Assembly: GCF_019059575.1 (NCBI RefSeq)
Contig: NW_024881984.1
Span: forward strand, 1-64,000
Direction of reading: 5' to 3'
Length of the DNA stretch: 64,000 nucleotides
Source: Amphibalanus amphitrite
Lineage: Eukaryota > Arthropoda > Thecostraca > Balanomorpha > Balanidae
Each line of letters begins with the position of its first letter. Position 1 is the first letter of the stretch. Position numbers and translations under genes: made by a program. The notes beneath the pieces are model-generated. The model was not told where the DNA came from and ran no database searches. It saw only the letters and a program-made list of their open reading frames with translations. Positions 1 through 64,000 of the stretch are shown piece by piece.

Positions 1-43
1 CAAGTGTCCCAGTGTGTCGTTGCACATGGACGTTGACTCTTCT

Positions 44-45
<2 letters not shown>

Positions 46-81
<36 letters not shown>

Positions 82-118
82 CTCTCCTCTCTCTCTCTCT
101 CCTCTCTCTCCCTCTGTC
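46..118. repeat. CT microsatellite in cuticle-gene intron
   Basis: Nearly pure CT/CTC polypyrimidine run directly before the acceptor of the cuticle-protein exon that begins at 125. It acts as an extended polypyrimidine tract. The Leu/Ser-rich reading frame across it is not coding. Confidence 0.9.
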
Positions 119-124
119 CGTCAG

Positions 125-642
125 CTATGAGACCCAGGAGATGTCAGCCGACATGTCGGGCCAGAACAAGCTGATCGGTGACCAGGCCGGCATTGAGATG
201 CGCGGCAGCTACACCTACATCTCGCCCGAGGGCAGGACCGTCAAAGTCACGTGAGTTACTATCACGGGAAAATGACGTCATTGGTAACCCAGGCATAAGG
301 TTTGATTCAGCAGCAGCATGCTGTTGAATCCCCATTTTTCGATAGCGGCTTTATCTAACTAAGTATTCGTTACTGTAGGCCTAAAGGAGAAATTGGTCAG
401 TCGTAATATGTGAAACTGGCTTCTACAAGGGCTAATCTTAGTCATCTTAGATGCACATGTAGGGAAAATATATTAAACGATGTGGGTACCACTACCAAAT
501 TAAAATGTGCAAGCTAAATTACCCATAAATGGTGATATGATTGAGACACAGCCTGTATATTGCTCACCCCTGCCCCTTTCTTTTCAGGTGGATCGCCAAC
601 GAGCAGGGCTTCCAGGCGGACCCCCAGGTGTCTGAGGAGTGA
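125..642 (+). CDS. Cuticle protein, RR (chitin_bind_4) domain, last two exons, partial
   Basis: Two exons joined in frame: 125-250 (acceptor CAG at 122-124, donor GTGAGT at 251) and 588-642 (acceptor TTTTCAG, stop TGA 640-642). The peptide runs from YETQEMSADMSGQNKL through GSYTYISPEGRTVKVTWIAN to QADPQVSEE. The spacing Gly, aromatic residues, PEG, then TW-A-(2)-G-F matches the Rebers-Riddiford consensus (RR-1 type), the chitin-binding module of extracellular arthropod cuticle proteins. About 60 residues are present. The signal peptide and N-terminal exons lie left of the window. The protein would be secreted and bind chitin in cuticle. The family call is strong; the particular paralogue cannot be named. 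Confidence 0.88.
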
Positions 643-831
643 CGTCATTCCCCACTAGCAGTACGTCCAATCCCACCAACCCGGCGTCACGTCCCGCCGG
701 CGATCACGGCAGCTAGCGCGGGTCAACAGCGATAACACCAGGAGACCCGCAGGTCTCACTGCTGGGTGACGTCATTATGGCGTCATCCTGTGCAGCGCGC
801 ATACCTCCCGCTCATGTTCATATTTGTCCCC

Positions 832-837
832 AATAAA
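832..837 (+). terminator. Polyadenylation signal of cuticle gene
   Basis: AATAAA 190 bases after the cuticle stop codon, followed by a GTGTGGTGTTTG-type GU-rich stretch as expected downstream of a cleavage site. Confidence 0.7.
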
Positions 838-842
838 CTAAC

Positions 843-3087
843 GATGTGAGTGTGGTGTTTGAGTCGAGGTTTGTGGTGCTGGCTTATGGAAAGTGATGAG
901 ACAGATATGAGCAGTCTGATGGGGACGCTTGACGAGTGACGGTGAGAGCCGTCTTACAATGTAGCAGCAATTTCACAGCTACAGACAAATGAGAGAATTA
1001 CATTCACTGATCAGGGTCGAAGAAGTAGGGGTTTGGAGGGTGTTCAGAACCCCTCACTTTTATATGCATCTACTTAAATTCAACGACTCACATAAAAAGT
1101 ACCTAATCACGATTCCTTGGATAGCTTCTCTCAAGGTTGGCAGTTAGTTTCGTCACATGGACAGCACAGATGCCGAAGAAGCATATAAACTTTATAAGCA
1201 AAAGGCAAGCTTCACCACACAATGGAAAGCACTGCATGAAGAAATATTCCGTCGCTTCTTGACATCTGCAGTTTGCACCTTTTTCGTATCGTGAGGATGC
1301 GGTGTATGCGTATAGGTACAGAACTGCCTGGAGGTTACACTGTGCCGCCATACAGAGCGGTAGTGCGGGAAATCAGTCCCTGTCGGGAGGTTCTAATCGT
1401 GTCTTATATCGGTTAACTGTGGGCGGGCATCAAGTGTCAAATAATGCTGAAATGTCCAATGCCCAATGCTGAAAGAGACATTGGGCAATTTGTTTAGTGC
1501 CATACAACCTTGAAATAAGAAAAACTTACGTTACCCTCAGCCCAGGCCTTATATAAATATATAACTACAGCTAGTAGACCGTATATAAAGTCCATAAATC
1601 ATGGGAAGCTTTCAGCCTACGCCTCACCCTGGCACCTAAGATGTACATTGTGCAGTAAAGCATTAGCTTATAGTTCGTTTAGCCGCAAATGCGCAAATGA
1701 AAGTTGAAAGCTGGTATATTTCTTCAAAAATATATCAATCACTTTAGGATAACATCGAAGATGAGACTACGATATAACGTCAAACGGTGACCAGTTTCGA
1801 CGTTGATTTTACCAACGACGTCTTACATAACTCCTAAGCGTATCAGACTTGCTGTGGCAAAAAAAAAGATAGATATGTCTCGGTTTGAACGCCTAAACTT
1901 CAGAGATCCGCATGCCCCTGGGTCAAGGTTAGGCTCTTTCAACTCGTAAGATGGGTTACTTTGCTGTGTATTTATTTTATGTGCTTTGCTATCAACTATG
2001 CACTTTAACAAATTTAGTCCGAGCCTTTTGAATGGAACAATTCACAAGAACGTAATCCCGTTAAGCTCCCGTTGTACTTTGACAAAAGCAAAATACAGTC
2101 AAGTACATATACGCTACTTCGAACAACAGTACATAATAGACGGCTGTAAACACATCGATAGGTATTGATGAACTTATTTGGGAAAAGGAAAACAATTATG
2201 TAGGTACACTAATTAGCGAAAAAGTTACACGTGAATGATGAGTCCTGTTGAGCAGCATCAGAGACGGACCAGCTAACACCGAGTACATGACTAAAACCAA
2301 GGCCCTAAAACATAACTAAAACCAATTTTAATTGATCTTCCTCTCGCTGGAATCGTGTGCTAAATGCCGTCGAATGCCGTCAGCCACTCAGCCGGTCAAA
2401 GGTGGCCAGAGCCAATGGCGGTCGTGTGCTGCATAACGTCACGTGTCAGAGTTTTCGCCACAACCGGGCGCCGTTTCTGCGGATTTTTATGGCGTCTTGG
2501 CAAACGTACCGGTCACGTTTCATGGCTATAGTCCAGCAGTTCGACGTGCTTGAAACGCCTAGTGAAACACTACATCTTTAATTGATCGAATGGCTTGTTG
2601 TGATTGTGCAACGTGAGAAACTCATGTATGTATAATGTGTATATGCATATAGATTATAGCGCCTAATATTGTGCAAGCTTATCAGTAAAATCAGGCAGTT
2701 CTAATGACTTCAATGCATCCAGTGAACGATGATAATGTTCGTGCCTAGTTTATTGCACGTTACGTGCCAATAAATTTAAAATTAGATCACGTAATCAAAA
2801 TCAGATAACAATCACATTGTAATTTGTAACGATGATTAGTTCCTTCGCCAGGATGAGGCACTGTTTTCTTAGCTTAGCTGTCTCATATTAAATGCCCTAT
2901 GTCGCTTACGAAGCAGCTCAGGGGTCGAAAAAAAGCGTGGAAAGATACAAACTTTCAGATCCCAGCTTCTCATTTTGATACAAAAATTCTTGTATCTGCT
3001 TTTCTAATCGAACATATTGCTCTATAGCTTACTATTCGTTATAGGTAAGTGTTTTTGATTGATATAAGGTCAAAAACCTACCATAGC
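843..3087. other. Intergenic, no gene recognised
   Basis: Only short unrelated reading frames, several starting at non-ATG codons. No splice-linked frames, tandem repeats or matching terminal inverted repeats were seen, apart from a weak 9-base hairpin near 1460-1490. Confidence 0.6.
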
Positions 3088-4054
3088 TTAACCCTCGCCC
3101 GCACATGCCATTTTCCCATCCTAGAACGCACATGGGGGGGGGGGTTGCCACCCCCCCCCCCGCGCCATTTCGTTCCTGTTGGAGATAGAGCTTAGCGGTA
3201 ATGACCAAAAAGATTCTTTGGGAAGAGACAAATCCAAGATAGAGCTTAGCGGTAATGACCAAAAAGATTCTTTGGGAAGAGACAAATCCAACGATACCCA
3301 GTTTTACCTTCTCAGGTCAGTCATTGACCTTCCAGGTCAGGTCAAACTAAAAAATGTTGCTGTTTTGGGTCACCGTTGGATATCAAGTGCGCTGCTTATC
3401 AAATGCCGATGACGATGGTGTTTTCTGGTGCCAAGCCAGCTAAAACCTCTTTGTCACACTACCCGACCAGAATTTTGCTGCTGAGGTCATTTCTGGCCAA
3501 GTTAGGTCAAGGTCAATTATATTTGTTTGTATGTCTGTGTGTGTCTGTGTGTATACTGATGTGTGCACCGATTGTATTTGGGTCCATATTACATGAAATC
3601 ATGATCAGAGAAGCTTTTACCAAAAATGCAGTCAAAAAACTTCACAAAAAAGTGAATTCCGCTTGCCTAAAACGCAATTATCTTAGATGACCTAGGTTGA
3701 CCTTGACCCTGACCTTGACCCTTGTACATCGTCGAACAACATGTTCCATGATAGGTGGGAGGTAATACTGGCAAAAAAGGCCGAAATCAGGGTGTCAAAA
3801 GCTCACAAGGCCCATGGCAAACGCAAGATGTTGAGAATTGGCCATTTGGGTCATGATATGACCTGAAAAACAAGGTCATATCTCCGAAACCAAAAGACAC
3901 AGAAACTTCAAATTTTCAGTGAACATCAAGAAAGGATAGAAGAGCAGCTATACGAAAAATCAGCCCTCTAGCTCTAAAAATGTTGAGTGCAGAGCAGAAA
4001 GACTACCTGGGGGGTGGCAACCACCCCCCCCCCCCATGTGCGGGCGAGGGTTAA
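3088..4054. mobile_element. Non-autonomous piggyBac-like element, family 1, copy 1
   Basis: Flanked by TTAA at 3088-3091 and 4051-4054, the target duplication of piggyBac-type elements. Termini are inverted repeats starting CCCTCGCCCGCACATG, with the usual piggyBac CCC start. Each end has a subterminal G/C hairpin (G run, TTGCC or GGCAACC, C run). There is no transposase frame. The interior holds about 12 exact AGGTCA/TGACCT hexamers. A 54-bp tandem duplication (3183-3290) is specific to this copy. A second copy lies inverted at 55990-56902. Confidence 0.85.
3183..3290. repeat. 54-bp tandem duplication (2 copies)
   Basis: Two essentially identical 54-bp units beginning AGATAGAGCTTAGCGG at 3183 and 3237. 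The related element at 55990-56902 carries only one unit, so the duplication arose in this copy. Confidence 0.9.
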
Positions 4055-4061
4055 TGCTTCA

Positions 4062-6377
4062 CAGTGGCGGCGGAAGGTAATTTTGGATGGGGGTGCAAAG
4101 TTTTCTCAAGGGGCCCCTCTGGAAGTTTTGGCCCCCCCCCCTTCAATTTTTTTAGTGATTTTTATTGATTTATAAAAAAACGAAGATTTTGGAAAACTAT
4201 CCCCATACACACAAGTTCTGTAAAAGGTTTGAAATTGTAGTGTAGGTACCTACCTATCTCAAATAATGAAAACATAAAGAAGCAAATGCAGCTAGTTTTT
4301 ATCGGCTAATCTTTTAGTCTAGCCACCACCCGCAGCGTCTAAAACCACTTTTCTGGGTCCGCAGTGGACCATTGAGGGCCCTACGAGACCGTTCCAAGAA
4401 GACCGTGTTTAGAAGCCCATTTGAAACCGACCACAAAGAGACTCCTCCAGAGACCTACATGACTCCCCAGACTGAATGAGCCCTCCGATCAGGGTCGGTT
4501 CCTTGAAAGTTGCTGAAAGGTTTCAGAAGGTAGTATAGGCTCGAAAGTCTTTTGAGGGCTCTCAGAAACCGGCATCGGACCCTTAAAAAAGCCTGTATGG
4601 AGGGCGGAGGCCCTCCAAAGCCGGGATGGAGGCTACAGGAGCCGATGTTTAGCCTAAAGAGCCGGTATGGAGGACTGAATAGAGTAAAGGGGTCTCAGTG
4701 GGGCCTTCAGGGGCAAGTGTTTGAGCCCCAAAAGTATGTGTGGGGTCTTAGAGGCAGGTGGACCCCTGGGGTATGCACGGGGTCCCAGGAGCTCGCGTGT
4801 GAGCCCAAATATTCGGCTGGCGGCTACTAGAACCAGCATGGGGATTCTTAGAAGCCGCTTAGACCCACATTTCATGGGTCATGAGTCCCAAGAGTCGATG
4901 TAGGGGCCATAAAAGCCGGTGTAGGACCCATGGCCCCATAATTTCCGACATTGAGACTCTCAGAGGCCGGCGACGGGGCACCAAGAGCAGATAAAGTGCC
5001 TCAACAAGCCGACATGGGGCCTGAGAATCAGTGTGGAATTCCAGGAGCCTGCGTGAGCTCTCGGAGACCTTCGTATTTCGTAAGGTCCACAAAGGTCGTT
5101 GGGTCCTCTGAATCTGAACTCTGCGGGGCCCTCAGAGGCCAGCATGTCTCCTGGCACCTGCCTGCGTTGAGTTGAGACCCTCCGAGGCCGTCGTAGGGTT
5201 GTTCAGAGGCCGGCGTTGGCCCTTGAAGCCTTCGTTAGGCCCTAGAAGCCGTCAAGAGGGCCCTCAGAGGTCAGCATGGCCCCTGGAGCCCGCCTGCGTC
5301 GAGGCCCTCAGAGGCCGTCGTGGGGCCCTCAGACGCCAGCGTGGGCCTTTGGAGCTTGCGTTGGGTCTTAGAGACCATCGTGAGGGCCCAGAGAGGTCGT
5401 CGTCAGGGCCCTCAGCCCCTCAGGGACCGTCCTGGGGTCCTCAGAATTTGTTGTGAGGGCCCTTAGAAGCCTTCGAGAGGATCATTGATGATCAGAGGTC
5501 GTCATGAGGGCCCTTGGCCAAAGTGAGGGTCTTCATGGGCCCTCAGATGCCTTTGCAGGGCTCTCAGAGGCCTTGGTAAGACCGCTAGAGGCCATTGTTA
5601 GGGCCCTCAATAGACCGTTGCAGGGCCCTCAGATGCCAGCATAGCCCCTGCAGCCTGGTTGTGTTGGGGCCCTCAGAGGCCGTCGCTGGGCCGTCTGAAG
5701 CCAAATGGGCCCTCAGACTTGAGTTGGGTCTAGAGCCGTCACGAGGGCCCGCAGAGACCGTCGTAGAGTCCCTCAGAGGCCAGCGGGGCCCCTGGAGTCC
5801 TGTGGGACCCTCAGCGGTCGTCATGAGGGCCCTTAGTGGTCGTTATAGGGCCCCAGGGGACAGAGGTCGTCGTGAGAGCCCTCAGAGATCATCGCAAGGG
5901 CCCTCAGAGGCCGTCATTAGGGGCCATCAGAGGCCAGCGTGGCCCCTGGAGTCTCCTTGGGCCCCTGGAGTCTCTGTGGAACCCTCAACGGTCGTCATGA
6001 GGGCCCTTAGTGGCCGTTGTAGGGCCCCAGGGGACAGAGGTCGTCGTGGGAGCCCTCAGAGATCGTCATAGAAGGGCCCTCTGAGGCCGTCGTGGGGGCC
6101 CTCAGATGCCGCATGGAGCACCAAACGCGGCTCGGGACACTTCTAGCCGGTGTGGGGCCCCAAAGACTAGCATGGGGCGCTCCTGACCATAATTGGACAT
6201 CCCGGATGATTCCACATCAGTGTTCGTTTCCCGATCACTGGTTTTCAGGAAAAAATGTATTGGATGCGACGGGCCCCTTGTACGGATTTTGGGGGTGCAA
6301 AAAGATATGTTTGCACACCCATGTTTTTCGATGGGGGTGCAGCTGCACCCCCTGCACCCCCTATTCCGCCGCCACTG
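4062..6377. mobile_element. Non-autonomous hAT-like element A carrying a GC satellite
   Basis: Terminal inverted repeats CAGTGGCGGCGGAA (4062) and TTCCGCCGCCACTG (ending 6377), bounded by a perfect 8-bp target duplication ATGCTTCA at 4054-4061 and 6378-6385. CAGnGGCGG ends and 8-bp duplications are hAT hallmarks. There is no transposase. Most of the interior (about 4365-6115) is a degenerate tandem repeat built around GGCCCTCAGAGGCCGTCGT. Reading frames of up to 158 codons through it are periodic artefacts. It inserted just beside the right end of the piggyBac-like element, and its target duplication includes the last A of that element's TTAA. Confidence 0.88.
4365..6115. repeat. Degenerate GC-rich tandem satellite inside hAT-like element A
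   Basis: Dozens of imperfect units of roughly 30-40 bases with the core GGCCCTCAGAGGCC followed by GTCGT or AGCGT. The units are most regular from 5170 to 6110 and more diverged from 4365 to 4960. A longer internal duplication is visible: 5750-5890 resembles 5930-6070. Confidence 0.85.
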
Positions 6378-6385
6378 ATGCTTCA

Positions 6386-7381
6386 GCACCTAAAATTGTC
6401 CTTTTCGTCGTCGTCAAGTTCCACTGAGAGTCGGCAGCGACACGCTGTTTTATTGGGGGTCATAGGGCCGCTTCCGTGGGAGCCAAGGGACGGCGAACGC
6501 ATCTGGAACACGTTACCGGCACCAGGCACGGCCAAGGACAGTTACTTTCGATCGGAGACGAGGCTGGGTGGAAACTGGGTGGGAGATGACTCCCTGCGTA
6601 GATTTGGAGAAAATGTGCAGAGAAACAGCAATGACGTTATCAAAACCAAGGACAGTGAGACACATCATTGGATAAACATTGCAACTACATCATTGCTTTG
6701 CAACTACATCCACTTGTATGCAACGGCTGTATGCGAAAACTGGACAGAATTATTACATGACGTACGAGAAATTGACAGTCTCCACTCGCAAAATAAATGA
6801 CATGCACACATTATTTTCGATGCAAACAATAACGCAAAGGAATATATCCTTTCATGAACTCATGTGTCATTGGGCGGGTAGATCCTCGATAAAATTGATT
6901 AGATTGACAGAGATCGGTAGATTGGACCGATCCTATAGGTACATTTACGAAGTCAAAAAATATAAAATAAAGGTAACACTCACTCATTGGACTGATTCCC
7001 TCAGCTCGCTATGGCGCGCTTCTGCCCGTCCGAAATAGGAAATGTTCACCACAAGCCTGATCAGAGCGCTCACTGCTGCCATTGGAGTCTGAAGTAGGTC
7101 GCCGCGGGGTATTTTAGAGGTGAAACCATATTTTTACCGTTACGGTGTTAAGGATTAAATACATACATTGCAAATTAGAAACGGGATTTTTGATAATGCT
7201 CACCACACAAAAATTTTCAAATTCAACACATAAAGTGGTGAAAATATTAGAAACTTTTTATCGTTAACGTTTAAAGAATGTGATACAAAATAAAAAGGCC
7301 GATTTTCCTTTACTAATGAACATATTTAAGGACGAGAAATAAAATAAATGTCAGATTCTTCAAACCGAGGAATACACAGGC
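6386..7381. other. Intergenic, nothing recognised
   Basis: AT-moderate unique-looking sequence between two transposons. No coding exon, repeat array or inverted termini could be supported. Confidence 0.5.
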
Positions 7382-8314
7382 TTAACCCGCGAGTTGCTGG
7401 GGGGGGGGGGGGCGTTAAACGCCCCCATTTTTTCGCCGGGCCATAGCATAAAAACGGCGCGCCGCAGGCGCGCCAAATTTTAGGTACCTGTAGGGAATTG
7501 ATTAAAGTTTATTGTGACAAAGTTTCAAAAAAATCGGTTGGAAAATTTTTGAGATATCGAGGTTTTAGTGACGTCATGATTTCCGAGTTTTCGACCAAAA
7601 ACGGCATATGTTCCAAAAATCATATAAAATCACAGAATAGACATACAGACATGCCGTAAACGCCATTAGACTGCCAATACCATGAGCAATCAAATGGCTA
7701 TCTTTGATTATTGATTATCGTTCCGCATTTTCCATAATCTTGAACTGAATCTTGGCAATTTTTCGTGACTACTTCACGACCATGATACATGCATTTCTTA
7801 AATTGAACTTTTTGAGCCAAACACGTACACATACGATAAAATGAATGTCACCATCGTGTTCCACGCCCCAAATTACCTATAAAACATGTGTCACAGGCTG
7901 CGAATATCAGTTTTGATTTTCGGGGATATGTGCCTACCCGGTTGACCTGACCTTGACCCTGACCTATGCTTGACTGACCCCTACATGGAGCTGACACTCT
8001 TGAAGGCCTTATATGATGGATTGTGAACCGTTTTGACAGAGTTTGTGACGAGAGGCGCCCATTGCAAAGTCCTGAAGTCCATGCTACTGAAAGCCCGATT
8101 TCGGGTGTTTGACCTGACCTTGACCCGACCTGTGACCTCAAAATTCAACTTTAAAGTACTCATCTGAAGCGTCTCGTCGCGCTCTTTCGTTTGCCGCCTC
8201 GTGCGTTTCGCTGCGCCTATTGGTTCTCGAGTTATCGGCTGGGGGCGTTTAACGCCCCCCCCCCGCCCCCAGCAAACGGTGGGTGGCGAAATACCCCAGC
8301 AACTGCCGGGTTAA
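7382..8314. mobile_element. Non-autonomous piggyBac-like element, family 2
   Basis: TTAA at 7382-7385 and 8311-8314 flank inverted ends of the type CCCGCGAGTTGCTGGGG and CCCGGCAGTTGCTGGGG. A run of G/C and a near-palindrome GGGCGTTTAACGCCC sit just inside both ends. There is a GGCGCGCC-GCA-GGCGCGCC hairpin near 7457. The interior has six exact TGACCT hexamers in two clusters (about 7943-7968 and 8109-8140). No transposase frame. Confidence 0.82.
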
Positions 8315-8804
8315 CTAAGGTTATGTATCATCTTGTATCCATGTATCGGTTTCCGTTTGTGCCGGAATAGTGATGAGCCGGCGGGAAAACAGTCAGCTGC
8401 TGGCAGGGTCTTTGGGTCCCGCCATCTATCGACCAGCCGGAACACCGCTGGTTGGTCCTATCCTACCGCCCCCGGCTACCAAACGAATCGTCGGCAGCGA
8501 CGCAGGACGCAGTGGCGCGTCGACGCGCGTCGCGGCCGGACGCGCTGGGTCTCTTCCCGCATGCCGCTGGACTACTATCCACTTTGATACATTTGCACCC
8601 CCGAAACAGACCTGATTTGCAACAACCGCTGGGTCGTATGTTCGACACATTTTCGACCCCTGAAGCAGCTGCAGCGCACAAATAAGAAGGTAGGTACCTA
8701 CCTACTTATGATGCTCTCTTCGGCTTTTATATAAAAAATGTCTGGAGCAGCGGCTGATCCTACTATTTTTTTTTTCTATATTTCTGCCATCATGTCATGA
8801 ACGT

Positions 8805-8831
8805 ACAATGATCACGGACAGTGATCATTGT
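8805..8831. repeat. Perfect 11-bp stem hairpin
   Basis: ACAATGATCAC and GTGATCATTGT separated by five bases. Function unknown. Confidence 0.6.
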
Positions 8832-9222
8832 ATTAGGTTTGAAGCATTTCAGGCCTGCAAGGGCTTCTGTAAAAGGATGACAGGATATGATGTAGACATT
8901 AGACTGTACGAACCACCGACAGTGCTCCGCAGCGGCAGAGATCGTCGGCAGGGGACGGCAATGCCCCCTTTGGAACAGCCCGTCCTGTCGCTCAGTGCGG
9001 TTTGTTTGTTTGTTTATTGGGGCTTTAGGGCGCGTCGACTGCAAAGGTCATTTTGCGCCCATAACGTCGCGCTAGTAAAACAAGTGTTTCAAAAGAAGAA
9101 ACTTTCTAGATATCAAGACTAGAAAGTAAAAGACTTTATAAAAAAAGACAGGGTAAAATAAAACAACGCAAGAGCGTCGTAATAGACAACTGACTAGACA
9201 AGGAGACTAGAGAGGATTTGGG

Positions 9223-9726
9223 TCAGGTCGAGTAAATCGCTTGGAATTTGACTGCGCGGATAAAGGAAAAGATGTTGCCAGATAAAACCCAGGGTGACTC
9301 GTCACCCAGCAGGTGGCGGACAGTGGTACCCGGAGCGATGCGGCCGAGGTAGCGCGTCCGGTCTGGTTCTAAAAGTGGACAAGATAAGAGCACGTGAGCG
9401 ACGGTAAGAGGCGCGGAACAACCGTTGCAAATGGCCTGCTCGTCTCCGCGGAGAAGGTGGCCATGCGTGGCATATGTATGGCCGATTCGGAGCCTGCACA
9501 AGATCACCTCGTTGGACCGGTTGTCTTGCAAGCAAGACCTCCATGGCTCCAAAGTCGGCTTCACCTCACGGAGCTTTCCGCCTCCACGTAGGCTCCACTC
9601 TGCCTGCCACTCAGAGAGAATGAAAGATCGCACAGCCGAATAAAGGTCACGCGCCGGCAATGGCAGACGTCGAGTGCAGGAGGCTGCGGCGCGGTCATCC
9701 CGGATAAAGTGTAGTCCTCTTTTCAT
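9223..9726 (-). pseudogene. Non-LTR retrotransposon ORF2 3' fragment
   Basis: A minus-strand frame of 167 codons to a stop at 9223. Its middle reads LCRLRIGHTYATHGHLLRGD, then CNGCSAPLTVAHVLLSCP. This is the C-terminal region after the reverse transcriptase (and RNase H) domains of I/Jockey-type LINE ORF2 proteins: an R-x-G-H-t-x2-T-H-G/hL-L-R-G motif followed by a zinc-knuckle-like CxxC...H...C. Endonuclease and polymerase domains are absent, so it is a 5'-truncated, dead copy. No target duplication was identified. Confidence 0.75.
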
Positions 9727-10204
9727 TTGTTTTCAGTCTTTTTTCAACACTTGCCTTGCATAATTAAGGGTTCTTACAGCCAACCTAGCATTTACACAAA
9801 AGTAGCGATGCCCAATGGATAAGGTAAGCAGCTGTGCCTGTATCCTGCTGTATTCCATTCTAGGGCCACCAGGCCTCCCTTCGCCGTCTGCCGCGTCATC
9901 TACAGTAACTTATCGTTCTACCAATCGCTAGTAGAGGCGCTACAGTCGACTCTCCTGGTTCTCAGCCAGTGACGCGTCACGCATCCACCGAACTCGAAGT
10001 GGATATTTCTCGAAACGTGTGGAGTTTGGTTTCAGGTATCTATATCTATCGATATCTATATTGCAGGTTCATCAATGTTTTTAGTGGTCTGATCAACGGT
10101 GCGTTATTTGTTAGCAGTAAAATAAGAGTGGCTGGTAAGCAGGCGCGGATCCAGGGGGGGGGGGCGACGGGGGCGGCCGCCCCCCCCCCCCCGACATCCG
10201 AAAA

Positions 10205-11470
10205 AGGCGCCCATAGCCCGCGGCAGAGAGGGCGCCCCGAGCAAAACAGAGGCGACACAGCAAAGGTTGAGCAGAAATAGGGCGCCTCCAGCAGAAGTTG
10301 GGCTCACCAAACAGGAGAGCGACGCCCAATTGCCCATTCCCAGCAGATCAGAGTCGCCCCAGAAGCAGATGGGCGCCCCCAGCAGAAGAGGGGCGTCTTA
10401 TTACAAGAATAAAAAGATGCCTTCTGTTCAAGAGGGGCACTCCTGGCAGGAGAGGTGTCCCCCTGAAGAGGAGCGACGCCCCAGCAAAAGTAGAGAGGCG
10501 CCCCCATTCCAAGAAGAAGAGGGGCGCCCTAACCGCAGATAGGCGCCCCAACAAACTACAAAGAAAAAGAGAAGCCCTATAATAGAAAAATGGGTGCCAC
10601 TGGCAGAAAAGGGGCGCCCCCGGCAGCGGAGGGGGCCCAGCAGGAGAAAGGAGCCTCCAGCAGGAGACGGGCGCCCCAGCGAAGGGGGGCGCCCCAGCAG
10701 AAGAGAGGAGCCCCCTGCAGGAGAGGGGCGCCCTCAGCAGAAGAGGGGCGCCCTCAGCAGAAGAGGGGCGCCCCAGCAGAAGAGAGGCGCCACAGCAAAA
10801 GTTGATCAGAGATGGGGAGCCTTCAGCAGAGGTTGGGCTCGCCAAGCAGGATAGGGGCGGCCCATTGACAATATCCGGCAGAAGACAGACGCCCCAGCAG
10901 CAGATGGGCGCCCCCGGTAGAAGAGGGGCGCCTCATTACAAGAAGAAAAGGAGTATATTCTGCACAAGAGGGGCGCCCCTGAGGCAGCGGAAGGGCAACC
11001 CCAGCAGAGGGGCTGTGCCCCAGTAAAAGGAGAGTGGTGCCCCGCTCCGAGCAGAAGAGGGGCGCCCAAGCAAAAAGAGGAGCCCCATAAGAAGAAAGAG
11101 GATGCCTCTGGCAGGAGAGAGACGTCCCCCGCAGTGGAAGGGCGCCCCAGAAGAGGCGTCTCTAGCAAAAGATAAGTGCCCCTGCAGGAGAGGGGCACCC
11201 CAGCAAAAGTTGGGCAGAAATGGGGCGCCCCCAGCAGAATTTGGGGTCGCCGAACAGGAAAGGGCCGCCCCATTCACAGTAGAAAAAGGGACTCCCCAGC
11301 AGCAAAGGCGTGCCCTAACAGAAAAGGTGCACTCCCAGTAGAAGCGGGACGCATCAAGAAGAAGAGGGGCATTTCTAGCAAAAAAAAAAAAGGGCGTCCC
11401 AGATAAGTGGGCCGCCTACAGCAAATTGGTCGTTCTTAGAAGAAATGAGGCGACTTTAGCAAAGTGAGCC
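10205..11470. repeat. GGGGCGCC/CAGCAGAAGAG satellite within hAT-like element B
   Basis: More than 40 imperfect units. The best-ordered stretch is 10660-10790, where CAGCAGAAGAGGGGCGCCCT repeats with a 20-bp period. Less regular units to both sides retain the GGCGCC palindrome. Confidence 0.88.
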
Positions 11471-11508
11471 TCCCCATGACGGATTGGGCGATCCAAGTAG
11501 AGGTTGGG

Positions 11509-11554
11509 CGCAAATATCTTTAAAACGGCGGCAGCCGTCTTAAAGATATTTGCG
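11509..11554. repeat. 46-bp inverted repeat (hairpin)
   Basis: CGCAAATATCTTTAAAACGG pairs with CCGTCTTAAAGATATTTGCG around a short GC loop with one mismatch. It lies near the right end of hAT-like element B. Confidence 0.85.
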
Positions 11555-11703
11555 AAAAACCTAGGGGGACGTGACAACGCACGGCGTGGGTTTTAAACTC
11601 TCGATTTTGACGACGGTTTGGCGCCCCCGGATTGCCAGGTCGCCCCTATTTCAACTTGCCGCCCCCCCTCCCGAAAATTCCTGGATCCGCCCCTGCTGGT
11701 AAG

Positions 11704-13661
11704 TGGTATGTCTACATTTTGTGACATGCATGCTCATTTTTTCGGAGATGATCTGAATGCGTTTGAGACGATTGTTGTTGTTGTAGCCGGAATGAGCGAA
11801 GCTGATGCCTGGGGTCAGAAGCTAAGTATTGATGTAACCCATAGGTACTGCAGGGATTATCAAATGCAGCTGAGGTAGCCATTCATGTTTGCTGATGGTG
11901 GAGTAACTATCCCTTCGTGAACCCCTTTCATCGTCATTTAGCAACTATTGGTGGGCGGGTCTTTGTTTTCCGTGTAACTCACACACATAATGATAAATGA
12001 ACAATCGAAGTTTCAAAACCAGCATTTTTTTTCAAACAAAAAATCTATCACAAGGTATGCAATATGCATCAAGCGGGTCTGTCGCTCGCCACGGCCCACC
12101 AGTTCACAGCTGCACGATCCCGGGGCAGCGGCACCTCGTCTCAGAACGGGCCGGTGGGAATGGGGCCGCACGGCAGAGCGAGAAGGACCACCGCGAGGGG
12201 ACCACAATGGACCGTCCCGGGCGCCGACCGCACTCATTGCCGCCCCGGGGGCGCAGCCACTGGCACAGTGCCAACTCTGAGATCAGCCGCCGCCTCGTGC
12301 CAGCCAGCTGGGCTGGGCACGCCCTCCTGCCTCCCGCCCCCTCCCTCCAAGCGTCCACGCCCCCATCCGCCCCGCGCGCCAGCCGACGCGAGGGGCGGGC
12401 TGACCTTCGACGCGCACACGCTAGGATTTGGTCGGAACTTATGTGGGCGGGAAGGAGCGGCCGCTCAAGGGGGAGGGGTGGCAGGGCGGGGTGGGGCCGA
12501 AGTAGGTTTTTGAAGAATAATATCGAGCGGAGTCATTTGACACGACCTGTGTGGTTTTGGCGAATACCGTCGAACCGTTGAAGATAGCTCGTCGACCTGT
12601 TAGTTATGGAGGATAGACGGTGCGGATGGATCTCCGCCCCGCCCCTCTGGGTCAAGTCGGGTGAAACCAGTTCTAACCAGTTTGAGGGACAATTTGGGCA
12701 GCATCGGGGCACCGAGCCGTCGGACTTCAGCTAAGGATAGAAAGGCAGGAATGACTCCGAGATTAAAGAATCTTGCGTTGCACAAAGCGATCTATCGTAA
12801 TGGATCGTCCGTAATGGACGGTTTGTGGGACTAGTTTCCACAGCGCGGTATTCTTTGCCGTCGGTCGGTCGGTAACAACGTCAAAAGGCCTGAACTTTTT
12901 CCTACACAGCCGCGGTAACTGGTATGCTTAGCCTACGTTTCTTCCAAGTTAATCACGCTTTGATGCTGAGCAAAACATAGACACGAAATCGTGGTCAAAT
13001 CGAAATCAAGCTAGAAAACTTTCCACATGTTTCGAGATGCGCCAGATTCACGTGTAGATTCATGCCACAAGACGGGGACCCAAACATTCTTTGTCCCCAT
13101 GTAATCAATACGTCCTCTATTGGATGCCGCCAACCATTTAAGGATGCACCCAGCGTGCACTACCGATTCACCAGCTGTACGATGCAATCTTCCCAGATTT
13201 TCCGTGATATCTATATTGCAAAAGCTTTAAATCGTAAAAGAATTTACTCGCGAACATAATATTCTACCAACTAAGGCTCATGCGACGGCGACGGACTGGC
13301 CATTTAAAGGGGCAGTTCTCAATAACGGAATTTCCCGCACACTGTTTTTGATAGTAAAATTGTAACAATGTCCATCAATTTAGTAACTTATTAGCATTAT
13401 TAGAATGGAATAATAAGAAAATGTGATACCTTTCAACTGAACTGCCACCAAAAACAATGTAATCAGCGCTCCACGACAGGGCAGTGTTACGTTATTGGCG
13501 TCAGAATCAGCTGACTCCCAGCCAAAACACAGACCAGCTGATACGAGCCCCAAGCAGAAAACGCACAAAGGACAGTGAGGTGGGTGCAATTGTGGTGCGT
13601 GTAATCGACTAGGTTTGACAGGTTTCAAAGTTGTTATTTTCTCTAAAAACTAAGCAAAATC
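11704..13661. promoter_or_regulatory. Upstream region of CYHR1 with a CpG-dense block
   Basis: No supported exon. The block 12080-12510 is strikingly GC- and CpG-rich, with open frames in most phases on both strands, the signature of base composition rather than coding. It ends about 1.15 kb before the CYHR1 start codon and could be a CpG-rich promoter or another repeat. The rest to 13661 appears unique. Confidence 0.35.
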
Positions 13662-16600
13662 ATGTCTGCTGAAATCATGGCGGATAGCAGTGAAAGATCG
13701 ATGGATACGGAGTGTCATGCCCTGGAGCCCGAGGCAAAGCGACAGAAACTTGAGTCCGTGGTCAAGCCAATTTTGAAGCCTGAAGAGGACAAACTGGAGC
13801 AGAGACTTGGTGGAATTTTGTGTTGCGCTGTCTGCCTGGATCTTCCAAAATCAGCTGTTTACCAGGTAAGTATCAACTTCCGTTTATCGCGCTTCTATGA
13901 AGTATGAAGTCATAGATGATGTGCTTGTGCTTACTCTCTGGACTAATTGACATGTCAATGTGCTTCCCTTTTCATAACGATAAGACGTGTCAGTTAGACC
14001 TTAGTAGTGTACTCAGCTTCGTAATTATTTGATAAGTAGTTTAGTAATATGGCACAATTGCGCGGTGCGCAGGTTCTCATTGAAATCAATGCACTGTGTA
14101 ATGTGTTGACATTGCTGGTTTTACCTCAGAGATGTGACCTTACCGTCATTACCGGGGCATTTTGATAAGCGATGTCGTCGCTGTAATCAATAATGATACA
14201 GTTGACAACTTCTCTTTCTACAGACCTCCTATTGTTCTTCCTTCTCTTCCTTCTATCAGGCACCTTGACCTGCGCTGGCGGCACTCTCAGCTGCAGCTGG
14301 GGGAGGGGAGGGGAAGGGTGGGGCTCATCGGCGCGGTGGTCGGATGTGCATTTCTTTCCATGCACTACATTACAGGATCTTTATGGGGGTCATGCTCCCC
14401 ATGACCCCTCCCCCCCCCCCCCACAGTCTGCTGCCGCCATGTTCTCCATAGGCCCACAGGCTTACCACAGTCCGTCGATTCCGTTACTGGTAATCGTTTC
14501 AGTTTGTACTTACTACTTATCAGTCTGGCTGGTGACTGACTTCCATTTTCAACTGGTTAGTGCTTAGGTAGGCTGATTTAGTATATGATTATTGGGTACT
14601 GGTTAGCAAAGATGCAGTCTCAGGCACGTCTTATCCACCACTGACATCGGTCTGCACTCCGACTCTATCGAAAGTTCAGACTACCTGAACCTTAAATCTG
14701 ATGCCACTGAACTCTATAATGTCTGATGCAAACTAGCACCCAGCTGCTGAACGCATAGTCCTGTACTAAAATGCAGCACTAACATGGAAAGATAGGTAGG
14801 GCTGGACTCGAGGACATAAGCGAATACCAAACGGTTCTGTCCTGTCCCAACCATGCGGACGATTAACGGTGACAGGAATGCAGTGTTATTTTTCCCATTT
14901 CTTCCACTCGATTTGGCAATCACCGGTATCCAAAAATGCTATGACACGGAATTCGGACAAAGCTTACGGCCTATGTTCAGTAGAGAAGTTTCTAGACATG
15001 CTTTCGGAACAGCTGGACACAGGACGAGCTTGACGATCACGCTAAAATCGAACTTTCTATTCAAATCCTCTTTGTTATTTACCCACCCAGGACATGAGTA
15101 TCTACCCATTCATTTATGGAAGAGGCTCCTTGGCTCAATGATAACGCTACACAGACCTCAACTCTCGCCTACCGTCCCTCTTTCGCCCTGTCTTCCGTGC
15201 CTGCTCTGTCTTCTGCAAGTGGAAGGTGAGGGTCAAAGGCGTTCATATTCCTCTCACATCCTCTCTCCTCATCTAAGCCAGCCCCGACCCTACACTCATG
15301 TGACCCATATGCCGCCCTGCACAGCCTACATTCCTCGATAACCGGACTGTGGGGCCTCACCAGCCACCGAGCTGTCAGCTCCCGGGTGCGTGACCCCCGG
15401 GGGACCGGTCCTGCATCCAGCCGACGCCCCGCCCACGGCCGGCTACGCTACTGCGCCGCAACGCGTGCCGCGCATGACGCCAAGGCCATCCGAGTTAGAG
15501 TTCTGCACGGCTGCAATTTTCCACAGCCTAGCCGCCCCACAGCCGTGGCTCCACAGCCACAGCCGCCCACAGCCGTGGCAAACTGTGGGCAGCCAGCCGT
15601 CAGCCGGCCGTGGATACTTTCAATGAAATGCAACCAAATAGTATATAATAAGTTGTTTTTAGTTGAAATATACCTATAGCCAAAAGCACATTGCAATGGG
15701 CTGTAGATTCTCAAGCTCATGAAGCATCATAGGTTAAGTGGTTGTGTATCTGGCTTTAGGCCGAAGGCCTGAAGCCTGATGCGCATCGCATGCCTACACA
15801 AGTCCCTGCAAGGGGTTAAGAAAGATGGGTAGGTAGGTGGTACCTACTACCTACATCAACAGAAAACAAACAACGAACCAGAATAGAAGCACTAGCAGTG
15901 TAGATATATAATGCCAAATCCTGAAGCATGGTTGTGGGACAGAACAACAGACCCTGATGCTTTTCATTATCAATGTTAGGTATGGAAAATGTAACTGAAG
16001 TTGATGGACTGTCAAACAGTGATTGTCTTGTCAAAACTCTTGCTTCTTTCTTACCTTGCATATTTTCTGGGGTGTGATATGCCAGGCTTGAAGCAGCCTT
16101 CTGAGCAAGTCTCAAACTAATTTGATATGCAAGGCATCATCAAAACACTAGTGAGCATCCAAGAAAGGAAAACGTTCATATATTTTGATTTTTCCAAATA
16201 ATGATCTTCGCTCAAATCCCTAAGGACGTGCGAGCCACAATTGCTTCTTTCAATCAAAAATTTTACTTGAGTTTTTAATGACGTCAATAGCAAAAAAGTG
16301 GCGAAAAATTGTTTTGTGTCACTAAAAACAGCCATAAAAATTATTATTTATAAATAATTATGCTATACAATTGAAAAACTTGCTCTCAAATAAAGACTGA
16401 ACATCAAATTTTTACATTTTCAGAAGAAGACGTCATTTTATTAGTAAAGTCAACAGCTCGCGTAATAAATATTGTGTTCAGGGTTTTCACCGTCATGTGA
16501 ATTACGTGTTCAGGGTTTTCACCATCATGTGAAGTAAGTAAGGTTCATGCTCACTTATATTCTAATTCCATTGGCTTCGTTCATGAGCATTTTCTGTTAG

Positions 16601-19600
16601 CGGTCACACACACACCAGTTAGAACATAAAGCGCCAGTTTTATATTATGTAATTGGACTTGCCGAAAATCCAGAAATACATCTGAGAGTTATTTTAGATA
16701 ATATTTTATGAAGCCTTTACCTGCCTTCATCTAGGCGTGATTTCTTTTTCTATTACCTGAAAGAATTATTGAACGCTCGTCTTCAATAGCTGTAAGGTGC
16801 TCTCCTAATGACCAGGTGAGATTGATTTGAGAGGAATGTGACAATGCAACATGTTGCATTTTCTGAAACTGTCAAGCTCTTAATGATGAAGGAACAATTG
16901 GTACCTATAATTAGTATTCTGTACCAGAAAGCAAACTCCCCTACAGCAAATGGTAAAACTATTACAGGTTTTCAAAGGCTTCACCACTTTCAATGTTGCT
17001 GGGCATCCTTTGCATGATTTTTACAGGCTAGACTGCTTATCAGAATGTAAGATTAAGGATTTAAAATTTTATATTTGAGTACTTAAGATTGAGCTTGAAA
17101 TCTCACAGCCGTGGCCACAGCCGTAGCCGTGTTCTTGGAGATATTTGCAGCCGCCCCGGCCCACAGCCGTGGGGCTGCAGCCAGCCGCGGCTGCAGCCGG
17201 CCGGTGCAGACCTCTAATCCGAGTGACCCACAAAGGCGGGCCGCCGTGCCGTGTGGGGTGCGCCGCTCCCCCCCCCCCCCGAACAGCGGTGGGGCGTGGG
17301 AAGGGAGGGGGACTGTTGGCTGGGGCTTTGTTCGGGTACAGTGCAAGGGCTGGCCTGAGGTGAATGACTACCCAATGGCGGCGAGTGGGGTGTAGAGGAG
17401 AGACTGGTTGTAGATAAGAACATTTGAATGCGAGGATATTTACGGTTTTGTCCTCACATTGCAAATCCTTGAACATTAAATGCAAAACTAAAAATTGTGC
17501 CTTGATGAAACTACTTAGTATCCGTTACTTCTGCTTTGCGACATTTCTGCATTATTGCAGAGCATATGCCCAATAAAATGACTGACGGCTCATTTTGCAT
17601 GCACGAGTTAAACCCTCACTGGAGCCAGTCGGGTGCTAGGTGGAGCCAGACCCGCTTTCAAATGCACCTGTTCCGCCCATATATAGAATGAAGACGGAAA
17701 ATTGATGACGGACCATCAGACGTTCTACCCAAAATGGAATAATGGCTCATTACTTTTATTGTGATCAAGCTCACCTCGATCATGCTAGCGACACGCGACA
17801 GTGAGACACCAAAGCAGCTCTGGGCTCTATAAGCCACACCTGTGGACAGATTGGCACCTGCAGTTCCACACATGGCGCTAGATTCGTAATCTTTATTTCA
17901 GAACAGCTTTTCAGAACCAGACGGAGCACGGAGAAGGTGTCAGACTGATCATGCCAGCTGGTTCAACGCTGTGAGCACTGCGCCTCTCTCAGCTGCTTTT
18001 ATGTTTCCTTGAACTTGCTCAGCCATCAAAACTAATTCTTATAGCCCAATCGTCAGTTTTGACGGTCTGGAGTCTAACTCCCGATCGTGAAGCGGGTCAG
18101 TTTCGTTTCGATACACTTTCGTGCCCCGAGGGTGGAGCGCGTGCGTCGGACGTTCGGCTGCGCGGTGCGCAGTTCCGCGGTGGGATCCAGAAGGCCGATG
18201 TAGCCCTCCAATGGCCCGGGGCTACTGGAGAGGCGCGAGTGGCTGCTGCGCCATGAAGTGGCGCCGCTGCGCCCTGAAGGCGCGCAGCGAGGGCTGATAG
18301 ATCAGCGTGTAGGGATTTGTGGCTTTCAAATGCGCTCCGCTCCGTGTGACCCGAGCCGGGTTCACAACGACGCTAATCGGACTTGGCCAGCTAAGCCATC
18401 TAGAGGGCCAGCGAGGCCCGTTTCAGTAGGAAGGAATAAAGTCTAGCCCTAGTTGTTTATGGATTCTTCTATATTTTAGAAAATAACAATAAAGTACAGA
18501 TGAGTTGCGAGCTAATAATATGTAGACATGTGCTCATAGGTCAAAATATATTTCAAAGTAGCATTTATTTTAAATAGAAATGCGGTATTGCATAATTTAT
18601 TAGCGGTTATAGTTCCTACTATATCTTGAACTATCTTTAGACTAAATATGCCAAATCAAGCAACTTCCCTGGTAGAGATGCGTAACGAAGGGAATATTTT
18701 TCGCCTTTTATATCTCTTACGACAACTTCTAGAGTTCAGATGCACACAGTTCATTATAACATTAAAAAGTAAAAGACATTTGAGCCATAGCAGAGTCAAA
18801 ATATCCCCTTATATGCAAGAAACCACAAATGAGCAGCAAACACTCGGGAACCTGCATCTCCAATCTTCATAAACCATACGCAGCTTCGACTTCTAGGGCG
18901 GAGACCCGAATCATATGTCAAAATCTGAGGTCCTTGGCCTATTGCGGGCCTTTGGCTATTGGTGGCAGATACAGACCATGAGATCATTGGGCATAGATCC
19001 TACGATTGCCCCAATTTTACGCAGTATAATGTATGGAATGATGTGAACATCCGACTTAACCACTAACTAAGTAACTACAGGCCATATTCAAACATTTTTT
19101 TACTGCTTCCCAAAGTTGAGCAGAGGGCACGTGCTACGACTAAGGGCACAGGGTAATGAACAGGGCAAGGCACTGAGGAGGGCAGAGAGCAGGACACGAC
19201 AGGATACAGGGCATGACACAGGAAACTTTAGAGGGAAGGGTACAGGGCAGAGAGCAGAGAGCAAGACACAGGGTAGGGAACAGGGCAGGACAGAGAGCGG
19301 GGCACAGCCCGCAAAGGTCAGGGCAGAGAGCAGGGCACAGGTCAGGGAACCGGGCAGGGCACAGGGCAGGGACGCAGTCGGTCAAATCAGCAGGGGCTAC
19401 GTCCCAAGGCGAGGGGGCTGCGTCCAAAATGGGACGCAGTAAGTGCCTTAATATATGCCCTGACTAACTAGCAAAGCTTCCGGCTGCTCGCCCACCCTCA
19501 GCATTCATTGCCTCTGAACAGATCCCCTGGTACTCTGCGTTGAAGGGTATCCCTGTGGCCTGTCCAAATGACTTCAATAAAACTTTTTGAACGGTGTATA

Positions 19601-22600
19601 ACTCTGAATCGCCATTCAATCGTGTTACAACTTTCAACTGAACATCTCAAAAAGGTATACTGTCAAGTGTCAGGTCTTGACCAATTCACCCTTGGCCTTG
19701 GCTGTCACCTTACATACGCACATGCACAAAAGATGTGTAGCTTATCAGGTTTTGTTTATTCTTCTAGTTCTATAGCATCACAGTTAACACAAGCATTTGA
19801 GAAGTTGCACACAACATAAGAATAGGCAGAAAACAGAAATGAACCTATACACTTGTCACTTGATGCTTTGCAAGTACATATTTTACTAATTCTATTTAAC
19901 ACACAAACCTATTCAACATACATACTTGAAATGTGAATGCGAAACAGGAAAAACAAAGAGCCTTTCCAGAAACTGAGTCCAGAGAAGATTGCGAGTTCAA
20001 GCTGAGTTGCTATTACAATTCCCACAAATATTAACTTATTCCCTGGTGTTGTACCTATCTCTTCACTGATCACTCATAAGCCATAGGCCATAACATTTTA
20101 CTTCACTTTTCATACTTTTGACTTGATGCATGTAATCAGCATATCATTTCTTGTGATATCAGTAGTGAAAAGTTAAGCCTCAAATCTGTTTTTTATAATA
20201 AGGGAAAACAGCAATAGGTTCTAGAAACAATCTTGCCGTGTGTACATTTCTGTTGAATATCTGCCCAGTGCCCATCTTCTCCAGTCCCCACTGCCCTTGA
20301 ACCTGGAAAAGAGAAGGAAAGAAAAACCACTTCAGTCAAATGTTTTTAATGAAGACAACACACAACCCAACAATAAACAATTATCAAATCATCTGAAGGC
20401 ATGTATGCCATCAGGTTATAATTAAATAAACTGATTGCATGCACCTTCCCAAAGAATGAAAAATATTGGGTGGAGACTTCCATTACACATCCAGCTAGAC
20501 GCGTCAAAATCTTAGACGCGTCTAGCTGGACAGCGGCTGCGTCCACCTGGCAAATGCTAACTTAAGACACGTCTAGCTTGGAAGTCTCCGTCCAACAGTT
20601 AGACGCCAACTTGGACGTTGCTCAGTTATACGCCAGTTGGGCGCCAGTGGAAGTCTCCACCCTATAGTTATCTCAACAGTCAACGTTAGTTCAGTATCTC
20701 AGTCTAAATTTAGCACACAAATAACATATTTCACCCTTTGTCAATTTTAATGTTAATCAGCCTGCATGAAAAGTAAAACACGTGTCCGACAAAGCAAGAT
20801 GGATTGTCGTACCTACTACTATTACTGCCATGCTGCGTGTCAGAGCCCACAAGCTAGACAAGTTTGAATAGGTGATGACAGACACACCACCATCTTGCAT
20901 AAACATTTCTAAGAGTTGTTTCCCTATTAGTTGATTTATTTTATATTAAAATTTATAGAAGGTAGGTACGACGTATTGAAAGAATTATCTGAATAGCTAC
21001 CATTTTAAAAGAATAATAAAAAATTGCAGGATTTATAATCATATAGTGCATAACTTCATGCAAAATAGTTGAATATATTTCAATAATAAAGTTGGTTTTA
21101 GGCATCTAAGCAATAGCTTTATGACCTTCACCTCATCAAAGCAAAATCACCATCAGACAAATACATACTTCGAAGTTCAAACCCATTCATTACAATACAC
21201 ACCTTAGAAACAAAACTGTCAACAAAAAAGTATCGTAAACGCAAGTAATTAAAATAACCAAGCATAGAAAAAACATATAACACAGCCGAAACCTCCTACC
21301 TGACTTTCCTCAAAACATACAACGCATACAACTCATATTTACTTGCTGCTATAATTGCGCCACATATCGCCGCCGGTCGTCAACCAATATGGCGGCCGCA
21401 GAGCTGTGTGGAATAAGGTGCTAAAGCATGAGATAAAGTGCTAAGTCAGAAGTTTTGAGAGGCGATTGAAATACGACTTGGCCAGCCTGGCCATCTCCGG
21501 GGAAGATGGCTTAGCTGGCCAAGTCGATGCCAGGTAAAGGCCAACTCACATCACGCCAAAAGCACAAAGTAAATATTGTTTCTTGGAGAGAATTTTATGC
21601 TTTTTTTGTGTGTAAGAACTAAACAGACGTCGTACAATCAAAACTAGACACTTTATTGGTGTTAACCATTTATCAAAACCGTTTGTAGTGGGATTTTGGG
21701 AGGCGATGTGGAGCGTGGTGTGAACCGCGTGTTAGCCCACCAGTGGGCCTCGCTGGCCCACTCCGGTTTGCGTCGTTGTGTACCCGGCTCCGGAAGTCGA
21801 GCTCGCGCATGAATGCTCCGCGTTTTCCACGCATGCGTGAGGCGTGTTGTTTATCCTTGGTAGCTAAACGGAAAAGGTGTCGGTATGAATATTATTTTGT
21901 TGTGTGTAGTGAGAGTCCGCAGCGTAGAATTTGGCACAATGATCAACCCACATTGAGTTGAGATGCTTCTTAGCACGGGGGTCAGTGCATCTCCTCACAT
22001 GCCAGTAGTGTCCGTTGGCATGGTAAGCGTATGCAGATATAGCTTGGAGTCACGACCGAGCTGCCGTGACGTCAATCCCTGGTCGTTACCAGCCCCGGGC
22101 TGCTGGATAATCACGGAGCTCAATTCACGGTCCGGTCTTATTGCGTATAGTGAACTTATGGTGTGGTGAACTCGATCATTTGCTGTCTTTTAAAGTGCGT
22201 AATGCATTAACTACTTCAGCACTTCTACAAACGGTCCCATGACTGTTACATAAGATTATACTCTTTTTCGTCTGGCATAATTTTCATGTCTGACGACCAT
22301 CGTGAGTGTGTTTTTTTATCACAAGTTCTCACCAACTTCAATTGACCAACAATTTGGCCTAGCCTTTATCGATGACTTCATTAGAGACCTTAAAACTCGC
22401 TTAACTTTGCAATGAAATCTGAAAGTTCACTAAACGTTATGAGACTCTTGTTGGGGAGTTCGGAATAAGTTACGATTTACGAAAGTTTCCGTATGGGGAA
22501 ACCTACCTCATTTTGCAATGGTGATACCTGGCCGGGATGCGACCTTCCCTGATACGGGTAATTGAACAGGATGCCATTGAACAGCAGTGAAGTAGCATGT

Positions 22601-25600
22601 TCTTTACAATGCCGCACCTGCTAGCCCGTATTGGTGACTCAACTCCCGTGTCTCTTTATCCAAAGCTCAGGCAACCCAACCCCTCATCTATGTAGATACC
22701 TAAACATTTTATTGTTACGGTAGCTCAGGCTTCTCTGTTCTGTCAAGAAAGTCACAGCCGTGAGCTACTCTGCGCTTTATATTCACTCGAACTGATTACA
22801 CTGACCCCTCGCTCTTCTGTCCACAGTGCACCAACGGACATCTCATGTGCGCGGGGTGAGTAGTGAGTACCAATTGTAGAAACACCGTGGTGCATACTCG
22901 TATACACTATACAGGACCCCCTATGCGTGGTTGAGCTCACTTGCTCACCGCTGTTGTGCAGATTATTCGTTTGGCGGCGCCAGGTTTTGTTGCCAACCTA
23001 GCTGTGCCGTATGTGATGCGAGCTACTCGTGTCTGTATGAGAGCGAAGCGGTGCTAGGCAGCCCTTATCTTCCTGCAGACCAGACGAGTCGTATAGTGTC
23101 GACTATTGTTCTGCAAACATGCAGGGTAAACGCTGGTGTAAGGATGGGTCCCCTTGAAGCTCAAATTCAAGGCCACTCTGCAGAAGCTGAGCTCCGCCCC
23201 TGCGCCTTTGTTTCCGTCATCCCCTTGTGTTGTACTGTTGCGTCACGCTGCGTTTTATTTCCACTTGCCGGTTTTGATCTGGTTTTTAGCTGACGCGTGC
23301 ACTGTGGCATTTTGTGTCTACTGAATATCGCCCTCCAAATAAACGCTATCTGGCAACCAATTCAAGATGTATGAAATAGGCCACTGACTGGACCGCAGTT
23401 AATACATCAATTGAATGTGTTCATCTGTTCTGTCTCGTCATATTTCGTTGTCCCTGTAAATCTTATGCGTTGAAATGCTCCTTATTTCCACGACACACAA
23501 CTATATATCGCCGGTATTGAAAGACCAGCCTGTGCTGCCAGCTCGTATAAACTATAATTCGACAGCTGACCGTTTTACACTGGCTCGTCCTCTATCATGC
23601 GTCGTCGCCTGTTTCGCTGTGCCGTGCCGTGTACCGTGTCGTTTACCGTAACATCCCGTGTCTTACCCTTACAGGTGTTTCACCCACCTCCTAGCTGACG
23701 CCCGTCTGCGTGACGAGACGGCCACTTGTCCCAACTGCCGGATCGAGATCTCCCGCTCGCTCGTGTCGCGTAACCTAGCAGTGGAGAAGGCAGTCAGTGA
23801 GCTGCCCTCCGAGTGCCAGCACTGCGGCAGACAGTTCCCTCGCAGCTCGCTGGAGCAGCACGCGAGGGACGCCTGCGATGAAAGGTGCGTCGAGTTAACA
23901 AGAGGGTGAAGCGAGACGTCGGGGCTCTAGGGGCGTTGGGGGGGGGGGGGAGGTGTGGAACATCTGAGGCTGGGAATGTCTTGTGAGGGCTCTCGGGTGA
24001 CTACTGGGTGGGGATGTGGAATCCGGGGATATAAGGATTCACGTGCGGCGCCAGGGTCATTGTGGCGTGCCATGATCCAAATAGGCCGTAGCACCAATCA
24101 AATTAACAAACACGTCTGGGGTACCTATAGTGTACAAGGGAGGAGTTATCCGGGCGTTCATGAATCGTGATTGTGAGGAGGGAGGGTAGGACTTGGCCGA
24201 GAGTTACCAGGGTCGCCAGGGTCGTCCGTGACTGTTGGGCAGTAAGGGTGCGAGCTCGAGTGGTCGTGACCGGTGGCACAGCGGAGCGCCGTGGTCGCTG
24301 ACCGTTGGCCGGCGGTCAGCCTTGACCGACAAACCTCACGGAGATAGGCCGCGGTCACCGGGGCTGCTATGAGTAACGGTATCGGCCAAGGTCCGCGCCG
24401 CCACCGCAAATTGGCCCGCTGCACTGAACTGCTTTATAGGCGCGAACGGGCTCCGACGGCTTTGGAAAATTGGGTTTAAGTGTAGCAGAGTTTGTGATCG
24501 TTATACTGTAGTGAAATTTGTTTAGGGCAATCATTTGTAATGATCCCGTATGACGTATAATAACGCATCCTGTCCATTATTTACGAAGTCTTATGTTTGA
24601 TCTCTCATCTGTTGTCTATTAGCTTGTTCCATATCTCATTCCTTCGTGATCTCAAATGCCTACCTATCGCCGGCACCCTGTCAAACTTAAATAGTAATTC
24701 CATCCATATTTATCCATACGTCTCCTTGCATAATACCTAACCCGTTGCTGCGTCGTCTAAAAGTAACCCCTTTGCTTGCCATACCCTAACCCTGCATTTA
24801 CTCATTCACCATTGCTGTCTCCGCCCCCGTCGTATGCTGCCGTCATACTCTGCGCCTATGGTATATGTAACTCATACTGACTCCCCCCTCCCTCCGCGTG
24901 TCAGGCCACTGACCTGCCGGTACAGTCGGATCGGCTGTCCGTGGCGCGGCCCGGCCCACGAGCTCACCGCCCATCAGACCCAGTGCGTGCACCCGCACAA
25001 CACCGGCGAGACCATCATGGGCGTCCTGCAGGCGGGTGAACTGCGCAGGCAGCGCGAGGCACAGCTCTATGACACCATCTTTGACCTGCTGAGCTTCGAG
25101 AAGATCCTCTTCAACGGTGAGTGTGAAGGGACCGGGGGAAATATAAGTGGCGCCGTTGTTCCGTACCCGTGGAACTGTCCGGGGAGGGGAGGCAGGAGTG
25201 TTCGATGCTCATTGCTCTTGTGTGGCGCTATATGGGAGGGGGGGGGGGGGGGGGGGGAGGGGATCGGTCGCCGGTGGTGGGCTATGCGATACAGTGGTCG
25301 ACTGGGGGCGCTGTTCGGCAAGTGGGAGGAACGGAGACGGGTCGGGCCGATGGAAAATATCACTAGCTCCCCGGTTAGTTCTGTGACGCTATGGGTTAGG
25401 TAGGTCACGTGTTTATTTGCTCATCGAGTCGTATCTCATTGTTTCACACCTCACCTATAGGCCTACTACGCTGTGTGGGCGACGCCGTCTGTCCTGAACC
25501 TCATGTCAGCAGACATCCCCATCACATTACTCCCTGAGATGTAAGACAGAGACCACCCCTGTCGCTGTCATATCATCCCATCTGGCTGATATCCAGTCCG

Positions 25601-28600
25601 AGTGATAGTGGGCTCGATGCCAGCCTCAGACGATAGTTCATCTAATTTGTTCGAGTTATCGTTCGTCTCACTTGTTCAAGCTAGTGACCATTACGGTATT
25701 GAATTAGCGGCTGCGTTCCATATCCTGTTCGCCGTCTAGAAGCTGAACCAACGAGCTGCTTGTAACGAGGCAAAGGGTCATGTAACATCTCCGTGTATGT
25801 AAGGCTTTGTTCGGGACAGGGTCACGTGACAAAGACAATCGATGCGGGATGGAACACGTGACCGTGGCCGCCCGTCGTGAGGGCCTTTCGGCTCACCACG
25901 AGCATGTAACACCGGTCCCGAGTTGTTCGGTTTCCAGGGAAATTTGATGCGTTGACGAAAATAGCAACAGCGGCAGGACGGATGGAAACCTGCATCGGGT
26001 CGTATTACGGCTATTTTAGACACTTGACATTTAGTGGGAGGATGGTGGGTGTTCTCTCATGCGTCAAATGTCCATCAAATAAATGTCTCGAAACGGCGGA
26101 GTGTTACTGTATAAAGCCAGCCAGTCGCCCGGGGCAAAGAAAACCGAAAATACAAAATATTCACCCGCCACCAAACCGTGCAGCCTTCCACTACTCTTAG
26201 AAATGAGATAGGCACTCGCCGACATGACCATGCACTAATTGTTACAATTATGAAAGCGAATGTTCGTTAATGCTCGATTCCATTGCTATCAAATACAATC
26301 GCTGTCTCGTTTTCCCTATTTCTTTCTAACCGCTCCAACGCTTCCTGTTCTCAGACCTGCAGATGAAGCCTTACCGCACCGACGACTTCATCCACAAGCT
26401 CTTCTACGAAACCAGTCGGTTCTCGGCCTTCAACTGCCAGTGGGTGATCAAGGCACGCATCAACGACAACCAGCGGGACCCGAGCCAGAGCTGCGACCGC
26501 TGCATGACCTACCAGGTAGGTGGCGGCAGCTGACCTGACCTCGGGTGACCTTAGAATGGGTCCAGGTGCGGTGGTAAGGTGAACGAGGTGGTAATGTGAT
26601 TTGGGGATCGCCTTCTTGGCTTCGTGACGGGCAGGGTTCGTTCAATGAGTTAGGATTGACCTAGCGATGACTTCACAAATATACGACACCCATGCACACT
26701 GAGGTGGAACGGTTGCAGCTCACGAAAGCTGAGTGTTCTGGCAAAAAGCAAACTCGTATGGAATGCGGCCATGAATTGAAACGTGCACTGGTTCCATTCC
26801 ATTCCATTCCAGTGTATTTTAGTAAACAAGGATCAAATAAAGTACAGAGCAAATAAGGGATCGGCGCAAAAGCATCGCTTAAATTAAAGCGCCTCTCCGA
26901 AGAAGAACATAAAATTGACAATGCTAACCTAACCGATACCTGAGGCCAGACGACGCTAGCACCCGCCAGCAACCCTCCGAGCAACAAACGAACCGGGTCA
27001 AGGCGCCCGGGCCCGAGCGAAAAATGAAAGAATGTAGCTTCAAGTTGTAACCGCCCTACATATTTTCGGTCGAGGCAAGTCGGCCGCTGGACTTTATGAC
27101 GAATGGCCACTCGTACATTGCCTTAGTTTGTGCGACGGTAATAGTGGTACTGGTGGTAATAAAACCACCCGGTTCGATCCATGCATTCCATTCCACACGT
27201 CCATTCGAGTGCCGACAACCATCAAATCAACCTTTTGACGCCTGACCTTTACACATCCGGCTATTGAAATATCAAATACGTAACACTTTTAGATCGTCAC
27301 ATTAAATCACTACACGCAACTAAATCAATTTACCGCCTTCCGACGCATTTCCGCCTACACATAAAGTTCCCTCCCGGTTACTGACTCGCGACCCTCCCGC
27401 TCCTCCCCGCAGCTGATTCTCAAGTCGAAGGTGAGCCAGCCAATGAGCGTGCAGTACCTGGTGTTGCGGGGCCCGTTCGGGGACGCGCGCGTGGCGCCGG
27501 CCATCTACAGCCACGAGTTCAGCGACTCCCAGCCGGAGAGCGAGTTCCAGCGGCTGCCGCTGCCCGACTCGGCCGAGTGTAACCGCATGCTGGCCGCCCG
27601 CTCCGTCAACATACGGTGAGTGCCTGTCCGGGCTGGGCTGCCAGGGAGGGTGCGATGTATCTGTTAGGGTCGTGGAACTGAGGCGAATAGGCCTCACAGT
27701 GCGTTGCGGTCCTGCTATTATGCTAAGGATGCTATCTAGTCTCTTTACGCCTAAGGGCTGCGAATGCAGTGCCGCAAACCGGAACCATGACTTTAAGCTC
27801 TTTTGCTTTTAAGTGAAATTTCGAATGACGAAGGGCAGACCAAGTCATAAGAGATAAGTCACAGAATAGGACGTGTGTATTAAGACTAGTGTAACAACGA
27901 TTATTCACTTGCTTCAGACTGTTCACTTGCTTTACGTCGTGCCTATGCTGCATTTTTGGTTGTTTCGCAAAGACAATAAGATTCTTTTTTTTTGGTGTGG
28001 GGGTCGTTAACCCGCGCATGACTGGGGTATTTTCCATAATGCGAGTGACTGGGCGGGGGGGGGGGGCTCTCCAGAGCCCCCCTCCTATCTCCGAAACTAC
28101 TGGGCCGATCGTCAAAATTCAAACGGCGTCTGATATCCCTGGAAAAACTGTCGAGCGAAACCTATTTTCATTGACCTCGAGGTCACCGATGACGTCACAG
28201 GTCAGGTAAAAGTAAAAATTATCGACATTTTTGTTAGTTCACAATTTAGGCTCTGACCGCCGGACCGCCGGTCCGATCAGGCTCATTTTTGGTTTTCGCA
28301 TTCCTTGACGGATGCCTTAGATACCCTGAGGGTACCGAACTTTTACTTCGAATTTTTAAGGTCAAGGCCAGCCGCCAGGTCATCCTAGGTCACGAAAATT
28401 GTATATAATGTATCGGTCACGTGACGTATGTTTTATGGTCCATTTTACTCGTAGATTTCGAAAATAGTGTCGTCTGTGTCATTTGAGGTCATTGTCAGAT
28501 GAATTTACCGGAGGTCAGGTCACTCTCAGGTCAGAAAAGGTCAAATTTTGAAAATGAAATTTTTCAACAAAAAAGGTGCCTATCAGTTGCAGTTTGAGCT

Positions 28601-29331
28601 CAGGAACGCGATGGTGCCATTTATATTGCTGTACGACGTCAAAAACGTACTGAAAAATGGATTTGAAAAACATAAAAATGTAAAATTTTGACAATAATGC
28701 GAATAACTTGGCTATTTTTGAAGATATTGGGCTAAAACTTGCAAATGTAGTTCATCAGTGTGTGTTCTATCACATATATTCCGGTATTTGCGAAAAGTCA
28801 AAAACTTTTTGAAAAAAAAAATCAAAAAATATAATTTCTGTAATTGTAAATAAATATTATTTAAAATTTTCAAAATTTCGAAAATTCGAGATAGCAGTTC
28901 GATAGCTACGTGTATTTTTAGTCCACTCATGCAAAGAAAATGGATCTAGCTTTAAAATTGAGCTCTTGAGAGCGTTTGCCGTAATTCAGTATTTTGCATG
29001 AAAATCGGCCGACATGACGTCACTCTGACGTCATTTCCGGCTAGACTATAATAGCTAGAAAGTTGAAATTATAACACAAGGTGTCAAATTGATGCCTCTT
29101 AGGGTACCGCAAGTTTCGTGTTGATCCGTCAAATGGTTTAGAAGATATTGCTGAAAAAAAAACATGAGGTCATGCGCGTATATCATACCCCCCCCCCCCC
29201 CCCCAGTCATGCGCGGGTTAATCGGCATCGATGATTAGATGCGTACTGAATACATGACTTGATGACTCTTATTTCCCCGCTAACTCCCTCCCGTGCCCGT
29301 CAGGTTGATTATGTTCCAGGTGAGCAAGTGA
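13662..29331 (+). CDS. CYHR1: CYHR1/ZTRAF1-type RING and TRAF-like zinc-finger protein, complete, 7 exons
   Basis: Exons: 13662-13865, 22827-22855, 23675-23884, 24905-25116, 26355-26515, 27413-27615, 29304-29331. All have AG/GT borders and matching phases, giving 348 codons. A C3HC4 RING is complete: C55-x2-C58, C69-x3-H73-x2-C76-x2-C79, C96-x2-C99. It is followed by a TRAF-type zinc-finger stretch (ECQHCGRQF...H..DAC, then [11 protein letters not shown]...C). The C-terminal TRAF/MATH-like part runs from [13 protein letters not shown] through FNCQWVIKA to the end, LIMFQVSK. The length is close to the vertebrate protein (roughly 360 residues). It is a conserved intracellular zinc-binding protein, a candidate E3 ubiquitin ligase on RING grounds only; its biochemical role is poorly known. 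The start ATG is first in a long open frame and precedes an acidic, Lys-rich head. A possible ATTAAA poly(A) signal is at 30215. Confidence 0.92.
15496..17216. mobile_element. hAT-like non-autonomous element in CYHR1 intron 1
   Basis: The ends TAGAGTTCTGCACGGC and its inverted relative (reading TAGAGGTCTGCACCGG on the minus strand) are bounded by a perfect 8-bp duplication ATCCGAGT (15488-15495 and 17217-17224). Both ends carry CAGCCGTGG / CCACAGCC tandem motifs (15525-15612 and 17106-17208). The interior is AT-rich, has no transposase frame, and contains a 32-bp-period direct repeat at 16474-16533. Confidence 0.85.
19130..19380. repeat. Minisatellite, GGGCAGAGAGCAGGGCACAG type
   Basis: Imperfect tandem units of about 10 and 20 bases (CAGGGCA..., CAGAGAGCAGG...) in CYHR1 intron 1. 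A short perfect hairpin with CTGCGTCC / GGACGCAG arms follows at about 19419-19441. Open frames here are compositional. Confidence 0.8.
20468..20662. mobile_element. 195-bp MITE-like element
   Basis: Perfect 15-bp inverted ends GGGTGGAGACTTCCA and TGGAAGTCTCCACCC. The interior has further inverted motifs built on CTAGACGCGTC and TAGACGC. The target duplication is unclear; a flanking TA is possible. It lies in CYHR1 intron 1. Confidence 0.75.
21474..21526. repeat. Imperfect palindrome sharing a motif with 18381-18401
   Basis: Arms 21474-21496 and 21504-21526 (CGACTTGGCCAGC...) pair with three mismatches. The right arm read on the minus strand is identical over 21 bases to 18381-18401, so both belong to one repeat family in CYHR1 intron 1. 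Confidence 0.7.
28007..29221. mobile_element. Non-autonomous piggyBac-like element, family 3, in CYHR1 intron 6
   Basis: TTAA at 28007-28010 and 29218-29221. The ends are perfect inverted repeats CCCGCGCATGACTGGGG, with a G run near one end and a 16-18-base C run near the other. About 12 exact AGGTCA/TGACCT hexamers lie inside, densest at 28170-28210 and 28510-28545. The interior is AT-rich with no transposase. It ends 82 bases before the last CYHR1 exon. Confidence 0.85.
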
Positions 29332-32300
29332 GCGCCTCTCCGGCCGATCGGCGGCGCCCTCTGCGCTGCCCTACCCCGCCTGCCGGCCGCTCTCTCCGCC
29401 CCGCCCCAACGTCCGTCGAACACAGCCCGCACAGCCGTGGTGGCTCCGACCGCGGACCGGTCTCAGCTGCGAGCCCGGAGGACGCCGTCGGAGCCGGGCC
29501 GCGGCCGCGTGAGCGTCTTCTCTGCCACAGACACGCCGTCGTTCGTCGCATCCGACACTGAGCGCAAAATCGACGAGTGGGGAGTGGGGTAAAATTATGT
29601 GTGTATCAGTTTATGAAGGCCGCTTCGGCAGTGCGTAGAGTGTGTGTGGAGTCTCGTGTCCCACTTATTTGTGCGGGGTCTTTGCCCTCCTCTTGTAGGG
29701 AGGATACTGAAAGCCTTTTTAGGTCTCGAGTTTTCCGTAGACGAAATAGAAATATTGGTAAGAGTAGTTTTATTGAGTGTTTTATTGGTTAAGTCAAGAT
29801 GAAATCATGCTTGTTGACCTTGTATGCTTTAGACGGGTGGTGAATTGACTATAAATTAAGTTGCGATTTAATATGCTTGTTATATAAGAGCCAGAGAACG
29901 GATCGAATTTTCTTAGGCCGGTGTCTTGACGACAGTTGATGACGACATTTGTAAATGTCGCACACTTCGCAGCTTCGTGTTTGCCCGGGCACAAGAGTTG
30001 TGTTTGCATATGAAGTAAATGTCTACTGAAGAAATTTCGGTGACACAAATGCTCGCTGGTCCAGATGAGTGGTTTGTCAATTACAAAACACCAATGCGAT
30101 GCTTTATGATGAATGTAATTTGAAATATTATGTTTTGCATCAATGATTAAGTTCAACGAATGTTTGTGAAGTGCTGCATAAGCATAAATTATATAACTTA
30201 AGAATTCTACCGTTATTAAATCTTAATATTTTTGTCTTTAGATATAAGAACTGCCTTGGCAAAAAGCTGACAACCAGAAATAAGTTTTAATTGTTCCCAA
30301 AGTGTGACTAAAGATGTAGGTGTTGGCGTGGATCGCTATGCTTGTTCGGCTTATCTTGTTATTCGTCCTGCCGATTTGCCATAAGTTTATCATTTAGATT
30401 TATCGCCCGTAGACCGTTTGAAGGGCATAGCTAGGGGGAGATGATTACGAGGAACGAACTCCCTATTAGCCGTGAATCGGTCGAATCTTCCCATATTTTG
30501 AAATTTAATAACACTGAAAATACTCATATCATTTCACGACGTGTGGTGTTAGATATCAAGCGATTATGTGCTGGGTCGCGTGTTGCTCTTTAAACTATTT
30601 TCGTATCTGTTTGAGTTTGCGACCGAAAACGTTCTGTCATGAAATCTCAAGGCATATTAGTGTTGCTGTACTTGATACTTGCACATGTATTTTCGATTTG
30701 ACCTTTTTGACTTGGTCTTCCTGAAACCTGCTGATTGTGCTGAACCTCGATTGTCGCATATTTTTGGAAAGTTTGCAAGCACGTTTGTAGCTTCCCGTCT
30801 ACTTGGGTCGTACCGTTGCGGCCCTGCACACTAACTGACATCCATGTCTTTCGTTCGCTCGATATGATATAACTATCTGCCGTCGATGCCATTATGTTGT
30901 ATAAGTTAGCGATAAGAGAAGCCTTTTCATAGGATAGCTGTTCGTCTGGCGCACAGATGTGCGGTAAGATTGACCTTGTAGTAGCGTGGAGAAGGAGCAG
31001 GCTTCGGTTTGTCACCAAGTACAAAATGTTGAACGCGATAGAGTAAGGATGTGGCTTGTACAGCATGAGGCAAGACTGATGTAGGTTAGTGAGTGCCGGC
31101 TGGTTTTTGAAGTGGAGTGTCGTGTGGTTCGTGGTAATCCGATACATTTACCTTCAAATTATCGATTAAAAATGTTTCTTTTTCGCGAAAGACGTACATC
31201 AACATGTATCCGAGTTTTATCACGCCAAAACCGTGTCGTCGGTTGAACAAATCTCGCATTCGACAATATCTAAAATTTACGTACCGCAGAGCCGTGTTAC
31301 GTTTAGCGCGTGCGTTTCGCCCGAATGCAGAGTGTGACCGTGCTGGCGATCTCCCTAGTACCGGGTGTCACCCTAGGTCGTCTCCCTTAGAATCTGATCT
31401 AATACACCTAGTTTGTGGTTACAACTTTGTGTGTGCGAAGCGAGAGTTCGGTCTTCTAATAGGCGTGGCCAAGCGGTTTCGGGGACTAACTATTCTGATA
31501 ACGGTTGTCACTCTCGATAGCGTGAGTTTACCTTCGGTTTGCCCGCTCGTATAGTAGTAGTTCGCTCCGTATTTCATATAGAAGCGCGACTACACACGAC
31601 TGCTATTTCGTCCGGTCAAGGCCGATAAGCGCCGCAGCGCAGGGCAACGAAATCTGTTTCCAGCTTTGAAAGTATGTACCTGCTTGCTTTGGGTCAACCG
31701 GTAACCAGTGATCGACGAACGGGGTACGCGGCTCAGGTTAGCATTGCAACAGGGTTCACGGTACCTGAGCATTGGAACAAGCAAAAGGTCAATTGGGTAC
31801 GTACACTAATTTGTAGGTATGGATGGGTGGACTGACGAGCTGAAATTCTTGGACCAGTTTACCGTATGGATTTGCGGCTCGCCCATTCTGATCATGAGTC
31901 ATGGTCTTATCAAGTGGTAACGCTGAATCTTCTATGATCTATCTCACGGCTGCGGGCTGACACAGACTCTTTCGGCGGTCAGGAAATTCGAAAACCTACT
32001 CAAATATATTAGCTCTCACTCGCATCAAACGCTCGCAGTTCGCACGGAGATGCATGCGTGATGCGATTGATCGGCTAATCAGTAATCACAATAATACCTT
32101 ATAGGCTCTCCTATATGCCCTATATATCTTCCCACGTTATATGAGTGCCACATAGAAGATAAAGTTAATAATGCCATATAGAAGCTTATGGTCAATAAGG
32201 ATGAGTTTATTGCTTTAATGATAGAACGAACTTGAATAAAGTCTAAATCGCTAAAGAATTGATAGTCTGACGTGGTTTGTCACGAAACTACATAATTTAC

Positions 32301-32611
32301 TAGTCATGAGCTATTGTGATATCGTGAAATTTGTATTTGTCACGCCATATTTGAATCACATGTTTGCCGTTAAGGGCTATAATCATAGGAGTCACGGGTG
32401 ATTTTCGTCTTTATGACTTCTCTGAGCCCTTCCAAAGCCAGCGAGTTGTTTTAGCTGTTGAATGTGTGCTGATCGTGATGGAATAAGCTGCCGATGTTAC
32501 GGTTTTCCGCCGTTTTCCTTGAGTCGTCAGTGGAATAGTGGTGTCTGTGGTGTCTTTAATCAATATTTACTTATTTGCTGATATTTAGGTGTTTTGGTTC
32601 AGTCACCAACG
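29332..32611. other. CYHR1 3' flank and RPB3 upstream region
   Basis: No exon could be supported on either strand. The first part is presumably CYHR1 3' UTR. The last about 100 bases before 32612 should hold the RPB3 5' UTR and promoter, but no TATA box or initiator stands out. Confidence 0.45.
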
Positions 32612-35600
32612 ATGCCGTACGCCAATCAACCAACGCTGACCCTTACGGAGCTGACTGAAGAAAATGTGAAATTCTGTATTGAAGATACCGATCTCAGGTA
32701 TGTTATATCTATGCTTCAACTGACACATTTCAAGTTATTTTCTAAATGTTATGTTCGTGCATTGTTTGGATCTCGCTTTAACATCTCGGGGCAAGAGCAA
32801 AGCAAAGCAGTCCTACGCTTGACGTGAGGGTGGGAGCCGGGAGGGCTGTAAATACAAAAATTATTTGGGCTGCTTATATTGTTCCTCTGTTCTGTCGCAT
32901 TCCCACACTGGCAGCCCAGCATGACAACTTCATTGGTGTGGGCTGTGAGGGCGCTCGGATTGTGCGCAAGGCAGATTGACTGGTGATTTGCAGATTTTGG
33001 AATGCTGCAGTTGATTGGATGGTATTGTGCTGAGATTCCCTGTGCTGATTAAACATTTTTTTTAAGATAAAGTGATAAAGTTTACATGTGACAATGGTTT
33101 GAGAGCCAGGGAACAAAAAAGCTTTTAATTGAAATGTCAGTTTTTTGTTCATAAGTGTTTTTTTTTCACAAGTGAAAAGTTACCTATTTTGTGGTAATGG
33201 TTATGTATGCTATATGCACTTGTTGAGCACAGGCTGGTGTGGATTTCCAGCCTAGTTGATATAGGCTGCTCAGTCACCATGCTGATATGACTTGTCAGCT
33301 GTTGCCATGCTTTGCAGTGTGACTGCAACCTGCAGCAAAAGTACCTACTCAATCCGAGTTACTAGGATCGGGAGAGATTGAAATGAGGAGAGATAGTGAC
33401 AGGTGCCACATCAAACAAGTCTCGGGTCGGGTGACTTTTAGGGACTGATGTAAGCGTTTGCTTCCAGACATTTGACCTTGATTTTAGCAGTGCGAGGTAG
33501 CTGGAGCAAAGGGACATTCCAAAGATCCAAAAAAAGGGAAATTCCAAAAAATCCAGGTCTTTTTCCTTGGCCAGCCATCCTGGTATTGCTGCTCAAGCTG
33601 GAAGCTTTTTTAGCTTTTGTGGCTTTAGGCTGCTCTGATAGCTTCTCCCTGTGTTTTAATTAAAAACAGAGACCAATCTTTTGTCATTAAACAAGTAGAT
33701 TTGCTCTGGAACCATAGACCATTTTAACTCATTTCATCTCAGAAACAAAAACATTGTTTGTTCATTTATTTACATTGTTGGCCATTCAATTAATTGTTGT
33801 TTTCTTGTTTGGGGACTAAAAATATCACCTCAGTCATTAATTCCACTTTATTCCTCAAAATGACGAACACATCATATGCTTCACAAGCCATATTTGAGTA
33901 TCAAGGCTTATCCATAATTATCTATGTTTCCTAATGCCAATGGGTGGCTGCCCATCTTGCTTTCACACTTCATGACACACATACAATGTCAAGCTGTGTC
34001 AAACTCAGCCATGCTCTCTGTGCTCGCAACACATGGTAACTACCTCTGGGTGATGGTAACTGAAACAACTGCCTATACCCCACCAACAACAGTTGTGCAT
34101 CACATTTCTTTTCACGTGGCAACATCTATCACTTGAGCTTTTCCTCCCTACACTGTCCCAGAGCATTAAACCATGTATTCAGTATTTCTGAGACAGCCTC
34201 TTCATTGTGCCCTAATCACACAAGCTAAATCATTTTATGACTACTGCCACAATCACACATCTCGCACAGGTCATTTGCTGACGCGCGCTTGCGCCAGCCG
34301 CTCCCGCCTGCGTCTCGCGACACTCCTGCGTTTACGACGCAGGAAGTTGTCGAGCGACTTGATCGGGTTGCCGTAGGGGTCGTATCTGCACTCTGGGCAC
34401 GTGTACTGGTAGTGGCAGCACTCGTTGTTACGGTAGAGCGGCGTGCATCCGTTGGGTACCGGGGGGCATTCGGTGTGCTGCTCGATGAGCTCCAGGACGC
34501 CCGAGTTGCAGTGCATCTGGGTGCAGTGTCGCTTCTCGTCCTCCCACCACGTGGAGCCGTGCGGGTACTGCTGTCCGCCTACCTCACAGTCTGGGGGTGA
34601 GCGAAGACGTGCGTTAGAGGCGTCATGTGGAGAGAAGCTGGCGCTGGAACGGATGAGTAATGTGCGCCAAACTGACGGGAGTTGAAACATCCGATGGTCA
34701 AGCCTTTCCTTACAGGCAGGCAAGAAATGGAGGTAATCTGAGTCGAAGTTAAGCTAAAGGCATTGTTTCTGCGAGGAGAATGCATGACAGCGACGGCTGT
34801 TCAAGATTTGCATGCTTTTCAGACATTTGTGATCTATCCACGAATGAAACTGCCTGCTCCAAGAATTTCCATGGACTTTACCCATTCACTCAATGATTTA
34901 TCGTACGTTGTCGGAGAGCTCTCAAAAAGTGGGTACTCACGGGGGCATAGCCACTGTTTACAGCACGTGCCGGGCAGACGAGTGCCGGTGCACGGGCCGT
35001 CCGGCTGTGGCCGACACTCCCTGCCGTAGTCCTCGACCGTATTCACTCCGGCGCGCGTGCAGTTGAACTTTTTGCACGGGAAGGTGGTATCGTCCAGCCA
35101 CTCCTGGCCCTCGCCGTACGTGGTGTCGTTGTACTGGCATGTCACTGTGGGGAGACCAAGTTTCAGGGACGCTAAAGTGATAGGTGATAGGTGGATGGAT
35201 AGATCAAAACAAAGCTTCAACTAATTTCTGCGATGGGTGAGCAGCTATTTCATGTTTAATAGAAATGCGTGCTTGAGTGGGGAGCAATCATTCTGTAACC
35301 CATTTCAAACGTCATTTTCCGAGCAAAGTCTCCTCACGCGTTACTCGGCATCATGTCTGGGTCACAAAACACACCTATACCGTTCACGCTTCATCTGGCG
35401 CCGTCCGCCACTGACCGTGGACGCAGTCGTAGACGGGACAGCAGCGGTAGGGCACGGTACTGGCCGTGCAGCCTGCCGAGTCGGGCGGCGGCGGCGGGCA
35501 GCTGTCGGACACGTCGTTGGAGATCACCGTGCCGTTCAGGCAGGAGAGCAGCGTGCAGGGGCGCAGCGGGTCCAGCGGCCACGTGGTCGCGTGCTCATGC

Positions 35601-38600
35601 TGCTGACCGGCGTACGTACACGAGTCTGGTGGAGAGAGGTCGTGAAGTTTGGGTGAGACGGTGCTGGGGAGATCGCGGTTGTTGAAGTCAGTGTGGTTTC
35701 ATTGATAACTGAAGAACACTTAGCTCACCGAGCTGAAGTTTTGCATAATGTTATTGAAGATCGAATTAAGTCCACAATATTTATTCATTTACTATGAATG
35801 CCTCATTTGCGAGCTAGACATGCTGATATCTCCTTGCCACACCTGATCTAGGCGTTTGGCACAAATGTGTGCGGTTCATCTCACAACTCCTGCACACCAC
35901 CGTCCGGTTTACTGACCTGCTGGACAGTCGGGCACCGGACAGCACTGTCCGGGGATGTGGCGCGCGCTGCAGATGGTGGTCGGGAACGGTCGGCACACGG
36001 TGCGGTTCGTCTGTACTGACACACCCAGCACGCACACGTAGGAGGCGCACGGAGGATCCGTGGTCCACTCCTCGCCCGGCGCGTGTGCTACGCCCTCGAA
36101 GATGCACGGTACGCCTGGTGGAGGAAGGTGAGATGTAAATGTTGGCGGCTGGTAGAAATTATTTAGTTGACTCATTTTATTTTTGTTCTTTTTATCCTTT
36201 ACGGTCTTTGAAAGTTGCGAAATTCAGTTTGGGATAATGCTTCAAGTTGATGTGCTTACATTCCGGAGGTATTGTACGGCGCTTCAGTTGACATGAGTGA
36301 AAGGTCAGCAGCCACTAAGGATATCCTTCGAACTTCTTTACTTCTTTGCCTTTAAAATCTCCATCAGCTCACCACCTACGACCCCTTGCTTACCGCCTGG
36401 ACATGTGATCTCCGGGCAGCACCGGTTGGGTGGGAAGTGCTCCGTGCAGCCGGCAGGTGCTCGCGGACAGTCAGTGGCCACATCCAGCACGTGGATGGGA
36501 TACGGCGGGCTGCCGGACGCGCACACGTAGCAGGTCGTGGGTCTGATGGGGTCGTCCAGATACAGCTGGTTCACCGGGTGGGTGACGCCGCTTGGGTCCG
36601 TGCAACCTGCGGGTGACAGGTTTTTGGGTCCGTGCTGCTTTGGTGGAGAAAGAAGACAAGCGAGGCAACATGGCTATGGCAGAAGCTGGCCTTCGGTATA
36701 TTTAGCCGGTATCCTCATAGCTACCTGAATGATTGACGGGCGAAGCCCATAAGCTGCTTCGCCCCCGGAAGCTATTAGAAAATGCGTTAGACTGGTTCCT
36801 AATAATCACACCACAATCAAGAGCTGGCTGTGTGATATCAACTTCCTTCAGTATCAGCCCGTTCACTCACCGGGGTCGGGTTTCTGATCGGCGCACTGGT
36901 AGCGCGGGCAGCAGACACCGGGTACCTCGATACAGCTGGGGTCCTCCGGGGGCGAGGGGCACGGCTCTCGCACGCTAAAGACGACTCCGTCGGCACAGGC
37001 GTGGTTGGTGCAGCCGTCAGCGCTGGTCCAGAAAGACCCCGGAGGTCGCACTTGGCCGTACTCGTCCTCGCAAACTGGATAGAGGAGGCGCACGGACGTC
37101 AGCCTTTATCGGTCAATCTTTGTTTTGCTGTTTTGGTCTCCTTTTGCTCGTTTTATTGTTGAGCTCAGCGAAAACAAAATTACTAGTGTGTATAAGCCTG
37201 AATTCAAACCCCAAGGTATGCATTACCCGAAATCGTTCTTGTAATTCATTGAAAAAAAAATCCTTGCTGGCGTGTGATTTCTCATACGGACAATAGACGT
37301 GGACAAGAAAAAAGGTCGCTTTCCACCCGACGAAAGTAGGAAACGTTCTCCTAGCACCACTGGCGCTTTCTAAGCCCTTCCATTACTGTAAACACTTAAG
37401 TTACTCGTGTTTGCGATGCCATAGTAATTGTCCTAACACGGATTTCACTGACCTTCTGCTGTCGGCTGCGTCGTCGGCGTTACTGGGGACGTCCCCGCAG
37501 TTGTCACTGTCGTCGTGGAAGCCTGAGTAGTCGTCGTCGTCGCTGAAGTTGTTGTCGTTATGGTCGTCGTCGTTGTCGACAATGGGGTCGTCGTTGACGC
37601 TGTCGTGGACGTCGAAGAGCTGCAGTCGTAGACAGGGCAGCAGAGGCCCGGAACCGTAACAACCTGGCAGTCTGACGAGGCCGGCGGCTGGCACACGAGT
37701 TCAGTCTTGGTGACGACTCCGTAGTCGCAGCGGTGGCGGTAGTAGCAGTCGTTGGCCCGGAGCCAGGTCTGACCGTGCTGGTAATAACGGCCCTCGTCGA
37801 CACAGCCTGGCGGGTAGGATAGGGTGACTGTCACCAACGTTACAAGGAAGGGAGCTGGGCCGGATGAGAACGGTTTCAGCAATCTACAGCCCGTTCATAC
37901 TGGATTCGAGGTGGATCTAGCTCGCATCCTAGTGCTGGCGAACAGTGGCGACGTCTTTGGTCACCGTTATGGTAGCCTGCTACCTAGGCGATTCCCTTTA
38001 ACCAGATACGTACCTATTCGTAAGATTATGAGTGTGCTTACATCAGTATAACCCGCCCGCACAGGGTTCGGCGTATTACACGGAAGGCATGCGGATGTTC
38101 CCTAAGGTTCACGTGCCCTGGATGTTACTGAGGCGGTTCAGGCATCAGCTTTCAGGCCCTGAAAGGCGGCGGTTGGGAATGGAATGATCAATATCGCGTC
38201 CTAAATTGAAACCTTCTCGGTATCCGTGTCTTGCCGACACGGATGCTGAGTAGGTTAGGGACATCTGGACACCTACCGGTATCGCTGGAGGGGCACTTGT
38301 AGGTGGGACAACAGCGATCCGGCTCCTGGATGGCCACGCAGTCGGCCCGCGGCGGCTCCGAGCACTCCACGTCAATGACGAAGATGACGCCGTTCGAGCA
38401 GTGCCTCACGCAGCCGTCTGGTGTGGTCCAGTTGGAGTTGTGCGGCCGGGTGTTGCCGTTCTGATCCGTACACGCTGCCGAGAAGGTGGGATGACTGGTT
38501 GACGCAAACCTCTTGTCTTTTGGGTCTAGGGAACTATTATCTAGCATCCAACTTGCCTTCGCCCTCATTTTACGTGGCGAGGACATCGTCTCGCCTCACG

Positions 38601-41600
38601 TCTTGACAGACTGATTCATCAGTGCAAAGTGCGAAGGGAGGCATACTCTCTAGGAAGTTTTTTTTTTTAGATGAAAGACGCTAGCATGATGTGGAGATGC
38701 AAACTGTGGGCGTGTCCGCGGGATATTTTCGGACTCACCTTGGCCGGTGGGCGGTGTCGAGGTGCAGTTGTAGTCCGGACAGCACTGGCCGGGCACTGCT
38801 ATCGGCACACAGCCGGGCGGCGGAGTCGGCGGACAGTCCACGATGGCCACGTGGAGCGTTCCGTCTCTACAGCTGGTTACGATGCACCCGGTCTCATCGA
38901 AGACGTCGGTTCCGTGCGGCTGGACACTGCCGTCAGTTTCGACACAGTCTGGGGATGGATAGGCGGAGGTTCGTATGCGTTTTTTGTGGGTATTTGGCTT
39001 GGAGCCCATTTCTTGGCGTAGCTTCGGCTACAGTGTTTTGGTTTTGTCGATATTGCCGGTCGCCGGATTGCTACCAGGGATATTTCCCCTACAAGGAAAG
39101 CTGTCTTATAACAGGCGTGATGACTTTACGAATTACCCTTCATGAGATGTTATGCGTAGTCTTTCACTAGGCGAACTCTATCAGGCGCTATCTCACCTCT
39201 TTGGCCCGTAGACGTGCAGTTGTAGTCTGGACAGCACTGGCCAGGCACCGTTTGCGGCACACAGCCGGGCAAAAACAAGTGCACACATAGGGTGGTGAGG
39301 CCGAGCACTTGTCCGTTCTCACAGGTGAAGTGAAGACAGTTGTCCTCGCTGGTCCAGTGAGAGCCGTTCGGTCGCAGCACTCCGTCCACGTCTCGACACG
39401 CTGCGGAACGCGCGCAGTTAATCATCCCCAACTTCCACACGGCCTCTGTATTACTGAACTTCCACTTATCCCTACAAATCATAACTATACGTATTACATA
39501 CAGCTCACCAATGAGTCCTGTCCATTAACTTTCGACACACCCTTTGCACCCCCAACAAGCACACAAATCTCCGTTCTCTTATGGGTGCTGATTGGTTCCG
39601 CATCTGGGCGCCCAAGACCCTACTTTAACCCATGGTGACCATCCGTTCTCCGTGGTCAGCTCACCTCCAGCTGCCGGCGGAGTGTCGCAGATGTAGCGCG
39701 GACAGCACCGGCCCGGCTGGTTGAACTCTGAACACCCGCCGTAGGATGGCGGCGGCGGCACGCATACGAACGAGATGCCCCGCACCTGGCTGTCCTCGCA
39801 CATGTAGCGTGTGCAGTTGTTGGTGCTGGCCCAGTGAGAGCCGTCGGGTCGCAGCTGACCAGTGGCGTCCACGCAACCTGTCGAAGACACGCATGCGATG
39901 TCGGGGATGATAAAAGTATCCTGTACCACAGTACGGAGTTCGCGGAGGGTTTTGGAAAAGAGAATGACATGCGTAGGACAAGTTGTTCAAGATTTAACTG
40001 GAAGCTAGCTGAGGCTCATAACCCCAGAACATTCCAAAACACCTATGTCACCATAAGACCTACTGACTGCGCACATGTTCCTTGAAGTATCCCTTCGTGA
40101 TTGAAGTTCCTAACTTCCCAAACTGCCCATCCTCTGCGCCTGACCTTGGTTTGGTGTGTCGGGACACTCGTAGAAGGGGCAGCACTGGCCGGGCGTCCTC
40201 ACGGGGACACAGGCGGGGTCGGTGGGCGGCCGGGCGCAGTCGATGGTGGAGGCCGCCAGGAAGCCGCTCTGACAGTGGTAGGTGATGCAGCCGTCCTCGC
40301 TGACCATGGTGGTGTTGTGGGCCACCGGCCGGCCGTCCGGAGTCAGACAGCCTGAGGGCGGTAGACAATAGTTGGGAAGCTCTTGTGTCGCCTACTTCTT
40401 GATGTTGAAGAAACTGGACGATGTACTGAACAGTGAACATTATTGAACGAAGCGTTTGGCAATGCTGTCTGCAATTGTTTGAAATTGGTCTCGCTTTATA
40501 GATTGCATTTGCACATGCCTTTGGATGGAGGATTTTTATCCAAGACAAATTTTCTCTGCCTGCTTTGTGTGGACGTGGGGATGAGATAGATGGGGGGGGG
40601 GGCGCTCATACCAACCCTGTCGCTCTTGCACGCCTATGACTTCTAAAGTCCGGGTGTCCTAAAATCACAAATCAGCATCATCGTTCTTACTTCTTACCTT
40701 GTCCGTCGTCGCTGGTGGGACACTGGAAGTCGGGACAGCACTGTCCCGGAGTATACACGGGCAGACAGTCCGGTGTGAAGTCCGGTGGCTTCACGCAGCG
40801 GATGGACGTGCCGGTGATGGTGCCGTCGAAACAGCGGTAGACGGTGCAACTGTCGGCGCTTGTCCAGCTCGAGTTGTGCGGACGTACTGTGCCAGTTGAG
40901 TCCGTGCAGTCTGGGAGAGGAGATAGGCATTAGTTTTATTCAACTGATTTCGCATCGTATTGCTGTGTTTTGACATAAACTGGGAGGCATGCGAGCTCAA
41001 CTTCCGACCTACTGTGATTGGCAGAAGAAACTGAACATGGATCGCATACTATTGAACAGTAAAAACAAGGTCCGCTGAAAGGGCTTGAAATCGGTACCCT
41101 ATCATATGTTCTGGCTTGCTCTGTGGTAGGTGAAGTTTGTAAAGCAAGGATAGCGGACATTTCATCTCTTATTGACCTTGTTGCTCGAGCCATGCTAAAG
41201 ATGACCAGGAGCAGCGGCTGACCTTGGTTTGGTGTGTCGGGACACTCGTAGAAGGGGCAGCACTGGCCGGGAGTCCTCACGGGGACGCAGTCGGGGTCGG
41301 TGGGGGGCCGGGCGCAGTCGATGGTGGAGGCCGCCAGGAAGCCGCTCTGACAGTGGTAGGTGATGCAGCCGTCCTCGCTGACCATGGTGGTGTTGTGGGC
41401 CACCGGACGGCCGTCGGGAGTCAGACAGCCTGTAGATGGCAGAAGGGGTTGGCAAGGTGCCGAGGTTTGGCGTTGACGTCTTGATGCTGAAGAAACTGGC
41501 TCGCAAAGTGTTGAAACAATGTTTGCTAGCTGCTAGCTGCTATAAAGGTTTTATATGACGGTTTCATAGAAGAAAGCTCTTTACCTTATGGCCAGGAAGG

Positions 41601-44600
41601 TTTTGGCTCAGGGCAAAGGCAATGCTCATGATTAATTTCTCGTTCATGTTTGGATCGGAGGAAAGCTCTAGCGCTTACCTTGTCCGTCGCCGCTGGTGGG
41701 ACACTCGAAGTCTGGACAGCACTGTCCCGGAGTATACACGGGCAGACAGTCCGGTGTGAAGTCCGGAGGCACCACGCAGCGGATGGACGTGCCGGTGATG
41801 GTGCCGTTAAAACAGCGGTAGACGGTGCAGCTGTCGGCGCTTGTCCAGCTCGAGTTGTGCGGACGGACTGTGCCAGTCGAGTCCGTGCAGTCTAGGAATG
41901 GAGATAGACATTAGTTTTATTCAACTCATTTCGCATCGTATTGCTGTGTTTTGACATAAACTGGGAGGCATGCGAGCTCAACTTCCGACCTACTGTGATT
42001 GGCAGAAGAAACTGAACATGGATCGCATACTATTGAACGGTAAAAACAAGGTCCGCTGAAAGGGCTTGAAATCGGTACCCTATCATATGTTCTGGCTTGC
42101 TCTGTGGTAGGTGAAGGTTGAAAAGCAAGGATAGTGGACATTTCATCTCTTATTGAGCTTGTTGCTCGATCCATGCTAAATGTGACCAGGAGCAGCGGCT
42201 GACCTTGGTTTGGCGTGTCGGGACACTCGTAGAAGGGGCAGCACTGGCCGGGCGTCCTCACGGGGACGCAGTCGGGGTCGGTGGGTGGCCGGGCGCAGTC
42301 GATGGTGGAGGCCGCCAGGAAGCCGCTCTGACAGTGGTAGGTGATGCAGCCGTCCTCGCTGACCATGGTGGTGTTGTGGGCCACCGGCTGGCCGTCCGGA
42401 GTCAGACAGCCTGCGGACGGTAGAAGGGGGCTTGGAGGTTCTTGTTTGCGTCTTGATGTTGAAGATACTTGACAATGGACTGAATAGTGAACACCATTGA
42501 GCGAAGTGTTTGGCAATACTATGGGCAATTGTTTGAAATTGGTCTCGCTTCATGATTACATTTACACTTGATTTGAAAGATTGTAATCCAAGACGAAGGT
42601 TTCTCTACTGTATTGAATGAGATAGGTGGAAGAAGACGCTCATGCCAACCCTGTCCTCCTTGGACGCCGATGACCTCTGAAGTCCGGGCCGCGAGTTACC
42701 TAAATGTGGAACTACCCAGCGCCGAGCCGGCCGGATGACGTCACACCACGGCCAGTGCCGGCGCGGCGGCAGACTGGCCGAGATTCGCATGGTCTTAACT
42801 TGGCGAAGAGGCATCGGACGCCAAACTTCTGCTGCAGCTATTAATCACATTTCATGCGTTTCTTCCATGTGTATGAGCTATCAAGTCCTTCGAATACCTA
42901 ATGTGTAGGTGAGCGTACCTGCATTTAGCAGTGTGTGCTATGCTATGTGGATGGGCACATCCGACAGTCGACACACTGCGCAATGGATTCCGATATTGCT
43001 TGGCTGATTCTGGCTTTGTGTCTTCGAACGAACCATTGAAAGGGAGGACGTCATTTTTAAAGGTTGTTAGGTGCACTCAAACGTTTTAAGATAAGCAACT
43101 GCTGATTGAATTTTTGGCGAAGGTTGGTGGAACGCTCTGTTTACAAATGAGTATCTACCTACCTAGTACCTACCTGCAGTGGCAAATAACTGGGTCGCGG
43201 TCAGTTAGGCATGATTCACGAAGTCCCTTATCTTTTATTAGACTTATTAAGCCCAATATGCAACATTTGCGTCTTTTCGCGTTGTATCGGGTAGCAAATG
43301 AGAAAATCTGCTTCTTCTCCACAGCCCTCAATTCAAGAAACCGTCCTTTTCCTTATCACATTATTCCAGAACATAATTTTCAAACATGGGTATCTTCCCC
43401 ACAAAAAAAAACTGAAGCAGTTTCCTTCGGCTCCAATGCGCCGCTCGCCCAGGGAGACGGAAGTTTTATATTCTCGGCGGTCCAGTCTGCATTCTGCAGC
43501 ACACTCAAACTTGGCGGACCCCCAGCGCACGACTGAACGATTCGTATTGTTGTGAGTGACTGTGACAATTCACTGGTGGTTTCGGAATAATTAACAGGCG
43601 GCGCAGCCCAGTGCCTCTTACAATGATTTACAGTGGCGAATGCACTATTGCAGAGAAGAAATGGATTGAGCAGATGCCCAACCTCGCTGTATTATCAACT
43701 AAACATTAGGTACGCTTTACATTTTAATCAGGCAATCATGTAAACAAACGACTTGCGAGTTGCGACCCTTCCGCCTTACATAACTCGGCAGAATGCCCCT
43801 GAGTCGGCTAAACTACACTGCATCTCTTCAAACCTTAAGTATTTTACAATTTACCACTCAGCTATGCAACAGGCTTATAATTCACTGCTCAAGTCTCAAC
43901 CCCTTTTCCCTATCATCTTTTTGGCACCGTCAATCGCCATCTGCGCTGCCCACTGTCCAGCAAATAATCCGGCCGTCTCCAGTTCTCTGGCAGGGGCTTC
44001 CAAACTCAAGCGAACTCGCCGAAGTTTCGCCATTCAATGCGCAGGATCTGTACAATTGAGTTTGAGAGCCTCTGGGTTGGCTCGGCGCGCCTGCGCCGCG
44101 CCGTTGGTCCGGCCAAGTACGCGAGTGACGTCATGCTATAAGCGTCATCCCCGACCAAAGTCACCAATCAGAGCCCTAGAATCGACTTGTAGTTCCACAC
44201 TTAGGTAACTCGCGTCCGGGCCTCCTAAAATCAACACCATCCTACTCACCTTGTCCTTCGTCGCTGGTGGGACACTGGAAGTCGGGACAGCACTGTCCCA
44301 GAGTATACACGGGCAGACAGTCCGGTGTGAAGTGCGGAGGCACCACGCAGCGGATGGACGTGCCGGTGATGGTGCCGTTAAAACAGCGGTAGACGGTGCA
44401 GCTGTCGGCGCTTGTCCAGCTCGAGTTGTGCGGACGGACTGTGCCAGTCGAGTCCGTACAGTCTGAGAATGAAAGACAACATCAGTTTTATTCTTTTCGT
44501 TTCACGTGGCATTGCGAAGCCTAACCTTGACGCGTTAAGTTGACTGGACTGACATTCGACCAAACCTTTGCGCACTACGCTGATGGACACGTCAACATGT

Positions 44601-47600
44601 GTCGCAGCGCTTTCTGCTATGTACATAGTCCAAAGACGAGATCTTACGAACGGCATGTTTTCAGTATTGCCGGGTGTCGGCAGATGAAACAGCCTTATCA
44701 CTGTATCCTCGTCCCCGATCCGTCATCCGCTCTCCTCACCTTGTGGGGCGTCGTCGTTGGGGCAGACGAAAGTCGGGCAGCACTGTCCCGGAGCGTTAAC
44801 GGGCACGCAGAGGTAGCTGGCCGGCTCTGGACACTTGATGGTGGTGCTGGAGATGGCGCCGTCGCTGCACGTGTAGATGGTGCAGCCGTCGGCACTGCTC
44901 CAGCTAGAGTTGTGGGCGCGCAGGGCGCCGGATGGGTCCGTACAGTCTGTGAAAGCAGATGTGGTGAATGTGTCAGGTTGTGTTTCCCGAGGTCATTTCG
45001 TGTGGTAAGCAACGTTCCAGAAGGATGAAGGGCGGATTTCTGGGATCGAAGTATGCCGCCAAGCGTCGATCTTAGTGATTAAAAAGCAATTATAGTGGTT
45101 AAGCATTGCTTAGTCACTCGCCAACAGGTCTTGTCCCATGGTAACGAAATGGAGACAAGGGAAGATCGAATGCAAGGACGCTTGTCTCAACTTACCTCGA
45201 GTTCCGTAATGTGGGCAGTCGTAGACGGGGCAGCACTGGCCCGGAATGTTCACAGACACACAGTCGGGTGAGGGGCTCGCGATGACGTCGCAAACAACGT
45301 TACTGCTGCTGATGACGCCGTCGAAGCACTTGTAGATGGTACAGCCGTCGGCGCTCGTCCAGTTCGAGTTGTGTGGGCGGATCTGGCCGTTCGGATCCTC
45401 GCAGTCTGCCGGATAAGGAGGATGTTACCGCAATAGCACAAGGTCACACTGGCGCTAAGGATCGGTTATCAACCATCGTGATACCGTGACATCGTGAGGT
45501 CGCGTGACTCGTCGAAGCTGCCATAGCTAGTCATTTCAAGTGTTCTCCACACTTGCAGCAAGTCCTAAACTCCACAGTCTGCAAGGGACCGCACGGCCTT
45601 CTCTTACCTGCTGGGCCGGAGCAGTTGAAGGAGGGACAGCACACTCCGGGAGTGAACACGGGCAGGCAGTTGCCTGGTGGGTAGGGTTCGATGCATTCCT
45701 CGAAGGTCACCGACAGCTCTCCGTCGAAGCAAGTGTAGATGGTGCAGCCATCCGCACTGATGCGACTCGAGTTGTGCACCAGTGGGACGCCGTTGGGGTC
45801 CACGCAGTCTGCCGGCATCGGTGACGTTGTGGGTGAGGATGAGGCAACTAATCCTTCGCTTGCCACATCACCAGAGCTCGGACCGTCATCCAACACCATG
45901 GGCAAACTCATTCAAGATACATAGACAGCCTCCAATTCGTCTATCGTCACAGTATAAGGATTTGTCATCTCCATTTTCTAGGGTTAGCGTTGCGAGGAAA
46001 ATCATGACGTTCCCTCGTCAACAAGTCAATTAAATCGTTTCACTAACGATCTCGTCAACTGCTTTCTACATGCGAAATCCTCGTTCGCTCTCTTTTACTG
46101 ACCTTGTCCAGGCTCCGGACAAAAGAAGGTTGGACAGCAGCTGTTTGGCTGCTCGACGGGGACACAGCCGGGGCGCGGAGGCAGCGGGCACTCCACGACG
46201 ATCTCTCCGAGTGTCCCGTTCGTGCAGCTGATCACGAGACACCTGTTCTCGTCGATTACGTGGGAACCGTGCGGCAGGACACTGCCGTCCGGTCTCACAC
46301 AGTCTGAGAAAAGACAGGCGGAGGGTTGGCATGTTTCGAGGACATTGCTTGGTTTGGAGTGGTTAAACGAAAGTTGATTGATGGGTATAGTATTCTTTCT
46401 TCGAAAGTGCTGGACATACTGTCATACTGTCATACTGTCATTGGTACATATACTGTTTGTGGAACACTATGTACCAAGAATGTAAGACTTGGTTTCTATG
46501 AATCGTGCGCCAAAAACTCTTTCGCGTCAACTCTCTCGAGCGAACTCCATCATGGAAATCAGCTCCAGAGCGAAGCTCACCTCTGGGACCGATGGAGGTG
46601 CAGTTGTAGTCTGGACAGCACTGGCCAGGTACCGTTTGCGGCACACAGCCGGGCAAAAACACGTGCACACAAAGTTCGGTGAGGCCGAGCACTTGTCCGC
46701 TGGCACAGGTGAACTGAAGACAGTTGTCCTCGCTGGTCCAGTGAGAGCCGTTCGGTCGCAGCACTCCGTTCTCGTCTCGACATGCTGCGGAACGCACAAA
46801 GAAGAAAGTCATGTAGCTATTGAGCCACCGAGGCTTTATGTTCCCTCTGAAAAGCTACTAACAAATAAATCGCTTTGGTCGAGGGAAGGTGTGACCAGTG
46901 GCAGCGAAGCATGCCGATTCATCAACTATATTCCAAGGAAACGGGGCGTTTTGCATGAGTAGAAGTCCTGGGCGGAGCTGAGCAACCCACTGCCGTCCAC
47001 AACTTCAGTACCTGCTTAGGTATTTGCCAAGTGACGTCCCCTGCTGGCCTACCTCCATCGGGCGGCACCACGGCACACCGGTACAGCTGGCAGCAGAAGC
47101 CGGGCACAGTCTCTGGCACGCAGGCGGAGCCGGGCGGTGGAGGCAGGCACACGGCCGACACGCCCAGCACCACGCCCTGGTGGCACGTGTAGCGCGTGCA
47201 GTTGTTGGCTGTCGCCCAGTGGTCGCCGTGCTGGCGGAGCACGCCGTCCTCGTCTACACAGTCTGTAGGTGGTGTAGGGAGGTTTAGTGAGTGCGATGAG
47301 GAACGTGATGATAGACATTGGTTTCGCGAAAATGACTCATCATCTGACTAGGTTATCTGATTCCAACTCGCGAGACTCTCTTCGTGGAATCCGCCTACGT
47401 TTTTATGCTTTGTGATAAATCATTGACAGCTCAAAGTTTCATTCTGCAGAGAAACATTGACGTTGGCCATGCTTTATTCATTTGGGAACGTAATCATCAA
47501 GGGAGCTTTAAACTGATTGTTTTCGTCCTCAAACGAACACAACTCCCCACTCAGCTCCGTTTTTACAGACCTTGATTGTCGCTGCCGGCGTCGTTTCCTG

Positions 47601-50600
47601 CTCCTCCCCCGTCACCACCGTCGTCGCCTCCATCGTCGCCACCTCCGTCGCCACCGCCGTCAATATCGCAGCGGTACGAGGGGCAGCACTGTCCCGGTGG
47701 CGGGGGCACCTCGTAACAGATCCCTCCGAGAGGTAGCGGCTCACAGGTGACCGTGCCCGTGGCGATCATACCCGACATGCAGTCGTAGTGGGTACAGCCA
47801 TTCGGTGAGCTCCAGTGTGCGCCGTCCGGCCGGACCACCCCCGATGAGTCGGTGCAGCCTGCCCGGAGAAGGGGGACGGGAAGCTGTGATTAGGCCCCAA
47901 AACTACGGCCCTGTAACTGACATGTGAAACGGCTTGTAGGTGGGCCGCGAGATTCTCGCGAGAAATGTGAAAAATGAAATTACGAGGAAGACGAGACATG
48001 CATGGAAATTGAGTGGTGTGAGTTTCCGATTCCGGAAGAGCAGACGGAGCGTATTTGATTTCTTCTCATACCTGTTCTGTACAGTATTGTGAGGGCTGAG
48101 GCTATGCCAAGATGCCGTTTGTCTTATTCCCGATGTGAAAATCCCCCTGCACTCACGGCCGTCGGTTGGACAGGCGTAGAAGGGACAGCAGAGCTGCGGC
48201 GCGTCGATGCGCTGGCACGTGGGGTCGGACGGAGGCGGCGGACAGCTGACGGGGAACTTCTCGATGATCCCGGCGCTACACTGGAGGATGATGCACTCCT
48301 GGGCACCCGCCCACACGGCGCCGTCTTCGTAAATTTCGCCTGTCTCGGTTACACAGTCTGGAAGAGAGGGGAGGTGATCGTAGAGTCAGTTGTCCGGTGG
48401 GGCACGATGTGATTTTCACGGGTTGGATGTTTGAAAAACGACGGGTGTTGTGTAGTGGTTTTCTCACTTTCTTAGCATTCATAACGGTGCTAATGTATAT
48501 TGTATAGCAAGCTATGTTACTCCCAGAATAGTATTCTTATAATGTCACATCTATCGCAATTCAAGTGCTGTAAAGTGCAAGCGGAAAATAACATGACGAG
48601 GGCTCCGACATTTACAGTCCTCACTCATTAGTGTCTCATCAGAATCAAGATGACTAAGGAAACCTCAATGTTGTCGCATCTCACCGACTCACCGTTCAGT
48701 GTGGGCGGACAGACGAACTCGGGGCAGCAGTGGCCGGACGCGGGCACGGGCACGCAGTTGGCGTGCGGCGCCACCTCCAGGCACACGATGGGCACCTCTG
48801 TGACCTTGCCATTGGCGCAGCTGTAGCCCTTGCAGCCGTCCTCACTGGTCCACTGAGTGCCATGAGAGTGCTTCTGACCGTCGGCGTCCAGACACGGCGC
48901 AAAGAACCGCGGTGACTCCGGCGGCGGCGGTCCCGATCCCCAGTAGGAGTGTGTCGTCGTCTGGTTACAGAAGTACTCGAAGCAGCAGTGGCCTGGTTTC
49001 CGCGAGGCGACACAGTCAAAGCCCTCCGGCTGCCCCTTGCAGACGTGTGAGATGTTCAGGTCGACGCTGATGCGGCCGTCGTCGCAGCTGAGCCAGGCGC
49101 ACGGATGGTCGGTGTTGTCCTGCCACCGCTCTCCGTGCTTCCGAGCCGTGCCCGCCTCGTCGATACAGCCGCCCGGCGGCGGACGTACCGAGCGGGGGTC
49201 TGTCGGACGCGCTGCCGACAGGGAGGGAGAGACAGTGAGACCGTGCTGCGAGTGTGGGATTTCATGAAGTGAGGTTGAGCTCGAAGGTGACAGTTAATGA
49301 GAAAAGTACTATTCTGTTAGAAGTTGATTCGATGAAAAATTATGCTATTTGATAGGCATCGAGACGAGCCTTTTGTTGGGGTCGTGGAAGGCTGTACTCT
49401 GGGTGTTTTTAGAAGACGTTAATCACAAAAATGCTTTTAGAAATGGTAGATGTTTCAATGTACTTGAGGCACAGTTTCAGACAAGGGTTCCTAAATTTTC
49501 CCCTGATATTATTCCTTCTCTCGACTCTAATGAAGGTGACCCGTCCTTAGACGACTTGTCTTGATCTTTGCTAGCCTGGATAATATCTCTTTCGCTGCTA
49601 TTAGAACACCAAAAAGTTTGCACCACCCTCTCCTTCTGGGAGAGGGTGGTGGCAAAGTGCTCCTCGCGTGAACTATCCTGGGGACTCGCTAGTTTCGACT
49701 CCACATGTCACTCACCTTCCCTGTCAGAGCAGCAGAGCTTATGACAGTCGCAGCAGGCGTCCGCCACAGTCGGGTGCAGTTGGCAGTTGTCAGACGAACA
49801 GAACTCATCCTTGAGCGCGTCGCAGTCCACACGACTCCCTGCGTATGTCTGTCTTACAGCTGTCACCAGCAGCAGCAGGAGCGCTCCTCCGACCGAGCTC
49901 AGTGCGGGCCCCATGACTGGCTCTGCCACCGAACCCGGCGGTCGACTGGCACCCGGCGGTCATCTGCCGACCGCCGCCCGGCCGCCCCCGCCCCCCGCCG
50001 GGGTTCGGCGGCCGCCCCAGGGGCTCACGGTCCGAGACATAGCGCTGGGTCAGCGGGGAGTGGCTTCCGGTGACCGGTCACATGACGATGAGGCGGAGAG
50101 GTGTCTGGAGCCACTGTGGACAAAGTCGTGACACCGGCAGAGGGGCGGGCACATGAGGACGGTGACCTTCCTGTTTTGGCGGGCGCCACTGACGACTTCC
50201 TGTGTGGTGATGATTCTTGGTGTCATGTGATCTGAACTGGACCGGATGAATTGGAAACTCTGATTAGCTCGGGGTAACATTTATTTTAAACGCTGCGTTC
50301 ATAGACCGAAAGATCGCTCTTTTTGTTCTTTATTCTGGCAGGCTTCTATCTCTGTTTTTTTTATCATGGACCGCACCGAACTCTAGTCTCTAACGAACCC
50401 AATCAACTCTCATAATTCACCGTCTTTTCCCCTCAGCTCACCTTCCAAACTCACTCCCATTCCCATTTCCCACTCATTCAACTAACTACTCCCACCCCTC
50501 TCGGTGTTTCAGCGTGGCCAACAGTATCCGCCGCATTATGATCGCCGAGGTGCCCACTCTGGCGATCGACTGGGTGCAGCTGGAGGCGAATAGCACCGTG

Positions 50601-53600
50601 CTGTGCGACGAGTTTCTGGCGCACCGGATCGGAATGATCCCGCTCACCTCGGACGAGGTGGTCGACAACATGCAGTACTCCAGGGTCAGTGGAGGAGTGT
50701 GTGTGTGTGGGGGGGGGGGGTGAGCTGTGGTTGTGTTTGAGGTTTGAATAGTGACTTGTGAGCTGAAGTTAAGCTTTAGAGTGAGGACTTGTAATTTTGC
50801 CTCGGTTTATGGAAGGGGGAAGGAAGGTTATGTCCTTAGATGGGATATGTCATAGCACAGATAACAGTAGTACTACTGTTATCTGTGGTCATAGCATAGA
50901 CCACTATATACCTGGACTCTGCACTGATATTGCCGACTGCCATTAGGGCCCTGCTGGGAAATTCGATGTAGCACGCGGAATTTGTGTTGATGCTCTATGA
51001 AGCCCATTTAAATGAAAGGAATTGCTTAAATGTGATGTATATTTTGATAAATGCTTAATTTATAGCATGATTTTCGACACGATGAATAAATAAAAGCACT
51101 TAGAGGCAGGTATATAGTGGTCTATGGTCATAGACTAATCCACAGTAGTCTATGGATATGTATTCCAGTCCATTGAATCGGTAGATTTGTGGCCCGTGTT
51201 CCAATTCTGATTGTTGTCACGATGGTGGAGAAACGTTTTAGAAACCCTAGTAATGTATCCTACGTAGTCTAGCGCAATATGTCCATTCCTCATTAACTAG
51301 CTGTGCTATTTTTGACAGTGTCAGACATGTCTGTCAGGACTTTTATATAAACTAAATCGTCGTAGTTACTTGCTGACTAGCTCAATGTCTGCAAACGCCT
51401 TGCACATGTTTCATAACTTGATAACGCATTCTAATTTCAGATGCTTATTTAATTGAATTAGCCGTGCCATCATGACATAAGCGAGGAACCAAGCCTTCAT
51501 TCGATAATTGCTGTATCGCTTACCCACAACTCCTCCCCCCTCCGATAACCAGTCTCACTGCGTGTGGCCTGTTGTATCTAACCCACCCTCTCTACCCCCT
51601 CGGCAGGACTGCACGTGCCCGGACTTTTGTCCGCAGTGCAGCGTGGAATTCACGCTGGACGTCAAGTGTAACGAGGGTCAGACGATGCACGTGACCACGG
51701 CTGATCTCAAGTCGTCCGATAGTCGCGTCATACCAGCCACTTCGCGACGGGACGAGGACGGCGCCGATTACGGAGACTCGGATGGTAAGAAGTGCGCCGA
51801 GAGGTGTACCCGGCACGGGAAAGTAAATATGCGAAGATAGGAGGATTTGAGGTTAGCTTGTTTGGTGGCATAGTTTTGGAAGTGTCGGAAGGCTTGCAAA
51901 GCCTTCGAGATGCAGATTCCGGTGTCAGCATTTTGAGTTGTTTTGGTATTGTTTGTTTCTACTCCTTTGTCCAATACTTCCAGCGGTTAAGTGTCGTTTT
52001 ATCCAGTCATCAGTCAGCCTTTCAAGTGTGCAGAGTCATCCAATCTTTCTTTCTATCTTTGTTTGTTTAGTTGTTTGTTTTTTTCTTTTTTTTTCTTTCT
52101 CTCATCCTCTTTTTATTCACACTCCCTGTCCCCCCGCAGAGATTGAGATTGTAAAGCTGCGGAAGGGCCAGGAGCTGAAACTGCGGGCGTACGCTCGGAA
52201 GGGGTTCGGCAAGGAGCACGCCAAGTGGAACCCCACCAGCGGCGTGGCATTCGAGTACGACCCGGACAACGCGCTGCGCCACACGCTGCTACCCAAACCG
52301 GAGGAGTGGCCCAAGTCCGAGTACACTGAGATCGACGAAAGCCTCCGTGAGTACGAGAGTTTCTACAAAGCTACAAATAACGTTTGCTATTACTACACCT
52401 TTTTGCGTTGTTCGATGGCCAATCAGCAAAACCCATTCGTCCGATCAGCACATAGGTGGCGCCAGTGAGAGGCATTCCGGCAAAACCTTCAGCATATGGG
52501 CAAAACGGAATGCTGATCCCACTCCACAGTTCGTCAGTTGGTATTACCTTCGCTATTCGCCATAACTGATTGAGTTCCGGCAAAACCTTTGACGATTTGG
52601 ATAAATGCTTCGTCATTCGTTAATATCCCTTCGTCGTTCTCCAAAACATCCCCATGCTAATTTCGGCATTCCTCATAACATTTCGTCAACACTAAAAACA
52701 GATCGCCCCTTTACAGAGAAGTATAAATATAACCACGTTTATACAGTGCAGTGCGAGGCATAGGTGGCGAAACTCGTAGACCATTGATCCACATAAAAAT
52801 CGGTAGCGTTCATGAGCGCCATAGGTACAATGTAGATGGACGTAGCTGACATGTTATCGGCTGATTGAAAAATGGACAGGCAACAGAGCAACAGGCTGGA
52901 TAAGTTAATCCCGCCTCAAACACCAAGGAACAGGCAACAGGCTGGATAAGTCAGCCCCGCCCCAAACACCAAGGTGTCCGGCCGGCAGGGCCCGGCTCGC
53001 CATCTGTCAGCCATTCCCTCGCGAGTCCGACCGGCGCGGCCGCCCGAGGCGTTGTCCCATGACATCGCACGGGCAGTGACGCGATAATGACGGCCGACTT
53101 CGTAGTTTGTATCGAAGCGCTTAGGAGTCCGACGCTCGAGAATGCTCTACACTCTACGCTCTACGCTCTACATGCCTACTCGGTATGGCGCCGGCAGTCT
53201 CCTCGTAGCTATCGTATAACTGCCTTTTTCGGAATCCAATGGTTAATTGGTTGCAAATTGCGCTGGAACTGTCAAAAGCCTCATCCCTGAATGCGTGATT
53301 AACGTTAAACATTGAATATGGCTAGATAAGCACTACATCATTGATATTTTGATCATTGACGAAAGTTTTAAATTAACAGTCATTGTTTACGCACAGTACC
53401 GATTAATTTTGCACATCGACTAACCATTTTGTGAAATGTCGAAGCATTATGACAATCTGACAAAGTGTTTTGCCTATGACGAACATTGTGCTCAATGGCG
53501 AAGAGTTATGCAGAATGGTTAAATGGAGTCCAGCCTGTTTTGCCGACCGTCAAACAGTGATGCACATCGCCGATGGGTTATTCTGAATGACGCTTGTCCA

Positions 53601-56600
53601 AACTGATGCCGAAATGGTTATGACGATTGGCCATCGAACAACGCAAAAAGGTGTAGTAGGGAAACGGGTAGATAAATGGGAAAAAACGGAAGAGGTGAAA
53701 CGACATCTTACACACGTTTAAAGCGCGAGTGGGTGGCAGAGCCAGGAAGAGTAACGGCCAAGAGTTTGATGCTGAAAAGAAACACACTCAAAGTAATAAA
53801 AAAAAACTTCAGATGGACGCAAAACAGGTAACAGGACATGAACAGGATGGCATGATTGAGAAGTTGTGTAAGCCAACAGATGATCAATATCTGACAGAAC
53901 GACAAACTGGCATGAACAATCGCGCAGAGCCATATCTGCCAGGCCTGCACCGGTCTGCAGCCGTCAGTCCGTGGATCACCGACACGTCAGTTAGTTTCGT
54001 ATGACTCAGTCCGTTATCCGACTCAGAAATTATCGGCGCGGGGTGCGCACTAGGTAGATAGCAGTCACATATAGCGACCTAACGGCTGGGCAGAAGGGCA
54101 CCAACACCCGGTAACGGAGAACACAGTGTGACTGCACGCTGAGCTATGTAGGAATGAAGGATAAAAAAGCAATTTAACATAGCATGTGCGAATAACATTA
54201 GACGCACAAAAAGAGAACCCGACAAGAGAAGCACACTGATTTTTTTTCTCTTTTTTTTTTTGCTAGGAAATATCAGGCCACTTTAATATTGTATTGATTT
54301 TGAAGAAATTTTATCGTGTACAATTTTCATCATGTGAATAATCATGTGCATTTCAAATTAGCATGATCATGTAGACTTTTGCCGTCATATGATCACTGAT
54401 CGGCTATAAATAGTTAGTAACACCCGAGACCTAAACAGATAACGACTGAAATCCTTCACTAGCACATCGGCAGCATAACCCATCTCCCCTCCACCGAGCC
54501 TCACCTCGACCAGCAGTTTGGCGCACTTGACATCGGTGACCAGACAGACGCCGTAGTCGACCGCCATGCGCCGGGTGCGGTATCCCTGCGTCTGGAACGA
54601 GCTGACGCGCCGCGCCCCGCCGCTGCGCATTGGAAGGTTGATGACGAGATCGAGCTGCTGGCGGGACAGGTAGTCGGCCATGCTGTTGAGCTCCTTGTCG
54701 GTGGCACCCTGCTCGGCGATGTTCTCGTACGCCCATTCCACCGTCTCGACCTGAGAGACAAGGGTTACATGGTTAGAGTGAGGTCAGATTGAGGGTCATA
54801 AAGGAGCCAAAACAAGGTAAAATAGAGGGGCAAAATGAGAGTCATTTGGATGGAACTAGGGAGGTAGCGAAGCGAAGAACGAACGGAGCTCAAAGTGGAA
54901 TTAAACGGACACAAAATAGGCGTTATTTCTCCGTTGGGAGCTACAACTTCGTCAGACTGACCGCCATTCAGCGGGACAATTGATCGAATTCAATACCAGA
55001 TGGCGTTGAGGCCACGCGGCGGCGGGAGTCTAGCAAACAGTTAATCATGATTGAGCCAAACTGAGGCAACTGACAGCCGTAGGATTGTACTGAGACAAGG
55101 CTGAATCTCTCGCTATAATGGCAAGACTAGCGGACGAACACCACACTAGCGGATGCTACTATGTAATCAGTGTTTCCGTGGGCATAACCGATATCGATTT
55201 GTTGTGTGATAACCCCACCTATGAAATACCTAACAAATATCGAGGGCCTTGGTCAAATATCGATGACCTTGATCACAAAGTACAGTTGTTCTTAGGTCAA
55301 CGTAAGTACCTTCGTTCGCTGGCGTAACCTGTTGGGGGTAAGGTAGAAACTAGAAAGTCTGCTGTTCGGTATTTACTGATTAATCTGTTACACTGATAAC
55401 TGAAAAATGATAACAAAAAGCGGTAAGTTGAGGTGCACAAGTCACAATATTTAAGTGTGGTACAGTACGAGCTCCGCCCAAGATTACTTTGAGTCCGCCC
55501 ACGTGGACAGAAAGTACCTAGAGGAATGTGCCGAGACCTCACGAGAGACGGTATCGGTAGAAACAGCGATCATAAAACCGCTAGATAGTTCGGCATAATA
55601 AAGACACCGTGACAGTCAGAGGGGCGTCAAAAGCAAAAAAAAGGTTTAACTTAATAGGTCATATAATGTCAACTAGGTGCAAGAAAAGTGTTCGATGATG
55701 TCAAAATACTTTCCCTAATTGGATAATATAAATTGACCTGCCAATTCGGCATGCTGCAGACATCCGTTTCTGGCGAGGTTGATAGTGTTGCAAGAGCAGA
55801 AGAGAAAAACGTATCGCACCAGTGCATTGTCTTGCTATTTATGTTAATTAACTGGGCTCGTCATAGCACCAGTGGAGATTGCAAGTCAAAATACAAATAT
55901 AAATCAGGTGCCCATGCGATGGCAGTAAGAACCACTTGCTCGGTAATGCGCACTCTACCCTCTCCTTAATAGGAGCGTTAATAGGAGCGTTAACCCTCGC
56001 CCGCACATGGGGGGGGGGGGTGGTTGCCACCCCCCAGGCAGTCTTTCTGCTCTGCTTTCAACATTTTTAGAGCTAGAAGGCTGATTTTTCGTATAGCTGC
56101 TCGTCTATCCTTTCTTGATGTCCACTAAAAATTTCAAGTTTCTGAGATTTTTGGTTTCGGAGATATGACCTTGTTTTTCAGGTCATGTCATGACCCAAAT
56201 GGCCAATTCTCAACATCTTGCGTTTGCCAAGGGCCTTGTGAGCTTTTGACACCCTGATTTTGGCCTTTTTTGCCAGTCTTACCTCCCACCTATCATGGAA
56301 CATGTTGTTCGACGATGTACAAGGGTCAAGGTCAGGGTCAAGGTCAACCTAGGTCATCTAAGATAATTGCGTTTTAGGCAAGCTGAATTTACTTTTTGTG
56401 AATTTTTTTGACTGCATTTTTGGTAAAAGCTTCTCAGATCATGATTTCATGTGATATGGACCCAAAAACAATCGGTGCACACATCAGTATACACACAGAC
56501 ACACACAGACATACAAACACATATAATTGACCTTGACCTAACTTGACCTGAAATGACCTCAGCAGCAAAATTCTGGTCGGATAGTGTGACAAAGAGGCTC

Positions 56601-58507
56601 TAGCTGGCTTGGCACCAGAAAACAGCATCGTCATCGGTATTTGATAAGCAGCGCACATGATATCCAACGGTGACCCAAAACAGCAACATTTTTTAGTTTG
56701 ACCTGACCTGGAAGGTCAATGACTGACCTGAGAAGGTTAAACTGGGTATCATTGGATTCGTCTCTTCCCAAAGAATCTTTTTGGTCTTTACTGCTAAGCT
56801 CTATCTCCAACAGGAACGAAATGGCGCGGGGGGGTGGCAACCACCCCCCCCCCCCCATGTGCGTTCTAGGATGGGAAAATGGCATGTGCGGGCGAGGGTT
56901 AATAGTTAATAGGAGCGATGAGGGGGAGTGGGGCGTGGGAAGAGGGTCGTGGTAGGGCTATCCGAGTGGCCGATGGGAACTGGAAAGGGAATGTTAGCTT
57001 ACCTGTTATACAAATCTGATGTTCTTCTGAATGCGTGGTGGTCAGACGTGGTGGTCGTTTTCCCATTACTTGCCGAAGATAATGATTCGGACAGGTTATG
57101 GAAGGATGTTCAGTAGTAGTATAAAATGCGCTCATATCTATGAAATGATGCTAGAAATATAATGCTGAATGCAAGAGACTGCGCCGAAGCACAACGCACT
57201 AGCGCAACTGTTCTGCGTTCGGTCACAGTCCAGACATTTTTTAAATTTTAAACTAAATGACGTCAAGTGAGCTGCAGGAAACGGGACATTGTGATGAAAC
57301 CAAAGACGTCTTGAGAAATATGAGCAGATATCACATCCGTGGTTTAAATAACAAATCTATATGTACTAGAGAGATGTCATCAGCTGGAGACTCTGTCTAC
57401 TGCGCCCCTGTGCCGCCCGGTATCTGTCGATCACATCCGACAGGCGACACCGGCTGCCCGGCTGTCGGTTGAACTACTGTCTGCTGAGCCAGCCCCGGTC
57501 CCGTGGCGGCGGCACATGCTGACCAACCGGTGCTGACTGTTCGGGGGATGTTGGGTTTGTGCTGACAGTGGTATGTCAGAGAGGCGGTACAGGGCGCGCC
57601 GGTCCGGCCAAAGACGGAAGTCTGATGGTAGTCTCAGCAGTTGGGTGATAGTCGCCCCCGGAGCTGGGGTATCGGGAGCATCTCGGAAGGAGGGGTGACG
57701 TACCGGGGAAATGAGGTGTAGCTCGGGTAGGGTGACGGTGAAAGGGCGAGAGTTTGCTGACGAGGTGCCGGACGGGCCGAGTGGTGTCTGGGAGTGGTGC
57801 CGTCAAATATCTGAGACCGAAACTCAGAGCTAGGCATCTCTCCCCTAGGCATCTCTGGTGGGAGAGATGCATCTCTTTGCCACATTTACAGGAATTCTCG
57901 ATAAAATCACCGCGGATAAAATTAGACTAGCTTATTTAATTTATTAAGTTGGTCGCTGACATTTGCTAAGCTAGTCTCTTATCTCAACATAAGACGCACA
58001 ATGCACATACTTCACTCCTATTTGCGTCAAACAACGATCCCTTCTTCGCCTGCGCTATTGGGCTCACTTTTTCTGTTGATTTTTTTTCTCTGTGTAACTA
58101 ATCCATCTGTATTTCCCGTATAAAACATCTGCTCTTGTTAGATTGCATTGCATTTCATCAATTACTTTATTGATTGTCTTCTTTACCAGTTAATTTTTCC
58201 AATTATCCACATTTTCCTTTCTTATATTAATTGCATTATTTTATTGTTGGCGTCGTGAGCTAGCCAGTTTCCCCTGGACCGACTTACACTGTCTTAACCC
58301 TTTCCTGTTCCTCCCGCAGACGAAGCGCCATACCAGGACGGCGCCAGCGCCAACAAGTTCTACTTCAACGTCGAGAGCACCAACGCCCTGAAGCCGGAGA
58401 ACATTGTGCTGACCGGTCTGTCACAGCTGAAGAAGAAGCTGAGCGACCTGCAGACGCAGCTCACGCAGGAGATGAACCAGAACACTGACGCACTGACCAT
58501 TCACTGA
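32612..58507 (+). CDS. POLR2C: DNA-directed RNA polymerase II subunit RPB3, complete, 5 exons
   Basis: Exons: 32612-32697, 50513-50684, 51607-51784, 52140-52346, 58320-58507. Phases agree at every junction and the total is 276 codons, against 275 in the human protein. The start [19 protein letters not shown] and [13 protein letters not shown] are the diagnostic N-terminal dimerisation (alpha-like) motif. The zinc-binding loop [10 protein letters not shown] is intact. It continues [40 protein letters not shown] and the C-terminal helix [15 protein letters not shown]3 pairs with RPB11 to nucleate polymerase II assembly in the nucleus. Intron 1 is 17.8 kb and contains a whole VWC-repeat gene on the other strand. 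Intron 4 is 6 kb and contains transposons and a CAD exon. The next-frame ATG-like TTG at 32594 was rejected in favour of the conserved ATG. Confidence 0.97.
33847..33852 (-). terminator. Candidate poly(A) signal of the 27-exon VWC gene
   Basis: Minus-strand AATAAA about 420 bases past the stop codon at 34271, inside RPB3 intron 1. Another lies at 33765-33770. Chosen on position only. Confidence 0.3.
34271..49914 (-). CDS. Secreted multi-VWC-domain protein, complete, 27 exons, nested in RPB3 intron 1
   Basis: Minus-strand exons in order: 49914-49716, 49211-48693, 48357-48157, 47858-47571, 47262-47053, 46784-46581, 46303-46103, 45808-45608, 45405-45196, 44946-44740, 44462-44250, 42410-42204, 41891-41679, 41429-41223, 40910-40698, 40351-40145, 39877-39665, 39400-39197, 38948-38739, 38474-38277, 37806-37453, 37074-36871, 36606-36394, 36114-35917, 35625-35416, 35144-34941, 34590-34271. 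All junctions are GT-AG and phase 1; the total is 6228 bases, 2075 residues. Exon 1 encodes a signal peptide (hydrophobic run [10 protein letters not shown]) and a Cys-rich head. Exon 2 encodes two VWC domains and each later exon one, with the CC-P-x-(Y/F)-x-C ending. Exon 4 adds a Gly/Asp linker and exon 21 a Thr-rich linker. The tail is highly basic ([14 protein letters not shown]). VWC/CR domains often bind TGF-beta/BMP ligands or matrix. The function here is unknown; the extracellular location is inferred. Confidence 0.9.
37453..37620 (-). other. Thr-rich, mucin-like linker inside exon 21 of the VWC gene
   Basis: After its VWC domain (ending CCPVYDC) the exon continues in frame for about 55 residues that are mostly Thr with Ser, Ala and Pro. 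It is a candidate O-glycosylated spacer. The DNA is a degenerate GTCGT trinucleotide-type repeat on the plus strand, which suggests slippage expansion. Confidence 0.85.
40145..44462 (-). repeat. Three tandem copies of a two-exon (A-B) VWC unit
   Basis: A exons (213 bp): 44462-44250, 41891-41679, 40910-40698. B exons (207 bp): 42410-42204, 41429-41223, 40351-40145. A exons are nearly identical to each other, as are B exons. The B-to-A introns 41892-42203 and 40911-41222 are both exactly 312 bp and almost the same base for base. The period between the two younger units is 981 bp. Confidence 0.95.
42691..44214. mobile_element. 1.5-kb inverted-repeat transposon in the A1-B1 intron of the VWC gene
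   Basis: Ends GCGAGTTACCTAAATGTGG and the inverted counterpart at the right end match over about 26 bases with one difference. They are flanked by an 8-bp duplication TCCGGGCC (42683-42690, 44215-44222; one base of uncertainty, since a C may belong to the element). The paralogous intron near 40640-40665 shows the empty site, AAGTCCGGGTGTCCTAAAAT. The element has no transposase frame. The 8-bp duplication suggests hAT or a P-like superfamily. Confidence 0.85.
49617..49656. repeat. 13-bp perfect stem hairpin in VWC gene intron 1
   Basis: CACCACCCTCTCC and GGAGAGGGTGGTG with a 5-base loop (49621-49651). TTTGC/GCAAA lengthen the stem past a one-base bulge. It lies 60 bases inside the intron after the signal-peptide exon. 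Confidence 0.7.
50856..50887. repeat. 32-bp perfect palindrome in RPB3 intron 2
   Basis: CACAGATAACAGTAGT is followed directly by its exact reverse complement with no loop. Confidence 0.9.
50895..51126. mobile_element. 232-bp MITE-like element in RPB3 intron 2
   Basis: Perfect 20-bp inverted arms CATAGACCACTATATACCTG (50895-50914) and their reverse complement (51107-51126). The flanks carry more CTATGG/CATAG motifs, so the true ends and target duplication are uncertain. Confidence 0.65.
52393..53656. mobile_element. TA-flanked inverted-repeat element in RPB3 intron 4
   Basis: Ends CTACACCTTTTTGCGTTGTT... match their inverted copy over more than 30 bases (52393-52424 and 53625-53656), flanked by TA on both sides as in Tc1/mariner-type insertions. 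The interior has degenerate repeats of GGCAAAACCTT and CATTCGTCAT-like motifs but no transposase. It starts 46 bases after the exon 4 donor. Confidence 0.8.
54505..54750 (-). CDS. CAD: Single orphan exon of CAD (CPSase large subunit, MGS-like domain)
   Basis: An 82-codon minus-strand exon with a good acceptor (TTGTCTCTCAG) and donor (GAG|GTGAGG), phase 0 at both ends. The translation contains [20 protein letters not shown], then [12 protein letters not shown] and [11 protein letters not shown], the conserved methylglyoxal-synthase-like allosteric domain at the end of the CPSase part of CAD, the trifunctional first enzyme of pyrimidine synthesis. No other CAD exon was found on either side in this window, although the neighbouring minus-strand frames were scanned. 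It could be one exon of a CAD gene with giant introns, a duplicated relic, or an assembly join. The open frame has no lesions. Confidence 0.8.
55990..56902. mobile_element. Non-autonomous piggyBac-like element, family 1, copy 2 (inverted)
   Basis: TTAA at 55990-55993 and 56899-56902, with the same CCCTCGCCCGCACATG inverted ends as the copy at 3088-4054. The two are similar along their length in opposite orientation. It lacks the 54-bp duplication of copy 1. It sits in a small TTAATAGGAGCG repeat in RPB3 intron 4. Confidence 0.88.
57834..57870. repeat. 11-bp stem hairpin in RPB3 intron 4
   Basis: GCATCTCTCCC and GGGAGAGATGC with a 15-base loop that itself repeats CTAGGCATCTCT. Confidence 0.6.
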
Positions 58508-59527
58508 GCTGCGGTGTAGTCTGAGCACCGGCAAGTGACATTCATGTTTTTTTTTTACCATTATTGTGTCGATAACAGCAAGGTTGACGGTTTTCCATTC
58601 ATAGTGTTCCATCCGGTACCAGTATCGAGACACATGTTTGTCATACTGTCATTGGGTGTCACATGAACACCAGTATCATGCGAACGGATATTGCTGGATT
58701 TGTGGATTGACATCGGTATAAGTTGCCGTTCACGAGAGCTAAGATGAGTTCAGCAGATACTAGAGAGATGCCGGGAGAGACGGGCGTAACTGAACGCGTG
58801 TGAAGCGAAGACAAGACTGGGTGGACACCGACGAGGTGTTTGTGTCTATGTCGCTTTCTATGTGGGATTCGCTGAACGGTCAGTGGGTCAGAGCGTGGGT
58901 TTGGTCTCGCCCAATTTTAGCGGTATCTTGTTTGGTCTAACTAATGACCGGTTGACGAGGTCACTGCATTCAAAGGCATGTCTACAGTGTCATAACCCCA
59001 CGTCCATCAGTGAGAATATACCATACCTACATGTTTTCACAAACTTTTTGTGCTTCAGCTCGTCGACAAAATGGTGGGAAAGCATTCTGTTTTGCGTTTT
59101 TTTATTCAAACCGCATCCTTACACGTTATCGCTTCCAGGCCATTTCCAGCCTATTTCAGCGGACTTGTATAACTTTTTGACAATTTGTCGTTGCTTATCA
59201 TTGCAGTATCATTTGGTGATGGTGTGGCGGAATACGAGTAGGCACTTAAGAATGAGCAGCACATTTTTTACGCCATTCCGTTCCGCTAAAGAACTTAAGT
59301 AGTTATGTTGTAGTTGCAACTCAAGTATAGTATTAGTAGCGTCCTAAAACTTAAATTCACGCAGCAAAAAAAACAAGCAGATGTCGATATAAATATATAT
59401 ATTTATCTCATCCAGCAGGAACCTCCCACAGTACATACAAACAGGCAGAACGGCATGATAGTCGCTCATGCCCTCAGAAGTCAGAACACCATATTGCTAA
59501 ACATTTTGCCAGTGAATTACCTATGTA
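58508..59527. other. RPB3 3' flank
   Basis: Presumed RPB3 3' UTR followed by intergenic sequence. No clear AATAAA was found near the stop. No other exon supported. Confidence 0.4.
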
Positions 59528-60478
59528 GAGGAAGGTGGGGTAAGACGGCCCAGCGGGGCAAGACGGACCACCAGCCCTCCCGGCTGAACCGCTGCTGGTA
59601 TCTACTGCTTTATGCACTCACTATGTTTGTTTTCCTTCGTAACAATGGCCACCTTGAGCTCATGCTGCTAGGATGCATAGCTTTTGAGTTATTGAGAAAA
59701 ATGTTGTTTTTCGTCAAACCGATCTAATATAAGAGGTCTACGGGTGATTCAATTACGGCGCCTTTCTTGCATGATTAGTTTCTATTTTGCACTTAACTGT
59801 GAAGAACAAAGTTATAAACTTAGTTATAGTCACACTTAAGGAAAGGCAAGGTTTTGCAATGTTGGGCTATTTGACATATACGTCATGATAATGACAGAAT
59901 TTAGATTTGGGGCAAGACGGACCACTGTGGTCCATCTTACCCTGTGGTGGTCCATTGTACCCTGCATATGGAAAGTTCTTTTCCAAAACATTGACACAAG
60001 TTTAAGTAAGCTATTTTTTCAGGAAGGAGTCTTTGTTGCATGTGAGCCATGCATGCAAGTGCTCAGTTAGCAATTAGCATGCATTCATGCCAAACGACAA
60101 TCAACACACATGTTCCCAGTTTTTAGCTGCACTTCCATCACACATGAGTAAAGAATAAAGGCTCATTTTGTTATTTTACCATTCTGGTTACTTTTTCTTA
60201 CAAGAGTACAGAGCAGAAGTGTAACACACATGAACGGATAGCAGGCACTGCTGGGTGGTCCGCCTTACCCCACGTTTTTTCTTGTCTGAGTTTTTGACAT
60301 GTCCCTCTTTAAGAGCATCCACCACCTAGATGTCTTTAATTTGAAATTTAGTCTTTACACATATCAACAGAGGAAGGATTGAGCATTCCGAAGACTATAA
60401 ATAATATGAATTACGAGAGCAGTGTAGCAAGGTATGCAGCCTCAAACCTTAGCTGGTCCGTCTTACCCCACCTTCCCC
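59528..60478. mobile_element. TA-flanked element with GGGGTAAGACGG ends
   Basis: Left end GAGGAAGGTGGGGTAAGACG and right end (minus strand) GGGGAAGGTGGGGTAAGACG, each bordered by TA (59526-59527, 60479-60480). The motif recurs inside in both orientations (about 59553, 59911-59945, 60256). The 951-bp interior has no transposase frame. Confidence 0.8.
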
Positions 60479-60699
60479 TACCATTTGTGATTCACCAGGC
60501 TTCTTCGTTTAGCTAGAATAATTTGCCAGTCGTCAAACCAAACTACCTACATCTCTCCAAACATGCTTCTCAATAGTCTTCAAACTAATATCAACTGGAC
60601 TGATAATATCCCATGCCGCAAACTTCGCCTTGCAGTTTCGACTACAAAGAGTGCCCACCAAAGGCACCCACTACTCCGTTGGAACACTACTACTCTCCC

Positions 60700-63600
60700 T
60701 CAGTTAAAATCAAAACTCCTGCCGGTCTGCGGCATGGGAATTAGATTATCCTCCGGGTCAAACATGCACGTGTACTTGTAGTGACAGCACTCGTAGCCGC
60801 GGTAGCTGGCCACGCAGCCGGGCCGCACGGGGCGGCACGGCAGGCGGGTGAACACGGTGGTGTTGGTGCCGTCGTAGCCACATACGTAGCGTGTGCACTG
60901 GCGCTCCTCGCTATCCCACCAGCGCTCACCAGTCCGGTACTGGCGGCCCTGGTACTCGCACGCCGCTGTGGGGAGAGACGGGAGGAAGGGGTGTCAAAAG
61001 GGGAGAGTGTAGACGGACAGGTTTGATATAATGTAAGTGGAAGGCGGCACGGTAGTCGACAGACTGACTCCTATCTCTTACTGACGGCAGTGGTGGACGG
61101 GACAGCAGTCTGATATAACTCACGGCAATGGTAGACGGGACAGCAGTCTGATAGCTCAAGGCAGTGGTAAACGGGACATAACTCACGGCAGTGGTAGACG
61201 GGAAAGCAGCCTGCAGTGGGTGACCCCTTCTCTCCCCTCCTATTACTCACTGCAGTGGTAGACGGGACAGCAGTCGGCGGTGGGTGACCCCTCCTACAAC
61301 TCACGGCAGTGGTAGACGGGACAGCAGTAATTCACGGCAGTGGTAGACGGGACAGCAGTAACTCACGGCAGTGGTAGACGGGACAGCAGTAACTCACGGC
61401 AGTGGTAGACGGGACAGCAGTAACTCACGGCAGTGGTAGACGGGACAGCAGTAACTCACGGCAGTGGTAGACGGGACAGCAGTAACTCACGGCAGTGGTA
61501 GACGGGACAGCAGTCGGCGGTAGCCACCCCCTCCCTCCCTTCTCTTTTTAACTCACGGCAGTGGTAGACGGGACAGCAGTCGGCGGTGGCCACCCCTTCC
61601 CTCCCTTCCTATACAACTCACGGCAGTGGTAGACGGGACAGCAGTCTGTTATAACTCACGGCAGGTGATAGGCCGGACAAGTTCTCTGACTCACGGCAGT
61701 GGTAGACGGGACAACAGTCAATGACTCACGGCAGTGGTAGACGGGACAGCAGTCGATAACTCACGGCAGTGGTAGACGGGACAGCAGTCGGCGGTGGCCA
61801 CCTGGCTGCAGCGCGGGTTGGTGAGCCGCGGGTCGCGCGGACAGTTGTTGCGCCGGTCGTACACGGTCTCGGTGCCGTTGGTCACACACCGCACCAGCAC
61901 ACACTCGGTGTCCGGGTCGTCGAAGTAGGTCTCGCTGACGTCGTGACGGCCGCCGTTACTGTCCACACACTGGTGGGCTGACGGAGAAAGAGGGGGGGGG
62001 AGGTGATGGGGCGGGTGCATGGGTCGCTGTTGGGTTTCAATGTGATTCACGAGTCATGCATACTACATAGATCAGAGTGTGAGGGCTCATCGCTCGGTGA
62101 CTCCTGTACCTGATGCCAGCCAGGAGTAAAAATCCACTAATAAAAATGTTAAAATTTAAAATTCGCCCACTCACTATAAAAAATGGCAGTTATAAACTGA
62201 GCATATAAGATCGTCATCCCGTGGTTTATTCCTTAGTTGATTATCACCTGCTACACTCAAACTCAAGTTTTTTTCGACCGACATTGGCTATCTAGTAGTA
62301 CACAAATGCTACTTCTACACGTAGCTCCATCACACCCTCCCTCCATTTACGTCTGGGAATGCAGCGTTTGCAGCATTGTCCGAGCTCCCTCTCGGTCGGA
62401 CAGTCGGGCGGCTCCAGTTTCTCACACCGCTCCGTCAGATCCTTGGTCTTCAGCACCCCGGCCTTTGTGCACGTGAAGTGTTTGCACGGGTGAGTCTGGT
62501 CATCCACCCAGCGCTGCCCCTCCGAGTACACCTGCACCGGGTCGGTGCCGTACTGACATTCGACTGAGCAGAGAAGAGGGGAGGGGTCAAAGGGCGGAGA
62601 GCATAACATGAAACATGAAATAAACAGTTTTCAAGAGATTTGTATTTTACTCACCTTAAAGTCAAATCCAAGTAAAATATTTTGCCATTGAATAGCAGCT
62701 AAGCGGAAACGCTAAAGAAGTTGATGGAAGCTGAGAAGCTACACAGCGTGACTGTAGGCATGATGGAACTGCGAGCTACACGGTGAAAAGCAAATTGAAT
62801 AAGAAAATACAATCCAATAGTGACTGTAGGGTAAAGATGAGGGTGCTTGTAAGCATGTATATTGGGTAATAAATAGGCAACGAGCAATAAATAAGCATGC
62901 TCATACATAAAAATCACGTTCAGAGAAAACCTCCAGCTCTAGAAAGCCGACTTCTAATGCCATCTACCATCGGACCGCATGGCCCCGGCATTGCGGTACA
63001 GCATATCCCTCCAGGCGTTAACCACCACTGCCATCTAGCGACGGCTACAGCAACTACCCTAGTCCGACCATATCCCAACCTTGAACATTGGACACTCCCT
63101 AATGGCAACATTTACCGACAGAAATAAAAATAGATGGTCCATATGGGCGACTCACTGGTAACACAGTCCCACTCGGGGCAGCACTTGTAGGGCACGTCTC
63201 GCCGCACGCAGTTGTAGCCGCTGGGCGCCTCGGGGCACGGCGGTTCCTCCGAGAACGTTAGCACCTGGCTGTTGTTGCAGATCAGGTGTCTGCACGGCTT
63301 CTGGGGGTCCTCGGGCCACGTGGTGCCGTGGTCGTGCTTCACACCGTCTATCATACAGGGTTCTGGGAAAGGAGAGTGGTGGTTACTGGTTAGCGAACGT
63401 TGCGGGAAATGATCAACGATTGGCGAATTAACGATATACAATACTTGGTGGCTGAGAGTAACTGAGATGATGTTAATGAATGACGGTTAGCATTGGCGAA
63501 CTAACGCTTTAAAATACTCGGTAACTGAGAATTGCTTAGAAAAGAAATAACCTTCTCGTAAAAATCTACAAAACTGAAAGACAGAAAAGACCAAAAACGA

Positions 63601-63863
63601 AAGGTCTCGCGCTCCCGGGCCTTGTTAGAGTGAAGAGCAATTGGATTGAAACTCACGTTCCTCGCAGTCCCACTTGGGACAGCAGAGTCCCTCCATGTGC
63701 CAGGGCGTACAGCTGGGGTCGGGCGACGGCTCACAGTAGCGCGACTCGTCCTCCTCAAACACTACCTGGCCGCCCTCACAGCGGAGTCGACGGCACGGCC
63801 GCGTCTGGTCGTCGTACAGCGATTCACCCTCCTGGTACTCGGTGCCGTCGTGCAGGCACAGGG
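60700..63863 (-). CDS. Second multi-VWC-domain protein, 3' part, 5 exons, partial
   Basis: Minus-strand exons 63863-63657, 63362-63156, 62563-62351, 61977-61765 and 60965-60700 (stop TGA at 60702-60700). All internal exons are phase 1-1 and encode one VWC domain each. The gene continues right of the window. The exon at 62563 (CQYGTDPVQVYSEGQRWVDD...) is most like exon 26 of the nested gene. The terminal exon, with ECCHYKYTC and a short tail, matches that gene's last exon (ECCHYQYTC), so the two genes are paralogues with the same 3' architecture. It lacks the long basic tail of the nested gene. Probably secreted; function unknown. Confidence 0.85.
61080..61790 (-). repeat. 31-bp minisatellite containing a complete 5' splice site
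   Basis: About 16 copies of the end of exon 61977-61765 (codes DCCPVYHC) plus its donor CC|GTGAGT are strung through the following intron. Six to seven copies at about 61310-61510 are nearly perfect with a 31-bp period (plus strand CGGCAGTGGTAGACGGGACA then GCAGTAACTCA). The others are spaced by unique DNA. Confidence 0.92.
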
Positions 63864-64000
63864 CTGTATGTGGGAGAGTTGGGAGCCAGGTCAGAAGGGT
63901 CAGATGGGAGGAAGGGTCAAAGGGAGGGAAGTGTTGGCGGCAGACGGCAGGAAGGCTGGAGTGACGAAGTAGAAAATGGTGAAAGACAGAAGCAAAAGGA

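What the first reader, a model, noticed from the sequence alone, without database searches (positions are those of the whole stretch)
34271..49914. A complete 27-exon VWC-repeat gene nested antisense inside one intron of RPB3
The start codon with signal peptide, every internal exon and the stop codon all fall between RPB3 exons 1 and 2, on the opposite strand. A gene for a roughly 2075-residue secreted protein is thus embedded in a constitutively transcribed polymerase subunit gene, with only about 600 bp between its ATG and RPB3 exon 2. Convergent transcription across the whole gene is expected.
Basis: partly seen in the sequence, partly recalled or inferred. Interest (0 to 1): 0.8.

Follow-up and report, generated by a model that had tools for sequence, protein, structure and literature searches.

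The report
Big secreted-protein gene inside RPB3 intron
In this animal genome a complete 27-exon gene for a large, probably secreted, cysteine-rich repeat protein lies backwards inside one intron of the gene for an RNA polymerase II subunit, a clear example of a known kind of gene-within-a-gene.

Summary
On the minus strand 27 exons (ATG 49914, TGA 34271) join into one 2075-residue frame; all 26 introns are GT-AG and phase 1, and 27 eight-cysteine VWC-like modules result. All exons lie inside the 17,815-nt intron 1 of RPB3, whose five plus-strand exons give a full 276-residue RPB3. RPB3 exon 1 has no other match in the 807.6-Mb assembly, so a misplaced exon 1 is unlikely. New here: the nested gene (VWC1) has a paralogue (VWC2, about 60.7-66.4 kb, minus strand) just past RPB3. 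VWC1 modules 1 and 23-27 group with VWC2 modules; modules 2-22 group apart, as an own expansion, with recent duplications in exons 11-16. A multi-copy 1.5-kb inverted-repeat transposon sits in VWC1 intron 11. Opposite-strand nesting of coding genes is common in animals (567 pairs in C. elegans, PMC12274878). Transcription, convergence and conservation could not be tested. New member of a known kind; modest interest.

The parts
32612..32697 (+). RPB3 exon 1 (coding part, MPYANQ...TDL|S)
   Evidence: no other match to it in the assembly
32698..50512 (+). RPB3 intron 1, 17,815 nt, GT-AG, phase 2, holds all coding exons of VWC1
50513..50684 (+). RPB3 exon 2
51607..51784 (+). RPB3 exon 3
52140..52346 (+). 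RPB3 exon 4
58320..58507 (+). RPB3 exon 5 with stop codon
34271..49914 (-). VWC1: nested gene, 27 coding exons, 2075 aa, 27 VWC-like modules
49716..49914 (-). VWC1 exon 1: hydrophobic N-terminus (signal-peptide-like) and an 8-Cys segment without a Pfam match
48693..49211 (-). VWC1 exon 2, two VWC-like modules; module 1 groups with VWC2 modules
40145..44462 (-). VWC1 exons 11-16: three copies of a two-exon unit; exons 94-98% identical, stretches that include intron 82-95%; spacing 981, 1078 and (with the transposon) 2571 nt
42690..44214 (.). 1,525-bp inverted-repeat transposon in VWC1 intron 11, flanked by a 7-bp direct repeat TCCGGGC; longest stop-free frame 154 codons; near-identical copies on many contigs
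34271..34590 (-). VWC1 exon 27: last VWC-like module, basic tail [22 protein letters not shown], stop
33765..33852 (-). two AATAAA matches downstream of the VWC1 stop, inside RPB3 intron 1
49915..50512 (-). 598-bp interval between the VWC1 ATG and RPB3 exon 2; most simply holds the VWC1 5'UTR and promoter (inferred); GC 75% at 49.9-50.1 kb
60703..64000 (-). VWC2: paralogue on the same strand; continues past the window end to about 66.4 kb of contig C487, 9 modules in all; exon borders not fixed

Best explanation
A genuine, intact opposite-strand nested gene. VWC1 encodes a probably secreted, disulfide-rich protein of 27 VWC-like modules with a basic C-terminal tail, and all its coding exons lie in intron 1 of the single-copy RPB3 gene. 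It most likely has its own promoter, most simply in the 598 bp between its ATG and RPB3 exon 2, and its own poly(A) site in the intron; the RPB3 pre-mRNA carries VWC1 as antisense intron sequence and splices it out. VWC1 and VWC2 arose by duplication of one VWC gene; VWC1 then grew by duplicating phase-1 module exons, the latest steps adding about 1 kb each to the RPB3 intron. Shown from sequence: gene structures, single copy in the assembly, shared ends of VWC1 and VWC2, module expansion, transposon insertion after a module duplication. Inferred: transcription, promoter, secretion, and whether nesting came before or after the expansion. The protein most likely works as an extracellular binding or matrix protein; that is inference from the VWC type (BMP or matrix binding by VWC modules is recalled).
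Confidence: 0.9

Rival explanations
1. Assembly error: RPB3 exon 1 and exons 2-5 were joined around a VWC gene that lies elsewhere in the animal.
For: Several VWC loci are present as pairs of equal-scoring matches on different contigs (e.g. C170/C1027), while this locus is present once, so there is no independent copy. Repeats of about 1 kb and a multi-copy transposon lie inside.
Against: No other RPB3 exon 1 was found in the assembly. The contig is 473,370 bases long; the VWC1 coding ends lie about 1.6 kb and 0.6 kb from the flanking RPB3 exons, and the related gene VWC2 lies just past RPB3 on the same contig and strand.
Confidence: 0.05
2. VWC1 is a decayed or untranscribed gene remnant, so the nesting has no effect.
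For: No expression data were available.
Against: 2075 codons without an internal stop, 26 of 26 canonical introns, and omega below 0.5 in six of seven comparisons of duplicated exons.
Confidence: 0.04
3. VWC1 and VWC2 modules are parts of one transcription unit that runs antisense across all of RPB3.
For: Same strand, related modules, about 11 kb apart.
Against: VWC1 has its own ATG and hydrophobic N-terminal exon, and VWC2 has an own hydrophobic start (MIGRGWPVALLVVAALLGAADA) and an own C-terminal frame that ends at about 60.7 kb.
Confidence: 0.04

Closest known systems
Opposite nested protein-coding gene pairs of animals (e.g. ceh-10 in polq-1, C. elegans; PMC12274878, passages read)
   Same: A complete coding gene in one intron of a host gene on the other strand; 567 such pairs, about 5% of coding genes, in C. 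elegans; hundreds in fly and human according to that paper.
   Different: Here the host is a general RNA polymerase II subunit gene and the nested gene has 27 exons. PMC3192792 (passages) cites about 63% of human nested genes as opposite-strand and about 41% as single-exon, so multi-exon nesting is not rare; whether 27 exons is unusual was not measured.
TipE gene cluster nested in an intron of CG18675 in insects (PMC3240667, passages read)
   Same: Members of one gene family nested in an intron of an unrelated conserved gene of an arthropod.
   Different: There the coding sequences of the family cluster (and one unrelated gene) are nested together; here one paralogue (VWC1) is inside RPB3 and the other (VWC2) just outside.
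VWC-repeat extracellular proteins: chordin, crossveinless-2, kielin/chordin-like (architectures recalled; crossveinless-2 papers seen in a search listing)
   Different: 27 modules, and no VWD or chordin domain among Pfam matches at E 0.01 or better in the 1795 of 2075 residues searched.

Membership tests
Opposite-strand nested gene pair | All coding exons of one gene lie inside one intron of the other, on the other strand | tested here: met
Opposite-strand nested gene pair | Untranslated ends and promoter of the nested gene also lie inside that intron | tested here: inconclusive
   AATAAA matches at 33765 and 33847 and a GC-rich 598-bp upstream interval; no transcript ends available
Opposite-strand nested gene pair | Both genes are transcribed as separate units | not testable with these tools
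   no RNA data
RPB3 (POLR2C) | Full-length RPB3-type subunit with insert and dimerisation domains | tested here: met
   (PF01000 79.4 bits, PF01193 66.5 bits, both over cut-off)
VWC-domain proteins | VWC domain over the Pfam cut-off | tested here: met
   31.3 and 41.0 bits against 27.6 for two protein parts; single exon 13 alone only 17.6 bits
VWC-domain proteins | VWC fold | tested here: inconclusive
Kielin/crossveinless-2 type (VWC repeats plus VWD) | C-terminal VWD domain (recalled as defining) | tested here: not met
   no VWD match at E 0.01 or better; the C-terminal part was in the query, exons 13-16 (280 aa) were not
Kielin/crossveinless-2/chordin type | Binds BMP-type ligands | not testable with these tools
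   needs a binding assay

The most novel reading that the evidence does not exclude
The nested gene steers its host: VWC1 activity, through a promoter less than 0.6 kb from RPB3 exon 2 or through polymerase collision, sets the amount or 5' end of RPB3 mRNA in VWC1-expressing cells, and each module added to the VWC array changes the length of RPB3 intron 1, so a repeat expansion in a secreted protein tunes a polymerase subunit.
Probability: 0.07. Interest if true: 0.65.

Novelty: new member of a known kind. Interest (0 to 1): 0.3.

Why it matters
It is a clean natural case of a long repeat gene, with recent module gain, inside a single-copy gene that every cell needs. Because the paralogue VWC2 lies outside the host on the same contig, the two genes could be used to ask what nesting costs: whether the nested copy is expressed only where RPB3 tolerates it, and whether module gain in the nested gene is limited by the host intron.

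Tried and rejected
Assembly artefact: looked for a second RPB3 exon 1 or a second VWC1 copy in the assembly and found none (one search used 1,567 bases of VWC1 only). This lowers the idea but leaves no independent haplotype to confirm the join. One VWC unit across RPB3: rejected because both VWC genes have own starts and ends. Relics of duplicated RPB3 exons downstream of VWC2, which a tandem duplication of [VWC + RPB3 exons 2-5] would predict: tblastn over 104 kb of C487 gave the five known exons and three chance-level matches (E 1.0, 2.4, 7.5), so how the two VWC genes came to flank RPB3 exons 2-5 stays open. VWC modules elsewhere on 1-104 kb of C487: none by the strict pattern or by tblastn at E 0.001. 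Modules of other VWC genes for the tree: my pattern found none in L001, L003, L005, L007 and L008, so the tree holds only VWC1 and VWC2. PDB by sequence for four modules: one match, E 0.34, taken as chance. A bacterial promoter scan of the upstream interval says nothing for an animal and is not used. Species: not identified; animal origin is inferred from RPB3 scores (human 448 bits, fungi and plants about 191-212). Barnacle papers were looked at (listing; passages) because of genome size and divergent contig pairs, but nothing ties the assembly to a species. The nesting in related species could not be checked because no other animal genomes are held. Whether a gene nested in RPB3/POLR2C has been printed: one search (3 papers, listing only), none on this subject by title and abstract. 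Nested genes with exon duplication: one search (12 of 18 listed, listing only), none describing this by title and abstract.

Full report
WHAT IS THERE. I rebuilt both gene models from the raw sequence. On the minus strand, 27 exons run from ATG at 49914 to TGA at 34271. Joined, they give 6228 nt and 2075 residues with a single, terminal stop. All 26 introns begin with GT and end with AG and all are phase 1, which fits a gene built from duplicated modules. Each of exons 3-27 carries one eight-cysteine module and exon 2 carries two: 27 matches to one cysteine spacing pattern, 225 cysteines in all. Exon 1 begins with a hydrophobic stretch followed by a cysteine-rich segment without a Pfam match. 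The protein ends in a very basic tail with RRKR/RRRR motifs.

THE HOST. On the plus strand, exons 32612-32697, 50513-50684, 51607-51784, 52140-52346 and 58320-58507 join to a 276-residue protein that aligns with human RPB3 over residues 1-275 (E 8.2e-134) and passes two Pfam models of RPB3-type subunits. Intron 1 is 17,815 nt; VWC1 from ATG to stop takes 15,644 nt of it. The other RPB3 introns are 922, 355 and 5,973 nt. In the 807.6-Mb, 2644-contig assembly the RPB3 query has six matches: its five exons on C487 and one place on C6 at 35% identity. No second exon 1 was found, so a wrong exon 1 is unlikely. A VWC1 stretch of 1,567 bases is likewise found only on C487, with three partial matches to its own repeats. 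Because both are single copy, while several other VWC loci appear as equal-scoring pairs on different contigs, there is no second haplotype to confirm the join.

HOW IT GREW. A second gene, VWC2, lies on the same strand from about 60.7 to 66.4 kb of the contig; its 3' end is 2.2 kb past the RPB3 stop, and it has an own hydrophobic start and nine modules (its exon borders were not fixed). In a tree of 36 modules, VWC1 modules 2-22 form one group and modules 1 and 23-27 fall with the nine VWC2 modules (the split has support 98/91). The pairs V1_26/V2_7 (99/94) and V1_27/V2_9 (98/93) are firm, V1_25/V2_6 has 89/88, and V1_23/V2_8 joins two long branches; 18 of 33 inner branches are unresolved. 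By plain alignment score the best VWC1 partner lies in {1, 23-27} for 8 of 9 VWC2 modules; the exception is V2_2. I read this as two paralogues that share their ends, with the middle of VWC1 an own expansion. Modules of other VWC genes of the genome could not be put in the tree, and the search for further paralogues did not complete, so a closer relative elsewhere is not excluded. The latest rounds are visible as DNA: exons 11-16 are three copies of a two-exon unit, stretches with intron being 82-95% identical and exons 94-98%. Seven comparisons of duplicated exons give omega 0.06-0.76, six of them below 0.5, on 5 to 19 changes each. A 1,525-bp inverted-repeat element with a 7-bp flanking repeat sits in intron 11; the paralogous intron 15 lacks it, so it most likely came after that duplication. 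The same element has near-full-length copies of 96-99% identity on many contigs (69 matching stretches listed, 40 of 328 candidates scored).

HOW IT LIKELY WORKS. VWC1 most simply uses a promoter in the 598 bp before RPB3 exon 2, where GC reaches 75%, and a poly(A) site at one of two AATAAA matches at 33.8 kb; both are inference. RPB3 transcripts would carry VWC1 as antisense intron and remove it. Convergent transcription follows only if both run in one cell. PMC12274878 (passages) reports 567 opposite-nested coding pairs in C. elegans, less co-expression than for non-nested neighbours, and one host that starts internally at its nested gene. PMC3192792 (passages) reports intron retention, exonization and cryptic polyadenylation in human hosts of nested genes; its protein-coding cases were tandemly arranged (same strand).

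COMPARISON AND VERDICT. Opposite-strand nesting is a common arrangement, and family clusters can be nested too (TipE genes, PMC3240667, passages). What is particular here is the combination: a 27-exon array with recent module gain inside a single-copy polymerase subunit gene, with a paralogue just outside. I rate it a new member of a known kind. Transcription, conservation and species could not be tested.

Noticed in passing
54505-54750 (minus), within 53706-55761: RPB3 intron 4 holds one open exon like the MGS domain of CAD (Pfam MGS 23.8 bits, just under the cut-off of 24.1; the name CAD is recalled). Two other copies exist (C606, C1207) with identical protein; DNA 241 of 246 identical to each, all differences at third codon positions, and about 2 kb of sequence is shared at 89-90%. 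Looks like a recent copy of a CAD segment.
   Followed up: partly
61080-61790: A minisatellite (31-bp unit and variants) in VWC2 resembles the end of a VWC exon plus its splice donor, repeated many times beside the real exon end.
   Followed up: no
42690-44214: Multi-copy 1.5-kb inverted-repeat transposon with 96-99% identical copies across the assembly, apparently recently active and without a long frame.
   Followed up: partly
60703-66440 of contig C487 (window part 60703-64000): VWC2, a second VWC-repeat gene near VWC1 on the same strand, with four modules in one open frame (64251-65090).
   Followed up: partly
L001-L006 (C170/C1027, C74/C1317): Several VWC family matches in the assembly come in pairs with equal scores on different contigs, so both haplotypes may be kept for some loci but not for this one.
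   Followed up: no
L017/L018, about 92.3 and 99.6 kb of C487: Two identical translated stretches 7.3 kb apart hint at a larger direct repeat downstream of VWC2.
   Followed up: no
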